The translations under genes were made by a program, and so were the position numbers. A stretch of 51,323 nt of DNA from a virus: the IMG/VR virus record IMGVR_UViG_3300010885_021982, positions 1-51,323 of that record; one strand, 5' to 3'. Below, in pieces: positions 1-51,323 of the stretch (positions within the stretch are counted from its first letter, which is position 1; each line of letters starts with the position of its first letter). The notes beneath the pieces were generated by a model. The model saw nothing but the letters and a program-made list of their open reading frames with translations, ran no database searches and was not told the origin of the DNA.

Positions 1-1
1 A

Positions 2-1507
2 CGCGAGGCCATTACTGCCTGCGTACAAGCACTAAAGCAGGGCTTGAGCCCAGCTATACAACTCCCTACGGGAGCCGGTAAATCGCTAGTCATCGCGCAC
101 CTCGCTTCCAAGTTCGAAGCCAAGGGTGGGCGTATGATAGTGCTAACGCACGTCAAAGAACTCGTTGACCAAAACGAAAAGACGTTGAGGCGGTATAGTC
201 CAGACACCAAGACCGGCGTAGTTTGCGCTGGATTGAACCGTGATGAAGCTGACGCGCCGGTTGTCTTTGCGTCTATCCAGTCTGTTTTCAAGCGTGGGGC
301 TGAGTTCAAAGCCGCAGGGCTGAACATCATTGTCATCGACGAAGCCCACATGGTGCCGCCTGACGGTGAGGGGCTGATGTATAAGCAGTTCCTAAAAGAC
401 GCTGATGTGAGGCGTCTAGGGTTGAGCGCCACCCCATGGCGTCTAGACGGTGGAGCTATTTACGGCGATGACAAACCCTTTGACGTACTCGCCTATCAGC
501 TGCCGCCCTCTGACCTCGTCCAACAGGGCTATCTGTCCCCGCTGAAGGGTGTTGAAACTGAGTGGCAGATGGAAACGAAGGGGCTAACCAAGGTCGCCGG
601 CGATTACGTCATGTCCAAGGTGGGCGAACGCCTCACAGATGACGATTGGCTGGAGTCAGCCTTAAAGAACGCGATGCCCCTGCTCAAAGGACGCAAACAC
701 GTCTTGGTGTTCTGCCCCACCGTTGCCACTGCTAGGGCTACGGCTGATATGCTTATTGAAGGCAAGCAAACTTCTGGCTTCGTTTGCGCTGACAGTAAAG
801 ACCGCGACGAGCAGCTAAACACTTGGAAAGCGGGTGAGGTGCGCTTTATGTGCAACGTCGATATCCTCACCACCGGCTTTGACTTTCCCGCTCTAGACGC
901 CATCGTCTGCCTTCGCCCTACAACGTCTAGCTCGCTTTGGGTGCAGATGCTTGGACGCGGTATGAGGTTAGCAGCAGGCAAGACCGATTGCCTTATCCTT
1001 GACTACGTCGGCAACCTCGCACGCCTCGGCGGTGTTGGTACGATGGAGGAGTGGTCTAAAGAGAAGAAGGGCAAGCTGGAGCCGGTTGAGCCTGAAGAGG
1101 TGAAAGACCGCAAGTCACCCCAGAAAGGTCCGCGTGAGGTTGCGTTGCAAGCGATTGACCCGATGTTAGACCGCGCTGCGGGGCTGCTCATCCACGTCCG
1201 CAAGTGCTCTTTTGTTGTACGTCCATCTGGCAGACAGCCAGGCAAAAAGATCATGCTTGCCGTGTTTGACTGTGAAACTGACCAAGGCATAGGCATAGAC
1301 GTAACGCAGTTCGTTTGCGTCGAGTATGAGGGTGGTGCTAGGTGGCATGCTGAACAATGGGCCAAGCGGAGAGGTTATACTAACCCTCCGGCTTTTCCAC
1401 GTGACGCCAACAAAGCGCGGATGGAATGCTACTCACTCCCGATACCAAGACGGCTCCAAGTGCGTAGGAATGACGGGCACATGAACGTGCTAAAAGAGTA
1501 TTTCTAA
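2..1507 (+). CDS. RadD/UvsW-like superfamily II DNA helicase, 5' end cut by window edge
   Basis: ATP-dependent DNA helicase, probably acting in phage replication or recombination. The reading frame is open to the left edge (codons from base 2 read REAITACVQALKQG), so the first internal start, a TTG at 44, is unlikely to be real and the true N-terminus lies outside the window. Numbered from that TTG, Walker A PTGAGKS is at residues 8-14, the DEAH box at 99-102, motif III SAT at 128-130, and motif VI QMLGRGMRL with its arginines at 301-309. The following 'DYVGNLAR' is typical of RadD/YejH-type helicases. The last 150 residues are a lysine-rich tail of unclear fold. The next gene starts 20 bases downstream, so they are probably one operon. 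Confidence 0.85.
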   Translation, partial: REAITACVQALKQGLSPAIQLPTGAGKSLVIAHLASKFEAKGGRMIVLTHVKELVDQNEKTLRRYSPDTKTGVVCAGLNRDEADAPVVFASIQSVFKRGAEFKAAGLNIIVIDEAHMVPPDGEGLMYKQFLKDADVRRLGLSATPWRLDGGAIYGDDKPFDVLAYQLPPSDLVQQGYLSPLKGVETEWQMETKGLTKVAGDYVMSKVGERLTDDDWLESALKNAMPLLKGRKHVLVFCPTVATARATADMLIEGKQTSGFVCADSKDRDEQLNTWKAGEVRFMCNVDILTTGFDFPALDAIVCLRPTTSSSLWVQMLGRGMRLAAGKTDCLILDYVGNLARLGGVGTMEEWSKEKKGKLEPVEPEEVKDRKSPQKGPREVALQAIDPMLDRAAGLLIHVRKCSFVVRPSGRQPGKKIMLAVFDCETDQGIGIDVTQFVCVEYEGGARWHAEQWAKRRGYTNPPAFPRDANKARMECYSLPIPRRLQVRRNDGHMNVLKEYF

Positions 1508-1527
1508 CATCAAATCTGGAGACGTCC

Positions 1528-3861
1528 TTGTCAACTGCAAACCTGATAGATGCTCGCGCTCACGCCGACTCAATAAGAAAAGCCCATGAAACCTACACCG
1601 CCAAAGGCTGGAAATGCCTTCCAATTGAAAGTAAGAGCAAAGTCATTCGTCGTACTGCTTGGCAAACGTCTGAGTTCACGATTGACGACTTCAAAGGCAC
1701 TGCTAACATCGGTGTACAACTGGGTGCCGTATCTGGCAATCTCATTGATATCGATCTTGATCACCCTGTTGCTCGTAAGGTCGCCGGATGGTTTCTACCT
1801 CCAACCGGTTGGCGATTTGGTCGCGTCTATTCAGGAGAAGGCGACTCAGTACTTGCCTCCCATTTTCTTTACCACGTCGAAGGAAGCACCAAGTCAAGCG
1901 CCGACTGGCGACTCTCCAAGAAAGAAACAGGAGGGTCCATTGTCAAGTGTATTGAATATCGTGGCGATGATAGTCAAACAGTTTTTCCACCCTCGGTTCA
2001 TGAGCACAACGTACAATGGATTGACTGCACAGGTGAGCCACCGCTGATAGCTGAAGAGGAACTCAAGCTGGCTCTTGGTATCATCATGACGGTGATATGG
2101 GTCAAGTACTCTATAGCTCCAGGCATACGGCACGACTCTATGCTGCGGGTGATAGGTGGCTTTGCCAAGGCAGGTGTCCCAATAGATATGACGCGCAAGG
2201 CGGTTAAGGCTATCGCCTATCTAATAGACGACGATGAGGACAAGCAAGGCGACGTTGAGGATACTTACAAGAAGCTTGCAGATGGCAAGTCCATTGCCGG
2301 CTTCGCGTCCCTAGAAGCTTTCGGGTGGGAAACGGATAGGGTCAAGAAGTGGCTTCCGTCTAAAATGAGCGAGTCTGGCAAGGTCGCCAAAGACGGTAAA
2401 CCTAAGATCAATTTGTCACGCATATCAATGGAGGATGCTGTAAATGAAGCTGTTAAAATCATCGCTGCTGTGCCCGATCATGAAAAGACTCTATTCAGCT
2501 ACGGAGGAGCTCCTGTGGTGGTACTTCGCCGCAGCACACAGGGTTATAGCGATACTGTTTTGCTTCGTCCTGGGGTGGATGCTTTCGCCCATCATCTTGA
2601 AGGCCATGTTCAGTTTGTAAAGCAGGACGGCAAGGAGAAGGTTGACGTGTTGGTCGAGGCTGATCACCGGCTGGTTCGCCGGATGATGGATCCCTCTATC
2701 AACTGGGGTATGCCTAAGATCGGCGGTGTGATCATGTATCCGTTGGTCAACAAGAACGGCGATCTTGTAAACAAGGAGGGTTTCCATCGTGATACCTCAC
2801 TTTACATCGGCGAGGGTCTAGGCATCACAAAGTCGGAACTTGAGAGCATTTCTGTACCCCAAGCCCTCACTATCATACAAGATCTTTACTCTGATTTCCC
2901 CTTCCACTCTGAACAAATCGGGTTATCCCTGTCAGTTACCTGTTTACTGTCAGCCTTTGCCCGCAAGGTCATAGACAAGGCTCCCGCCTTCATAGTTACC
3001 TCCCCTTACCCCGCTGACGGCAAGACCATATGGTCCTACATACCTCAAGTCGCCCTCAGCAAAGAACCCTCTAACTACAGTCTATCTGGCAACGAGGAAG
3101 AACAGATAAAGCAGCTCACCTCATACTTTCTAGAAGACCCCGACCTCATGGTGTTTGATAACCAGAACGGTCGCTTCCACAGCCAAGCCCTCACTGAGCT
3201 GCTGACCTCAGGCAAGTTCAAGGCACGGCTGCTAGGCAAGAACGATACTGTCCAGTTCACTCCCAAGACTTCTATCATCGTCAACGGCATTAACGTCCGT
3301 CCAAGCGAGGAAATCATGACTCGCGCTATCGTGGTTGAGTTCGACAGGCGAACCAAGGAAAGCTTCAAGCATCCACAGATCCTAGAGCACGTGCTAGCGC
3401 ACCGGAGAACCATCGTCAAGGCGTGCTTACGCTTGCTACAGAACGGGGGACAGGCCACCGACGTCCCCATCTTTAAACCATCACGCTTCTATGAGTGGGA
3501 TCAGTTCGTACGCCGTGCGGTGCTAGCTGCGGGTTTGGTAGACCCGATGCGTGATGATCTGAGAGCGCGAGTGATGGATGAGGAAATGAGCGTCAAGGAC
3601 GAGTTTGTCAGCTGGCTGTTCAAGCAGTTCCCCGCCGGCACTAAGTTCACCTCGCATGCAGTGCAAGACAAGATCGGGCTTGACCGCAACCTAGAAGCCA
3701 TAGTGTTGTCGCTGGGTCGCATGCGCTCTATGTCTAGCGTCGCTGTTGGACGCGCCGTGGGCAACTTGCGCGGTGCTGAGTGGGAGGGTCACCGCCTCAC
3801 ATGGCGTGCTGGCTACGGTAACCGGTATGAGGGTGAGTTCAAACCAAAAGGAGACAAATAA
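1528..3861 (+). CDS. Prim-Pol domain / helicase-like replication protein
   Basis: Probable primase-helicase of the replisome. The N-terminus has the bifunctional primase-polymerase signature: 'IGVQLGAVSGNLIDIDLD' at residues 61-78, with the metal-binding acidic cluster D74/D76/D78. The C-terminal half looks like a D5/SF3-type or AAA+ ATPase. A P-loop-like 'SPYPADGKT' lies at 492-500, with G498-K499-T500 intact but the first glycine of GxxxxGK[ST] missing. A Walker B-like 'DLMVFDN' is at 539-545 and a sensor-like 'SIIVNGINVRPSEE' follows. The start is a TTG at 1528 with GGAG at 1518-1521, six bases upstream. The order primase ATPase, DNA polymerase and SSB in one arm fits a self-sufficient replisome. 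Assignment to a helicase family is inference. Confidence 0.75.
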   Translation: MSTANLIDARAHADSIRKAHETYTAKGWKCLPIESKSKVIRRTAWQTSEFTIDDFKGTANIGVQLGAVSGNLIDIDLDHPVARKVAGWFLPPTGWRFGRVYSGEGDSVLASHFLYHVEGSTKSSADWRLSKKETGGSIVKCIEYRGDDSQTVFPPSVHEHNVQWIDCTGEPPLIAEEELKLALGIIMTVIWVKYSIAPGIRHDSMLRVIGGFAKAGVPIDMTRKAVKAIAYLIDDDEDKQGDVEDTYKKLADGKSIAGFASLEAFGWETDRVKKWLPSKMSESGKVAKDGKPKINLSRISMEDAVNEAVKIIAAVPDHEKTLFSYGGAPVVVLRRSTQGYSDTVLLRPGVDAFAHHLEGHVQFVKQDGKEKVDVLVEADHRLVRRMMDPSINWGMPKIGGVIMYPLVNKNGDLVNKEGFHRDTSLYIGEGLGITKSELESISVPQALTIIQDLYSDFPFHSEQIGLSLSVTCLLSAFARKVIDKAPAFIVTSPYPADGKTIWSYIPQVALSKEPSNYSLSGNEEEQIKQLTSYFLEDPDLMVFDNQNGRFHSQALTELLTSGKFKARLLGKNDTVQFTPKTSIIVNGINVRPSEEIMTRAIVVEFDRRTKESFKHPQILEHVLAHRRTIVKACLRLLQNGGQATDVPIFKPSRFYEWDQFVRRAVLAAGLVDPMRDDLRARVMDEEMSVKDEFVSWLFKQFPAGTKFTSHAVQDKIGLDRNLEAIVLSLGRMRSMSSVAVGRAVGNLRGAEWEGHRLTWRAGYGNRYEGEFKPKGDK

Positions 3862-3980
3862 TGTGGGATGCACTTGTGACAATTACATTGATGGCTTTCG
3901 GTGCCGTAGCGTTAATCGTTATCTGCTCGCTCATCGGTTGGGCGGTATATTGGATGCAGAACGGAGGGCGTGATGACTGA
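3861..3980 (+). CDS. 39-residue single-span membrane protein
   Basis: Small open reading frame beginning with an ATG that overlaps the TAA of the primase gene (TAATG at 3859-3863). AGGAG lies about eight bases upstream inside the primase gene. The product starts MWDALVTITLMAFGAVALIV and ends WAVYWMQNGGRDD. Residues 5-31 are almost entirely hydrophobic, so it should be one membrane helix with a short polar C-terminus. It overlaps the next gene by eight bases. The start/stop coupling and clean hydrophobic profile support a real gene. Function unknown. Confidence 0.6.
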   Translation: MWDALVTITLMAFGAVALIVICSLIGWAVYWMQNGGRDD

Positions 3981-4212
3981 CAAGTTGGATGAAAAAGAGA
4001 TCAACGATGCGTTTGACGCCGAGTACGCCAAGCTGCCTAAGAGCAGTTTCAATCGGAAACGACAGATACAAGAGCTGGGGCTGATACGTCCAATGAATCC
4101 GTACCGTGATCAAGTCATTGAAGAAGTCGCGCAACACATTGAGAAGCTGAAAAGCTTCGGCAAGGACACTATCGACTCATTGGCAATCTATGTAAGGAGC
4201 CTGAAAAAATGA
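3973..4212 (+). CDS. small unknown early protein (79 aa)
   Basis: Starts at ATG 3973, preferred over GTG 3970 because GGAGG at 3963-3967 is then five bases away. The product is charged and predicted helical (MTDKLDEKEINDAFDAEY...), with no recognised domain. Its TGA overlaps the ATG of the zinc-ribbon gene (ATGA at 4209-4212), showing translational coupling. Function unknown. Confidence 0.65.
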   Translation: MTDKLDEKEINDAFDAEYAKLPKSSFNRKRQIQELGLIRPMNPYRDQVIEEVAQHIEKLKSFGKDTIDSLAIYVRSLKK

Positions 4213-4457
4213 AGTGCGATCAATGCCAAGGAGACAAAGTAGCAGTTGTAGAAACGACCAAGCACGAGGGGTCAGTGTATCGCTGGCGCTACTGCAGGCT
4301 GTGCTTCCATCGCTTCAAGACAAAAGAGGACCTCTTTACCGGTAGCATACCACAGGTCAATAGAAAATACGTTTCAAAGCGATTAGTAGATGCTGAGGAA
4401 AAAGAATTTCAAAAGGGTTATACGTCAAAGTCTTTACAAGACGTGTGGAAGGTTTAA
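4209..4457 (+). CDS. NrdR-like zinc-ribbon protein (82 aa)
   Basis: A small zinc-ribbon protein, probably DNA-binding. C3-x2-C6 (MKCDQCQGDKV) and C29-x2-C32 (YCRLCFHRFKT) form a four-cysteine knuckle pair. Spacing and flanking residues (a valine/threonine strand, then WRYCRLC-FHRFKTKE) closely resemble the N-terminal zinc ribbon of the NrdR repressor. The NrdR ATP-cone domain is absent; the remaining 45 residues are basic and polar. It is the last gene before the terminator at 4554. A transcription-regulatory role is inferred from the fold only. Confidence 0.65.
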   Translation: MKCDQCQGDKVAVVETTKHEGSVYRWRYCRLCFHRFKTKEDLFTGSIPQVNRKYVSKRLVDAEEKEFQKGYTSKSLQDVWKV

Positions 4458-4553
4458 GGCGTGACGGCGCATCGTCAATTAGTACGTCTTGATACAGCGA
4501 TGGGGTTCGGGGAATTTTGCAGTTGCCAGACGTCCCCATATGCTGTTATTTTT

Positions 4554-4586
4554 GCCCTCGGAATGCGCTCTGGGGGCTCTTTTTCT
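4554..4586 (+). terminator. intrinsic terminator ending the helicase-primase operon
   Basis: Arms GCCCTCGGA (4554-4562) and TCTGGGGGC (4569-4577) form a nine-pair stem with two G-T wobbles and a six-base loop. The run TCTTTTTCT follows at once (4578-4586). The hairpin lies about 100 bases after the zinc-ribbon gene, on the transcribed strand, and is followed by a leader-like region. Confidence 0.75.
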
Positions 4587-4765
4587 ACGGTGGCTAACGG
4601 GTTAACACAAGGCAGATTGCTTCTCTATGGAAGCGTCTCAAATCCTAAAACTCAAGGTTTAATTTTAAAAGTTAATCCTAAAACTCAAGGTTTAAGGGTT
4701 TAACCCTATATAACTTGCTTAGATATCTATTAAAATTTAGTCATAACTTTCAACTGGAGAACTGC
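4587..4765 (+). promoter_or_regulatory. leader/promoter region with direct repeats before the 4766 gene
   Basis: The gene-free stretch 4458-4765 holds the terminator and this leader. Two identical 22-base direct repeats (AATCCTAAAACTCAAGGTTT plus AA) lie at 4641-4662 and 4674-4695, 33 bases apart. The second runs into an interrupted palindrome AGGGTT-T-AACCCT (4695-4707), then AT-rich TATATAAC and TTGCTTAGAT (4715-4724). The 5' UTR segment CATAACTTTCAACTGGAGAAC (4742-4762) recurs almost unchanged before the gene at 5471. Phased repeats beside a palindrome suggest an operator, but no consensus -35/-10 pair is convincing here. Confidence 0.5.
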
Positions 4766-5065
4766 ATGTCTTATGAATTTGAATTTATTCCTGACTACTG
4801 GCAAGACGAGTGGAACCCCGACGAGACCGCTCCCTTCATCGTCCAATACGACTTTGAAGAAGGCGATCCTGATAGCGGTTTAGATGACGATTTTCCATAC
4901 GTCGTGATGTTAAGAGACACTGACATTACTGACCAGCTAAACTCACTTAACCAAAAGCAGGTTGAGGCTGAGATACAAAAACACTTTGAAGCGCACAACA
5001 CTCCTGATTATGACGGGCAACCTGATGAAGCTCAAGAGTGGCATGACTTTAACCCTGACTGCTGA
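4766..5065 (+). CDS. acidic unknown protein (99 aa)
   Basis: Starts at ATG 4766 with GGAG at 4756-4759. An upstream in-frame start at 4715 would lie in the leader and is rejected. The product is strongly acidic and tyrosine/tryptophan-rich (MSYEFEFIPDYWQDEWNPDE...), with many Asp/Glu and almost no basic residues. Small acidic proteins in this position may mimic DNA or inhibit host enzymes, but no family is recognised. It opens a new transcription unit after a duplicated leader. Confidence 0.65.
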   Translation: MSYEFEFIPDYWQDEWNPDETAPFIVQYDFEEGDPDSGLDDDFPYVVMLRDTDITDQLNSLNQKQVEAEIQKHFEAHNTPDYDGQPDEAQEWHDFNPDC

Positions 5066-5072
5066 GGATAGT

Positions 5073-5375
5073 ATGACACTTGAAGAAGAAAAGTTTTTGC
5101 TTGAAGTAGCGACACGGTCAAAAAAGCCTGCTATGATGCAAAGCATTATCATGGCTGCAATTTCTGGCGTAAAACTTCACGCTGAAGAAGTGCGTGCACA
5201 TGCAGTTGACATGGAGGTTGTGGCGAACATGGCGATGGAGAACCGCCTGTTCAAAGGCAACGAGCGGTTTATCGCTGACAAGCTAGATAAATGGAGGCAT
5301 ATGAACGGCTTGAACTGGAATCAGCATGTGCTGAAGCTTAGGCAAAAAGCTATCGACAAAGAGAAACCGATATAA
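5073..5375 (+). CDS. small helical unknown protein (100 aa)
   Basis: ATG 5073 is chosen because GAGG lies at 5065-5068 and longer versions would run through the previous gene in another frame. The product (MTLEEEKFLLEVATRSKKPA...) is predicted mostly helical and mildly basic at the C-terminus. No motif is recognised. It is seven bases downstream of the acidic gene and shares its leader. Confidence 0.6.
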   Translation: MTLEEEKFLLEVATRSKKPAMMQSIIMAAISGVKLHAEEVRAHAVDMEVVANMAMENRLFKGNERFIADKLDKWRHMNGLNWNQHVLKLRQKAIDKEKPI

Positions 5376-5383
5376 AAATACAA

Positions 5384-5413
5384 TGACGGTTTGCTTAGAT
5401 TTCGCGTTATAAT
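5384..5413 (+). promoter_or_regulatory. candidate promoter with TATAAT box
   Basis: A perfect -10 hexamer TATAAT lies at 5408-5413 within GCGTTATAAT (5404-5413). The same ten bases recur at 8757-8766. The best -35 is weak (TGACGG at 5384-5389, 18-base spacer). TTGCTTAGAT at 5391-5400 repeats the element at 4715-4724. A short hairpin AACGC...GCGTT and the duplicated ACTGGAGAAC leader follow before the ATG at 5471. Confidence 0.5.
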
Positions 5414-5470
5414 AACCTCAACGCTGCTAAACCGGCGTTACCCTCATAACTTTCTAACTGGAGAACTGCA

Positions 5471-5767
5471 ATGTCTGACTACAAACAATTTACTCTCGAA
5501 GAACGCATCGACCTCATGGGCGACCTCAAAGCTCAGATGGCTGACCTTGAGTCTAGGTACGAAGAGCTCAAAGCTCTTGTGATTGAGGATGCTGGCCTTG
5601 GCGCTCATGAAGGCTCTATGTTCCGTGCATCTATCACCTCTCAAAAACGTGAAACTTTAGACATGGTAGCTGTGCGCAATCACCTGTCTCCTCAGTTCAT
5701 TCGCGCTCACACTAAAGTCACTGAATCTATTACGACTCGTGTCACTGCACGCACAGGTAAAAAGTGA
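5471..5767 (+). CDS. conserved small phage protein (98 aa)
   Basis: Starts at ATG 5471 behind CTGGAGAACTGCA, the same leader as the gene at 4766. The N-terminal half is a charged helix (residues 8-40, likely coiled coil). The C-terminal half, with 'GSMFRASITSQKRETLDM' and 'HLSPQFIRAH', resembles a small family often seen in phage early regions beside recombination or modification genes, function not known to me. Its TGA overlaps the GTG of the next gene (GTGA at 5764-5767). It is the first gene of the hypermodification operon. Confidence 0.65.
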   Translation: MSDYKQFTLEERIDLMGDLKAQMADLESRYEELKALVIEDAGLGAHEGSMFRASITSQKRETLDMVAVRNHLSPQFIRAHTKVTESITTRVTARTGKK

Positions 5768-6282
5768 ACATCTTCTACCTTCATCACGCTGCCCCTCTTG
5801 CCGCTAGAATGCACTGCGATGTGCACGTCGTCAAGATGATTCTAGAAACTGCTCAAATGCTCTGCACTGTACACCATATACATGGTAACGGTGAGGCTGT
5901 GCCGTACAAACCTACGCATCAAAATCACCCGTCCACCCGCTGGGCTGCTGCCTCCAAAGTTCAGTATGACTGGTTGCAACAGCTTGGCGTGTTTCTTTGC
6001 AATGAATACGCCCTGCGCTACGGTCCTCGCCGTCATGCTTGTGAGGTTCACATCAAAGGCGTTCTCAGTGCTCCTCCACCTGCCCTGCTCGCTCAGCGTC
6101 AGTTTATATGGGCTGAGCCTCCGCAGGCTATGCCTGATGATTGCAAAGTTGAGGGTGATTCCATCACGGCTTACCGTAACTATTACCGTAAGTACAAGTC
6201 TAGTTTCGCCAAGTGGAAACTGGGTGCTGTGCCTGCGTTCATGACGATAGCCTACAACCCTCACGCTGAGCTAACATCATGA
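5764..6282 (+). CDS. conserved phage protein with CD-HVVKM motif, in hypermodification operon
   Basis: GTG start overlapping the previous stop. The product has an N-terminal 'MNIFYLHH', then CDVHVVKMILETAQML at residues 18-33. Further conserved-looking segments are YKPTHQNHPSTRWA and a C-terminal 'YRNYYRKYKSSFAKW'. I recognise this pattern (Cys-Asp-x-His-Val-Val-Lys-Met) as a widespread phage family of unproved function, sometimes annotated as a DNA glycosylase-like protein. The invariant Cys, His, Lys and Asp residues suggest an enzyme. Translational coupling on both sides places it with the thymidine-modification genes, but a DNA-repair role is equally possible. Confidence 0.6.
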   Translation: MNIFYLHHAAPLAARMHCDVHVVKMILETAQMLCTVHHIHGNGEAVPYKPTHQNHPSTRWAAASKVQYDWLQQLGVFLCNEYALRYGPRRHACEVHIKGVLSAPPPALLAQRQFIWAEPPQAMPDDCKVEGDSITAYRNYYRKYKSSFAKWKLGAVPAFMTIAYNPHAELTS

Positions 6283-7049
6283 GGCTTCGCCACGTCAGCT
6301 ACAAAGGCGTTCAGTTCTATGTACCAGAGGAAGAAACGACTGAGAACGTAAACGCAGCTGACGTGGGTATGCAGCACTGGTTCAACGACTCGTTAAAGTC
6401 CACCTTGACTTACGCTGAGCAGGTATGGTGGGTCAACCGTAGCGTAGAAGACAACCTGCTGCGCGTGTTGGAGGTTTTCTGCGGGTTCGGTATGAGCACA
6501 GCTAACATAGACTCCTACCGTATCCTTGAGCATGTAGCTTTTGATATCGATCCAGGATGCACCACTGCGTTCAAGTATTTACGCCCCGATGCTAAAGTGT
6601 TTGAGGGCGACTCGTATTACATGACTCCGCTGGTTATCGAGTTCCAGCAGTTTGATTACGTCCTGCTTGAGTACAATGCAATGACGACGTACAAGGCAAT
6701 GCGTGAGCCGCAAGAGAAAGCGATGATGGATGCGGTGTTCAAGTCCCGCGCTCGCTATGTTGTCTTTGTGGATAGCGCAAAAGTGAAAGAGCATCTGCAC
6801 TACCAGACGTACTCCAAGTTTTTCGGTAGGTCTATCAGCAACTCAGCCGAGTACTTGCGCGCAGTTGATCGTTACTTTCGCGCTACCTATGGCTATCACA
6901 TCAAATCATGCGCTCATGACGGTATCAACTACACGATGCTTCTGGAAGCTAGTACTGCTCCCGGTGATTCTTTCGATATCGTTGACACTCGTGAGATCGT
7001 TAACCTCAAATTTTTCAAAGACCTAGGATACATCGATGTTGAAGTATGA
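6279..7049 (+). CDS. Rossmann-fold, methyltransferase-like protein in hypermodification operon
   Basis: Predicted SAM-binding class I fold. A motif I-like loop after a beta strand is seen as 'VLEVFCGFGMST' at residues 63-74. An acidic second-strand end is 'VAFDIDPG' at 86-93, and 'AKVFEGDSYYM' resembles motif III. The usual N6-adenine or C5-cytosine catalytic motifs (DPPY, PC) are not visible; the corresponding strand reads 'DYVLLEYNAMT'. It could methylate a modified base side chain, a protein or a small molecule, or be a degenerate fold. ATG overlaps the previous TGA, and the next gene overlaps its 3' end. Confidence 0.55.
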   Translation: MRLRHVSYKGVQFYVPEEETTENVNAADVGMQHWFNDSLKSTLTYAEQVWWVNRSVEDNLLRVLEVFCGFGMSTANIDSYRILEHVAFDIDPGCTTAFKYLRPDAKVFEGDSYYMTPLVIEFQQFDYVLLEYNAMTTYKAMREPQEKAMMDAVFKSRARYVVFVDSAKVKEHLHYQTYSKFFGRSISNSAEYLRAVDRYFRATYGYHIKSCAHDGINYTMLLEASTAPGDSFDIVDTREIVNLKFFKDLGYIDVEV

Positions 7050-7827
7050 CCCTGACTTACCGTGGCAGCGATTTGCGCTAAAGACAATCATGACTGATGA
7101 TCTTGACCCCGTATACGTTGCCTTGTACCGCTCCAATATGCCTGAAGCTCAGCTCATGCGTTGGTGTGCTGCGTTTGTTACATACTACCATATGGGAACT
7201 GCTTGTGAGCTGTGTACGCTTGAGGGCAGCGACTTCTGGCATAAACTGTGGATGATCTATGATACGGCACCGCGAGCTTCTGAGCGTAGGCATTTCCGTG
7301 GTGAGGCTGGACGTAAGGCGATTCGTCGCTGGGCGGTTGAGTACAAGACTCCTGAGGCGTTCTTTGCCGCCTGTATGCAGCCTTCCTTTATGAAGCTGCT
7401 GAATAAAGGTATCCCTCAGATTGGTACATACTTTAGCTGGAAGTGCATGGACTTGCGTGAGGCGGTGTTCGGCTATCATGTTGACTGGACAAACGCTGAG
7501 CATCACTTGGTAACGCTACCTACGCAGGGTATGCAGGTTATCTTTCCAGAGCTGGCTGAACAAGCCAAACCCGACTACGCTGCTGCCCTACATCGCGTAG
7601 CCGACGAGATCAAATACCTGAATGCCCCACCTCGCGGAGTACGTAGCTGTGGAATAGCTGAGGCTGAAACCGTATGCTGTATGGCTAAGTCGTACTACAA
7701 GAACAAGAAGCCGATAGGTAAAGACATCATCGAGAAGCGTACTGACCTGCAAGGCTACGGCGACATCGCTGATCTTATCCTATCACATATGCCTGAAGAG
7801 CCTTTTGATGCGGAGATCGTATCATGA
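7036..7827 (+). CDS. putative amino acid:DNA transferase (AADT-like)
   Basis: Candidate for the step that joins an amino acid to pyrophosphorylated 5-hydroxymethyluracil in DNA. It shows the pattern I associate with the amino acid:DNA transferase family: 'DPVYVALYR' at residues 24-32, 'RWCAAFVTYYHMGTA' at 42-56 and 'ERRHFRGEAG' at 83-92, followed by a helical C-terminal half. In known thymidine-hypermodifying phages such an enzyme acts after a 5-hmdU DNA kinase, and both kinase-like genes lie just downstream. Starts at ATG 7036 inside the previous gene. The amino acid used cannot be read from sequence. Confidence 0.7.
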   Translation: MLKYDPDLPWQRFALKTIMTDDLDPVYVALYRSNMPEAQLMRWCAAFVTYYHMGTACELCTLEGSDFWHKLWMIYDTAPRASERRHFRGEAGRKAIRRWAVEYKTPEAFFAACMQPSFMKLLNKGIPQIGTYFSWKCMDLREAVFGYHVDWTNAEHHLVTLPTQGMQVIFPELAEQAKPDYAAALHRVADEIKYLNAPPRGVRSCGIAEAETVCCMAKSYYKNKKPIGKDIIEKRTDLQGYGDIADLILSHMPEEPFDAEIVS

Positions 7828-8177
7828 CAACAGCCTACGACAGGATTGATCGCTTTTTGCGGAAAAACCTCAGTGACGATAATTACTTGTCATATAAAGA
7901 CGAACTAGATGCGATATGCCAAGCAAAAATACAACGCACAGAGCAAGACTGGGATGCACTTGCTGAGAAGCAATTGGCATCAATTACACGCGACATGAAA
8001 GCAACCGCTGAAGATGCATTGGTTCGCGCCGCGCATAAGGTGATGGCAGAGTTGGAAAGCCAAGAACCTGTGCAGGTTTCGCCGCTTGAGTTTGTTGAGA
8101 TGGTTATGGAAAAAGAACATCTGATTGGTAAACCAATATTTTGGGCTGAGTGGCCTAGCAGGGAGAAGAACACATAA
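7824..8177 (+). CDS. small unknown protein in hypermodification operon (117 aa)
   Basis: ATG overlaps the TGA of the transferase gene, and its TAA overlaps the ATG of the first kinase, so it is coupled on both sides. The product is predicted all-helical and acidic, with a short C-terminal hydrophobic patch (LIGKPIFWAEWPSRE). No family recognised. Its conserved position could reflect an accessory role in base modification, which is inference. Confidence 0.6.
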   Translation: MTTAYDRIDRFLRKNLSDDNYLSYKDELDAICQAKIQRTEQDWDALAEKQLASITRDMKATAEDALVRAAHKVMAELESQEPVQVSPLEFVEMVMEKEHLIGKPIFWAEWPSREKNT

Positions 8178-8770
8178 TGCATCACATTATCAACATACGC
8201 GGCACTAATGGCTCCGGTAAGACTACGGCTGTACGTGCGATCATGAACCACTTGACATACTACAAAGATGCTGAAACATCCAATGGGGTCTTCCTGCACA
8301 TCTACCACAACCCGCTTGGCGAGTGCGTTGCTTTCGTCGGCAAGTACGAAGGTGCGGTCACTGGCGGTGTTGATCGTGTGCGTCATGTTCGTGACGTTGT
8401 ACCTGCCTGCGCTGAAATCATCCCTTACGGACACATCGTCATGGAAGGCTTGCTGATGTCTGGACTCCAGCAACTGACCAAAGACATCGCTGATGCGTGT
8501 GAAGGTTATGGGGTCTTGCACGCTCTCACCCTTGATACTCCCAGCAATCAATGTATCGCTCAGACGATGAACAGACGCGCTCTTGCAGGCAATGAGAAGC
8601 CTTTTGATCCAGCAAAATCGCTGCTTCCAAAATACCGCGCAGTTGAGCTAGCTCACTTGAAGTTGCAGTCATGGGGTATGGATTCTAGGTTGGTGTCGCA
8701 GCGTGACGCGGTGACGCTTGCATTAGGGTTTCTAGGGGTTGTCGTTAACCCTCAGAGCGTTATAATTTAA
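8177..8770 (+). CDS. P-loop kinase, 5-hmdU DNA kinase-like (copy 1)
   Basis: Predicted to phosphorylate 5-hydroxymethyl-deoxyuridine in DNA. The first strand and Walker A 'IINIRGTNGSGKTT' occupy residues 4-17; the 'RGTNGSGK' form is characteristic of 5-hmdU DNA kinases. A central strand 'GHIVMEGLLMSG' and a lid-like 'NRRALAGNEKPFD' with clustered basic residues follow. About 200 residues fits small P-loop nucleotide kinases. It is clearly paralogous to the next gene. Alternative: a deoxynucleoside monophosphate kinase. A promoter-like element for copy 2 lies in its last 30 bases. Confidence 0.75.
   Translation: MHHIINIRGTNGSGKTTAVRAIMNHLTYYKDAETSNGVFLHIYHNPLGECVAFVGKYEGAVTGGVDRVRHVRDVVPACAEIIPYGHIVMEGLLMSGLQQLTKDIADACEGYGVLHALTLDTPSNQCIAQTMNRRALAGNEKPFDPAKSLLPKYRAVELAHLKLQSWGMDSRLVSQRDAVTLALGFLGVVVNPQSVII
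8739..8766 (+). promoter_or_regulatory. candidate sigma70-type promoter before kinase copy 2
   Basis: TTGTCG (8739-8744) and TATAAT (8761-8766) are separated by 16 bases, the best -35/-10 pair in the window. It overlaps the end of kinase copy 1 and precedes the ATG at 8792. GCGTTATAAT is shared with 5404-5413. This could give a second transcription start for kinase 2, the HMUDK/aGPT-like gene and the synthase. Confidence 0.55.
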
Positions 8771-8791
8771 TCTTAAGTTAACGGAGCGAGT

Positions 8792-9358
8792 ATGTCAAAC
8801 GTGGTTATTTCTATACGAGGTTCTAACGGTGCGGGCAAGACGTGGGTAGCCCGTAAAGTGATGGATAGAGCTGAGGGTACGTTCAAGAAAAAGGTCAACG
8901 CCACCAATGGCGTCTTGGTCAACGTATACAAAGACTTTGTCATCCTGGGGTCTTATGACCGTGTATGTGGAGGGTGCGATACGGTCAAGACTCCTCAAAT
9001 GGTCTGGGATGCTGTAGTTGAATGCGCGCAGTTTTCAAACGTAATTTATGAAGGCGTAATTGTGGGCAACGTATATGAGCCTACGATCGTACTGCACCAA
9101 CGGCTTAAAGAGATAGACGCACGGCTTGTTCCTATCTGCCTCAGCACTCCCTTCGATCAGTGCGTCGCTAATGTGAACGCTCGCCGCGCGGTGGAGGGCA
9201 AGCCTCCTATCGAGAAAACTGATAACATCTTAACAAATGACAAGAAAAATATTTCATCAGCTCGGAAACTACACAACGCTGGCCTAGAACCTCACTGGGT
9301 AAGTGCTGAGGAAGCCGTTGAAGTTATCTGTAAAGAGCTGGGGCTTGACAATGTTTGA
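8792..9358 (+). CDS. P-loop kinase, 5-hmdU DNA kinase-like (copy 2)
   Basis: Second kinase-like protein with 'VVISIRGSNGAGKTW' at residues 4-18 and the same order of strands, 'SNVIYEGVIVGN' as Walker B region and a basic lid 'NARRAVEGKPPIEK'. Overall similarity to copy 1 is visible but low outside the motifs, so the duplication is old or the copies have different roles, for example first and second phosphate addition or different substrates. The last eight bases overlap the next gene. Start ATG 8792 follows AACGGAGCGAGT. Confidence 0.75.
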   Translation: MSNVVISIRGSNGAGKTWVARKVMDRAEGTFKKKVNATNGVLVNVYKDFVILGSYDRVCGGCDTVKTPQMVWDAVVECAQFSNVIYEGVIVGNVYEPTIVLHQRLKEIDARLVPICLSTPFDQCVANVNARRAVEGKPPIEKTDNILTNDKKNISSARKLHNAGLEPHWVSAEEAVEVICKELGLDNV

Positions 9359-10253
9359 CAATCTGGCTGGTTTACCTAACCCGCTCATGCTGACAAAACT
9401 CGCTTACTTTGTTGATGAGCGTGAGCATGTGAGGCGTGAACGTGACGCTGGGGCTCCTAGACCTTGGACTGAGGATATGATCTTAGACCGGTACCGGTTC
9501 TGCAACGTACGTCGCCGTGATGATCGTGTATCAGCTTGGATTATCAATCACATCATAGAGCCTTACAAAGACAACTCACACCTGTGGTTCATGCTTTGCT
9601 GCGCTCGTTGGATCAACTGGCCACCTACACTGCAAGGGTTGATGGATGAAGGGCTATGGCCGGTTGAGCACTTTGACGCTGAAGCCTTTGGCGACTATAT
9701 AGACCGCCGAGTTGAGTCCGGTGTGAAGAGCTGGACTGGGGCGTACTTGGTCACGGCTCGACAGCTTCCTGCCGGCATGGGTAAAGGTCGCTGGGTCTCC
9801 AAGTCTATGCTAGAGCCCCTCACTCAAAAGTACGTATGGTTTGAGGACTTCTTTCTTCAAAATGACATCACTGTTGAAAAGTCTATCGAGGCTTTCAAAG
9901 GCGCGTACGGCTTTGGCACTTTCATGACTGGTCAAGTCGTCGCCGATCTGACGTATAGCCCTGTGCTGTGTAACGCTCCTGATCTTTACAGCTACGCTCC
10001 AATCGGTCCTGGCTCGACTCGTGGACTCAACCGGCTATTTGGTAGAGGGCTAGACAAGCGCATAATCCAGGATCAGTTCAACGACGAGCTGCAATACATT
10101 GCTGAAAAGGTATCAGCTTACGTAGACCTAGGTGAGCCAAAGCTGACGCTGCACGACTGGCAGAACTGCATGTGTGAGTTTGACAAGTATATCCGCACTG
10201 AGAACGGCACAGGTCGTCCCCGCTCGACTTACAAACCAGAAACAGCTTTTTAA
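9351..10253 (+). CDS. helical HMUDK/aGPT-PPlase-like thymidine-hypermodification protein
   Basis: ATG 9351 is preferred over an upstream in-frame start at 9303 that would run deep into the kinase gene. Diagnostic segments are 'RDAGAPRPWTEDMIL' (31-45), 'RYRFCNVRRRDDRVSAWI' (47-64), a helix-hairpin-helix-like 'YGFGTFMTGQVVADL' (about 185-200) and 'GPGSTRGLNRLFGR' (about 218-231). This is the family described as alpha-glutamyl/putrescinyl thymine pyrophosphorylase-like or the helical domain of 5-hmdU DNA kinases; the two names overlap and I cannot choose between them. It is often encoded beside P-loop kinases, and two such genes lie directly upstream. Probably recognises or processes modified thymine in DNA. 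Confidence 0.75.
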   Translation: MFDNLAGLPNPLMLTKLAYFVDEREHVRRERDAGAPRPWTEDMILDRYRFCNVRRRDDRVSAWIINHIIEPYKDNSHLWFMLCCARWINWPPTLQGLMDEGLWPVEHFDAEAFGDYIDRRVESGVKSWTGAYLVTARQLPAGMGKGRWVSKSMLEPLTQKYVWFEDFFLQNDITVEKSIEAFKGAYGFGTFMTGQVVADLTYSPVLCNAPDLYSYAPIGPGSTRGLNRLFGRGLDKRIIQDQFNDELQYIAEKVSAYVDLGEPKLTLHDWQNCMCEFDKYIRTENGTGRPRSTYKPETAF

Positions 10254-10262
10254 GGAGCAATG

Positions 10263-11243
10263 ATGAGAGCTTTCAATGTTAAAAACGTCAACGAGGCTTT
10301 CTCGTTAGAAATCAATGCAATTCGCTTGGAGGGCGTAGAACGTAACTCGCGTAATGGCCCAGTCATAGAGTTCAGTGAGCCGGTTGCAACGACGTATCGA
10401 GACTCGATGCAGCGCGTATTGTTTGACAAGAAACGTATGTGTAATCCGTTCTTTCACAGTATGGAAGGGCTTTGGGTCATAGGCGGTTACCGCGATGTGG
10501 AGTTCCTTGATTACTTTAACGCACAGATGAAGCAGTACAGCGACGATGGCGATACGTTCTGGGGTGCGTACGGCTGGCGCCTTCGCGGTAACAAGGGTTT
10601 TGATCAGATCGAGAAAGCCATAGCGATCTTAAAGCGTAACCCTGAAGACCGTCGCGTGGTGACTACGATGTGGGACGCTGAGCTTGACCTAGGTCAAAGC
10701 AAAAAAGACCACCCCTGCAATACTCACATCTATTGGAAGGTTCGTGACGGAGCCCTGTATATGACGGTTTGCTGCCGGTCTAACGATCTGTTGTACGGCA
10801 AACTGGGTGCGAACGTGGTGCACTTCAGCATGCTCCAAGAGTACGTTGCTCACCGCGCGGGATACAAGGTTGGTCCGTACACGCAGATGTCTGACTCGCT
10901 TCACGTGTACGTTAATATCCCAGTCTGGGACAAGGTCAAGGATACCTCGTACGTACCCGAGGACTACTATTCTACCGACTACGCTGAGCTTATCGTGCAG
11001 CCCTATGGGATGTTCAAAGACTGTGAGACTTCTGACTGGGAAGCTGACTTGCTTGACTTCATGGTTGATCCTCAAACCGATCAGCTGTTCCGCACTCCCT
11101 ACTTCCAAGAGGTCGTTCAGCCGATCAGTTTGGTTTGGTGGGAGCATAAGAAAACTCGTCATGGGTTGCGCTACCTCGATAGTATTAAAGCTACTGACTG
11201 GCGTAAGGCGTGCGAGATTTGGCTCAAAGAAAAGGAGGCATAA
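10263..11243 (+). CDS. thymidylate-synthase-fold dUMP hydroxymethylase candidate
   Basis: Thymidylate synthase superfamily enzyme. Catalytic Cys152 is in 'HPCNTHIYW', phosphate-binding 'CRSNDLLYG' at 171-179, Asn184 in 'LGANVVHFSM', and His214/Tyr216 in 'SLHVYVN'. Retention of Asn (not Asp) at the base-reading position favours a uracil substrate; there is one extra residue before it compared with E. coli ThyA. Beside 5-hmdU kinase-like genes it most likely makes 5-hydroxymethyl-dUMP; ordinary dTMP synthesis is the alternative. ATG 10263 is preferred to 10260 because AAGGAG at 10252-10257 is then five bases away. Confidence 0.8.
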   Translation: MRAFNVKNVNEAFSLEINAIRLEGVERNSRNGPVIEFSEPVATTYRDSMQRVLFDKKRMCNPFFHSMEGLWVIGGYRDVEFLDYFNAQMKQYSDDGDTFWGAYGWRLRGNKGFDQIEKAIAILKRNPEDRRVVTTMWDAELDLGQSKKDHPCNTHIYWKVRDGALYMTVCCRSNDLLYGKLGANVVHFSMLQEYVAHRAGYKVGPYTQMSDSLHVYVNIPVWDKVKDTSYVPEDYYSTDYAELIVQPYGMFKDCETSDWEADLLDFMVDPQTDQLFRTPYFQEVVQPISLVWWEHKKTRHGLRYLDSIKATDWRKACEIWLKEKEA

Positions 11244-11416
11244 TGCTAGAAAAGATAAGAACATTTTTCGGCAGGGTACGTGGGATTCATGGCGACAAAA
11301 GAACCGTAGTTGAGCAAGGCTCAGCGTGGGTTTGTAAAGAGTGTAAGATGGTATTTTTAACTAAACAGGCAGGAGAAAAACATGAGTGCGGTGAAAAAAT
11401 CAGCGTTTCCAGTTAA
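11243..11416 (+). CDS. small zinc-finger protein (57 aa)
   Basis: ATG overlaps the TAA of the synthase gene (TAATG). The product begins MLEKIRTFFGRVRG and contains a single zinc-finger-like 'CKECKMVFLTKQAGEKHEC' (C-x2-C-x12-H-x-C). Basic N-terminus. It may bind nucleic acid. Its 3' end overlaps the next gene by 35 bases. Confidence 0.6.
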   Translation: MLEKIRTFFGRVRGIHGDKRTVVEQGSAWVCKECKMVFLTKQAGEKHECGEKISVSS

Positions 11417-11576
11417 CCAGCACGGGTACATCATAGAGCCAGGCATGACGATTCGTCAGTATTTTGCCATCGAAATATTCAAAGAGCTGATGAAAAACGG
11501 TGATACTGATTTCAATGAGGATTGTGAAGAAGCCTATCGCCTTGCTGACAAGTTGATTAAGGCAGGCGATGCTTGA
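11382..11576 (+). CDS. small unknown protein before DNA polymerase (64 aa)
   Basis: ATG 11382 has AGGAG at 11371-11375, inside the zinc-finger gene. The product (MSAVKKSAFPVNQHGYIIEP...) is acidic toward the C-terminus and looks like the small conserved proteins found ahead of replication genes in many phages. The polymerase start overlaps its last eight bases. Function unknown. Confidence 0.6.
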   Translation: MSAVKKSAFPVNQHGYIIEPGMTIRQYFAIEIFKELMKNGDTDFNEDCEEAYRLADKLIKAGDA

Positions 11577-13371
11577 TACCCTGACGATTGATTTTGAGAC
11601 CTTCTATGATCCTAAAGAGAAATACTCGCTGACATCCATGACGGCAACTGAGTATATCCGTGACCCTAGGTACCAGACGCTGTGCTGCGGTTTCAAGATG
11701 AACAAAGAGCCTACAGTTATGGCTTGGGGTGGTGATGTAGGTAAGGCTTTCAAGTTCTACGGAAACAAAGTGCGGGCGATTGCTCACAATGCGCAGTTTG
11801 ATGGCGGTATAGCGGCTCATCACTATAAGTGGGATCCTAAAGAGTGGGTAGACACTGTTGGGTTGGCTCGCGGTAGGCTTCGGCTCAAGTCTTATAGCTT
11901 GCGCTCTGTTGCTCAATACCTAGGTCTTGACCCTAAACTTGACGCGCTCAGCATTTCTAAAGGAAAGCGTCTTGAGCAGCTTGAAAGCTATGAGAAAACG
12001 ATTTTAGGTGAGTATTGCGTGCGTGACGATGAGCTATGCTATGGGATTTACGATGCTCTTATTACGGGTTTCCCTCGTTTTGAGCTGATGCTACTAGATT
12101 GGTCTATTAAAGCTGTTACAAACCCTAAGTTGGCGGTCAATCACGAGATGCTAGACAAGTACGTTGTTGATCTTATGATGAGCCGTGACAAGATGCTGGA
12201 AGATGCCGGTATCACTCGTGAAGTTATCATGTCAAACCATAAGATGGCTGACGCTCTTAGAACTCTAGGCGTAGAACCGCCGATGAAAATCAGTGAGAGG
12301 ACTAAAAAACCTACCTATGCCTTTGCCAAAGATGATCAAGGAATCACAGACCTGCTCGAGCATCCTGATGTTCGTGTGCAGACCCTCGTCGCCACCCGTC
12401 TTAAACTTAAATCGACCATTGAGGAAACTCGCGCTAATCGTCTCAGCTCCATTGGCAAATCAGGACTGCTTCCAGTTCCTCTGCTCTACTACGGGGCGCA
12501 TACAGGTCGTTTCAGCGGAGGCGGTGGTATCAATCTACAAAATCTACCTCGTGGGTCAAAGCTCCGCAAAGGTATCATTGCCCCTCCAGGCAAGGTCTTA
12601 GTCGTGGGTGATAGCTCACAGATCGAAGCTCGGGCTCTAGCTCTGGCTGCTGGTCAAACTGACCTTGTAGAAGTTTTCAGGCAGGGTTTAGATCCTTACT
12701 GCCACATGGCTTCGTTTATCTACGGACGCACGATCACAAAGGCTGACGAGGAGGAACGTTGGCTGGGCAAGACAACTGTGCTAGGAGCCGGTTACGGAAT
12801 GTCTGCTCCAACCTTCGTCGAGTTCCTCCGTGCACAAGGTAAACCTCTTTCTTTCGCGATGTGTGAGAAGGCCATACAGACTTATCGTCAGAAGAACGAC
12901 GCTATCGTACGGTTTTGGAACACCTGCGACAAAGCTCTGCAGCTCATACATGACGGCGATATCGTTGTTCTCAGCAAGAGCTTATCTTGCTCTACAGATA
13001 AAAACACTATCCATTTGCCCGTGGGTTTGCCTCTGTTCTATCCTGGGCTACATTATGAGTCTAGAAAGCGTAGGTGGGCGTACATGTCAAGAGGCGATGG
13101 TTTATCTAGTATCTATGGCGGGTTGGTCGTTGAGAATATAATTCAGTCTGTAGCGCGACACATCGTAATGGAGCAGTTGCTTATCGTCAATGAAACCTAT
13201 CCTGTGGCTCTGACGGTGCATGATGAGATTATAGGGGTGGTTGATGAGCACGAGGGTCCTGCTGCTAGGGACTACATAGAGCAAGTAATGTCAACTCCAC
13301 CTACGTGGTGGCCTGACCTTCCGGTGAAAGCCGAGGTCAAATGGGGTAAAGTTTATGGAGATATCAAATGA
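11569..13371 (+). CDS. family A DNA polymerase with 3'-5' exonuclease
   Basis: Replicative DNA polymerase of 600 residues. Exonuclease motifs: Exo I 'IDFETF' (D8/E10), Exo II 'IAHNAQFDGG' (71-80) and Exo III near 'YCVRDDE' (149-155). Polymerase motifs: A 'GDSSQIEAR' (347-355, catalytic D348), B 'RWLGKTTVLGAGYG' (397-410) and C 'VHDEI' (550-554, D552). There is no 5'-3' exonuclease domain, as usual for phage enzymes. Motif A has SSQIEA where E. coli Pol I has YSQIEL, so the tyrosine is replaced by serine. It would have to use 5-hydroxymethyl-dUTP if the operon upstream works as proposed. Confidence 0.95.
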   Translation: MLDTLTIDFETFYDPKEKYSLTSMTATEYIRDPRYQTLCCGFKMNKEPTVMAWGGDVGKAFKFYGNKVRAIAHNAQFDGGIAAHHYKWDPKEWVDTVGLARGRLRLKSYSLRSVAQYLGLDPKLDALSISKGKRLEQLESYEKTILGEYCVRDDELCYGIYDALITGFPRFELMLLDWSIKAVTNPKLAVNHEMLDKYVVDLMMSRDKMLEDAGITREVIMSNHKMADALRTLGVEPPMKISERTKKPTYAFAKDDQGITDLLEHPDVRVQTLVATRLKLKSTIEETRANRLSSIGKSGLLPVPLLYYGAHTGRFSGGGGINLQNLPRGSKLRKGIIAPPGKVLVVGDSSQIEARALALAAGQTDLVEVFRQGLDPYCHMASFIYGRTITKADEEERWLGKTTVLGAGYGMSAPTFVEFLRAQGKPLSFAMCEKAIQTYRQKNDAIVRFWNTCDKALQLIHDGDIVVLSKSLSCSTDKNTIHLPVGLPLFYPGLHYESRKRRWAYMSRGDGLSSIYGGLVVENIIQSVARHIVMEQLLIVNETYPVALTVHDEIIGVVDEHEGPAARDYIEQVMSTPPTWWPDLPVKAEVKWGKVYGDIK

Positions 13372-13679
13372 GTAATGTGTGGTTGGTTCATGTTGACAAG
13401 AGGCGCGACTACTCTGCTGCTAGTGAGCACGGAAACGTTCGAGAGGTGTTCTCGTCTATAGGTAGGGATTTTGATCCTGATGCGGCTATAGAGCATGCAA
13501 GGCGCGTAATGCGTGAGTACCAAGACGATGACTATATCGTCATGTCTGGTGACCCTACGCTCTGCGCTATCTGTATAACTGTAGTGATTGAGCTTTCAGA
13601 TGTCTGCCAAGTTTTGCGCTGGGACAAGAATAAGTTAAAGTATGACAAAATAATTTTAAACTTTAACCCCTTACGTTAA
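13368..13679 (+). CDS. conserved phage protein (103 aa)
   Basis: ATG overlaps the polymerase TGA (ATGA). The sequence starts 'MSNVWLVHVDKRRDYSAAS' and contains 'DDDYIVMSGDPTLCAIC' and a final 'LRWDKNKLKYD'. I have seen this combination as a small conserved protein next to replication genes in many tailed phages; no function is established. Its last bases are followed by a promoter-like stretch. Confidence 0.65.
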   Translation: MSNVWLVHVDKRRDYSAASEHGNVREVFSSIGRDFDPDAAIEHARRVMREYQDDDYIVMSGDPTLCAICITVVIELSDVCQVLRWDKNKLKYDKIILNFNPLR

Positions 13680-13681
13680 TG

Positions 13682-13695
13682 TTTGAGGTTATAAT
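13682..13695 (+). promoter_or_regulatory. promoter-like motif before the Sak4-like gene
   Basis: TTTGAGGTTATAAT, with a perfect -10 TATAAT at 13690-13695, lies in the 49-base gap after the 13368 gene. No good -35 is seen at 16-18 bases. A one-mismatch copy (TTTGAGGTTAAAAT) sits on the minus strand at 47821-47808 ahead of the head-gene block, so the motif may be a phage-specific element needing an activator. Confidence 0.45.
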
Positions 13696-13728
13696 AACGG
13701 AGCGGTGTAATTTTAACAGGAGGAAAAC

Positions 13729-14469
13729 GTGAGTGATTGGAAAGAAAATTTAATTGTAGGTAAGCAAGCCCTGCCCCCACGAATTTGTATTTATGGCGGG
13801 CACGGCATCGGTAAGAGCACATTGGCTAGCACCTTCCCTGCTCCTATCTTTATCTCAACTGAGGATGGTTTGGCGTCTTTGGACATCACATCATTTCCTC
13901 GCGCTGAGACCGTTGATGACATTGCGCAAAGTATTCGCTCGCTGATCAAAGAAGAACATGAGTTCAAGACCGTGGTGCTGGACACAGCCGACTGGTTGAT
14001 TGAGCCTTTGATCACGGCTGATATCGAGTCCAAGCATGACGCTAAAGATCTATCATACGGCAAGGGTGCCATGATGATCGCTGAGTCGTTTCGTGAGCTG
14101 CTGACTGGCTTTGATGTGTTGCGCAAAAAGCGTGACATGAACATCGTCATTCTGGCTCATTCGGCTACAGTGAAGTACGAAGACCCTCGCTCTGAGCCTT
14201 ACGATCGTTTCCAGCCCAAGCTGTCCAATCGCTGCAATGCTATATTGCAAGAGTGGGTCGATGTGCTGGCTTTCGCAAGTTTTCGAGTGATTGTCAAGAA
14301 GTCCGATGCGGGCTTCGGTAACCAAGTATCGCGCGGTATCACCACTGGAGAACGTCTTCTCCATGTCGTTGAGAACCCTGCATACGTCGCAAAGAATCGG
14401 TACAACTGCCCGGACACCATCCCTATGGTTTTCGAGAAGCTGGCTGAGACTATCCCTGTCAAACAGTAA
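13729..14469 (+). CDS. Sak4-like RecA-fold single-strand annealing ATPase
   Basis: AAA/RecA-type ATPase, about the size of the phage Sak4 group, which assists homologous recombination with SSB. Walker A 'GGHGIGKST' is at residues 23-31 and Walker B 'TVVLDTADW' at 81-89. A later strand 'MNIVILAHS' ends in a polar residue, like RecA motifs. GTG start at 13729 with AGGAGG just upstream. The SSB-like gene follows 14 bases downstream, then an exonuclease and a resolvase, which fits a recombination module. Confidence 0.75.
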   Translation: MSDWKENLIVGKQALPPRICIYGGHGIGKSTLASTFPAPIFISTEDGLASLDITSFPRAETVDDIAQSIRSLIKEEHEFKTVVLDTADWLIEPLITADIESKHDAKDLSYGKGAMMIAESFRELLTGFDVLRKKRDMNIVILAHSATVKYEDPRSEPYDRFQPKLSNRCNAILQEWVDVLAFASFRVIVKKSDAGFGNQVSRGITTGERLLHVVENPAYVAKNRYNCPDTIPMVFEKLAETIPVKQ

Positions 14470-14483
14470 GAGGAGTATTTAAT

Positions 14484-15020
14484 ATGGCAAGATTTGGATT
14501 CAATGCGGGTGACTATGAACCCGACACAGGCGGTGGCGGTTCTTATGAGCCTATACCTGATGGCGAGTATCAGCTGATGTGTGAGGAAGCTGAGGACAAG
14601 AAAACTTCCGCTGGTACTGGTGTGTACATCAAAGCCAAGTTCCGCGTTCTCGGTCCTACGCATATTGATCGTTTGATCTTCATGAACTTCAACATCCAGA
14701 ACCCCAGCGCCAAAGCTGAGGAAATTGGACGTCGTCAAGTGTCTGGTTGGGCTGCTGCTTGCGGTAAACCTAATGCGGCTGACACTGATGAGCTGATCAA
14801 TCTTCCTTTCTACGCTGATGTTGCGACTGAGCCAGGAAGTGGTCAGTACGGTCCGCAGAACCGCATTAATGGTTACAAAGTTGCCGCTTCCGCTGCCCCA
14901 AAGGCATCACCAGCTCCAGCTGCAAAGCCTACCCCTGTTGCGGCTGCATCTACCCCTGCTCCATCTACTACCTCTAAGCCTCCGGCTCCTGCAGGTAAGA
15001 AAGCTCCTTGGGACGATTGA
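14484..15020 (+). CDS. DUF669/SSB-like single-stranded DNA-binding protein
   Basis: Predicted phage SSB. The N-terminal 110 residues look like an OB-type fold ('PIPDGEYQLMCEEAEDKKTS...YIKAKFRVLG'). They are followed by an Ala/Pro-rich linker and a short acidic tip 'KKAPWDD', which mimics the protein-docking tail of bacterial SSBs. About 40 residues of linker are low complexity. ATG 14484 with AGAGGAG upstream. Placed directly after its probable partner, the Sak4-like ATPase. Confidence 0.75.
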   Translation: MARFGFNAGDYEPDTGGGGSYEPIPDGEYQLMCEEAEDKKTSAGTGVYIKAKFRVLGPTHIDRLIFMNFNIQNPSAKAEEIGRRQVSGWAAACGKPNAADTDELINLPFYADVATEPGSGQYGPQNRINGYKVAASAAPKASPAPAAKPTPVAAASTPAPSTTSKPPAPAGKKAPWDD

Positions 15021-15022
15021 TC

Positions 15023-15352
15023 ATGGTAACTCAAGCAAAGAAACCCCCACCGCCGCCGGTTGAAGACGCTGCTGATAGCACTCCTGTGCCCTACGCAGTT
15101 CCTATAACTCTGGAGTTTGAGTCTATACAAGCTCCCGTGCCCACAGACCCGATAGGATACACCGTACTTAACGATGATCAGGTACGTCGAGTAAATACGA
15201 TCAAGACGAATTTTGATGATGCAGTTAAGTATCTGGAAACTCTTCGTGACTCGTATCACGCCGGTGAGACGCAACGCGCTCTCAATATTGCAATCACTCA
15301 TGCCGAAACCGCTAGTATGTGGGCGGTCAGAGCAGTAACCAAGGCTGTCTAA
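15023..15352 (+). CDS. Acb2/Tad1-like cyclic-oligonucleotide sponge candidate (anti-CBASS)
   Basis: Proposed to bind and sequester cyclic nucleotide signals of CBASS defence. After a proline-rich 40-residue leader, two helices form a hairpin: 'YTVLNDDQVRRVNTIKTNF' (46-64) and 'QRALNIAITHAETASMWAVR' (84-103), ending RAVTKAV. This matches the pattern I know for the Acb2/Tad1 hairpin domain: 'L-x-E/D...V..iN.IK', then 'R..iA.t.l...mW..RAV'. The long N-terminal extension is unusual. ATG 15023 lies two bases after the SSB stop; its TAA overlaps the next ATG. Assigned by eye; other small helical hairpins could look similar. Confidence 0.55.
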   Translation: MVTQAKKPPPPPVEDAADSTPVPYAVPITLEFESIQAPVPTDPIGYTVLNDDQVRRVNTIKTNFDDAVKYLETLRDSYHAGETQRALNIAITHAETASMWAVRAVTKAV

Positions 15353-16188
15353 TGGCTGCTATACCGCGACATCACTCCGCTCTCGAAGACTTGATCTACG
15401 CCGCTTATGAAAAGAAGCAAAGTAAAACCCTGCGACTTAGCCGAGTTGGCGCTTCAGGTATCGGTGATGAGTGTGTCCGGTCTATCTGGTATGACTGGCG
15501 AGGCTTCTACAATGACTCCTTTAAAGGGCGTATATTGCGGCTGTTTCAGACCGGTCATCTCCAGGAGGCGCGGATTGTGCAAGATCTTAAAGACGCGGGT
15601 CTTGAGGTCTGGGAGGTTGATGCAGACACCGGACAACAATGGGTTTACACTGCTGCAAGCGGGCACTTCGTGTGCAAGCCTGACGGTGTGGTTCGTGGCG
15701 TGCCTGGAGCTGAGAAAACTCCTCATTTGTTGGAAATTAAAACGACAAATGCGAACGGGTACAAAGAGCTCTCGAGCCGTGGTGTAAAGGTCGCCAAACC
15801 TGAGCACTACTACCAGATGCAGTCCGGTATGTGGTTGGCTGGGTTGAAGCGAGCTCTTTATGTTGCGTTGCGTAAAGACGATGAGCAGTACTACATCGAA
15901 AGGATTGAGTATGACGAGGAGTGCATTGCTGATATTGAGCGCAAGCTCCACGAACTTACCTACTCGATGTCGCCTCCTCCTAGGATCGCTGAGAAGGAAA
16001 GCGATTGGCGGTGCAAGTTCTGTGATGCTAAAGATGTCTGCTGGAATGATGCGGCTCCTCTTGTGCACTGCAGAACTTGCCAGTATTCATCAATCAAAGA
16101 CGAAGGCGGTTGGGTCTGTGATAGACAGTCTATACTGCTATCCTCATCAGCTCAGGTGAAAGGTTGCGACTTATGGACGAGAATCTAA
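15352..16188 (+). CDS. Cas4/RecB-like PD-(D/E)XK exonuclease with probable Fe-S cluster
   Basis: Nuclease for recombination or DNA processing. The catalytic core is D111 ('KPDGVV'), E128 and K130 ('LLEIKTTN'), with a RecB-type Q/Y motif 'EHYYQMQSGMW' (151-161). Cys41 together with C221-x2-C224-x5-C230 matches the four-cysteine 4Fe-4S layout of Cas4 and AddB. Extra cysteines (C240, C243, C256) suggest a second metal knuckle at the C-terminus. Start ATG 15352 overlaps the previous TAA; an upstream in-frame start at 15319 would lie inside the Acb2-like gene. Confidence 0.8.
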   Translation: MAAIPRHHSALEDLIYAAYEKKQSKTLRLSRVGASGIGDECVRSIWYDWRGFYNDSFKGRILRLFQTGHLQEARIVQDLKDAGLEVWEVDADTGQQWVYTAASGHFVCKPDGVVRGVPGAEKTPHLLEIKTTNANGYKELSSRGVKVAKPEHYYQMQSGMWLAGLKRALYVALRKDDEQYYIERIEYDEECIADIERKLHELTYSMSPPPRIAEKESDWRCKFCDAKDVCWNDAAPLVHCRTCQYSSIKDEGGWVCDRQSILLSSSAQVKGCDLWTRI

Positions 16189-16685
16189 ATACCTACATCG
16201 GTATTGATCCTGGGTTAAGTGGGGCGATAGCGATGATCGATCACTTGGGGTACAGGGTGTGGGATATACCGATTATGCTGAAAGGTTCGGGTACAGTCAA
16301 AAATGAGATCAACCCAGCGGGCATGCTAGATATCATGCGCCATGCTGATTTTCATTCTGTAGCTGCGCTTGAGCGAGTCAACGCGATGCCCGGACAAGGC
16401 GTGTCAAGCGTGTTCAGTCTTGGTGACTCGTTTGGCTGCTGCAGATCGGTGCTGGCTTGCGCTTACGTACCTACGTTCTTTGTTACCCCGTCCATGTGGA
16501 AGAAGCACTATGGGTTGACAAGTGATAAAGAGCAGGCAAGAGCGATGGCGATCAAGATGTTTCCAAAGGCTGAGTTGCACCTCAAAAAACATATCGATCG
16601 CGCTGAAGCCTTGTTGATTGCAGGATATTTGAAATCTAAAATTGAGAAAGAACGAAATGACAAAGCCCTTCTCACCAGAGAGTAG
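16173..16685 (+). CDS. RuvC-like Holliday junction resolvase
   Basis: RNase H-fold endonuclease resolving branched DNA. 'YIGIDPGLSGAIA' (residues 8-20) gives the first catalytic Asp (D12). 'AALERVNAMPGQGVSS' (65-79... starting A64) gives the Glu at 68. 'KKHIDRAEALLIAGYL' (138-153) gives the C-terminal acidic pair. This is the usual pattern of phage RuvC homologues. ATG 16173 is used; TTG 16164 is an alternative. The gene starts inside the 3' end of the exonuclease gene. Confidence 0.85.
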   Translation: MDENLNTYIGIDPGLSGAIAMIDHLGYRVWDIPIMLKGSGTVKNEINPAGMLDIMRHADFHSVAALERVNAMPGQGVSSVFSLGDSFGCCRSVLACAYVPTFFVTPSMWKKHYGLTSDKEQARAMAIKMFPKAELHLKKHIDRAEALLIAGYLKSKIEKERNDKALLTRE

Positions 16686-17118
16686 CGCGAAAGCTAGAGA
16701 ACAATCTGACTTTCAGCGTGAGCTTTACAAGAGAAACTTTCTAGACGATGACCACTGGGTCAATCTAGCTCGTGAAGCCGGTATCAACTTACCAATGTAC
16801 TATGTTCGCCCATCTGACGCGGCTGTTAAGAGTTTGCTTCGTCGGCTGCGGGTGAGCTGGGATGTGTATTTAGAAGCGTTTGGCTGGGAAACTGCTGCTG
16901 ATTTTGAGCGGTACAACCCCACCTACAGCATGCGTCCTCTGGCTGGCCTGATCTTAGAACTCTGGGATGAGCAGCAGCGTATGGTTGATGGCTGTAAAGA
17001 TGCAGCAGCTTTTCGCGAGATCCGCGTTGGTGATGCCCAAGCTCGTGAGATGAAGTACCCACGAGGCACTGCAAAAGTTCGCCGTGCTCCACTGAAAGGT
17101 AAAAATGTTAGCGCATGA
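16657..17118 (+). CDS. unknown protein (153 aa)
   Basis: ATG 16657 preferred over an upstream TTG at 16642. The product has 'LLRRLRVSWDVYLEAFGWETAADFE', suggesting a helical, possibly helix-turn-helix region, and a basic C-terminus (KVRRAPLKGKNVSA) that may bind nucleic acid. No family recognised. It overlaps the resolvase gene by 29 bases and the next gene by 14. Confidence 0.6.
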   Translation: MTKPFSPESSAKAREQSDFQRELYKRNFLDDDHWVNLAREAGINLPMYYVRPSDAAVKSLLRRLRVSWDVYLEAFGWETAADFERYNPTYSMRPLAGLILELWDEQQRMVDGCKDAAAFREIRVGDAQAREMKYPRGTAKVRRAPLKGKNVSA

Positions 17119-17614
17119 AGTGATCAAAACTGTACGGGCAGGCAACTCAGTTACCCGCTGGCATACCCGTAGAATGAATAAATATGAGACCGTAGGCGAG
17201 CACACTGCAAACGTCTTAGCGATCGTGTTTGCGCTTTGCGGCGATGAGAACCCGTCGCCTGAGCTGATTTCAGCTACGTTGTTACACGACACCGCTGAGC
17301 AGTGGACGGGTGATGTTCCTGCGACTGCAAAGTGGGAAATGCCGATCCTCAAAGAGAATTTAGACGCTCTTGAGGAAAAGATGATGGCGCAAAACTGGCT
17401 CAAGTCTCCAAAACTTACAGTCGGTGAAGCGTTGACTCTGAAGTGGGCTGATATGCTTGATCTTTGCTACACTTGTTTGGGTGAGCTAGATATGGGTAAT
17501 AGAACCATCTCAGACGTCTTTGAGCGTGGTGTTGAGTACCTGCGTGGGCTAACCCCACACCCCGTAGGTTTGAAGTTGCTAGAGGATCTTGTAAAGGAGC
17601 GTAGACATGCATGA
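17105..17614 (+). CDS. HD-domain 5'-deoxynucleotidase (YfbR-like)
   Basis: HD-superfamily phosphohydrolase. Metal-binding positions are H33 in 'VGEHTANV', H61-D62 in 'LLHDTAEQWTGDVPATAKW' (starting 59) and a later Asp in 'KWADMLDL'. The 'H..E..TGD.P...K' pattern is that of YfbR-type dNMP 5'-nucleotidases. In a phage that probably replaces thymidine it could remove dTMP or another unwanted nucleotide; that link is inference. ATG overlaps the previous gene and its 3' end overlaps the next ATG. Confidence 0.75.
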   Translation: MLAHEVIKTVRAGNSVTRWHTRRMNKYETVGEHTANVLAIVFALCGDENPSPELISATLLHDTAEQWTGDVPATAKWEMPILKENLDALEEKMMAQNWLKSPKLTVGEALTLKWADMLDLCYTCLGELDMGNRTISDVFERGVEYLRGLTPHPVGLKLLEDLVKERRHA

Positions 17615-17912
17615 TTTTGAAAAACGATTTAATGGCGTCAAGGCTGGTGATCTAAAACCCTCGTCAGCTAATTCTCGTCAAGTAGCTGGGACTCATTACA
17701 AGTCTGGCATCCAACACTGGGACTTTGTTGTAGCAAATGACCTTGATTATTTTCAGGGTCAAATCACAAAATACGTGGTTCGTTGGAAACACAAGAACGG
17801 TCTTGACGATTTGCTCAAGGCTCAGCATTTTCTAGAAAAGTACATTGAGGTTGCTCGGCGGGAACCTCAAGACGGCTCAACTCCCACGTCAGCCTACGTT
17901 GGTCAGGAGTAA
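17607..17912 (+). CDS. DUF3310-family phage protein (101 aa)
   Basis: Contains the family pattern 'GTHYKSGIQHWDFVVANDLD' followed by 'YFQGQITKYVVRWKHKNGLD' and 'DLLKAQHFLEKYI'. This domain is widespread in phage early regions and is linked with nucleotide metabolism, though the activity is not established. Starts at ATG 17607 inside the HD gene's end. Confidence 0.8.
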   Translation: MHDFEKRFNGVKAGDLKPSSANSRQVAGTHYKSGIQHWDFVVANDLDYFQGQITKYVVRWKHKNGLDDLLKAQHFLEKYIEVARREPQDGSTPTSAYVGQE

Positions 17913-17914
17913 TC

Positions 17915-18109
17915 ATGAAGCACCGTTTCACGATTGAGCTTGAGATAGACGATAACTTGTTCGTTACCCCTAGGGTCGGCATAGAGGGTGACCTTGAAAC
18001 CGATGACTTTGCGATACCTCTATTAAGAGGAATAGTGGAGGTGCTTGTTCTACTTCGGGATATGCGGGGAATTGAGGAAGTAGAAAAAGCCCTCCGTAGG
18101 CTTAAATGA
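17915..18109 (+). CDS. small unknown protein ending the left arm (64 aa)
   Basis: ATG 17915 two bases after the DUF3310 stop. Acidic, leucine-rich product (MKHRFTIELEIDDNLFVTPR...), possibly an alpha/beta mini-domain with a final amphipathic helix. Its TGA (18107-18109) directly abuts the stop of the convergent gene, with no spacer. Confidence 0.55.
   Translation: MKHRFTIELEIDDNLFVTPRVGIEGDLETDDFAIPLLRGIVEVLVLLRDMRGIEEVEKALRRLK
18082..18103 (-). terminator. candidate terminator of the minus-strand virion operon
   Basis: Read on the minus strand after the stop at 18110: AAGCCT (18103-18098), loop ACGGA, GGGCTT (18092-18087), then T residues to 18084. The six-pair stem includes one T-G wobble. 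It lies inside the coding end of the convergent plus-strand gene. The palindrome AAATGATCATTT (18104-18115) spans both stop codons. Confidence 0.45.
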
Positions 18110-19627
18110 TCATTTTGAGGCAGCTGCAAGAGGACTTTGAGCGGGTTTAGAGAAATCCTGCAGCTGATTATCCAAATCCCCGAGCAATTTTCCTGTGAGC
18201 TGCTGTTGGGTCTGTCGTATCTGCTCAGGACTACGTCGTCTAACCATTCGTTGAGGATAGAACCCGCCAACCGGCTGGTTTGCCTGTTTGAGCTCAGCTT
18301 CAGTCACGGGAGCTTGCGGAGTCTTAGCTTCCTCTGCCATCTTGTTCCGGATTTTATCCAACATAGCTAAAGTGCCAGTGCTGCCTGCAGATATCAAGTT
18401 TGCGGGTAAAGCCGCTGGGGGATACAGAGAGGCCGCACTTGCTAGAGCAGAAGTGCCTGCAAGAGCTGCTCCAGGGACATCTCCGGCTTTGGCTCTCTCA
18501 TAAGCTTCATTGCCGCTGAATGCTACGCCTAAACCACCCAGCGTTCGGTTGACTAGAGGGTGCTGTAGTATCTTTGAACCCCAGTTGCCTGCTTGCTTTA
18601 ACGCACTAGGAGGTGGTTCAACTACGGGCTCAAAAGCCGGAGGTTTTGCAGTTCTGAAAACTGGCTGTGTAACCTCACCAGTTAGAGGATTTCTGATTTT
18701 AGCTCCAACACGTTTTCCGCTCTCAGCTTGATGAGCTTTTTCGTAGGTCTGCGCTCCACGATCTTTGTAGCCTTGTGACTCTGCCCAGTCTTTAACTCCT
18801 TGCGGGCTACCCGATGCGCTAACTCCGGTCTTGGCAGCTTGAACAGCAGTAGTCAAATCTTTAGGTAGATTACGAAAATCATTTAAGGCTTTTAAGCCTA
18901 CCTGTCCAGTTCCTACAGTCAATCCTGCAAGAGTGCCAGCTCCCCCAGTCAAAAGACTTTGGTCACTGAACCCGTAAGGTTTATTCTGCGCTGCGGCTTC
19001 TTGCTCTTTTTTGAACTTTTCAAAATCAAAATCAAATTGTCCTGGAGGCTTCTGCGCTTCTGCTTCTACGACAGGTGCTGGCGCCTCAGCCGGAGCTTCT
19101 TGAGCAGTGTCGTTTATGAATTCTTCATTTTGATCCATAGACTCTGGAGGAGCGGACTCAGAAGTCAGTGCCTGAGTTTCAGGGCTTTTTTCTTCAGCTC
19201 CATGCGCTCTAATTTTTTTCAAATAGAGGATAGACTCAGTCGGTATGTGTTCTGGGTTTCCAGTCTTAAAGAACTTTGAGTTAGGACCTGCGTTATAAGC
19301 GATGTATGCTCTGTCCTTGTCAATGCCTCCAATTTCTGGATTTTCAAGTAGTTGTTTAAAATACGTAACCCCACCTCGTATGTTTTCTTCTAAGTTGTAA
19401 GGGTTCACTTTTAAGTCTTTAGCTGTAGAGGGTAAAAGCTGCATAACTCCTGCGGCTCTTTCTTTTCGGCTGGTCATAGGACCAAGAGCGTTTGCCCGAA
19501 AGCGGCTCTCTTGATATGCAAGGGGCAAAACAAGATCTGGGTCAAGCCCTTGCGCTTTTGCCTCATCAGAAACCATCTTGGCTACTTTGAGCTGCGCATC
19601 ACTGAGTTTATCGTAGTCGATAGGCAT
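18110..19627 (-). CDS. internal virion protein with lytic transglycosylase (SLT) domain
   Basis: Peptidoglycan-degrading ejection protein. SLT signatures: catalytic E40 in 'LAYQESRFRA', 'AAGVMQLLPSTA' (58-69), 'NIRGGVTYF' (82-90) and 'AYIAYNAGP' (107-115). The rest (to residue 505) is low complexity, Pro/Ala/Glu-rich, with a hydrophobic Ala/Gly stretch near residues 380-420. It is much longer than a stand-alone lysozyme, and is the last gene of the internal-protein series, comparable in position to T7 gp16. Likely acts on the cell wall during DNA entry. Confidence 0.8.
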   Translation of the reverse strand: MPIDYDKLSDAQLKVAKMVSDEAKAQGLDPDLVLPLAYQESRFRANALGPMTSRKERAAGVMQLLPSTAKDLKVNPYNLEENIRGGVTYFKQLLENPEIGGIDKDRAYIAYNAGPNSKFFKTGNPEHIPTESILYLKKIRAHGAEEKSPETQALTSESAPPESMDQNEEFINDTAQEAPAEAPAPVVEAEAQKPPGQFDFDFEKFKKEQEAAAQNKPYGFSDQSLLTGGAGTLAGLTVGTGQVGLKALNDFRNLPKDLTTAVQAAKTGVSASGSPQGVKDWAESQGYKDRGAQTYEKAHQAESGKRVGAKIRNPLTGEVTQPVFRTAKPPAFEPVVEPPPSALKQAGNWGSKILQHPLVNRTLGGLGVAFSGNEAYERAKAGDVPGAALAGTSALASAASLYPPAALPANLISAGSTGTLAMLDKIRNKMAEEAKTPQAPVTEAELKQANQPVGGFYPQRMVRRRSPEQIRQTQQQLTGKLLGDLDNQLQDFSKPAQSPLAAASK

Positions 19628-19639
19628 GCTGATCCCTAG

Positions 19640-21685
19640 TTATTTGATATTACGTTTTTTCAAGATAGCGTCCAAAGTGGAGTCATTCAAAGCTCCTGAG
19701 TTACCCTTAGAGGCGGTCTCAGGTTTTGCTTTGGGTATGACATTTTGAGGAAGGTTGTACGTCTTTGTTAACCAGTCGTCATACGAGTTTAAAACTTTTT
19801 GATATCCAGATTTAGGATCGCTCTTATAAACATCGAGAACCGCGTAGGGGTCTTTGATTTGTCGTCTATACGCTTTAAAATCTGCAGCAACTTGGGTATC
19901 AAACTGCGCTTTACGACCGGTCAGTTGAGCCATTTTGATCAGGTACTCTGGAGTGTCTGCGGGGGTACCTTGAATCTTAGCGATACCTGCATCTTCTCTA
20001 TCAGACACAGACCCTTGATTAGCGAGTAAGTTTTTACGAAATTGAAAGTGTAAGCGAGCCAGATCACTGGCCATTTCTGCCACAGCGGTCATATCTTCTT
20101 TTGTAGTGTCAAACTTCTTGAGCCTTAAAAAATTCTCTAAATTGTCTTTGGTTATTGCAAAATCGCCAACCTCACCCTTGTCGCGGATGAAAGATGCGAG
20201 GGCAGTTCCTAGTCCTGGCTGCTTTAGCAGTCCATACATCTTAGAGTTCCCGCTCGCATTCTTCATGATCCGCGCAGCGGTATAAACTGTGTCTCGATTA
20301 GAGGACTCATTATTTAAAAAGTCTTGAGTCTGTTTGGATTGAGCTTCAGCACTCACTGTAGCCGTTTTTTCTCTAGCTGCTTTTGTTACAGCTTTATCAT
20401 CGGCAGATGGCTGTCCTTGGTTTTTGTCACCCGCTACCGGCTTTCCGCTTACGCCAAACTTAAGGTAGTTGTAAATAGCATCGACACCGGCTTTGTCTTT
20501 ATTGGATCTAGCCTCACGCAGCTTCATCAAATCTTCTCTAGACCCTAAAAGACTATCTCCATCGTACTCAGGAAAATTGATGCCTACATCAGCTTCACCC
20601 GGATTAGCGATATACACGGGTTTAGGCTTTTTAGGATCAGTAAGATCCATGTAACCCCAAGGAGTCGTCTTGTAAGCCCCACGTTCAAACTCACCCTGCT
20701 CACGGACGTTTTTGCTTACGTCTCGTGTTTCTTGGACTTCTTTAATTTGAGCCGCACGTTGGTTTCGTTTTTCCTCTGCCTGTTTGATAACAGCTGCTTC
20801 GTTTTGACGACGGTTCTCTTCGGTTTTCAGTAAATACTCACGTTCAGCGATCTTCTGTTTGTACACACCATCCAAAGCCTCACCGATTGCTCTGGTTGCG
20901 GGCACCATCTTCAAACCCGCGATAATCTCAGGATTGACTTTACGACCGTTGATCATTATATCAGGGCTGGTGTCGATAACGGCAGTAGCCGCAAGAGGAG
21001 CCGCAGGGGGTAAATCGCCTGTAGTCACATCAGAAATCGGGGTTTTAGCTGTTACAGCAGCTGGAGTTGCGAGTCCAGTTTTAAAAGTATCGGATGCGTT
21101 AGAAGATCCCGCAGACAACTGCTCAACCGGCTCTGCTGGCGCAGGGGCAGGAGCGTTTGCCCCAGCCTCGTTTAGGCTCACTTCAGGACCGTTTTGAGCG
21201 TACAACTCTTTAATTTTTGCCAGAACTTCAGGACTCATGTTTGTAGAGTTTACAGGAGCTGCATTTGGAGCTTTAGCTGCCCCGTCTGGGTTCAAAAAGC
21301 CTTGGATGAAAGGAGCTGCCATTTTAGAGATTTTACCCTGCTGAGCCCTTTCCAACTGCATGTTGCGAAGCTGCATTTGCATCATCGCGTTTTCTTGCAG
21401 CTGTTTGTCCTCTTGTGGCTGCATGTTAGCATACGCCGTAGCCCCACGACCTAGGGCTTCACCAAAGCTGCCGGTCCTGCCTGGATCCAAAAGAGCTCCA
21501 GCCAGTGAGAGCATAGATGGGCTGAGCCTTGACTCTTGTCTTTTGTCCAAAAGCTGCATCAACTTATCTTCAGCGTCTTTGGCGTTCTGATACTTCTCCG
21601 CATAATCGGTGTCGTTATCTCCAAAAACATCTGGAGACATTACTGAAGAAGCTGATTTAAGAGGTGAAGCTGTGGTCATAGTCAA
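19640..21685 (-). CDS. internal virion / ejection protein candidate (681 aa)
   Basis: Long soluble, mostly helical protein with charged heptad-like stretches (about residues 265-330) and Ala/Pro-rich linkers. No signal peptide. No enzymatic motif recognised. Its place between other internal proteins and the SLT protein, and its overlap with the upstream gene by four bases, suggest an inner-core or DNA-ejection protein. Function is inferred from position only. Confidence 0.6.
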   Translation of the reverse strand: MTMTTASPLKSASSVMSPDVFGDNDTDYAEKYQNAKDAEDKLMQLLDKRQESRLSPSMLSLAGALLDPGRTGSFGEALGRGATAYANMQPQEDKQLQENAMMQMQLRNMQLERAQQGKISKMAAPFIQGFLNPDGAAKAPNAAPVNSTNMSPEVLAKIKELYAQNGPEVSLNEAGANAPAPAPAEPVEQLSAGSSNASDTFKTGLATPAAVTAKTPISDVTTGDLPPAAPLAATAVIDTSPDIMINGRKVNPEIIAGLKMVPATRAIGEALDGVYKQKIAEREYLLKTEENRRQNEAAVIKQAEEKRNQRAAQIKEVQETRDVSKNVREQGEFERGAYKTTPWGYMDLTDPKKPKPVYIANPGEADVGINFPEYDGDSLLGSREDLMKLREARSNKDKAGVDAIYNYLKFGVSGKPVAGDKNQGQPSADDKAVTKAAREKTATVSAEAQSKQTQDFLNNESSNRDTVYTAARIMKNASGNSKMYGLLKQPGLGTALASFIRDKGEVGDFAITKDNLENFLRLKKFDTTKEDMTAVAEMASDLARLHFQFRKNLLANQGSVSDREDAGIAKIQGTPADTPEYLIKMAQLTGRKAQFDTQVAADFKAYRRQIKDPYAVLDVYKSDPKSGYQKVLNSYDDWLTKTYNLPQNVIPKAKPETASKGNSGALNDSTLDAILKKRNIK

Positions 21686-22749
21686 GGTCCTTCTGGGACA
21701 ATTTCAGGGGCAGGAGGCTCATCAATATTTGCATCAGGATTGACCGTTGTTGATCCTCCTCCATCACCCCCATTGACCGTATCAAGAGGAGGTCCATTGC
21801 TCCCATCCTCAGATGGGTTAGTACCTGGAGGGGCTTGCGTATTACCAGGAACAACAGGAACAGCAGGAGTTGACGGGAAAGTTTGTTTATACCAATCGGT
21901 CAACCCTTTGATTGCGCTTGTGCCGTTAGACCCAGATGCAAACAGCGTAGCCATGGCAGCCATTTGAGCCAACGGTGAGGCTGAATAAGCTCCAGGCATC
22001 GGTCCATTGTATGTTTGCGATGTCGATGTAGGTACAGTTTGACCACGAAGTAGTTGAGCTGCGTTTGTTGCTTGTTTCAGGGGTGCATCAATTTTCGCTT
22101 GTTGCAGTGCTTGCTGCTGAGCTCCAGTGTTCATCATTGCAGTTGCGCCGGTGAGCCCTAGATTTTGCTCTTGAGCTGCGATATCAGCTTGTGTCTTTGA
22201 CGCATTGTTCTGAAGTTGCAAGTTTTGCAGATCAGCGTTAACCGCATTGTTGTAGCCTGTGTTCAAAGCTCCGTACTGCTGCCCTGTCAAGTTGGACTGC
22301 ATATCAGCCATAGTTTGGCCTGTAGCATTGGCAAACCTCTGTGAGCCGCTGCCTCCAGTGCCCGCAAACGCAGCCTTCAATCCGGGCATTACATTGCGTT
22401 GTATGTTTTGCTGCTGTAGCCTACCCATCTCATCCACCACGTTATGGGTGTATGGGTTCATCAAGGCTTGGATATTTTCAGGAGTTAAACCTCCCGCCGC
22501 TGTAGATGCAGTATTTCCAGCTGCTGTTAGTCCTGGTTGATACGCTGTAGCCGCTCCAGGAACAGCTGCTTGTCCTTGCTTTTGTAAATCGGTAAAACCC
22601 GCAACAAGTTTTGTAGGGTCTGCCGTTAAAGCAGTTTGACCAGCTTTTGCCAGATCATTCAAATAGCCCGTGTACGCTGCTGGGGCAGTGGTCGTCTGAG
22701 TTGTCGTCGTGTTTACATTTGGTAACGGATCACCTTGGGTTAAAGACAT
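21682..22749 (-). CDS. internal virion protein candidate, Gln/Ala/Thr-rich (355 aa)
   Basis: The N-terminus is threonine-rich (NVNTTTTQTTTAPAAYTGYL), the middle is Ala/Gln/Asn-rich and predicted helical (residues 90-230), and the C-terminus is a Pro/Gly/Asp-rich tail. Such composition is common for phage internal or ejection proteins. Start and stop overlap both neighbours by one to four bases. No domain recognised. Confidence 0.6.
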   Translation of the reverse strand: MSLTQGDPLPNVNTTTTQTTTAPAAYTGYLNDLAKAGQTALTADPTKLVAGFTDLQKQGQAAVPGAATAYQPGLTAAGNTASTAAGGLTPENIQALMNPYTHNVVDEMGRLQQQNIQRNVMPGLKAAFAGTGGSGSQRFANATGQTMADMQSNLTGQQYGALNTGYNNAVNADLQNLQLQNNASKTQADIAAQEQNLGLTGATAMMNTGAQQQALQQAKIDAPLKQATNAAQLLRGQTVPTSTSQTYNGPMPGAYSASPLAQMAAMATLFASGSNGTSAIKGLTDWYKQTFPSTPAVPVVPGNTQAPPGTNPSEDGSNGPPLDTVNGGDGGGSTTVNPDANIDEPPAPEIVPEGP

Positions 22750-25700
22750 TACTTAACTCCTTTGAGATAAGCCAGAGGTGATTTAGCCTTCGGCGGTATA
22801 CGGTTAATTGGCGCAGAGCGTTTTTGCTTTCTTATTGATTCTCTCATAGCATCTAACTTTCTTGCACCTTCTGTGTTTGACCCATCACCCAACGCTGCAA
22901 CTACATCAGCGTCAAATACGTATTCTCCATCAGCTAGACGAGCGTCAATCAAATCGTCTTGGCCTCCACCGGCTCCTTGCACGTAGTGCGATCCTTTGTA
23001 AGGAACGCCTCCCGCCGCCATAAGTGGTGACGCCATGGCTAGACCGCCACCTCGCAGGTGCGCAACTTGCGGGGTAGACGAGCCGTAGAACGGTGAACTG
23101 TCAAAAGAAAGAGGACTCTTTTCAACCCCGTAATTATAATATCCAGAAGTGTTTTGCGTTTGAGGCATAGTAGTCGTGTCTGTTTGGGGCTGTTGCTGCT
23201 GAAACACAGGGTTTATCTGCTGCAAAGGGGTTTGCTGACTGATGTCTATCGCTTGAGGGGTATACGTACCTTTAAAAGAGTAATCGGCATTAGGGTTGTA
23301 TGTTGAGGTTAGTAGGCCAGGAGTGAGAAGAGCCGATTTCCAAGTAGGTACAGCCTCCGTCCCGTCAGGGTTTGTTGCAGACGCGTTCGCCGGTTTTGGA
23401 GCAATATCGCTGCCTCTTGGTAAATTTGAGTCAGTTGCTGGTTTTTTGGGAGTGCCGACGGCTACTATGTTTCCTGGAGTTTGGGTTTCTACTTCAAGTG
23501 GGTCTAATTTGTAGTTTGAGTCATCTACACCTACTAGACTTGGATCTGTTAAATCTTCAGGAGTTACCGCATCTTTGCCGCTCAAGTCTACAGTCAATCC
23601 GTCTGTGCTTTCTCCAGCACCGACCTCGCCTGAAGTTAATCCTTGCCCGCCGCCCATATCCTCTAGGTTTGACGTTGTAGGCAGTTTTAAACCCTGACCG
23701 TCTGTAGAGCCTGAGGTTGGATTATAGAGGCTGTAGTCTGGTGTCCAATTAGGATCTACAAGATCGCTTACACCTGTGAACGCCGTTCCGGTTAATCCTG
23801 TACCGGTCTCAGGGTCTATTCCTATTTTAGTAGGGTCTTCGGGGTTGAGTGAGTAGTCAGGTTTAAAATCAGGAACAACTGGGTAGGTGAACGGCTCTTC
23901 ATCTACAATAGGCTCATTCACCCCGTCTTCGTTGACTGTTGTCGGGGTAGGTGATGTTAGATCTATCTCAGCATATTTACCGCTCATGTAGTCGTTGTAA
24001 ACAGCTTGAGAATCGATATTGTTGAGAATGTTATTTTTAGCAACTTCTAAAGCTGCTTTTTCTTCTGGAGTGTCTGCAGTTATTCCGTACTGTTCTTCAA
24101 AGTTAGCAGCTTTCAGCTCTAACTCAGCTCCTTTATCCGCAACCGTAGGCGCATCATTTACAAGGTCTGCGCTTGTATCACCGAGTTGTCGAGCCATTGA
24201 CACGTTTTTACTGACCGTAAGCGCATCATTGTAATTTAGCTCTCCAGACAGCACGCGATCACTGATCGCTTTTGCGTCAGCATCACTCAACCCATACATG
24301 TCTTTTGCCTGTTTAGCAAGCTCAGCTGCCGTTTCTGGCAAGGCTTTTATGGTGTTAAAGTCCTGATAGTTCTTTAACCCAGTGGCGATATCATAAGCCC
24401 ATTGTTTAGCCGCTGCGTCATCTTTTAGTCCGTTATCTTTAGCGTACTTTAAAGCGGAGTCATAGGCTGTTTTTGCTGTCGGGTCTTTTTGGATAGTTTC
24501 GTCGGCGTGAGCGGCTTCAGCCTTCCTAAACGCATCATAAGCCTCAGCTGAGTTGTATTCTCCGCTGTCGATCTTTGCCACGATATCTTTAATGGCTGCG
24601 CTGTCTTTCATGCCGATCATGTCAGCTTGATCTTGAATCCAAAGTTGCGAATCTCTAGCTTCTTGGTCTCTAATATACTGACTAGACACTTCAGCAGCAG
24701 GGGTTCCGTCTTTTGCGTCTGCTTTTGCAAACTCCATACCTAAGCTGTTTGCGCTCTCAGCTGCTTTTATAAGACCGCTCGCATCGTACTGGTAGTCTTT
24801 GTTTTTTGACCACGAAGATATATCTTGGTCTAAGATACTATTTTTGATTTCTCTTTGTGCTTCATACGACAGCCCTTTTTGAGCTGCTTGATCTGCTGCG
24901 CTTTGAGCGTTAAATGCTCTCATAGCGTAAGCGTCTATGGATACCCCATCTCCTTTGCCCTCAGCCTTCATCACTTGCGCTTGAGCAGCTGCCTTTAAAT
25001 CTTCGTCTGATATGTCGCCGGCATACGTCTTTTTGAAGTCTTGATAGATGTCACCTACTTTATCTTGATCAGATTTTGTAGCGGCAGTTTGAACTGCAGA
25101 TGTAGCGTCTTGAAGTGTAGCTTTGGGGTCATTTATATACGCATCCCTCTCAGCTTGAAGGTCTACGTTGCTCAGCTGATCAACCTTCATCGCCGCAACT
25201 TGCTGGTCAAAAGCGGCTGCTTTGTTAGTTTTTAACGCATCAGCTGCTGCTTTAGCAGTCTCTTTTGCTATGTCTTTAACTTGAGGGCTGGTTAAAATTT
25301 GAACAGACGTAGTTTTTGCGGCATTTGTCGCCATCGCCTGCACTTGCTCAGTCGTTTTGCCCTGAGCAACTCCAGTGAGTGTAGCGTTCACCACACCAGT
25401 AACTATTTTATCAACTGCAGCTGCACTTGCCGAGCTTTGAACCAAAGCCGTAAGAGTTGGGCTGGCCTGCACGATATTGCCAACTATATTTGCTCCTTGA
25501 ATCAAACCTCCAATTGCTGCAGCTTTAACATCTTGACCAGCGATGCTAGCAGAGATAGAGGCTATGATAGGAGCTTTGATAACGCTGGGTAATGCTGCAA
25601 AAGTAGAGTTTGAGTTTAAAACTCCTGGTACAGACGCAGCTAGACCCATCTTTAAAGCATCATTAACGCTCGTACCCGTCAAAGCAGCTGTAGCGACTGA

Positions 25701-26264
25701 TCCAGCCATATTACCTACAACTGTCGAAATCACAGTATTCATGCCCGTGCTTGCAAGTGCACCAGTCACGTAATTTGCAGTGGATCCGCCTACAACCGGA
25801 ACAAGAGCTGCGGTGAGACCTTTCTTTACGTCTCCGCCGTTTAAAGCTGTGTTTACTACCGTGTTTCCAACGATTGCGGCTGTAGTACCAGACAACCCAA
25901 TGCTTTCCCCGATAAGAGACCCAAGCCCAGGAGCGTACACAGCTAGGGCAATTGCGGCCAGAGCTTTGGGGTCTGTAGCAATTGCTTCTGCTGTTTTTTC
26001 AATAGGTTGTAAAATCTTCGCATCTAGATCAGCAAGAGCATCTTCTGTTTTGTTTTTAACATCTGTGTACGTATTTTTAACGTCTTTGTATGTATCGTCT
26101 ACCTTATTTTTAACGTCTTTGTATGTATCGTCTACCTTATTTTTAACGTCTTTATACGAATCTTCTACGCTGTTTTTCGCTCCTGTCCATGCGTCTTCTA
26201 CGCTGTTTTTAGCGTCTTTTTGCGTATTTTCTACCTTGTTTTTAGCTTTTGTCCATGCTCCCAT
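22749..26264 (-). CDS. large internal virion protein with N-terminal 11-residue repeats (1171 aa)
   Basis: Residues 1-70 consist of charged 11-mers such as VDDTYKDVKNK, two of them exact, a hendecad pattern typical of LEA-like amphipathic helices. Residues about 95-260 are Ala/Gly/Val-rich and hydrophobic, resembling membrane-active ejection proteins. The middle is helical with many Lys/Asp/Ala, followed by a Pro/Thr/Asp-rich linker (about 800-1060). Near the C-terminus 'SHYVQGAGGGQDDLIDARL' followed by 'ADGEYVFDADVVAALG' is a motif I have seen in phage virion proteins. Probably ejected into the periplasm with DNA. A tape-measure role is the alternative but no other long-tail gene is present. 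Confidence 0.65.
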   Translation of the reverse strand: MGAWTKAKNKVENTQKDAKNSVEDAWTGAKNSVEDSYKDVKNKVDDTYKDVKNKVDDTYKDVKNTYTDVKNKTEDALADLDAKILQPIEKTAEAIATDPKALAAIALAVYAPGLGSLIGESIGLSGTTAAIVGNTVVNTALNGGDVKKGLTAALVPVVGGSTANYVTGALASTGMNTVISTVVGNMAGSVATAALTGTSVNDALKMGLAASVPGVLNSNSTFAALPSVIKAPIIASISASIAGQDVKAAAIGGLIQGANIVGNIVQASPTLTALVQSSASAAAVDKIVTGVVNATLTGVAQGKTTEQVQAMATNAAKTTSVQILTSPQVKDIAKETAKAAADALKTNKAAAFDQQVAAMKVDQLSNVDLQAERDAYINDPKATLQDATSAVQTAATKSDQDKVGDIYQDFKKTYAGDISDEDLKAAAQAQVMKAEGKGDGVSIDAYAMRAFNAQSAADQAAQKGLSYEAQREIKNSILDQDISSWSKNKDYQYDASGLIKAAESANSLGMEFAKADAKDGTPAAEVSSQYIRDQEARDSQLWIQDQADMIGMKDSAAIKDIVAKIDSGEYNSAEAYDAFRKAEAAHADETIQKDPTAKTAYDSALKYAKDNGLKDDAAAKQWAYDIATGLKNYQDFNTIKALPETAAELAKQAKDMYGLSDADAKAISDRVLSGELNYNDALTVSKNVSMARQLGDTSADLVNDAPTVADKGAELELKAANFEEQYGITADTPEEKAALEVAKNNILNNIDSQAVYNDYMSGKYAEIDLTSPTPTTVNEDGVNEPIVDEEPFTYPVVPDFKPDYSLNPEDPTKIGIDPETGTGLTGTAFTGVSDLVDPNWTPDYSLYNPTSGSTDGQGLKLPTTSNLEDMGGGQGLTSGEVGAGESTDGLTVDLSGKDAVTPEDLTDPSLVGVDDSNYKLDPLEVETQTPGNIVAVGTPKKPATDSNLPRGSDIAPKPANASATNPDGTEAVPTWKSALLTPGLLTSTYNPNADYSFKGTYTPQAIDISQQTPLQQINPVFQQQQPQTDTTTMPQTQNTSGYYNYGVEKSPLSFDSSPFYGSSTPQVAHLRGGGLAMASPLMAAGGVPYKGSHYVQGAGGGQDDLIDARLADGEYVFDADVVAALGDGSNTEGARKLDAMRESIRKQKRSAPINRIPPKAKSPLAYLKGVK
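26074..26139 (-). repeat. two exact 33-bp tandem repeats
   Basis: Identical 33-base units at 26074-26106 and 26107-26139 encode the exact VDDTYKDVKNK repeats of the 1171-residue virion protein. Degenerate copies continue on both sides (about 26040-26230). The identity at DNA level indicates recent expansion. Confidence 0.85.
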
Positions 26265-26641
26265 TATAGAGTCACCTCCGCAAGATATCTACCATCAGAA
26301 GTAGGTTTTATACTAACCTGCTCAGCGGAGACGGTTTGCTGGATGAGCTCAGAAACTCTAGGATTATCATACGGCGTCTCTGCATAAGTGTACCCGAGTT
26401 TTCTAAGCAGGACAAACAACGCCATTACGTTTTTCACTAAATTTGCTGCGCTGTCTGCGTTAAAACAGTGAAACTCTGCTCTGTCTTTTTCTGTAGATTT
26501 AAAAATCATCAGGGTTTCACCCTCTCGTACGACGTGGGCTCCTAACCCGATCTCACGGTTTATGATGTCTATCAAGTCTTTCGCGCTCATATCCTTGTGG
26601 TTTCGTTTTGCGTCAATCTTTAATATTTCATTTGGTGTCAT
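26264..26641 (-). CDS. small virion-region protein (125 aa)
   Basis: An alpha/beta protein beginning MTPNEILKIDAKRN, with strand-like 'AHVVREGETLMIFK' and 'AEFHCFNADSAANLVKNVM'. It looks like the small proteins encoded between the tail nozzle and internal virion genes of podovirus-like phages. No catalytic motif. Overlaps the start of the internal protein gene by one base. Confidence 0.6.
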   Translation of the reverse strand: MTPNEILKIDAKRNHKDMSAKDLIDIINREIGLGAHVVREGETLMIFKSTEKDRAEFHCFNADSAANLVKNVMALFVLLRKLGYTYAETPYDNPRVSELIQQTVSAEQVSIKPTSDGRYLAEVTL

Positions 26642-26642
26642 A

Positions 26643-26897
26643 TCAGTTCTCCGGTCTAGGATTTACTGCATTTACAAGTTGCTCAGCCCAATCAAACCAG
26701 TTATCAAAATTATCTGAAGAGGGAATAGCTTCATTTGTGAATATATCAATGCCTTTAATCCCGTTGGCCCAAAGTTTCCAGTCTGTTGTCGGTCCGGGAA
26801 TTTCAAGGTTTTGAGTAGAGTATAGTTCACACATGACAGATGCCCACGAGTCAAACGTGTGCCCTCTAGGATCATATACAAGTGCGACGTTGCTCAT
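26643..26897 (-). CDS. small tail-region protein (84 aa)
   Basis: Acidic, tryptophan-rich product (MSNVALVYDPRGHTFDSWAS...). Start overlaps the end of the nozzle-like gene by four bases (ATGAGC...). No family recognised; likely a minor virion or assembly protein by position. Confidence 0.55.
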   Translation of the reverse strand: MSNVALVYDPRGHTFDSWASVMCELYSTQNLEIPGPTTDWKLWANGIKGIDIFTNEAIPSSDNFDNWFDWAEQLVNAVNPRPEN

Positions 26898-29098
26898 GGG
26901 CGTACGTCTCCAATATCTGCGTCTAGCAGTATTTTACCCGCTTGATAATCACCACCTTGAACGTTGCTTTCAAAACGAAGGCGAAGCTCACGACGTTGCT
27001 CACGCATATCGATCTTACCTGTTCCTGGACTAAACACGTACGGGTCGCTTGTAACGTCTTGCGACTGTGCAAAGGGGCGTCCTGTGACATAGCAGTTCAT
27101 ATCACCTTCTTGTATAAAGTCAGGTTCTACTCGCTCTAAGCGTAGCCAAACATTTTCTCCAATGGGGGCAGGCTGTGAAGGACCTCCAGAAACCAACCCT
27201 AGGTCGTTGGTTTCAAAGAAACTCTCAATGGCTGTTAAATTCTGTCCTTCAACTACGTCCACGCCGATCTCATGCTGCCAGAGTTTGATATAACCGGCTG
27301 GAGTGCTGAAAGTGAGCAAGGAGGTTGCACTAGATGAGGCAGCTACTGTCATGTGGATAACCATAGGATAGAGGGTTGCAACTGGGGTGGTAAAACCCGC
27401 CCCCGTTCCTCCAATGTTCGCTGCGGCTGCACTCAATGAACTGCCGACTAGGTAACTGTATCCGGGGAATGTGATCGTCACGTTGGTGACCACTCCACCG
27501 CCAACAACGATCGTGGCAAGGGCTGAAAATCCACCACCTCCAGTTAAAGGTACGTTTGTGTACGTCCCGTTTGTATACCCAGAGCCCCCAGTGATCGCTC
27601 CGCGCGTAGCTAACCCAGAAGTCGTGACCTGATCTATAGCAGTGCCCGTGACAATACCTGTACCCGATATCACAAGTCCAGGGTACAAAAGACCATCATA
27701 TACAGCTGCTGCAATGTGAGTATTGCCTGTGACCGTGGTAATCGTTTGTGTAGAAACTACCTCAGCTACGGATACATCTGCCCCAGCAATGATGGGATAG
27801 TGAAAAACTTGAGAATAGAAACCGGCGGTGCGTCTTGCCCCTACAGCAGTACCCGCATCATACCAACACTGCTCACGGGTATTGTAGATTATCGCGTCGT
27901 TGCACTCAGTAGAGTCGCCACTCGGAAAATACCACCAAATCTCACCCCAGCGAGGAACTTTAGAAGCCCACACTTTTTGACGCTGAGCATAGTTCAGGTT
28001 ATCAAAAAAGTAGTTCATGTTAAAATTATTCGGTATCTCTTTTACAACACCGTTGTACATCAAAAAACAGTCCACGCCGCACCAGTAGTAAATACCCCCG
28101 TACTCAACTGCGGATTGGCTGGACAAAATCGACGATTGGCTGGTTATGATGTCGTAACGCCAGTACTGAGCTGGGGTTCCGACGCCGCCGACAAAAGATA
28201 CCCGAATTAAAGAGTCAAGACTCCAAAAAAGCCCTGATGGAGAGTTTGAGCCGCCACGAACGGGTAACCCTTGAACGACCTTTGTCGTAGCTACGTTGGT
28301 TTCATTGGCATCTGCTGACACCCAATCGTTTAAATCATTTGCGGAGCAATTTTTTATCAAACCATTATTGCCGTACACAAAGAGGTAGGGATGCAAAGAT
28401 ACGCAGCCTCCAGACACTTGAACTTGATTGTCAAAAGTGATGGTTGCCGTGGTCCCGTTTGTAGTTGCTAGAGACAGATTTACAGTAGTTGTGCTGACTG
28501 ATGTGACCGTTGTTCCTGAAGCTATGCCTACACCCGATACTAGTTGTCCTGCGCCTATTCGTATGTCTGTAGCCGGCAAAGTTAAAACTGTTGCTCCTGA
28601 GCTTTTCGTTACTCCAGCTATACTGAACACGCCAACTGCACTCATTGTAGAGCCAGTGATGTCTCCATATAAAACTGGAGTATCATACGTACTATCAATG
28701 TTGGTTAAATTTTGTCCTGGGTGAGCTACAATAGTTCCTACGCCGCCGGTTGCACTATAGAAGCCGTCAAATTGCCAGAGATTATTCGCGTTTGCTGTGA
28801 AGTTGCTCAATGCAAAATCTACAACACCCGCACCTATACCTGAGTTGTCAATCGTTAAAACTTGCAAACCGTCGCTATACCCGCTGAACACTCGGTTTAC
28901 GCCGTCATTTGGGTTCATCCAGATACCGCGAGAAGGACCTTTTACGTCTGTAGAAATCAGCCGATATCCCCACATCTTCCTAGGACGACCGCGCTGAAAC
29001 CGCACCCACCGGCCAGCCGTATAGTAGTCCATGTCGAAAACAGTTCCATCCCTTTGGATGCCTGGCTTCGTATCTAAAGCAAAGACTTTTTGCGTCAA
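26894..29098 (-). CDS. tail nozzle / tail hub candidate (734 aa)
   Basis: Beta-rich protein starting MTQKVFALDTKPGIQRDGTV with 'GRWVRFQRGRPRKMWGYR' (residues 30-47). These, with repeated Trp/Gly strands, resemble the propeller-like proteins at the tail tip of short-tailed phages (T7 gp12, P22 gp10 functional class). Inserted Thr/Val/Gly-rich segments (about 150-220 and 450-570) look like Ig-like or lectin-like domains. Position after the adaptor and before internal proteins copies the T7 order gp11-gp12-gp14/15/16. Confidence 0.6.
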   Translation of the reverse strand: MTQKVFALDTKPGIQRDGTVFDMDYYTAGRWVRFQRGRPRKMWGYRLISTDVKGPSRGIWMNPNDGVNRVFSGYSDGLQVLTIDNSGIGAGVVDFALSNFTANANNLWQFDGFYSATGGVGTIVAHPGQNLTNIDSTYDTPVLYGDITGSTMSAVGVFSIAGVTKSSGATVLTLPATDIRIGAGQLVSGVGIASGTTVTSVSTTTVNLSLATTNGTTATITFDNQVQVSGGCVSLHPYLFVYGNNGLIKNCSANDLNDWVSADANETNVATTKVVQGLPVRGGSNSPSGLFWSLDSLIRVSFVGGVGTPAQYWRYDIITSQSSILSSQSAVEYGGIYYWCGVDCFLMYNGVVKEIPNNFNMNYFFDNLNYAQRQKVWASKVPRWGEIWWYFPSGDSTECNDAIIYNTREQCWYDAGTAVGARRTAGFYSQVFHYPIIAGADVSVAEVVSTQTITTVTGNTHIAAAVYDGLLYPGLVISGTGIVTGTAIDQVTTSGLATRGAITGGSGYTNGTYTNVPLTGGGGFSALATIVVGGGVVTNVTITFPGYSYLVGSSLSAAAANIGGTGAGFTTPVATLYPMVIHMTVAASSSATSLLTFSTPAGYIKLWQHEIGVDVVEGQNLTAIESFFETNDLGLVSGGPSQPAPIGENVWLRLERVEPDFIQEGDMNCYVTGRPFAQSQDVTSDPYVFSPGTGKIDMREQRRELRLRFESNVQGGDYQAGKILLDADIGDVRP

Positions 29099-30324
29099 AA
29101 CGAACCTCCAGAAATACCGTTAGGTACGCGCATACCTGAAGCGGACAACACCATACCCAGCGCCCCAAGTATAGCTATTGCAAGTTGTCCTGAGGCTGGT
29201 CGATAAATACCGGTCGTTGTCTCAGAGGTAAACGCTAACGAAGGAGAACCTACTGAGCCGTCAGATAAACTGATTACGCTAAGACCGGCAAGCACTGTGT
29301 TTGCGTTTACCAAATTTGTTGAATCACAAATTAAGGTAGCTTGGTTGTTTGCTGTAATCGTAGCTCCAGATGATCCAGCGATACCGGTAGTGATCGTTAT
29401 TGTGTAACCCCCGCTTCCGGCAGAAGTTGCGTTCTCTACATAGTACACTTGCACCGTAGGCGGTACAACGATCGTGACGTTCCCAGTCAGCGTTCCTGTG
29501 TACTTTTGTATCACATTGGAGGCTTCAGAACTCGTGAGGGTGTAGGTTCCTGAGGTGACGGCTTTGGTTAAGATTGTAAAGTTAAACTGGGTTGATTTGC
29601 CAAGACCTACCGTGTAAAACCCAGAACCTGAGCAAGACACTATGCAGGAGTCTCCTGGCTGGAGCGTTATGCTAGACACTCCGTTGATATAATCACCCGC
29701 TTGCGGTGTTACGGTAAGCGTTCCGGTACCTGAGTTTCTAAGAGAAAAGAAAAAGTTATTCCCTAAGCTGGTTGTGCTGCTCAGAGTCACAGTGCCCGCT
29801 CCCCCTGTAAACACCTGCACAGAAGAACGCAGACCCGTGTAGACATTGAGGGTAGAGCTAAAAGTAGTTACCGGTTGTGCAGCATTTAGAGTGACACCAG
29901 AAGCAAGTAAACCGTAGCCTGCGAGGGTGGCTGCATCAGCGCCAGAAGAGCCGATGCCGTAAGCGATAATGCCCCATGTACCTGCCGTGTTTAAATTTGT
30001 TGTTACATAGATATAGTACGAAGCTCCTGGAGCGATAGATACTATTGTACTTCCAGTAAAGTCTTTTACAATAAAAGACACTGCCCCAAGATTCCTCAAC
30101 ATCGCGTCTGTACCGACTGATGTTTGGTTTGCAGGAGGCATAAAAAGCGACAACCCGACCGAGCTTGGGGTCACGTCCATTATTCGGGCTGAGTAGTTTC
30201 CGTCTACGTTGCCATTTAATGGCCACGACAGTGTAGTGTCAGCGCCTAGAGCTATCGATCTATACGATACATCTGTAGGCTGGATTACGTTGCCAGTAAA
30301 CGGACTGTTGTAACTTGTGCTCAT
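29095..30324 (-). CDS. fibre-like virion structural protein (409 aa)
   Basis: Thr/Ser/Gly-rich beta-structured product throughout, with 'GSVGSPSLAFTSETTTGIYR' near the C-terminus, a segment common in phage tail fibres and spike stems. No enzymatic motif. It sits between adaptor and nozzle genes and overlaps both by four bases. Probably a tail appendage. Confidence 0.6.
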   Translation of the reverse strand: MSTSYNSPFTGNVIQPTDVSYRSIALGADTTLSWPLNGNVDGNYSARIMDVTPSSVGLSLFMPPANQTSVGTDAMLRNLGAVSFIVKDFTGSTIVSIAPGASYYIYVTTNLNTAGTWGIIAYGIGSSGADAATLAGYGLLASGVTLNAAQPVTTFSSTLNVYTGLRSSVQVFTGGAGTVTLSSTTSLGNNFFFSLRNSGTGTLTVTPQAGDYINGVSSITLQPGDSCIVSCSGSGFYTVGLGKSTQFNFTILTKAVTSGTYTLTSSEASNVIQKYTGTLTGNVTIVVPPTVQVYYVENATSAGSGGYTITITTGIAGSSGATITANNQATLICDSTNLVNANTVLAGLSVISLSDGSVGSPSLAFTSETTTGIYRPASGQLAIAILGALGMVLSASGMRVPNGISGGSF

Positions 30325-30959
30325 GAATCCACCGCTAGTGATTGTCGATCGCCCAGTCGTGTAACGTCTTCATTTTTCAAAGCCGTCACTATCAACTGGT
30401 ACTGTTGCTGCCACATTGCAATCCTGCCATCGTTTTTCAGAAACGGCATAGCTTGGAGCAATGACCCATAAAGTAGCGCCTGAGGGGCATATTGTGTGAA
30501 CCAGTTAGACTGGTTTGAAGAATCTAAAGGCTGAGGGCGTTCATAGTACAGCACTTCAAAATCATAGGCCGCATCCGGTGGAGGTGTAATCAACCAGTGG
30601 GTATAGTCGTAGTCACAGTAAAATTTAGGTAAGTCTGTTAAAGTGCTATCTGGCCAGTACTCACGAAGATATTCGTATTTGCGTAAAAGCATAGGATAAC
30701 GAGTCCCAGTGGCATCTGTGATGTTCATAGACACTGTTTTGCGCCATCTAGCCGGTTTATCTAACACGGCTCCTGAAATATTCAGTTTGCTAGTGTTTAC
30801 AGTCAAAGTCCCTAAAAACTTGAGTTCTGCAGTCAAAACTTGCTCAGCGAGCATTACAAATGTAGGTATCTTTGCTAGCGTCGCATCATCAGTTCTTTCT
30901 AAATAAGACGACACGTCTGCGGCAAGCGAATCGTACGTCATTACTGCTGCTGTAGTCAT
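30321..30959 (-). CDS. phage adaptor / tail tubular A-like protein
   Basis: Starts 'MTTAAVMTYDSLAADVSSYL' then 'ERTDDATLAKIPTFVMLAEQ', followed by 'LDKPARWRKTVSMNI' (residues 70-84) and 'FEVLYYERPQPL'. This matches the adaptor/gatekeeper family that connects portal and nozzle (T7 gp11 class). Length 212 residues is typical. Preceded by a candidate promoter inside the end of the endolysin gene. Confidence 0.75.
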   Translation of the reverse strand: MTTAAVMTYDSLAADVSSYLERTDDATLAKIPTFVMLAEQVLTAELKFLGTLTVNTSKLNISGAVLDKPARWRKTVSMNITDATGTRYPMLLRKYEYLREYWPDSTLTDLPKFYCDYDYTHWLITPPPDAAYDFEVLYYERPQPLDSSNQSNWFTQYAPQALLYGSLLQAMPFLKNDGRIAMWQQQYQLIVTALKNEDVTRLGDRQSLAVDS

Positions 30960-30992
30960 CGCTTGTTTCTCCGCTATTTAACTGTGGATCTC

Positions 30993-30998
30993 ATTATA
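30993..30998 (-). promoter_or_regulatory. candidate -10 box before the adaptor gene
   Basis: On the minus strand AAGTTATAATGAG contains TATAAT (30998-30993), about 35 bases before the adaptor ATG and just after the endolysin stop. No clear -35. The GTTATAAT core is the same as in the plus-strand elements at 5407, 8760 and 13689 (first base). Confidence 0.35.
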
Positions 30999-31001
30999 AC
31001 T

Positions 31002-31430
31002 TCAAGCGTAAGCGCGAGTGCCTGCTTTATCTATGATGAGCGCCATATTGCGAGGTTCTGCCTCTTCCGTGTTTGGAATCGACACGTGCGTCCAACGATC
31101 GAACTCACGAATGCACTGATCATAGGGCAAACCGGACTCGATGATCGCGGTGACTACTTCGTCAGGAGTCATATCTTTTACTCGAATATCAGCTGCGCAG
31201 CCATGACGGTGCTGTGATTTATCGGTAGAGCCGACGGCTTTGTTGACCTCAGCTGAGCGAAATGCTGAGTTGATGTGGATTTCACGCCCACCCAGCACGT
31301 CTCTAACTTGTTCAAGAAATGCTGCCAAGCGGACAAGGTTTGCCATTTCAACGTCGCTGGGGATATTGTCAAACTCACGATGATCAGTGTGAGTCAACTC
31401 TTCGTAGGTAAAGTTGGGGGAGAGGTTCAT
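31002..31430 (-). CDS. endolysin, peptidase M15A family
   Basis: Zinc DD-peptidase cleaving peptidoglycan crosslinks or stem peptides at lysis. Zinc ligands are H74 and D81 in 'SQHRHGCAADIRV' and H115 in 'RWTHVSIP'; 'NSAFRSAEVNKAVGS' (54-68) precedes them as in the family. No signal peptide, so it needs a holin. The ATG overlaps the Rz TGA (ATGA). Confidence 0.88.
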   Translation of the reverse strand: MNLSPNFTYEELTHTDHREFDNIPSDVEMANLVRLAAFLEQVRDVLGGREIHINSAFRSAEVNKAVGSTDKSQHRHGCAADIRVKDMTPDEVVTAIIESGLPYDQCIREFDRWTHVSIPNTEEAEPRNMALIIDKAGTRAYA

Positions 31431-31906
31431 GGTTTTTCCTTTAAGGTTTCACGGATTTCGTTGTAGAGGTTGATGCAGGTGTTGAGCTTTCGGACTGTTG
31501 CGTCTGCGTCGTCTGTGATGGCGACAAGAGCTTGAGCAGCCTCTGGCTGTAGTTCTGCTGTTCCAAGGTCAGCTCCGGAGGAAGCGGTGGCATCTCCGGT
31601 GGCTTGTACGGGGCACACTGGGGTTTTGACAGGAATCCGCAACTGCATAACACCAGTGGCAATATCAGCGTTGCGCTTTTGTTGTAAAAGTTTTGCATTT
31701 TGGTTTGCTTTCTGAAGTTGATTTGCTTGAGCATTTACGGCAGTCACAAGCACTTGCTCTTTTTGTCTAGCTTGCTCATTAAGAGCTGCGATTTCAAGTT
31801 GCTGTCGCGTGTTTTCGTCATGTTTACCTTTGTAATACCCGCCTCCAAAGCTGCTAAGTATCGCAAAGATAATTCCAAGAAGAACGTAAGGGTTAAATAT
31901 GCTCAT
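31427..31906 (-). CDS. Rz: i-spanin (Rz-like)
   Basis: Inner-membrane spanin subunit. An N-terminal transmembrane helix is at residues 7-25 (VLLGIIFAILSSFGGGYY), followed by a long coiled-coil periplasmic region rich in Gln/Ala/Lys (30-85) and a C-terminal domain. The Rz1 frame is embedded within it. Gene order holin, Rz/Rz1, endolysin forms a compact lysis cassette. Confidence 0.8.
   Translation of the reverse strand: MSIFNPYVLLGIIFAILSSFGGGYYKGKHDENTRQQLEIAALNEQARQKEQVLVTAVNAQANQLQKANQNAKLLQQKRNADIATGVMQLRIPVKTPVCPVQATGDATASSGADLGTAELQPEAAQALVAITDDADATVRKLNTCINLYNEIRETLKEKP
31441..31698 (-). CDS. Rz1: o-spanin (Rz1-like) lipoprotein embedded in Rz
   Basis: Entirely nested in the Rz gene in another frame. 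The product from ATG 31698 begins MQNFYNKSATLILPLVLCSC; the signal peptide ends in a lipobox-like L-C-S-C, so the second cysteine should be lipidated. The mature part is proline-rich (KPPEMPPLPPEL), typical for Rz1. A longer in-frame start at 31734 would put basic residues before the signal and is less likely. Confidence 0.75.
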   Translation of the reverse strand: MQNFYNKSATLILPLVLCSCGFLSKPQCAPYKPPEMPPLPPELTLEQQNYSQRLLKLLSPSQTTQTQQSESSTPASTSTTKSVKP

Positions 31907-32241
31907 GGTATTTCCGTGTTGCTAGGAGCGTTGACGCTCAAAGGTTTGACCGGCACTTGCGGAACCGGCGGTTTAGGTGGCGCAGAAGGCATTGTAGCTT
32001 GGCTACCGTGGTTTACAGCCAGCAGTGTTCCTATGATAGATATCATCGAAATTACTGCGGTTTTGAGTAACTCAAGCAAAAACGCGTCATTTTTGGCTTG
32101 GCCGACCATAGGTTGAGTGACAAACATAACACAGTACAGCAAACCAAAAATCATACCAACAATCGCCACGTTAAAGAACATCAATGTCCAAAACTGGCTC
32201 AAGGCTTGCCATTCTTCAGGGCTTCTTTTTGAGGTTGTCAT
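31903..32241 (-). CDS. holin candidate, two membrane spans (112 aa)
   Basis: Two hydrophobic helices, about residues 17-41 (FWTLMFFNVAIVGMIFGLLY onward) and 57-77 (LLKTAVISMISIIGTLLAV), joined by a short polar loop. The C-terminus is proline-rich and soluble. Topology and position upstream of Rz and endolysin fit a class II holin. It overlaps the lipoprotein gene by 26 bases. Confidence 0.65.
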   Translation of the reverse strand: MTTSKRSPEEWQALSQFWTLMFFNVAIVGMIFGLLYCVMFVTQPMVGQAKNDAFLLELLKTAVISMISIIGTLLAVNHGSQATMPSAPPKPPVPQVPVKPLSVNAPSNTEIP

Positions 32242-32410
32242 ACATTTCCTTTGTAATTAAATCTCTAGTGCAGGTTCCAGACGCATCGCACTGGGGCGGT
32301 TCACATTCAGCTTTTCCCCAGTTCTGAGGATCTTGGCATGGATAACGATACCTGTCTTCGCACGCGGTCAAAAATAGGATTGTCATCAAAATTAACAGGC
32401 TCTTTATCAC
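32216..32410 (-). CDS. small lipoprotein, possible second o-spanin (64 aa)
   Basis: The likely start is GTG 32410 (MIKSLLILMTILFLTAC), with GAGAGGAAA upstream. Upstream in-frame Met codons would give a long basic leader. Lipobox FLTAC gives lipidated Cys17. The mature part is Pro/Cys-rich (four further cysteines), unlike Rz1's plain proline-rich type. It overlaps the end of the TM/coiled-coil gene at 32307-32690 in another frame, the arrangement seen in overlapping spanin pairs. Confidence 0.6.
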   Translation of the reverse strand: MIKSLLILMTILFLTACEDRYRYPCQDPQNWGKAECEPPQCDASGTCTRDLITKEMYDNLKKKP

Positions 32411-32690
32411 GATTTTTCCTCTCAATTTCTCGCCGTAGCTTTTCAATTTTTTCCGTCTGCGCCCTGACTTCATGCTTGGCTTCCAGCACATCTAAGTACA
32501 AGAATGCGAGCAGTGGCAGCATCAGCGCAACCAGAACAACAGCAAAAATCCAGCCCAGCACACCCATCACATTTTCCTCCACTGGCTGAGCCACAGGAAC
32601 CACGTCCACAGGTAGAGGATAAGAATAAGCGTCAGGACTGCGGCTCCCGCCTTGAAGTTGTGACTTCTTTGCCTTTGGTGCCGTTGCCAT
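32307..32690 (-). CDS. membrane protein with coiled coil, possible second i-spanin (127 aa)
   Basis: A polar N-terminal 40 residues is followed by one transmembrane helix (about 43-67, VLGWIFAVVLVALMLPLLAF) and a charged coiled coil (69-97, 'LEAKHEVRAQTEKIEKLRR'). With the N-terminus inside, the coil would be periplasmic, like an i-spanin. It overlaps the upstream gene by 124 bases and the downstream lipoprotein. Spanin function is inference; a holin-associated protein is the alternative. Confidence 0.6.
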   Translation of the reverse strand: MATAPKAKKSQLQGGSRSPDAYSYPLPVDVVPVAQPVEENVMGVLGWIFAVVLVALMLPLLAFLYLDVLEAKHEVRAQTEKIEKLRREIERKNRDKEPVNFDDNPIFDRVRRQVSLSMPRSSELGKS

Positions 32691-33262
32691 CTTAGCCTTC
32701 TCTCCCGTTGTTCTTGTCCCAGTCTGGCAGCTTCTTGTTCGGCGGCTATGACATCCCGCATCTCAAACACCTTACTGTACAACGCACCCATTTCGGGAGG
32801 ACTTTGATACACCATCGTTTCCCTGATCGTCACTTCCAGAGCCGCCATCTGATCCATCGCCATCACCCGCTTCAGCGCGGCTTCCATCTGGTTCTGATCT
32901 GGATTAAATACGTTTCTGGACTTTTCTTCTTCCTCCCGGATGTGCGCTGCTAACTGTTCTTGGATTTTGAAGAATTCTGTAAGACTCTTGACAACTCCAA
33001 CCATGACCTGCGTCTCGTCAACAGCGACATACCTGTCTTTCTTTTTCGCCACAGGCTTGGGCGCGGTTGGTTTTGGCGCACCGCCAAAGAGTTTTGCAAG
33101 CTTCCCCCAGAAACCGTAAATCTCTTTTCCAACTCCGATAGCTTCGTCAACTGTAGCCTTAACCTCCATGAAAGAGGTCTTTGCTTGTTTGTAAAGCTCA
33201 CAACCCTCTTTGATGGCGGCAACACAAGCATTTGCAGCAAAAAGGAGGGAGATCGGATCAAT
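32567..33262 (-). CDS. lysis-region protein with C-terminal membrane anchor, possible ATT start
   Basis: The first ATG is at 33169 (200 aa), but the frame is open for 31 more codons to an ATT at 33262-33260 immediately after the TAA of the upstream gene. That extension (IDPISLLFAANACVAAIKEG...) reads as a natural protein N-terminus and fills an otherwise empty 93-base gap. GGGG lies six bases ahead of the ATT. Residues after it are helical and charged; 'EMGALYSKVFEMRDVIAAEQ' is a recognisable segment from similar phage proteins. One hydrophobic helix lies near the C-terminus (GAAVLTLILILYLWTWFLW). Role unknown, lysis-associated by position. Confidence 0.55.
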   Translation of the reverse strand: MDPISLLFAANACVAAIKEGCELYKQAKTSFMEVKATVDEAIGVGKEIYGFWGKLAKLFGGAPKPTAPKPVAKKKDRYVAVDETQVMVGVVKSLTEFFKIQEQLAAHIREEEEKSRNVFNPDQNQMEAALKRVMAMDQMAALEVTIRETMVYQSPPEMGALYSKVFEMRDVIAAEQEAARLGQEQRERRLRWQRHQRQRSHNFKAGAAVLTLILILYLWTWFLWLSQWRKM

Positions 33263-33460
33263 TTACAGCCCCAAAAGTTTTTTGACAAACTCTGCTGCTA
33301 CGCCAGGACCAAATAAAACACAGCCCATCACTACGTATATAAGGTATTCAATTTTGGTCATACGTTTGTCCCCAGCAGACAATGATTTCTGAATAGCTTC
33401 ATATCGTTCGGCGCAAATAGCTTCGTGCACAGCAAAATTTATTTCAAGTTCTTCACTCAT
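33263..33460 (-). CDS. small single-span membrane protein, holin-like (65 aa)
   Basis: A polar N-terminal half is followed by 'MTKIEYLIYVVMGCVLFGPG' and a short basic end (EFVKKLLGL). One membrane span, size and position at the head of the lysis block fit a small holin or antiholin. Start overlaps the preceding gene by eight bases. Confidence 0.55.
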   Translation of the reverse strand: MSEELEINFAVHEAICAERYEAIQKSLSAGDKRMTKIEYLIYVVMGCVLFGPGVAAEFVKKLLGL

Positions 33461-33620
33461 GGTCTTTCGGCTCCGCTTCTACGGCTGCTGCCATAGCCTC
33501 TTTGTGTTCATTTTGAAAACGTTCAACCAACTGAAAGACTTCTTCGTATGGACGCTTGCCCAAATAACCGAGAACTGCATTTGCCAAGTCTACGCTGATA
33601 GTCACTTTTTCGTTACCCAT
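33453..33620 (-). CDS. small conserved protein (55 aa)
   Basis: ATG at 33620 with AAGGAG seven bases upstream (minus strand). The product runs MGNEKVTISVDLANAVLGYL then GKRPYEEVFQLVERFQ, a small alpha/beta protein of a type found beside phage lysis genes. It ends eight bases into the next gene. Too short to be caught by simple length filters but well supported by its ribosome site and coupling. Confidence 0.65.
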   Translation of the reverse strand: MGNEKVTISVDLANAVLGYLGKRPYEEVFQLVERFQNEHKEAMAAAVEAEPKDHE

Positions 33621-33643
33621 TACAAACTCCTTTGGTTAAAAAT

Positions 33644-34117
33644 TCAATTATAAACTGGCCATTGCTGCGAATTTATTGCGGCTTTTACCTCTTCCGCAGT
33701 TGTCGCTGCTTTAATCGCATCTACAATTCTATTACCTTCTACAAGCACTGCTGCTCTGTATGCGGCTATCACTTCCGGTATATCGATGTTTCTTTCTAGT
33801 TTTCTAAGTACGACCCAATCTGTGGGTTGTAGGTATAGGTTTGTGAGTTTTTTAAACTCTTCAGTCCATTGAGGTTTTAAGCCTCTACGTATCGTTTCTT
33901 CCCCCTCAAGTACGTTATCTAGAGGTTTTGGAAGGTCAACATCATCATAGTACTGACCATCAAAGTATGGTGGCGCTGGTTTATCAGCGACTTGGATAAT
34001 ACCTACCGCCTCTTTTTCTGCCGCTGTCGTTAGCTGCAACCAGTTATCAGGATACCAAGTCCCATTTATTTCAAAAGGAGCATTGATCGGGAGAATTTTT
34101 CCGTTATACATGTACAT
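33644..34117 (-). CDS. tail fibre assembly chaperone-like protein (157 aa)
   Basis: Start ATG 34117 (MYMYNGKILPINAPFEI) five bases after the stop of the fibre gene, with GAGG upstream. The first in-frame Met at 34192 would overlap the fibre gene and is rejected. The C-terminal half has 'LYLQPTDWVVLRKLERNIDI' and 'VIAAYRAAVLVEGNRI', the W...R..YR pattern of phage tail fibre assembly/chaperone proteins. Placement directly after two fibres supports it. Confidence 0.7.
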   Translation of the reverse strand: MYMYNGKILPINAPFEINGTWYPDNWLQLTTAAEKEAVGIIQVADKPAPPYFDGQYYDDVDLPKPLDNVLEGEETIRRGLKPQWTEEFKKLTNLYLQPTDWVVLRKLERNIDIPEVIAAYRAAVLVEGNRIVDAIKAATTAEEVKAAINSQQWPVYN

Positions 34118-34121
34118 AAAG

Positions 34122-36632
34122 TTACCTCGCGAGTGAAAAATTGACAGGAGCGTATGCCCAAGCGATATAGCAGTAATTGTTTCCGGCTGCATTTAAAGCT
34201 GTGGATCTTAATTTAAAACCATTGGACAGGATGTCTATAGATATAGTTAAAAAGCCGCCGCTCGACGTCGTTAAGTCAAGAGCTTGAGTTACAGGGTTTT
34301 GGTTAGCGACTGATGCAAGATTAACAGTGTTGTACGTGTTAGTCACACCGGTCAAATTTACTATATCAAAAGCATACCAATCTTCCGAATTTGTTATATT
34401 TTTTATCCAAACAAGTACGGGTGCAAAACCTAAATTTACAAAATACCCATCGGTTTGCCCGTTACCTACGTACGCCGCGACGTGTAGTACGCCGCGTTCT
34501 TTGTTAAAGATATAGTACTGGTATTTTGAGCCATTTTCGTTGACATAGGTGTTTGTGAGTAAATTAAAGCCTCCCGAATACAACCACATATCATTTTGAA
34601 ATTGAGGGGTTACGGAGCTGTTAAGATATAGCTGATAATAACTGGGCAAGGCATTGCACCAAATTACCCAAGGAGCTGCGCTTACATTGAGCTTTTTTAT
34701 CATCACAAAATCTATATCTTGTCCTGGCTCGTCTACCAATGTCAAACCCGTACCGTTGCCTGTGTATACACCGGTAACGATCCCCATATTATAAGAGTAA
34801 AAACCATAGATGGGAGAAGCTGAAAAAGTTCCGTAGTTGGTTGTAGACACTGTAGTATATCTAAACGTATAGTTATAGTAACCGACAGTGTTTTGGTTAT
34901 TTAAAATGTTTGTAGAAGATAACCCTATGACTCCTGAAGTAGAAGATACAGATATTTTAGGACCATCTCCTGTTGTGTACGTATTATTAGCCCCCAGTAT
35001 CATGTAACCATTTAAAGCACTATTGTACGTAAATGCGCCTCCGTTGGTGTCTGCATATACGTTCGAGCTCAAAGTTTTAACAGCCGTTGTTGTGTACGAT
35101 ATATTAACATACACCTGAGCGTTGTAAGGTCCAACGCTTTGTGCGGCTCCAGTGCCCGTGTATCTAGAAATATAAAATGCGTTTCTAGGGTCTGTTACTA
35201 CTGCTTGGGGTATAGTTGCTGTATTAATGCCTACTGCGTAATTTCCATAGTACTCAATTCCTACGTAGGGGTAAGAAAAACCTTGTTGCCCAAAATTTAC
35301 GTAACCAGAGCCCATAGGGGCTACACTGTTTCCTCTTATAAAAGGAATAAATACCTGCTTACGCGAGTACATGTTGTAACTGAGCGCCCAACTGTTGTTG
35401 CCAGTTGGTGATCCATTTGACCAAACTCCGTTCCTTGATACCCAAATATTACCGTGATCAATATTAATCATTATTCCAAAGATGTCTGTAGTTACGCATC
35501 CTGTAAAAAGTTGAGTTGCTGTGGATCCATCCCAAGAAGAGCATATGGTCCCAGCAGAGTTAAAACGTATCCCATAAACCTGCCTGAGGCTAGCAGCCAA
35601 AGGATCTTGACTATACTGATCAAAGTCGTCAGTGACATATCCACAAAACCAATCAGCCTGATTGCTCTTTTGAAACTCAAAATAGTAAGAATATGGTGCG
35701 GCAGCTACTGCAGCATTTAAGGTGAGGGTTCCTGGTTTAGAGTTTGTGGCAGTTGCAGTTGTAGTTGTGTACTGCAAATTCCCAGAAGATGGTAATGTTG
35801 CGGGAGAGCCAGCAGTGATTTGAAGAGGGTTTAAGGTGCAATAGTTAGAAGAAGTTATTGATATTGCAGGGTTGTACGGGACGTCATACAAACAACTATA
35901 AGTCAGTTTGTCTGATGACGTTGTAGACACATTTATCCCCCAGTTATTTCCTCTACCGCTAGTGTCATAGCCGAGTGTTGTTGCATTTGTTACGTCTCCA
36001 AAATCTAAATAAAACCCATTTGTCCCATAGCTAGACAACCCCGCAGCACTAAGCTGCATAGGTTGTGGAGCTACGTCTATAGAGTTTGTAGAGTATGATT
36101 TTTCAAAATACGCAGGAGGCACTGCTGCTCCATCTATAAATGAAACAGAGGTCATAACCCCGTCAAAAAAACTTGATGGACTACTCGCCGCTATTTGATG
36201 TCTAGCTGCGGTATTAAATATAGTGTTTGTTTGAGTTGCTACGTAATTAAGCGCTGTTGCGGGAGTATACGAATTGAGAAACCAGTTTGTTCCTGCTATC
36301 CCAAAAGTTATGTGATACCATGCTGATGGGTCTCTATATTTTGTAGTTGTAGTGTATATAGTCACCCCGCCGTACACTATGACTAGTTGATCTGCTGCGT
36401 TAAAACCGACGTAGTTGGAGGTATTAACAGAAAAAATAACCTGTGTAGACCCCATGGATCCTCGTTTGATCCAACAAGAAAAAGTCCAATAGTTAAGATC
36501 TCCAGCAGAAGCAAAAATTTTAGTGCAGAAGTTTGGAGCTATAGATCTAAACCGAACGCTACGAGTTGGGTAAATGGGGTTGTACACCACATTTTGAGTT
36601 TTAGAGATGAATTGATTTGGAGCTGCAAACAT
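34122..36632 (-). CDS. LamG/SPRY-like tail fibre A (836 aa)
   Basis: Receptor-binding fibre candidate. A LamG/concanavalin-like domain spans about residues 25-180 ('YWTFSCWIKRGSMGSTQVIF', 'FFDGVMTSVSFIDGAA'), then 'YLDFGD...DTSGRGNNWGIN', then a SPRY-like region ('YYFEFQKSNQADWFCGYVTD'). The C-terminal 300 residues are rich in Tyr/Asn/Thr. Clearly paralogous over its length to the next upstream gene. Six bases separate the two. Confidence 0.75.
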   Translation of the reverse strand: MFAAPNQFISKTQNVVYNPIYPTRSVRFRSIAPNFCTKIFASAGDLNYWTFSCWIKRGSMGSTQVIFSVNTSNYVGFNAADQLVIVYGGVTIYTTTTKYRDPSAWYHITFGIAGTNWFLNSYTPATALNYVATQTNTIFNTAARHQIAASSPSSFFDGVMTSVSFIDGAAVPPAYFEKSYSTNSIDVAPQPMQLSAAGLSSYGTNGFYLDFGDVTNATTLGYDTSGRGNNWGINVSTTSSDKLTYSCLYDVPYNPAISITSSNYCTLNPLQITAGSPATLPSSGNLQYTTTTATATNSKPGTLTLNAAVAAAPYSYYFEFQKSNQADWFCGYVTDDFDQYSQDPLAASLRQVYGIRFNSAGTICSSWDGSTATQLFTGCVTTDIFGIMINIDHGNIWVSRNGVWSNGSPTGNNSWALSYNMYSRKQVFIPFIRGNSVAPMGSGYVNFGQQGFSYPYVGIEYYGNYAVGINTATIPQAVVTDPRNAFYISRYTGTGAAQSVGPYNAQVYVNISYTTTAVKTLSSNVYADTNGGAFTYNSALNGYMILGANNTYTTGDGPKISVSSTSGVIGLSSTNILNNQNTVGYYNYTFRYTTVSTTNYGTFSASPIYGFYSYNMGIVTGVYTGNGTGLTLVDEPGQDIDFVMIKKLNVSAAPWVIWCNALPSYYQLYLNSSVTPQFQNDMWLYSGGFNLLTNTYVNENGSKYQYYIFNKERGVLHVAAYVGNGQTDGYFVNLGFAPVLVWIKNITNSEDWYAFDIVNLTGVTNTYNTVNLASVANQNPVTQALDLTTSSGGFLTISIDILSNGFKLRSTALNAAGNNYCYIAWAYAPVNFSLAR

Positions 36633-36637
36633 CTAGA

Positions 36638-39046
36638 TTACCTCGCCAGAGCAGAAATAAAGTTCATGGAAGCCCAAGCACAGTATATATATGTAACTCC
36701 GGACACGTTTATGTTTGCTCCTGTAGTTGATCTTGTCTTAAAGCCGTTAGATAAAAAATCTATTGGAGAAGCGGAGCTAGAAGCTGCAGTTGTTTCTATG
36801 TTTAAGGCACTGCTAATCACGTTTTGAGCTGGGGTTGGTCTAGAGCTAGGATATGTTGTGTTGGACATAATAACATACCAACTACCCGTAGTGGAGCTGG
36901 CTTTTATCATCACAAGCTCGGGGGCAAAACCTGTATCTACAAATACTCCACTTGTTTGCCCTGTACCTACAAAACTTCTAAATTGAGAATATCCGGGAAC
37001 TTCTGCAAACGCATAAGCAAAAAACGAACCCCCATTGGAATTACTAGAAATGCTGGTACCTACAGTTATGTTTGTACCCGCAGGAGCAGTGCTATTCCAA
37101 AGTGTTATATCTCCCGCTGATGCAGCATTTGTATTGAAATTTATATAGTTTGTTGCTCCTAACGAGACGTGGTAAATAACTAGGGGTGGGACTGTGGATA
37201 GGTAATCTTTAACAATGACAAACTTAGCGAGAAGCCCTACTGCTACGGTTCTATTCGCGCCGGTACCTGTGTACAAAGTGATAGACTGAGCTGAGGAGTT
37301 ATTCCTAAAAGCCCAGTACTTGTACGTAGCGGCACTTGTGTTGATGTTAGCCAAAGTACCGACTGTAAAACTAGCGTTCACTCCAAGACCTGTAACACCT
37401 TGTGTTTGCGTTGTTTGCGCGGGACCGGCTACGTCGGTGATAAGTTGTTTATTATCTCCTCTACTTGAATCATACAAAACCCCATCGCCCGTAGTGCTGC
37501 TTGCATGCAACCAAGCGATACCCACAGTTGTCAGTTGTGTTGTGTTGCTAAGTGAAGCTCCTGTTCCGGTGTATTGTCCGCTGTACACATAGTTGTAGGG
37601 CAACGCGAGGCTAGATGCGGAAATTGTGGTGTTTAGGTTTCTAGAGTTTAGAGCTTTGAATAAGGTGACATTGGCAGTGTAGGTAAAACCCTGCTGCCCA
37701 AAATTGGCGTAAAACGCACCAACGGTTCCACCTCCAGGACCCCGAACAAAGGGGTACCACTGTCTACCGCTAGTAGACGGAGCTGTAAATGTTAACTGGG
37801 GAGTTGTGCCTGAGTCTGGGTTTCCAGCAGGGAATGTGCCATTCTTTGAAATCCACATAGACCCTGTTCCAAAGTCTACGGCGATTCCGTATATATCTCC
37901 AACAGCTCCACCTGTAAATAAAGAAGTTGCAGTGCCGGTTGTTCCACTAAAAGAACTTACGGTGACTGGAGAAGCTGTATTTAGCTTTGCGCAATAAACT
38001 TGCGAAGCTGTGTTTCCATCAGGGTTTCCACTATACAAATCAAAGGTATCATTGATCCACCCGCAAAACCAATCACCCGCTGTTGCCACTTGCCATTCAA
38101 AATACCATTTACCTGTGCTTACCGCATAAGTCCCTACTCTAGTTGTCACCCCTGCCGCTGCTGCGGTAGTTACGTATCTCTGTCCTCCCCAAGTTGGGAG
38201 ATCAGTAGGGTTTCCGCTGGAGTAAGACAAAGAGGTTAGACCGCAGTAGTTAGACGAAATATCTGGGACTAAGGCTGTATTTGTATACTGAGAAGGGACA
38301 TCATAAAGCACATCAAAGCTGACTTTATCTGAAATAGTATTGCTGATATTGGCAGACAAAGTCCAATCGTGGCTCAATCCACTTGTATCTAATCCAATAT
38401 TTGCAAAACTTGATCTATCTCCAAAATCAAGATAAAAACCATTATTTCCATATACTCCATTCCAAGTCACTGAAGTCGGTGATCTTGGTATCGTCAGCAG
38501 GTTGTTTGTCGTGTCTTGCGCAGATAGCTCGCTTACCGATAAAGCTGCCCCGTCTATAAAAGATACACACGTGATAATGCCATCAAAATAGTTTGAGGCA
38601 TTAGCATAGCCTATGGTGTGGCTTATCGCGGTGTTAAATATGGACGGGGAGCCTGAAGGGGTAAATGTGTAAATGCCGTTAACGACAAGGCTCATAGTTC
38701 CAGCGTTAGACGTAAACATAATCCAGTACCAACTTCCAGGATCTCTAAACACCATTGTTGACGTATACGCGTTTGTGCCGTTCATGGTCAGCACAAGCTG
38801 GTCGCTGGTGTTAAACCCTAAAAAAGTCGTAGTGCTAGCTCCCCATATGTTTTGCGTTGTACTTAGCGTTCCTCGTTTAAGCCAACAGGAAAATGTAAAT
38901 GTGTTGGCTGAAGTTGGCGTTACAAAAGTTCTACTCAAGCCGCCAGACACTGAAGCTCTAAATCTTAAACTCTTGGACGGATACGTAGCCGGACCCGGAG
39001 CAGCAGCATGAGCTTTAGTCAAAAACTGATTTTTTGAAACCAGCAT
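36638..39046 (-). CDS. LamG/SPRY-like tail fibre B (802 aa)
   Basis: Same architecture as fibre A: 'TFTFSCWLKRGTLSTTQNIW', 'NYFDGIITCVSFIDGAALS', 'FYLDFGDRSSFANIGLDTSG' and 'WYFEWQVATAGDWFCGWIND'. Both end in '...YCAWASMNFISALAR' versus 'YCYIAWAYAPVNFSLAR', an alike C-terminal tip that may dock or trimerise. The tandem pair has diverged most in the distal half, as expected for adhesins. Start overlaps the end of the large repeat fibre by one base. Confidence 0.75.
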   Translation of the reverse strand: MLVSKNQFLTKAHAAAPGPATYPSKSLRFRASVSGGLSRTFVTPTSANTFTFSCWLKRGTLSTTQNIWGASTTTFLGFNTSDQLVLTMNGTNAYTSTMVFRDPGSWYWIMFTSNAGTMSLVVNGIYTFTPSGSPSIFNTAISHTIGYANASNYFDGIITCVSFIDGAALSVSELSAQDTTNNLLTIPRSPTSVTWNGVYGNNGFYLDFGDRSSFANIGLDTSGLSHDWTLSANISNTISDKVSFDVLYDVPSQYTNTALVPDISSNYCGLTSLSYSSGNPTDLPTWGGQRYVTTAAAAGVTTRVGTYAVSTGKWYFEWQVATAGDWFCGWINDTFDLYSGNPDGNTASQVYCAKLNTASPVTVSSFSGTTGTATSLFTGGAVGDIYGIAVDFGTGSMWISKNGTFPAGNPDSGTTPQLTFTAPSTSGRQWYPFVRGPGGGTVGAFYANFGQQGFTYTANVTLFKALNSRNLNTTISASSLALPYNYVYSGQYTGTGASLSNTTQLTTVGIAWLHASSTTGDGVLYDSSRGDNKQLITDVAGPAQTTQTQGVTGLGVNASFTVGTLANINTSAATYKYWAFRNNSSAQSITLYTGTGANRTVAVGLLAKFVIVKDYLSTVPPLVIYHVSLGATNYINFNTNAASAGDITLWNSTAPAGTNITVGTSISSNSNGGSFFAYAFAEVPGYSQFRSFVGTGQTSGVFVDTGFAPELVMIKASSTTGSWYVIMSNTTYPSSRPTPAQNVISSALNIETTAASSSASPIDFLSNGFKTRSTTGANINVSGVTYIYCAWASMNFISALAR

Positions 39047-41862
39047 TATGCATATGCCTGAGCGTAATTACCGTACCAGCTTGTACCGTCTGATACAAAC
39101 GATAAGATGTCCCAGCGAGACGCTGTAGTTGTGATTGTTGGAGCCGTAGCTGCTGGCCATTTTACCGATGTAAACGTACTAGTAAAGCTACCTGTTCCTG
39201 TGCTCAACAGCAGAATAAACGATTTACCCGCTACCAGAGCAGGCATGGTAAATGTGCAGTTTCCGGTCAAGGTTACCGTCTGCACTGTACCGTTGGTGAG
39301 CAGTATAGTCTGAGCTGTGCTACTGTTACCGATCGCTACAACCGACTCTACATAGTTTGTGACTGTTGGGTTGGTTAGGATTTTGGCCGACAAAGTCTCA
39401 CTACCGCCCAGCGTAGCAAGCGTACCGGATGTAGGCAGCGTGATAGATGTTGCAGCTGAAACAGTGAGCGTGGTTGCAAAAGCACCTGAAATGGTAATTG
39501 TGCTTGCTGCATTATTAGCTATCCCAGTGCCGCCTTGAGCCGGTGTAACCACAGCTGCAGTGCTCAGCAGCGTTCCGCTAGTTGGAAACGTGACATCGGT
39601 TGCTGCCGAGAGCCTTCTAGTGTACGCAAAGTTGCCAACACCTGTAACAGTCATTGCTGCATTGTTTGCTATGCCCGTGCCGCCGTTTGCTGGACCTAGT
39701 GTTCCGGCTACGGTCACTGCTCCAGAAGTTGCAGTAGAAGGCGTCAGGCCGGTTGTTCCAAAAGATATAGTAGATACGCTAGAGCCAGCTGAACTCCAAG
39801 AGGGGTTTGCCGCTGCGCCTCCAGAAGTCAAGAATTGACCCGAAGTACCCGGAGCTAGTGCGCTCCATGTTGAAGCTCCACGATAAAGCACCGTGCCTTG
39901 CGTAGACGCGGTTAAAGCATTGTCTATTAACGAAGAGAGTCCTTGCCAAGACGGAGCAGTTGCCCCCGCATTGACCGCTTTAATTTGATATGCGGTGCCT
40001 AGAGAAAGAGCCGTAGTTGTGGCAGACGCCGTGTTGTAGAAAGTTGTACCCGCAGCACCGCCAGCGATGTTTGTCGCTATACCGACTGTAACACCGGAGG
40101 CTGCAGACCATTGAGGAGCCGTACCGCTTGAGGTCAAAATAGTCGTACTGCCCCCGATACCAAGTTTAGACAAAGCGGTGCCGGTTGAGAAGTACAGGAG
40201 ATCACCAGCAGTATAGGCCGCTAAACCTGTGCCGCCACTAGTGCTGATAAGAGTGCCTGCTACAGTTACGATTCCTGAACTCGCTGTTGATGGGGTTAGT
40301 CCAGTGCTGCCGAATGAAATTGTAGATACACCGCCTCCCGCGCCGGAAGCTGCCCACGCAGGGTTTGCCGCCGCACCTCCAGATGTGAGCACGTAGCCAT
40401 TAGTTCCAGGACCTAGAGCTACCCAGCCGGTTGCATTACGGTAGAGCACTGAGCCTTGCGTAGAGGCTGTAAGCGCATTGTCGATCAGTGAAGATAAACC
40501 CTGCCATGAAGGTGCGGTGGCTCCTGCGTTGACGGCCTTGATCTGATATGCGGTACCTATGGCCAATTTAGACAACAACGTTCCAGCTGCGTAATACAAC
40601 GTATCACCCGCTGTGTAAGCCGCCAACCCAGTACCGCCGTTGCTTGTGATCAAAGTTCCAGCCAACACAACCGCTCCAGTTGTGGCAGTGCTAGGTGTAA
40701 AACCCGTTGTGCCTGCGCTGAATGAGCTCACTCCAGATGCTACTGCAGTTGTCCAAGACGGTACGCCGCCTACCGATACGGTAAGGTACTGGCCGCTTGT
40801 GCCAACGGTCAGTTTTGACAGCGTGTTAGATGCCGAGGCGTATAAGATATCTCCAGTAGCATAAGTCGTTTGAGCAGTACCGCCGGAAGTAGCGCCGAGT
40901 GTGCCTGCTAGGGTAATTGCCCCAGTCAAGGAAGTTGCAGGGGTAAGACCAGATAGTGAAGTTTGAAAAGATGTAACATGCGCAGCCCAACTAGGAGCTG
41001 TACCTGCTCCGCCTGAAGTCAAAACATAACTCGCAGTTCCTGCAGTTAGCTTTGAAAGCGCAGTAGTTGTAGAAGCATAAAGTATATCACCAACTGTGTA
41101 TAAACTCTGGCCTGTACCGCCGTTAGTAGCTGCAAGAGTTCCCGCGAGCGTGATGGCGCCGGTGCTTGCAGTATTAGGTGTGAAGCCGGTGGTTCCAGCA
41201 TTGAAAGACGTTACGCCGCCTGTAGACGCTGCCCATGTTGGAACACCGGCTGCAAGAGTCAGCACGTAGCCGTTTGTGCCAGCCGTGAGTTTTGATAGAG
41301 TATTGGTAGCAGAAGCGTAAACAAGATCGCCTGTTGCGTATGTTGAAAACCCTGTACCGCCTGAGGTGGCTCCCAAAGTGCCTGCAAGAGTCACCGCGCC
41401 GGTTGTGGCTGTAGAAGGAGTCAATCCTGATAAAGAAGTCTGGAATGAAGACACTCCAGCTGATGATCCAGCAGTCCAAGTGGGTACACCCGCTGCGATG
41501 GTGAGCACATAGCCATTTGTACCGATTGCCAGTTTTGATAGCGTGTTTGTAGCCGACGCGTAGATTAAATCGCCTGTTGCGTATGTAGCAAGTCCCGTAC
41601 CTCCAGATGTAGCTCCTAAGGTACCGGCCAGCGTAATTGCTCCAGTGCTGCTGGTGCTAGGTGTCAACCCAGACAATGATGTCTGAAACGAGGTTACACC
41701 TGTTACAAACTGCGTAACTACGCCGCTAGAGTTCTTGTAAAAGATTTTACCATCAGCGTAGTTGAGCGCCAGTTCTCCATACGCGAGATTGCCGGCCAAA
41801 GGGACGTTTGTTGCAGTGCCGCTGCTGTATACAATTAGAGGGGTATAGCCTGACTGTGCCAT
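39046..41862 (-). CDS. repeat-rich tail fibre (938 aa)
   Basis: The N-terminus 'NLAYGELALNYADGKIFYKN' (residues 24-43) is a common virion-anchoring motif of phage fibres. About seven copies of a 70-130 residue unit follow, each starting like 'SGLTPSTATTGAVTLAGTLG' and continuing 'SGGTGLATYATGDLIYASAT'. Two copies also carry 'AYQIKAVNAGATAPSWQGLS'. The C-terminus (about 840-938) is a non-repeated beta domain ending in 'SDGTSWYGNYAQAYA'. Probably a trimeric shaft. Confidence 0.75.
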   Translation of the reverse strand: MAQSGYTPLIVYSSGTATNVPLAGNLAYGELALNYADGKIFYKNSSGVVTQFVTGVTSFQTSLSGLTPSTSSTGAITLAGTLGATSGGTGLATYATGDLIYASATNTLSKLAIGTNGYVLTIAAGVPTWTAGSSAGVSSFQTSLSGLTPSTATTGAVTLAGTLGATSGGTGFSTYATGDLVYASATNTLSKLTAGTNGYVLTLAAGVPTWAASTGGVTSFNAGTTGFTPNTASTGAITLAGTLAATNGGTGQSLYTVGDILYASTTTALSKLTAGTASYVLTSGGAGTAPSWAAHVTSFQTSLSGLTPATSLTGAITLAGTLGATSGGTAQTTYATGDILYASASNTLSKLTVGTSGQYLTVSVGGVPSWTTAVASGVSSFSAGTTGFTPSTATTGAVVLAGTLITSNGGTGLAAYTAGDTLYYAAGTLLSKLAIGTAYQIKAVNAGATAPSWQGLSSLIDNALTASTQGSVLYRNATGWVALGPGTNGYVLTSGGAAANPAWAASGAGGGVSTISFGSTGLTPSTASSGIVTVAGTLISTSGGTGLAAYTAGDLLYFSTGTALSKLGIGGSTTILTSSGTAPQWSAASGVTVGIATNIAGGAAGTTFYNTASATTTALSLGTAYQIKAVNAGATAPSWQGLSSLIDNALTASTQGTVLYRGASTWSALAPGTSGQFLTSGGAAANPSWSSAGSSVSTISFGTTGLTPSTATSGAVTVAGTLGPANGGTGIANNAAMTVTGVGNFAYTRRLSAATDVTFPTSGTLLSTAAVVTPAQGGTGIANNAASTITISGAFATTLTVSAATSITLPTSGTLATLGGSETLSAKILTNPTVTNYVESVVAIGNSSTAQTILLTNGTVQTVTLTGNCTFTMPALVAGKSFILLLSTGTGSFTSTFTSVKWPAATAPTITTTASRWDILSFVSDGTSWYGNYAQAYA
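39700..41690 (-). repeat. imperfect long tandem repeats in fibre gene
   Basis: About seven copies of a roughly 220-400 bp unit with strong local DNA identity, each coding the [ST]G[LF]TP-...-AGTL segment. Boundaries are approximate. Long near-identical blocks occur around 39790-40000 and 40350-40560. Such arrays are prone to unequal recombination and change of fibre length. Confidence 0.7.
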
Positions 41863-41871
41863 GGTTGTCCT

Positions 41872-42147
41872 TTAGGTAGGTCCGTACTTGCCTTCGTACA
41901 AAGGAGACTGGTCATCATGCCCTGTCAAATCTAGATCTGGTCTTGGAGATTTTAGGACAATTTTTTCAGTCTGCCTTGCCGGCAAGCGATATGGGTCTTT
42001 TTGATCTTTGCAGCCTTCGCTGCATACAAAAAGCCCAGGAAAATTGGTGTCATTACTCATCGTGGAGTAGGCTCGCTTCATCCGGCAGCGATCACAAATC
42101 GCGATTGCCAGCGAGGAGTTTCCTAGAGTATCAAGAAATCTTGGCAT
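41872..42147 (-). CDS. small zinc-knuckle head-region protein (91 aa)
   Basis: 'AICDRCRMKRAYSTM' gives a C-x2-C pair (residues 18/21) and 'FVCSEGCKDQKDPYRLPARQ' a second (C42-x3-C46), so one zinc site. Phage structural operons carry similar small proteins; the role is unknown. Start lies three bases after the connector-like gene stop. Confidence 0.65.
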   Translation of the reverse strand: MPRFLDTLGNSSLAIAICDRCRMKRAYSTMSNDTNFPGLFVCSEGCKDQKDPYRLPARQTEKIVLKSPRPDLDLTGHDDQSPLYEGKYGPT

Positions 42148-42150
42148 ATA

Positions 42151-43224
42151 TCATCCTGTATATACCGATATGTTTGGCGCAAAGTACATTGGAGACTTAT
42201 CGCGCTCTTCCTGCTCAGCAATAAACAGGTATTTTTCAGCTTGATTTTCTAGATACGTCACGCGCCCGAGAGGCACATTGGGTAGCTCGAGAGACATTCT
42301 GTGGGACAGCATCATCACTACGGCTTCATACCAGCGTTGCGGAACTTCTAGCTCATTTGTCAAAGCTCCTACGTCCATGATCTGCCTAGAGTACCATACA
42401 GTAGCTTGGACAAAAGCATCAGAAGGGGTTGGCCACAGGTACAGTCCTGGGTTTGGTATAGTTCGGTTGAACCAGTACTGGTACGGGTTATTGGCTGTAA
42501 AGTTTTTATTCGGCAAGTTGGTGTAGTCATCACGATTCAACCGCGCCATCGGTATCTCAGTGCTGTTGTTTCCAAAATACAACTCACGAATTGCCAGCGT
42601 CGTTGTGGGTCCTGCTTTTATCCGGTAGTATTGAACGTTCTGTCCAGGATCAATATCAGTCCATATCCACTGCTTATCAGTTACAGTCACCGTACCTACG
42701 TTATTTAACGTGTTCCACGTTACGTTGTCAGAACTGTATTCAAACGAAAAAGTCCAAGAGGTAGAGCCGCCACCAGCAACATAGGGCATCACTCCAATAG
42801 AGCCGATATATTGGCTGTTGCTAGCTCCATAATTCACTGCAATCCTTCCTGCCGCTGCGCTTTGCTGGCAATACGTATCAGTGTTTCCATCTGCTACATT
42901 TGCGACAACTCCACCGGCTGAGGATGAGTACGTACCAGAAGGACGAGTCAACGTACGGTACAGAGCATTCAATACATCAATAGATCCATCAGGCAGCGTG
43001 TAGATGTACTGATCTGGGTTTAAGCCGATCACGGTCTTGTTAATTGCCCAGTAATTGATACCGATGTTGCCTAGGTTTGCCAACAAAAAGAAAAGCGATT
43101 CTCTGGCTGATATTTGCTGCTCAGAGGTCAGTTCTTCAGCCAATTTACCACACCGGCGAGCTCCGTGGTCAATCAGCGTCTGAACGTTGATTACAGTTTG
43201 ACCTGAGGTTCCAGAGTATGCCAT
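42151..43224 (-). CDS. connector-like virion protein with discoidin-like (F5/8C) insert (357 aa)
   Basis: The N-terminus (residues 1-85, 'LIDHGARRCGKLAEELTSEQ') and C-terminus ('WYEAVVMMLSHRMSLELPNV') are helical and resemble head-tail connector/adaptor proteins. Between them, about 95-225, a beta domain 'GRIAVNYGASNSQYIGSIGV ... TFSFEYSSDNVTWNTL ... YYRIKAG' resembles F5/8-type C (galactose-binding-like) folds. The insert would be exposed on the particle. A plain structural protein is the alternative reading. Confidence 0.6.
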   Translation of the reverse strand: MAYSGTSGQTVINVQTLIDHGARRCGKLAEELTSEQQISARESLFFLLANLGNIGINYWAINKTVIGLNPDQYIYTLPDGSIDVLNALYRTLTRPSGTYSSSAGGVVANVADGNTDTYCQQSAAAGRIAVNYGASNSQYIGSIGVMPYVAGGGSTSWTFSFEYSSDNVTWNTLNNVGTVTVTDKQWIWTDIDPGQNVQYYRIKAGPTTTLAIRELYFGNNSTEIPMARLNRDDYTNLPNKNFTANNPYQYWFNRTIPNPGLYLWPTPSDAFVQATVWYSRQIMDVGALTNELEVPQRWYEAVVMMLSHRMSLELPNVPLGRVTYLENQAEKYLFIAEQEERDKSPMYFAPNISVYTG

Positions 43225-43226
43225 TT

Positions 43227-43541
43227 TTATTCCTTACCAGCCAGGACAATTCCATCGTTGCCTTTTTTCAATTTTGCGGTTTTTGCCGAGTCACGAAAGT
43301 CTTTAGCTGTTGGAGCACCTTTGTCACCAGGACTACGCATTTTTTCACCAGACCCAGCAGCGATTCTTTCACGCTTTGCATTGATATTGTCATACAAACC
43401 TCCGTGTTTAAAATGTTTTTTCTCATCAGCTTTAGCAAAGTCTTTACCTACGCTTTGAGAAATGCCTACTTTTTTGGCAAACCCAGGATTATGCGCTACG
43501 GCTTCCATCAATTTGTGTTGAGCTGCTGATTTGCTTGGCAT
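43227..43541 (-). CDS. small basic head-region protein (104 aa)
   Basis: Lysine-rich, mostly disordered. Recognisable segments are 'MPSKSAAQHKLMEAVAHNPG' and 'GGLYDNINAKRERIAAGSGE' followed by KMRSPGDKGAPT, seen in small proteins of many environmental phage structural operons. Function unknown; perhaps an internal head protein. The ATG overlaps the preceding TAA (TAATG). Confidence 0.6.
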   Translation of the reverse strand: MPSKSAAQHKLMEAVAHNPGFAKKVGISQSVGKDFAKADEKKHFKHGGLYDNINAKRERIAAGSGEKMRSPGDKGAPTAKDFRDSAKTAKLKKGNDGIVLAGKE

Positions 43542-43954
43542 TATGCACCTGCGTAATGTTTTTGCAACTCAAGCACTACTGTGTACGCATCTCCTGCAGA
43601 CCCATCAAACGTAGTAAACGAAATTGAGCCAGTTTTACCTGCTCCAGCGTTATTTGTCAAACCGCCGATGTTGGAGTAATCTTGAGTGTACTGACTGTTT
43701 TGCGGGACAGTTTCAATTACAACTGGAGCCGTAGCCACCCAGTTCATCTGTACTTCAAGCCCATGCGTTAAAGCAGTTACTTTTAAGATGCTCACACCAT
43801 CGCAAGCTCCACTTATAACCGAGGGGTTTAGAGTTGAGGGGTTGACTTTAACAACAGCGGACTCGTTTTCAGTTGCGCTCATTGTCGCGTAAAACTTCAT
43901 GATGGCGACTCTTTCACCATCAAATATCGTTTGTGATGTAGCGGTGATAGCCAT
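43541..43954 (-). CDS. virion structural / decoration protein candidate (137 aa)
   Basis: Compact beta-rich protein (MAITATSQTIFDGERVAIMK...) with no Cys except one and a Gly/Thr-rich C-terminal half. It follows the terminator at 43966 and would be expressed by read-through or from its own start. Size and composition fit a head decoration or minor capsid protein; inferred. Confidence 0.55.
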   Translation of the reverse strand: MAITATSQTIFDGERVAIMKFYATMSATENESAVVKVNPSTLNPSVISGACDGVSILKVTALTHGLEVQMNWVATAPVVIETVPQNSQYTQDYSNIGGLTNNAGAGKTGSISFTTFDGSAGDAYTVVLELQKHYAGA

Positions 43955-43965
43955 GTTTATTCCTT

Positions 43966-43992
43966 AAAAAGGTGGGAGCCGAAGCCCCCACC
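43966..43992 (-). terminator. strong intrinsic terminator with UUCG tetraloop
   Basis: On the minus strand GGTGGGGGC (43992-43984), loop TTCG, GCTCCCACC (43979-43971), then TTTTT (43970-43966). Nine pairs with one G-T wobble, an extra-stable tetraloop and an immediate T run. It lies in the 40-base gap between two head genes and should reduce expression of everything downstream. Confidence 0.88.
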
Positions 43993-43994
43993 GT

Positions 43995-44537
43995 TTACTT
44001 CTTGGCGCTTCCGCCACGCTTAAATGTACCAGACAAAGAGTTGATTTTGACTGGAGCGGATGGAGCTTTTTTACCTTGAGGCATTTTTTCAGGACTCATT
44101 TCTGAGTTCTTCATATCACTTTTCATGACTTTACCGCCGTCAGCGTAACAGGCTTTGCCGCCCATCTTCAGCCCTTTCATAGACTGTTGAGAGTCATGTT
44201 TTTTGTCCATGGAAGAGCCTTCCCACTCTTTCATAGACATGCCGCGTTTTTTAGCAAGCTTCTTGTCTTGAGTTTCGTCTTTTGCCGAGCCCTCAAAAGA
44301 GCCGCCCTCTTTCATGCTAGGCATACCGCCACCCATAGGAGGAGCAGAAGCAGGCATGCCGCCACCCATAGGAGGCATCGCAGGGCGAGCAGTTGCAGGC
44401 ATGGGGCGACCGCCCATGGGTTTAGCCGTAGGAGACTTAGCCGCTCGCTTGCTTGCCATCTTAATAGCAGCCAGATCGCCCAGAGCGCCCATCGCGCCTC
44501 CGTCGGCCATTTTTTTCATCGGTTTAAATTCAGCCAT
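43995..44537 (-). CDS. disordered Met/Gly/Lys-rich head-region protein (180 aa)
   Basis: Very low complexity: '[20 protein letters not shown]' type repeats (residues 45-75) and Lys/Met-rich C-terminal half with '[15 protein letters not shown]'. About 15% methionine, no predicted fold. Phage head operons carry similar proteins; it may be packaged inside the capsid. Ends just before the tetraloop terminator. Confidence 0.6.
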
Positions 44538-44548
44538 GATAGCCCTCC

Positions 44549-45523
44549 TTAGGCTTGAGTCACACCAAGAGCCCCGACGCGGGTTGCGTTAGGACCAACG
44601 GCGATAGCGGGGAGCAAAATGCCGGCAACAGTGCGAACAATGCCGTCTGAAGCAGTTGCAGGGGTATAAGTGCCGCGAACGTCGCCCGTAGCTGATGTTG
44701 CAGTTGCAGTGTCAGCGACAACGAATGCACCACCATCTTGCGCCAAAGCGTTGTTGCTTTTAACGGTACCGAGATATGCGATGTTGGTGACGCGAACTGG
44801 AAAACCCAACTTGTCGCTTGTGCCTATGACTACAGTAGTTGCGGAGCCAGCGATTGTAGCCCCTGTGATTTGGTAGAAGGCTTTTGCGCCGGTCACTGCG
44901 GTTCCTGCAACAGCAACCGTGATCAACTCACTCATAGCTTGACCATAATAGTCATAGCCTGAAACTGTAAAAGCACGGGCAGTTGTTGCGCAGTTAACTT
45001 TAACAGCACGAGGACAATCCAGTTGGATTACTGTTGTGCCGTCCTGACGAACAACCGATTTAGTAGAGGTGCCTGCAGTCAAAGTGACTGAGCCAGCGCC
45101 AGCAGCGGTTTGAGATGCAGCGATGTTGTTGGTGACTGCGGCTTGAGGAATGACATCCCAAACATAGATACGACCCAAAGGACCAACGCCCAAATCCATA
45201 GGGGCAGGGTCTTCAAGCGGGATATTGCCGTGCATCGTTAATGCAGTTGTATTTGCAACGTTGATCGCTTGATTCAAAGTGTAGGTGCCAGCGCCGCCGG
45301 TGCCTGTGACAAAAGCCGTAACGTAGGTTCCGTCTGTGACGCTAGAGCCGTCAACATACATACCTACAACGATCTGAGAGCCTTGGCTCAAAGAAACGAT
45401 GGTGAGAGTTGAAGAGGAAACACCGCCTGTGCCGCCGATAGCGGTTGCAGTGTAGGGTCGGATACCCGTACCCATGAAAGTCTGTGCGGAACCTAAAAAC
45501 AGGTCATCTGAAAATTGAGGCAT
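44549..45523 (-). CDS. virion structural protein next to the capsid gene (324 aa)
   Basis: Beta-rich, Thr/Ala/Val-rich product. A Gly/Thr-rich insert (about residues 28-97) looks like an added Ig-like or carbohydrate-binding-like module; the remainder contains '[17 protein letters not shown]' and 'LIQ...[15 protein letters not shown]'. Good AAGGAG ribosome site. Probably a capsid-associated or decoration protein. Confidence 0.6.
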
Positions 45524-45568
45524 GGTGATCTCCTTCTTGAAAAGTTGGATCAGGTCTAACGATGGATG

Positions 45569-45596
45569 GGGGGATTGAGGCTCCCCCCGAAGCCTA
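45569..45596 (-). promoter_or_regulatory. alternative hairpins in the leader after the major capsid gene
   Basis: On the minus strand AGGCT-TCGGGGGG-AGCCT and a competing GGGGGG (45589-45584) with CCCCCC (45574-45569) share bases, so only one can form. No T run follows. Such a structure just downstream of the most expressed gene could protect the mRNA 3' end or limit read-through. Confidence 0.4.
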
Positions 45597-45597
45597 T

Positions 45598-46512
45598 TTA
45601 TACGCCAGGAGTGCCGAACATTGAGCGCCAGTCAGTAAAGCCGACGTCGTAACGCTCTGTCGCTTTGTAGCGCATAGAGTCAGTCTCGAAGTCACCTTCC
45701 ATGGTTTTCTCCAAAGCGCGACGCATCAAGAGCTTCATGCCCTCAGGAGCGTCGGTCTGAACCCACCAAGCGTTGGCGTTGGTCAAACGAGACAGGACAA
45801 CTGCACCTTCGTCCATCAAGCCGATAGACTTGACAGGGTTGATGTCGTTGTTGGCTGTGCCCGCACGAAGAACCGATTTCAACAGAACTTCAGCTTGGAA
45901 CACGTTACCTGGTGCGACGACCAGTTGGCGAGGTGTCAAACGGATTTTCTTGTTGTTGTTGTCGACTGCTTGACGGATCTGTATGAGCATTTGCTCAAGC
46001 GAGGTCTGTGACAAGTTAGCCGAGGTAGACAACAGGTTGCTCACGCTGCCGCTGACGATCGGGTGTGCAGTGCTGTTAAGCGCAACACCGTCACCGCCGG
46101 CATAGGAAGCATTGAAGGCGCGGTTCAAGACGTTAGCCGACAAAGTTTCTTTGGTTTCAATCAGTGATTGAGCCAAATGCTTTGCGTAAGTCTGACCGAT
46201 ACGGATGTGGTCACCGTCCTCAACCAACACTTTGGTCAGCGCGAAGGCGAGGCCATACACGTTGTACACATAGCGTTTCAAGAACAGCACGCCACCCTGT
46301 TGGTAGCTGACAGGCGAGCCGTCAGGCAACTGGGGAGCGGCACCAAAACCGTACAACACCGGTTCTTCGTGGTAATTGCGCGGGATACCCTGTTCCTCGC
46401 GGAACACCCGTGACCATTCGTCTTTACGCTGGTCATAGACTCCATCGAAGCATTCGCTGAGAATTGGTTCAACAATGCTTCTAAAGTCCGTACTTCGCAT
46501 CGGAGCTGCCAT
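45598..46512 (-). CDS. major capsid protein (Mu gpT-like, HK97 fold)
   Basis: Main shell protein. Family-like segments: 'GVLFLKRYVYNVYGLAFALT' (residues 73-92), 'SANVLNRAFNASYAGGDGVA' and 'LNSTAHP' (about 120-146), 'LTPRQLVVAPGNVFQAEVLL' (about 193-212) and the C-terminal 'DFETDSMRYKATERYDVGFTD' region. The 304-residue length is normal, with no fused protease. Strong ribosome site GGAGGAG. Neighbours (scaffold candidate, decoration-like proteins) agree. Confidence 0.88.
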   Translation of the reverse strand: MAAPMRSTDFRSIVEPILSECFDGVYDQRKDEWSRVFREEQGIPRNYHEEPVLYGFGAAPQLPDGSPVSYQQGGVLFLKRYVYNVYGLAFALTKVLVEDGDHIRIGQTYAKHLAQSLIETKETLSANVLNRAFNASYAGGDGVALNSTAHPIVSGSVSNLLSTSANLSQTSLEQMLIQIRQAVDNNNKKIRLTPRQLVVAPGNVFQAEVLLKSVLRAGTANNDINPVKSIGLMDEGAVVLSRLTNANAWWVQTDAPEGMKLLMRRALEKTMEGDFETDSMRYKATERYDVGFTDWRSMFGTPGV

Positions 46513-46525
46513 GGTTCACTCCTCC

Positions 46526-47140
46526 TTATACAATAGCTGTCACAGAACCGAAGTACTGAGACGAGGCGTTAACGACGCGCACGATTACAAAGGAATCACC
46601 CCATGCATTATCGGCGTACGGAGCGATATCCACAACACGCATTTGGCCTTGTGAACCGTTTGCTACAGCTGTAGACACGCCCAGAGCTGTCGAAGACAGA
46701 CCGGTTGTATTTGAGCCAGAGCTAACAGTATAGCCGGTTCCTGCGGAGAAGTTGTATTCGCCACCCAGAGAAGTCTGAGCAATGGTCGCGTCGGTTTGGA
46801 TTTCATAAACGATATTGGGGTCGTTGTAGAAATACGCATTACACGAACCGGTCTGGTAGGTTGTACCAGAAGGCCAGTAATTGCTAACTCGACGGCGGCC
46901 AGTGGTATCAGTCCACTCAACGCCAGCGAAAGCACCTGTCCAGACGCCAGTGGCCGCAGCCAGAGCGATGGTACCAGCTGCAACTGAAGTACCAGCGGTA
47001 CTGTTGTAGCGGATGGGTGCGCCTTTCAAAATGTCAGCAGCTAAACCACTGACGATGCCTCCAGCAAGCACCTGAGCTCGATCCAAACCAGACGGATGGA
47101 ACGCAGGACGCAAACCGAAGGAAGCACTTGTAGATGACAT
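46526..47140 (-). CDS. head structural protein candidate (204 aa)
   Basis: Starts 'MSSTSASFGLRPAFHPSGLD' and contains 'TGVWTGAFAGVEWTDTTGRR' and a Gly/Ser/Thr-rich beta region. Conserved-looking protein encoded directly before the capsid gene. No scaffold-like helices, so a decoration or minor head protein is more likely. Function unproved. Confidence 0.6.
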   Translation of the reverse strand: MSSTSASFGLRPAFHPSGLDRAQVLAGGIVSGLAADILKGAPIRYNSTAGTSVAAGTIALAAATGVWTGAFAGVEWTDTTGRRRVSNYWPSGTTYQTGSCNAYFYNDPNIVYEIQTDATIAQTSLGGEYNFSAGTGYTVSSGSNTTGLSSTALGVSTAVANGSQGQMRVVDIAPYADNAWGDSFVIVRVVNASSQYFGSVTAIV

Positions 47141-47169
47141 GTGTTACTCCAAAGAAGGTTTGAATCCGA

Positions 47170-47760
47170 TCAAAAGACCGGAACGGGTTTCGCCTGATTC
47201 AGCATATCTATGCCGTCGCCTTCAATTTGTCCAAGACGTCTACCGTTGCTGTCTTTTGGCATATTTTGCACTTGCTCAGCTTGAACACGGATTTTGTCCG
47301 CTTCATCCTGAGGTGCAAAGTGATGCAATTCAGCCATAATTTCCTGATAAATTTCTTCAGGAATCTTATACAGTAACATCTCGTTACAAGCCACAAAACC
47401 GGTATTTTCCCCTGCTTTAACTTTGTAGTTTTCAAAGCCAGGAACTTCTTCGATCAGGACGGGTGAGTACCCCATACGCACGCGTTTGTGTATAGGGTCG
47501 TAGCCGTTTGTGGATGAAAGCCAGACAACATGGAATCCAGGTATCGGCGGTGGTGAGGGCAGGGATTCTTGTACCCACTCGCTCCGGAACATCCTACGAC
47601 GCTCCTGGCTACTTGCTAACATATCAGAAGATGGTGCGCGTTGGCTATCCTGCGATGCGCGGGATTCACGGCCACCTACTGTCAGATCTTTTTTGAGACG
47701 CTCGTCTACCTTGTCAGTTTTGACTTCAGATAAGACTGGCGGTTTTTTCTCGTCACTCAT
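47170..47760 (-). CDS. unknown head-operon protein (196 aa)
   Basis: Polar disordered N-terminus (residues 1-60) followed by a folded part, 'PIPGFHVVWLSSTNGYDPIH' through 'NEMLLYKIPEEIYQEIMAEL'. I associate this pattern with conserved proteins between scaffold and capsid genes in related phages, without known function. First gene after the promoter-like motif at 47808-47821. Confidence 0.6.
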   Translation of the reverse strand: MSDEKKPPVLSEVKTDKVDERLKKDLTVGGRESRASQDSQRAPSSDMLASSQERRRMFRSEWVQESLPSPPPIPGFHVVWLSSTNGYDPIHKRVRMGYSPVLIEEVPGFENYKVKAGENTGFVACNEMLLYKIPEEIYQEIMAELHHFAPQDEADKIRVQAEQVQNMPKDSNGRRLGQIEGDGIDMLNQAKPVPVF

Positions 47761-47807
47761 TTTGTTTCCTCTGCCAAACTATACGTTCAGCTTTAACAGT
47801 TGATGAA

Positions 47808-47821
47808 ATTTTAACCTCAAA
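47808..47821 (-). promoter_or_regulatory. promoter-like motif before the capsid block
   Basis: Minus-strand TTTGAGGTTAAAAT matches 13 of 14 bases of the plus-strand TTTGAGGTTATAAT at 13682-13695. It overlaps the last codon of the scaffold candidate and lies in the only sizeable gap (62 bases) of the head region. Further along, TATAGT offers another -10. No -35 found. Confidence 0.4.
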
Positions 47822-48784
47822 TTACCGCAGTCCAAGGCTGCGATCATATTCAGCGTATCGGCGTGCCATTTTTTGGCGCTCCGTAGGATTATCCCACTTA
47901 CCGGCTTCCTTAATCGCCTTTACGCGCTCAGGGGACAGACGGAACTCTCCGGGACGAGCATTGGGGCTAGAATCGCGCCCAGAGCTTGTCACCTGCGAGC
48001 GTGGGCGGTTCTGCGGTTTGAAACCTTCTTCGCTTTTTGGTGTCATTGATTTGTGAGGCATGTACTGGTGAATTCGATTGTCCAATTCCTCCCAGTATTC
48101 TTCAGAGGTAGGATCCCAGCCTTCTTCAGCCAACGCTTCGTCAAGTTTTACAGCGATCTTAGAGTCTGTATCACGCCCGTTGGGGTCATACCAATCGTTG
48201 CGAGCCATCCAATCAGAGGCATGGCGCTGAAGGCGGGGATCAGGAGCTTGGGGCACGCTGGGTGAGGTGTGGCGTTTCTTTGTTGATTCAAGAGCCTCAA
48301 CTTCACGCCGCGCGTCATACCAGCGTTCTTGCGCATCAGCCAACCCGTTACCGTCACCTTGGGTTGTAGCCTCTGAGATTTTCATCTTGGCATACTGCAA
48401 CCTCAACTGCGCATCTTCAATGGCTTTGTCCAAACGCGCTGTGTCAGCTCCAGCAGTGCGCTTTTCAAGATCAGCCACTCGCTGCGCCATCTGCTCATTC
48501 TGCCGTTTCAGCATCGTGATCAGGTGTGTGGACTCAGTAGACTTTGCTTTGTGGATTTGTTTCTTGAGTTTACGCTCTTCTCGTCGAGCTTGGCGAAGTT
48601 GTTCCCGCGCGGGATCAGGATCTACGTCATCGCCATCATCAGGGTCATTTTGAGAACTGCCCGCAATGCGGTCATCTTTCTCACGATCTTGAGGTATCTC
48701 ATTTTCAGGGATATTGATCGTTGCAGAGCCGTCCACGTCTTCACTGACGTGCAAATCCAGCTTTTCTTCTGATTTTGTGTTCAT
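47822..48784 (-). CDS. scaffolding protein candidate (320 aa)
   Basis: Highly charged. An acidic N-terminus (residues 1-58) is followed by a long coiled coil (60-160, 'ARREERKLKKQIHKAKSTES', 'MLKRQNEQMAQRVADLEKRT') and a basic C-terminus (KAIKEAGKWDNPTERQKMAR). This profile and its position between GroES/portal and capsid genes fit a capsid scaffold. No protease motif is seen nearby. Confidence 0.7.
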   Translation of the reverse strand: MNTKSEEKLDLHVSEDVDGSATINIPENEIPQDREKDDRIAGSSQNDPDDGDDVDPDPAREQLRQARREERKLKKQIHKAKSTESTHLITMLKRQNEQMAQRVADLEKRTAGADTARLDKAIEDAQLRLQYAKMKISEATTQGDGNGLADAQERWYDARREVEALESTKKRHTSPSVPQAPDPRLQRHASDWMARNDWYDPNGRDTDSKIAVKLDEALAEEGWDPTSEEYWEELDNRIHQYMPHKSMTPKSEEGFKPQNRPRSQVTSSGRDSSPNARPGEFRLSPERVKAIKEAGKWDNPTERQKMARRYAEYDRSLGLR

Positions 48785-49215
48785 AAAAATGCCTTCACTT
48801 TCAAGGGATCACCCGTAACCTTGGAGATTACTTCATGATCGTTAAAGATCGAAAACAGAGCCGTTTCACCCAGCGCAACGTCGCCGTATGGAACTTCCCA
48901 CCGATCGCCACCCCATTTAGGCATACGAACGTAGTCGCCCACCTCAACCCAGTTGCCTTCTGGCCACGGATCAAGAGTGTCGCGTTTCTTAAAAGCCAGC
49001 GGACCTAGTGAGATGACCTTGGCCACCTGATTATTCCACTTTTCGCTTTCTTTCGTCTCTTCAACCAGTACGATTCCTGAACTTGTGACGGTTTTTCGAG
49101 TCTGGCGCCATTGCACTAGAATCCTACCGCCTACGGGAACTGCTCCTGGGTCTACTGCGGGAAATGCTTCCTGCATCGCTGCTTCATGCGAAGCATCCAG
49201 AGTGTTACTTGTCAT
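48781..49215 (-). CDS. phage GroES-like co-chaperonin
   Basis: Predicted co-chaperonin for host GroEL, helping capsid protein folding. 'VGGRILVQWRQ' (28-38) matches the first GroES strand. 'TVTSSGIVLVEET' (42-54) is a mobile loop with the GroEL-binding G-I-V-L. 'QVAKVISLGP' (63-72), 'VEVGDYVRMPKWGGDRW' (90-106) and 'ETALFSIFNDHEVISKV' (117-133) follow in order. An N-terminal extension of about 25 residues is not in bacterial GroES. Overlaps the scaffold gene by four bases. Confidence 0.8.
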   Translation of the reverse strand: MTSNTLDASHEAAMQEAFPAVDPGAVPVGGRILVQWRQTRKTVTSSGIVLVEETKESEKWNNQVAKVISLGPLAFKKRDTLDPWPEGNWVEVGDYVRMPKWGGDRWEVPYGDVALGETALFSIFNDHEVISKVTGDPLKVKAFL

Positions 49216-49393
49216 CGTTTTCGTCTTCCTTTAAAAGATCATTCAAAATTACCAGAGCTTCTTCAAGCCCTTGGTGCTGTCCTACCAATCGCTGGTAGGT
49301 TTCGAAGTTAACGGCATTGCCATTAACCAACGAATCTGCGATCAACTGCTGGCGACCCTTCACAGCACCTATAAAGTCGCTAATGTACCGCAT
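49205..49393 (-). CDS. small helical protein near portal (62 aa)
   Basis: Predicted two-helix acidic protein (MRYISDFIGAVKGRQQLIAD...), C-terminus very acidic. Overlaps the GroES gene by 11 bases and shares one base with the preceding stop. Function unknown. Confidence 0.6.
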   Translation of the reverse strand: MRYISDFIGAVKGRQQLIADSLVNGNAVNFETYQRLVGQHQGLEEALVILNDLLKEDENDDK

Positions 49394-49551
49394 TATTTGT
49401 TTTTATTGCTGGATGAGGACTTTTTTGTCTCTTTTGTGCCCAGCGATTTACCATCTAAGCTCTCGCCCATGGCGATACGCTTGTGCATGGGGATCTGGTC
49501 GCCCTTTTGGTTGACTTGCCCTGTGGGTTGTTTTGCGTCATTCTTTGCCAT
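49393..49551 (-). CDS. small basic protein (52 aa)
   Basis: Starts at ATG 49551 (MAKNDAKQPTGQVNQKGDQI) with AAGGAG upstream, inside the last codons of the portal gene. A longer in-frame start at 49590 is rejected. The Lys/Ser-rich tail is disordered (KKSSSSNKNK). Unknown function. Confidence 0.55.
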   Translation of the reverse strand: MAKNDAKQPTGQVNQKGDQIPMHKRIAMGESLDGKSLGTKETKKSSSSNKNK

Positions 49552-51323
49552 TCTTCTCTCCTTGGTTAGCTTGTGCTGTTTGCAGTGCATTCAGCGCGGT
49601 TTGAAACTGTTCGTGTTTAAATCTATCTTGCTCAAGCCCATGTTGGGCTACATCTTTGGCTTGGCCATGCTGCATCTTGGCATGCTCAAGTCCTGTCTGC
49701 AGCATCCCTTGAGTTTGGTCATGGGCTAGTCGGCTTTCGTTCAATCCGTGCTGCTCGGTTTGAATTCTCTCCTGTGTCAAGTTATCAATCGCGTTCAAAG
49801 ATACTTTGATCTGCTGTTCACGTGTCTTGATCATGTTGGTTGCACGGTCTTGCTGTGCCTTCAAAGCAATATCCGCTTGGTCACGCTTCTCTTTGCGCTG
49901 AGTCTCAGCCATAGAAGCTTGCAACAGGGCTTGATCGCCAGATTCGAGCTGTGGAGCTGGCTGGTACTGCGCCGCCTGTTGAGACATAACTTGCACGACC
50001 TGCATGACTTTTGCGAAGACATCTTTAGAGTCCTCGTTAACGTGCTGACTAGACAGCGCAAACAGTTTGTCCACCTGCGAGGTGATAGCGGGGATGTCGT
50101 AGCTGGAAACCGGCTCACCCAAGGCTTGTTCAACATACCGGCGCATCTGATTAGAATACCAAAGCACCAAGTGTTGCTTGATGTGCTCGAGAGCTTTGGG
50201 CTGGAATGAGGATGCGATCAGCGGGTTTGAGCCAAACACTGGGTTCTGCGCATAGTCCAAGTGCGTCTGCAAGTGAGCCAAGTGGTTCTGGTGCACGTAG
50301 GCAAAGGCTGGACGCCCCAGCGACATGCTTACATTCTCCTCAGCCGCATTCAACTCCATAGGCTCAGGGATGTTAGGCATCAACTCTTTGATGTTTGGGA
50401 TCTTCATCTGCTTCAACGCACGCTGAACCACTGCAGATCTGTCCATCACCCCAGGATACTGAGCATCAAGAGCTAAAACTGCCTGCGTCTGAGCCATACG
50501 CTGAGTTTCAGAGAAGATATGCGGGTCAGAAATAGGGATAACGTCAGTGGTGGTAGTAAAGTCTTCACGTCTGACTTCCAGATCTACCACAGTTTCGCCC
50601 TTGATCTGCTCGTCGAGGTACCATTTATTGATACGAGACAAGACCTTGAGCATACGCGCTTGGCTGTTGTGCAATCGGGCATGGATCGCGGAGTAAACCG
50701 CCGCGCCCTGTTCAATCAAAGCCTGTGTAGTGCCCACCGGAGCGTTGTTGTTGATGTCGGCGACCTTCTCTTCGCTGGTTGTTACAACCCCTTTAGCTTC
50801 ATTTGTCAGCCAACCCAGCAACTGAAACAGAACAGCTGAGGGTGGGTTAAATGGCATTGGCATGGCGATCTTACGAACGTCATCAACTCCTGGTGCTCCC
50901 TCAATATCGGTCACTTGCGTGATATCAATAGAAGCAGATTGACCGCTGATCTTTGCTCCCTTCAGCTTCAACATCGTAGCTGAGTTGTTGATGTGAGCGG
51001 TGTCAAGCAGAGCGCGGAGTGAGCCGGTAAGCGCAGCCGCCAAGCCGCCTATGAGGTGAGGGAAGCCAATAGCGTAAGCACCACGCCACGGTATGAACTT
51101 GAACTCGATGATGTGGTCGAGCTTTGTCATCGTCTCATCGTTTTCTTCCCAGTTACGATACAGACCTAAGACTTCACCTGTTGTCTCATCAATCATCAAA
51201 ATGTAGGGAGCTGACTCATTATCAGAGACGTCATCGTCTTTTAACTCTAGCCACGTGTATATGTGATAGACTCGGCGCTCGCCGTCTACGTTCTCATCAA
51301 ACTTTCTGCCTTCAATCTTATTG
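49538..51323 (-). CDS. portal protein, N-terminal part beyond the window
   Basis: The frame is open to the right edge (about 40 extra codons before the TTG at 51199), so the gene is 5' truncated. The visible 595 or so residues include 'GAYAIGFPHLIGGLAAALTG' and 'ALLDTAHINNSATMLKLKGA' with 'TTSEEKVADINNNAPVGTTQ', typical of podovirus-type portal proteins (P22 gp1 class). The last 150 residues form a long Gln-rich helical barrel-like segment. First visible gene of the head operon; terminase is expected upstream of it, off the window. Confidence 0.8.
   Translation of the reverse strand, partial: NKIEGRKFDENVDGERRVYHIYTWLELKDDDVSDNESAPYILMIDETTGEVLGLYRNWEENDETMTKLDHIIEFKFIPWRGAYAIGFPHLIGGLAAALTGSLRALLDTAHINNSATMLKLKGAKISGQSASIDITQVTDIEGAPGVDDVRKIAMPMPFNPPSAVLFQLLGWLTNEAKGVVTTSEEKVADINNNAPVGTTQALIEQGAAVYSAIHARLHNSQARMLKVLSRINKWYLDEQIKGETVVDLEVRREDFTTTTDVIPISDPHIFSETQRMAQTQAVLALDAQYPGVMDRSAVVQRALKQMKIPNIKELMPNIPEPMELNAAEENVSMSLGRPAFAYVHQNHLAHLQTHLDYAQNPVFGSNPLIASSFQPKALEHIKQHLVLWYSNQMRRYVEQALGEPVSSYDIPAITSQVDKLFALSSQHVNEDSKDVFAKVMQVVQVMSQQAAQYQPAPQLESGDQALLQASMAETQRKEKRDQADIALKAQQDRATNMIKTREQQIKVSLNAIDNLTQERIQTEQHGLNESRLAHDQTQGMLQTGLEHAKMQHGQAKDVAQHGLEQDRFKHEQFQTALNALQTAQANQGEKNGKE

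Follow-up and report, generated by a model that had tools for sequence, protein, structure and literature searches.

Phages with hypermodified thymidine

Thymidine hypermodification in phages is made of a core and of tailoring steps: the core makes an aminoacyl-thymidine, and add-on enzymes set the final base. The add-ons seen in GenBank cassettes are, among others, PLP, radical-SAM, FAD and GNAT enzymes. The Yuavirus phage M6 possesses a 5-(2-aminoethyl)-dU pathway (gp51 to gp59). In PaMx11 (Abidjanvirus), the cassette reads AADT-FAD-GNAT-kinase-HEL-TS-HD, where AADT is the amino acid:DNA transferase, HEL the HMUDK_hel helical protein and TS the thymidylate-synthase-fold enzyme; in Rhodoferax phage P26218, it reads AADT-kinase-TS-HD. 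The DNA of Delftia phage PhiW-14 carries alpha-putrescinylthymidine (PMC6449724). On tRNA, cmnm5U is made with glycine, and the bifunctional MnmC then carries it further, through a step using flavin and a methylation using SAM (PMC9626948). SAM-fold proteins may also transfer groups other than methyl, as does CmoX, which uses carboxy-SAM (PMC12783734).

We report here a thymine-hypermodification gene set in an uncultured phage, on the plus strand at positions 5764-11243 of a 51 kb record fragment (the whole stretch analysed, 51,323 nucleotides, is called the window). This kind of cassette is already known; what is new is the SAM-fold candidate tailoring enzyme beside it. We consider it probable that the locus is a thymidine-hypermodification operon, with a glycine-type transfer followed by a SAM-dependent tailoring step.

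Gene content and conservation of the locus

The initial annotation had recognized five genes in this interval, encoding a TS-fold enzyme, two P-loop kinases, a helical protein and a transferase-like protein. All five are open, on the plus strand and inside the interval. In all, eight ORFs are present, the three others lying at 5764-6282, 6279-7049 and 7824-8177. As it had remarked, most joints overlap: successive overlaps are of 4, 14, 4, 1 and 8 bp, against only two gaps, of 21 bp between the kinase genes K1 and K2, and of 6 bp between the HEL and TS genes. Profile searches bore out the named families (ADDT, HMUDK_HMUD1, HMUDK_hel and Thymidylat_synt), kinases and transferase falling where predicted and not in unrelated families. 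The assignment to thymidine hypermodification is supported by these families and by a gene order similar to that of thymidine-hypermodifying phages (Pseudomonas phages M6 and PaMx11). Two genes had been overlooked, the adjacent SAM-methyltransferase-like gene at 6279-7049 and a YfbR-like HD gene at 17105-17614; both are part of the story.

The cassette is kept across about ten related contigs, and a megablast search with the 5-17 kb segment gave no match among GenBank phages. Every cassette gene compared is under purifying selection, with dN/dS of 0.04 to 0.12 where dS was computable, several dS values being above 2 and thus near saturation. A degraded operon is ruled out, since all core frames are open and constrained. 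The first ORF (5764-6282, plus strand) encodes a protein of PHROG 624, annotated as a DNA-binding protein (phrog_624, E 9.6e-50); its homologue is located directly upstream, ahead of the transferase, in the relatives having that stretch. The ORF at 7824-8177 (plus strand) encodes a 117-aa protein with no convincing Pfam family match. This protein was found in none of the relatives checked, where the AADT and K1 genes abut directly, and the ORF is probably an insertion.

The core enzymes

The last gene (10260-11243, plus strand) is a 327-aa ORF for a TS-fold protein, which matches PF00303 Thymidylat_synt (E 1.5e-20), phrog_5131 (E 1.1e-100) and M6 gp58 (E 5.7e-76). It keeps the catalytic Cys153, and its uracil-reading Asn185 aligns with the Asn of E. 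coli ThyA, where the T4 gp42 dCMP hydroxymethylase has Asp. These are the C152 and N184 of the initial annotation, whose numbering fits the second ATG as start. The best PDB sequence match is a CMP 5-hydroxymethylase and, together with the closest relatives, it favours a probable dUMP 5-hydroxymethylase. The HD gene (17105-17614, plus strand) lies 6 kb away from the cassette and is the counterpart of M6 gp59 (E 3.3e-14); its product, a YfbR-like HD 5'-deoxynucleotidase by its Pfam match (E 2.2e-14), probably lowers the dTMP pool.

The AADT gene (7036-7827, plus strand) encodes a protein matching Pfam PF18724 ADDT (E 9.4e-10, 39 bits for a cut-off of 26.2, profile positions 23-226 of 232), phrog_6364 (E 2.5e-58) and, in the PDB, entries 25qc (E 1.6e-22) and 8z2m, a glycinyltransferase (E 8.4e-22). 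Identity with the M6- and PaMx11-type enzymes is only about 30%. An alignment with 12 relatives, including the M6, PaMx11, FP1 and PhiW-14 homologues, contained 24 invariant columns; the invariant residues are kept here, among them R80, E83-R85, R88, K136, D139, E209, E211 and K218.

Both P-loop kinases of the initial annotation were recovered, K2 above the Pfam cut-off, and K1 below it but matched by M6 gp54. K2 (8792-9358, plus strand) matches HMUDK_HMUD1 (E 1.3e-6, 28.5 bits for a cut-off of 27) and M6 gp54 (E 5.1e-7), and its family is that of the 5-hmdU DNA kinases, an activity that we predict for it on this basis. K1 (8177-8770, plus strand) belongs to the 5-hmdU kinase superfamily (M6 gp54, E 1.8e-7) and only brushed the Pfam HMUD2 profile, below cut-off (E 0.26). 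Its Walker A motif is GTNGSGKT, and GxNGxGKT is retained in both kinases. In the tree, they form two separate old clades, which rules out a recent kinase duplication.

The HEL gene (9351-10253, plus strand) encodes a homologue of M6 gp55 (E 7.7e-48), matching PF18723 at positions 4-275 of 281 (E 3.5e-42, 145 bits for a cut-off of 25). Its alignment with the M6, PaMx11, FP1 and Rhizobium homologues contains invariant columns. The AlphaFold2 model was poor (pLDDT 56), and a fold search with that model gave nothing. A GPGxxRGLNR stretch in the protein recalls the helix-hairpin-helix motif.

A SAM-methyltransferase-like gene tied to the cassette

The ORF at 6279-7049 (plus strand) encodes a protein with the signature DSAxxKxxLH. 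It had no match to any Pfam, NCBIfam or PHROG family, nothing by PDB profile search, and nothing among GenBank phages (tblastn, E 1). Methyltransferase Pfams all remained below cut-off, the best at E 0.13-0.2 (0.08 with a distant homologue). An AlphaFold2 model of moderate confidence (pTM 0.75, pLDDT 70) was compared to the PDB: nearly all of the 50 matches listed were SAM methyltransferases, with TM values of 0.4 to 0.55 against the solved structures. The matches to the model also comprise two phage AdoMet_MTases proteins, at E 8e-15 and 1e-13. Residues E65, G69, G71, D89 and D111, corresponding to motif I and the acidic SAM residues, are unchanged in all six close homologues (6/6). With moderate confidence, the predicted fold is thus that of a class I SAM methyltransferase (Rossmann). 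The motif-IV region is unusual, reading LEYNAMT here, and DPTAMT or DPTAGT in distant homologues. A DNA cytosine-C5 methyltransferase is ruled out: the place of PCQ, as judged by eye from motif order, reads EYNAM or EFNSM, with A134 here and S in relatives where the catalytic Cys would stand.

When 2.9 million viral contigs were scanned without bias, relatives of this protein turned up at 13 loci. The AADT cassette was present at every locus whose flanking sequence was long enough for the test (11/11), the two remaining contigs ending at the gene. A search of 84,980 bacterial and archaeal genomes gave 63 pattern matches and no relative. In the checkable public viral contigs, the gene is therefore found solely with the AADT gene set, and its product probably adds a further chemical step. 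The gene is present in contig L014, at 60% identity (L019); it appears to be absent from the close relatives L015-L017 and from L036/L037, and is therefore dispensable.

Proposed pathway and alternatives

The following route is inferred throughout, from each chemical step and the choice of amino acid to the methyl transfer and the advantage for the phage. The TS-fold enzyme would convert dUMP to 5-hydroxymethyl-dUMP, and 5-hmdU would be used in phage DNA replication, with dTMP kept low by the HD nucleotidase. Aided by HEL, one of the P-loop kinases, or both, would phosphorylate selected 5-hmdU in DNA, and the AADT would swap the phosphate for an amino acid, most likely glycine, to give N-alpha-glycyl-thymidine (5-carboxymethylaminomethyl-dU). 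The SAM-dependent enzyme encoded at 6279-7049 would then alter the side chain, the simplest change being a methylation of the amine or of the carboxylate. Only some thymines would be replaced by the amino-acid-bearing version, and the benefit may be escape from restriction. That the 6279-7049 protein founds a new SAM-dependent tailoring family acting on aminoacyl-thymidine is a proposal to which we give even chances. The product would be a hitherto undescribed glycyl-thymidine, either methylated (as the N-methyl form or the methyl ester) or bearing another SAM-derived change, and the step would parallel on DNA the methylations that MnmC and CmoM carry out on tRNA wobble uridines. If this is true, a SAM-methyltransferase-fold family confined to these cassettes would extend thymidine hypermodification by a new reaction and by a new DNA base that can be predicted, which may differ in restriction resistance.

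The plain aminoacyl-thymidine could also be the sole product, as minimal cassettes (AADT, one kinase, TS, HD) occur in phage P26218 and in many contigs. The 6279-7049 protein would then merely travel with the cassette, either as a methyltransferase acting independently on DNA or RNA, or as a SAM-fold protein that is inactive or regulatory. Its apparent absence from L015-L017 and its motif-IV region agree with this, but the family was seen solely in the company of AADT cassettes, in two different arrangements of the genes and down to 22-25% identity, and the gene is strongly constrained (dN/dS 0.04) and overlaps the AADT gene by 14 bp; we therefore find it quite unlikely. The group transferred by the AADT might be another amino acid or an amine, such as ornithine or putrescine, with a different end product. 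The nearest named AADT by score is gp109 of PhiW-14 (32.8% identity, E 8e-36), the phage with alpha-putrescinylthymidine, and the sequence does not decide the amino acid, because the invariant columns are common to the M6/PaMx11 and PhiW-14 enzymes; the solved glycinyltransferase 8z2m nevertheless also matches well (E 8e-22), and a group other than glycine seems rather unlikely.

A division of labour between the kinases is a tentative possibility: K1 may be a 5-hmdUMP kinase acting on the free nucleotide, leaving K2 alone on DNA, or both may act in series through a pyrophosphoryl intermediate. It would account for two old lineages both kept in the relatives where the region is intact, while M6, PaMx11 and FP1 have one kinase per cassette. 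However, K1 clusters with the lone kinase found in cassettes of the P26218 type (moderate support, 90/89, with long branches) and, if the pathway is the same, that kinase must perform the DNA step in those cassettes. Glycine transfer followed by SAM-dependent tailoring is the reading that we retain below.

Comparison with known systems

The SAM-type enzymes MnmC, on tRNA wobble uridine, and CmoX, for phage carboxymethylcytosine, elaborate pyrimidine position 5 or its side chain (PMC9626948, PMC12783734), as proposed for the 6279-7049 protein. They differ in acting on tRNA, or in a chemistry at C5 of cytosine that uses a catalytic Cys, whereas by eye the 6279-7049 protein has no PCQ-type Cys. 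A parallel may also be drawn with the flavin and SAM steps of MnmC: the PaMx11 type has an FAD enzyme beside the AADT, and the phage studied here a SAM-type enzyme. PhiW-14 shares the AADT; it differs by its genome of 157 kb, in which gp109 stands outside any compact cassette.

With M6, the AADT, kinase, HMUDK_hel, TS and HD genes are homologous and in nearly the same order. Two kinases are present here instead of one, the SAM-methyltransferase-like gene is extra, and the HD gene is 6 kb off. A six-frame search of the 51 kb found no homologue of the M6 PLP enzyme gp52, radical-SAM enzyme gp53 or gp56, nor was a Radical_SAM domain found in the window; since the record is a fragment, the absence of M6-type PLP and radical-SAM enzymes holds for these 51 kb only. 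The PaMx11 cassette has its core in common with this phage, and 8z2m, which matches the AADT described here, resembles that of PaMx11 in sequence; the PaMx11 FAD oxidoreductase and GNAT have no homologue in the window. P26218 has the core enzymes in common; named relatives of K1 are few, and the P26218 kinase is one of them. The P26218 cassette is without the helical protein and without a tailoring gene beside the core, whereas the phage described here has the former and a candidate for the latter.

A predicted hypermodification operon

The window, a linear IMG/VR virus record of 51,323 bases, is probably a fragment; its left end truncates a helicase gene, of which a longer version occurs in one relative. 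Positions 5764-11243 hold eight ORFs, all on the plus strand and joined by short overlaps or gaps. Five of these had been assigned to thymidine hypermodification in the initial annotation, and their predicted families were borne out, in Pfam by matches to ADDT for the amino acid:DNA transferase (AADT, 7036-7827, plus strand, E 9.4e-10), HMUDK_HMUD1 for the second kinase (K2, 8792-9358, plus strand, E 1.3e-6), HMUDK_hel for the helical protein (9351-10253, plus strand, E 3.5e-42) and thymidylate synthase for the TS-fold enzyme (10260-11243, plus strand, E 1.5e-20). PHROGs 6364 (E 2.5e-58), 2396 (E 2.5e-53) and 5131 (E 1e-100) were in line with Pfam.

The AADT matches two proteins of the AADT type with solved structures, 25qc at E 1.6e-22 and the glycinyltransferase 8z2m at E 8e-22, and retains 24 invariant columns in an alignment with the AADTs of M6, PaMx11, FP1, PhiW-14, P26218 and others. 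The TS-fold protein, whose relatives include TS-like proteins of hypermodifying phages (M6 gp58, E 5.7e-76), has the catalytic Cys (C153), and its Asn185 occupies the position of an Asp in T4 dCMP hydroxymethylase, so that the substrate should be a uracil nucleotide. The helical protein is a homologue of M6 gp55 (E 7.7e-48). In M6, an HD nucleotidase gene lies beside the TS gene; its counterpart in the window is at 17105-17614. It is adjoined by a DUF3310 protein gene (17607-17912), and a similar-looking protein is encoded at this place, between the HD and methyltransferase-like (MT-like) genes, in two distant AADT cassettes (L069 and L087).

A 117-aa ORF between the AADT and the first kinase (7824-8177) is missing from every relative examined; its weak MCM_N match (E 7e-4) is under the cut-off. 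Elsewhere, two adjoining long minus-strand ORFs with similar N-termini (34122-36632 and 36638-39046) are likely to encode duplicated tail or receptor-binding proteins, and a minus-strand ORF of 1171 aa (22749-26264) has short repeats (DTYKDVKNKVD) at its start and almost no family match.

Two kinases

Both K1 (8177-8770) and K2 match PHROG 800, labelled 'terminase small subunit', a name that M6 gp54 also bears in its GenBank record. Since gp54 used as a query finds both window kinases, this label looks wrong. In many GenBank phage records, 5-hmdU kinases carry the same name, apparently a propagated misannotation. A recent duplication was ruled out as the origin of the pair, because K1 and K2 form two distinct clades, each found in relatives where the region is intact. 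K1 groups, at a support of 90/89, with the one kinase present in minimal cassettes of the P26218 type, a placement of which we are unsure given the long branches. The two kinases may divide the labour, between free nucleotide and DNA or between a first and a second phosphate.

A candidate tailoring gene

The MT-like gene (6279-7049) overlaps the AADT gene by 14 bp. Searches of Pfam, NCBIfam, PHROGs, PDB sequences and 50,697 phage records with its product gave nothing significant. An AlphaFold2 model of moderate confidence (pLDDT 70, pTM 0.75), built from six homologues, matched 672 PDB chains at E <0.001, and nearly all of the best 50 were SAM-dependent methyltransferases. Against a library of viral protein models, the top matches by far were two phage proteins that bear the name AdoMet_MTases (E 8e-15 and 1e-13, TM 0.67-0.78). 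Motif residues E65, G69, G71, D89 and D111 are invariant in the six homologues. A profile made from the MT-like protein retrieved distantly related proteins at further AADT loci, namely L069, L087 and (weakly) L058; a DSAxxKxxLH signature is common to the first two.

Because loci fetched by the AADT cannot show an association, the viral contig collection was scanned with the MT-like family itself. Thirteen contigs were found, 11 of which carry the AADT cassette, either directly behind the MT-like gene, as in the window, or upstream of it, past TS and HD (L114, L115 and L116). The other two (L111 and L113) stop inside or just past the MT-like gene, and their genes upstream of it match the window helicase and primase. 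Among contigs with enough sequence, none had the MT-like gene without the cassette. The converse fails: L015-L017, L036 and L037 appear to have the cassette without the MT-like gene, and minimal AADT cassettes are common. An optional tailoring enzyme would be expected to show such a distribution, as with the M6 genes for PLP and radical-SAM enzymes and the PaMx11 genes for FAD and GNAT enzymes, none of which was found in the 51,323 bases of this incomplete record.

Other cassettes have additional ORFs. A helicase-like ORF of 441-470 aa lies between AADT and kinase in L058, L069, L085-L087 and L115; that of L058, the one scanned, matches Pfam SNF2-rel_dom at E 8e-19. This association, repeated in several distant cassettes, merits study. 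ORFs of 214-336 aa in the tailoring slot of L077-L079, L073, L082 and L095 are possible further tailoring enzymes.

Proposed pathway and comparison with known systems

The pathway published in outline (PMC6449724) runs from 5-hmdU through a DNA kinase to a transferase. In the window phage, dUMP would be hydroxymethylated and 5-hmdU incorporated into DNA, where one or both kinases, with the helical protein, would phosphorylate it at selected sites; the AADT would then swap the phosphate for an amino acid, and the candidate SAM enzyme would alter the resulting side chain. Glycyl-thymidine is 5-carboxymethylaminomethyl-dU, the DNA twin of tRNA cmnm5U. The latter is processed by the bifunctional MnmC, in one step that uses flavin and another that methylates with SAM (PMC9626948). 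Phages also use SAM-fold enzymes for other transfers, as with CmoX (PMC12783734). PaMx11-type phages have a flavin-type enzyme, whereas the window phage has a predicted SAM-type one, and by analogy the two may parallel the activities of MnmC.

Follow-up and report, generated by a model that had tools for sequence, protein, structure and literature searches.

Acb2-type nucleotide sponges, the closest described relatives of the protein considered here, are typically, if not necessarily, compact proteins of 88-94 aa that lack a leader. In the T4 member Vs.4 (PDB 7UQ2), cGAMP is contacted by Y8, H11, K23, R79 and F82, the hexamer residues L29, A66, A73 and A77 are interface positions that have been tested by mutation, the S74N substitution interferes, and T12I loses a helix cap (PMC10097602); T68M lowers binding (PMC12657230). 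A second structural reference is the Acb2 of Pseudomonas phages PaMx33 and PaP2 (PDB 8H2J, 8H2X), in which 9 residues precede a GY...K motif formed by Y11 and K26. Tad1 (PDB 7UAV, 8KBE, 8SMD) also ends in a helical hairpin, ahead of which lies an N-terminal antiparallel beta-sheet domain (PMC12043709). Short proteins matching Pfam PF24729, the Acb2/Tad1 hairpin model, include "Acb2 homolog 43" (PDB 9PTQ, 76 aa) and a family with an NNTVRHQYR motif (L016-L031 among the viral contigs compared below), all of them without a conserved Pro-rich leader.

The window, meaning the whole stretch of DNA analysed, is a virus record of 51,323 bp with a single PF24729 match, in a gene for a protein that is a member of the Acb2 family, of a leader-bearing variety linked to replication genes. 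We consider it probable that this protein is an Acb2-type nucleotide sponge, made together with replication proteins and keeping CBASS or related effectors inactive. The gene, its parts and its neighbours are as follows.

13729..14469, + strand: Sak4-like ssDNA-annealing ATPase in the same module (AAA_24, phrog_124)
14484..15020, + strand: SSB-like (DUF669) protein, the upstream neighbour (PF05037, phrog_6015)
15023..15352, + strand: Acb2-like candidate sponge gene, 109 aa (ORF; PF24729, phrog_717)
15023..15154, + strand: leader, residues 1-44, comprising a conserved first 14 residues (MVTQAKKPPPPPVE) and then a variable Pro-rich linker (Pro count, AlphaFold, dN)
15155..15349, + strand: helical hairpin domain, residues 45-109, with predicted helices at 51-77 and 81-107
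15158..15160, + strand: Tyr46, aligned with T4 Vs.4 Y8 and PaMx33 Acb2 Y11
15203..15205, + strand: Lys61, aligned with Vs.4 K23 and Acb2 K26
15275..15277, + strand: Arg85, aligned with Arg67 of PaMx33 Acb2
15329..15331, + strand: Arg103, aligned with Vs.4 R79
15352..16188, + strand: Cas4/YqaJ-type exonuclease, the downstream neighbour (phrog_1990, E=2e-82; sequence)

Sequence profiles carry the assignment. The PF24729 match covers residues 45-107 and the full profile (1-58), with E=7.2e-14 and a score of 52.2 bits, far over the curated cut-off of 27 bits; the validated PaMx33 Acb2 and RB69 Vs.4 score 66 and 65 bits, and the more distant EcP1 hairpin protein, which has no Tyr at the ligand position, scores 37.5. 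The model is broad, also matching relatives that lack the Tyr or lie among structural genes. The protein additionally matches PHROG 717, the source of 198 Vs.4 homologues (PMC10097602); no NCBIfam or PADLOC model hits it. Aligned by hhalign against three Acb2/Vs.4-like proteins, a set of 15 relatives gave a probability of 98.1% (E=6.8e-14), and a PDB search with a profile of 26 relatives placed T4 Vs.4 (1.5e-6) and Pseudomonas Acb2 (2.6e-5) first. The two-helix pattern on which an initial annotation had based the name "Acb2/Tad1-like" is present, as V-N-T-I-K at residues 57-61 and E-T-A-S-M-W-A-V-R-A-V at 95-105.

The two halves of that name fared differently. Profiles and residues agree with Acb2, and although the protein shares with Tad1 the hairpin, an EEAxMW-like second helix and the name of the Pfam model, AlphaFold shows no strands in its N-terminal part, which is predicted to be disordered; membership in Tad1 was therefore rejected, and because the beta domain is missing we call the protein Acb2-like rather than Tad1-like. 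The same absence weighs against the proposal that the fold serves here to sequester another signal, such as a Thoeris ADP-ribose signal or cyclic trinucleotides only, and that the protein is not primarily an anti-CBASS protein acting by cyclic-dinucleotide capture. That proposal draws on the hairpin shared with Tad1, which the 26-relative profile also found weakly in the PDB (E 0.06), and on features of the ligand residues described below, and we regard it as unlikely.

AlphaFold2, run with 26 sequences, predicted the two helices with a pLDDT of 96-98 over residues 51-100 and left residues 1-40 unstructured (pLDDT about 50 for 1-30 and 60 for 31-40). Vs.4 and Acb2 were the best structural matches, occupying the top four places in Foldseek, but with E values of at least 0.12; in VIA-align the best score was that of Vs.4 (Z 9.0), but unrelated two-helix proteins came close, at Z 7.5-8.8. 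Since any two-helix hairpin scores similarly, a fold match alone is weak evidence: the predicted fold is compatible with Acb2 but not diagnostic, and the argument is carried by the sequence profiles.

Residues with known roles in Vs.4 point the same way. In an ungapped alignment, the window protein has Y46, L49, N50, K61, A90, T92, A97, S98, A101, R103 and T106 at 11 functional Vs.4 positions. Eight of these (Vs.4 Y8, K23, A66, T68, A73, S74, A77 and R79) are identical to Vs.4, whereas elsewhere in the alignment identity is seen at 10 of 28 positions (one-sided Fisher p=0.04). At two of the three differing positions PaMx33 Acb2 departs from Vs.4 as well, with Leu at H11, as in the window, and Ala (Ala88) at F82, which in T4 Vs.4 is the second residue that stacks on a base; there the window protein and all its relatives have Thr106 in place of Phe, a difference that we count against the sponge reading, although given the Ala in PaMx33 Acb2 this Thr does not exclude binding. 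The spacing of 15 between Tyr46 and Lys61 reproduces that of both Acb2 Y11/K26 and Vs.4 Y8/K23. Lys61 is invariant among the 26 relatives, as are Ala90 and Thr106, and Arg85 is kept in 25; among the set of 15 relatives, Arg103 is Arg or Lys in 14, and the counterparts of the Vs.4 interface residues A66, A73 and A77 (A90, A97 and A101) never vary. The Tyr is less constant, with 10 Tyr, 4 His and 1 Ala in the set of 15 and 21 Tyr, 4 His and 1 Ala in the full set of 26.

This variation at position 46, set beside the near-invariance of Arg85 and Lys61 and the fact that the two Vs.4 aromatics are not kept together, favours a sponge for another signal, whereas retention of Tyr46, Lys61, Ser98 and Arg103 in the window protein itself speaks against it. 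With Vs.4 the protein thus shares the hairpin fold, the ASMWAxRAV second helix, the Tyr-Lys spacing and most functional residues, but its hairpin is some 14 residues shorter, a point we count against the sponge reading, and its gene lies in a replication operon, that of Vs.4 in the vs cluster. With PaMx33/PaP2 Acb2 it shares the GY...K motif, equivalents of that protein's Arg67 and Arg85, and a small residue at the F82 position, but the Pseudomonas protein has no leader, a longer inter-helix region, and MMAIIRAI where the window protein has SMWAVRAV. The NNTVRHQYR-type proteins resemble it in their short hairpin and in keeping Y, K and R.

As an Acb2-type sponge, read from its domain, predicted fold, conserved residues and gene order, the protein would act through its 65-residue hairpin, copies of which may assemble, by analogy into a hexamer, with cyclic oligonucleotides as the presumed ligands trapped in pockets between protomers that Tyr46, Lys61, Ser98 and Arg103 would line. 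Such trapping would stop the activation of CBASS or related effectors during infection, and an anti-CBASS function is a well-supported candidate.

The leader distinguishes the protein from described Acb2 sponges, being 44 residues long where that of Vs.4 has about 7, and containing 11 Pro (25%). In an alignment of 15 proteins with a leader, every hairpin has 65 residues and no indels, and the leader ranges from 31 to 54. Its Pro content is 15-28% in 13 of them and 3% in L040 and L041, contigs with the gene order of the window and more distant sequences; Pro-richness is common in the leader, not essential. In comparisons of the window with the three relatives closest to it, dN was 0.03-0.14 for residues 1-14, 0.36-0.74 for residues 15-44 and 0.12-0.26 for the hairpin; the tip of the leader is thus conserved, its low-complexity linker drifts, and the hairpin is constrained. 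Codon analysis put dN well under dS in the hairpin and the first 14 residues. A non-coding or mis-called leader was rejected, because dN is below dS, the frame is kept, and the ATG beside the SSB stop is conserved in relatives. The leader is a tail predicted to be unstructured, with a tip that is short and conserved; it probably serves as a tether or spacer and does not belong to the pocket.

The immediate neighbourhood is tight. The frame is open from the ATG at 15023 to the TAA at 15350-15352 in the window sequence, the SSB-like stop lies 2 nt before that ATG, and the exonuclease ATG at 15352 overlaps the stop codon, so the placement between SSB and nuclease genes given by the initial annotation is correct. 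Counts of promoters and terminators stayed within about 1.3 SD of shuffles and gave no support for a separate transcript. The gene is probably co-translated with those for the SSB and the exonuclease, and its product would thus be made alongside the replication machinery.

Homologues also place the gene well above chance: four other viral contigs carry one with 61-100% identity, and more distant homologues are present in many further contigs. Leader-bearing genes fall into three contexts. In type A (the window, L001-L004, L040 and L041) the order is PolA, a Pam3 gp32-like ORF, Sak4, SSB, the candidate sponge gene and the exonuclease, followed by RuvC in contigs that reach far enough; in type B (L005, L006 and L008) the gene sits between a 244-aa protein and PolA; and in type C (L034-L039, L042 and L043; read in detail for five contigs) a Pam3 gp34-like protein lies upstream, in some cases with one or two small ORFs intervening, while the downstream side carries a UvrD-type helicase and, at a greater distance, PolA. 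Members of the leader subfamily thus regularly lie among replication and recombination genes, in three phage types. Hairpin-only relatives have mixed contexts, near SSB/Sak4 (L016, L017, L019), terminase (L010, L029, L030), integrase (L022) or a capsid gene (L013).

This regularity invites a different explanation, that the protein is a replication or recombination accessory, small and oligomeric, which would act as a scaffold docked through its tail on SSB or the exonuclease and play no part against immune signals. The contact with both neighbouring genes, which suggests translational coupling, the conserved leader tip, the shared location in all leader-bearing relatives and the several hairpin-only relatives near SSB or Sak4 are in keeping with such a role. 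It would not, however, require the ligand-binding residues to be retained, the leader is very variable and is not Pro-rich in L040 and L041 despite the same neighbours, and a T4 vs.4 (acb2) knockout grows without loss in cells lacking CBASS (PMC10097602); we consider an accessory role improbable. Equally improbable in our estimate is a reading in which a disordered tail, through its short conserved tip, would tether an Acb2-like subfamily of sponges to the replication and recombination machinery, holding signal capture at the replication site or linking it to SSB or exonuclease activity.

The initial annotation had also supposed that the phage hypermodifies its bases, and that premise is well founded, as judged from predicted genes identified by Pfam in the window.

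7036-7827: amino acid:DNA transferase (ADDT)
8792-9358: 5-hmdU DNA kinase
9348-10253: helical-domain protein of 5-hmdU DNA kinase
10260-11243: thymidylate-synthase-family enzyme

A further P-loop protein is encoded at 8177-8770, inside this thymine-hypermodification cluster (7036-11243). Megablast with 16 kb of the window as query matched no phage record, implying that there is no cultured near relative. Scans of genome contigs with the family and with the exonuclease yielded just a 28% match, in an alphaproteobacterial MAG, and hence no usable host.

If the protein is an Acb2-type sponge, such sponges extend to a phage lineage for which the phage records searched contain no near relative, a variable tail is compatible with a minimal hairpin of 65 residues, a sponge gene is stably placed in the replication operons of three phage types, and one phage combines DNA protection, through the hypermodification enzymes nearby, with signal capture. 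The recurrent changes of the ligand tyrosine in close relatives would provide natural variants in which evasion of CBASS could be set against defences that sense sponges. The contigs L042 and L043, 98.4% identical, differ at codon 33, the ligand-tyrosine codon, which is CAT (His) at 2992-2994 in L042 and TAT (Tyr) at 1565-1567 in L043; this single change is notable given that sponges of this kind can also trigger the Panoptes defence (PMC12657218). L040 and L041, 90% identical, differ by Tyr to Ala at the same position.

Other observations concern the hairpin-only genes and the small upstream ORFs. Leaderless NNTVRHQYR-type genes lie near SSB or Sak4 in L016 (3479-4102), L017 (1472-2203) and L019 (1725-2384), and the link of the domain to recombination modules is thus wider than the leader subfamily. 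Two hairpin-only genes are among structural genes, at 3974-4198 after a capsid gene in L013 and at 4085-4318 between terminase and portal in L010, an odd location for an early counter-defence gene. In L038, the small ORF at 2476-2838, upstream of the candidate sponge gene, contains an internal tandem duplication in which KLAESLAPIRARKVKSQAELEMA is repeated, a feature not seen in its L034 counterpart.
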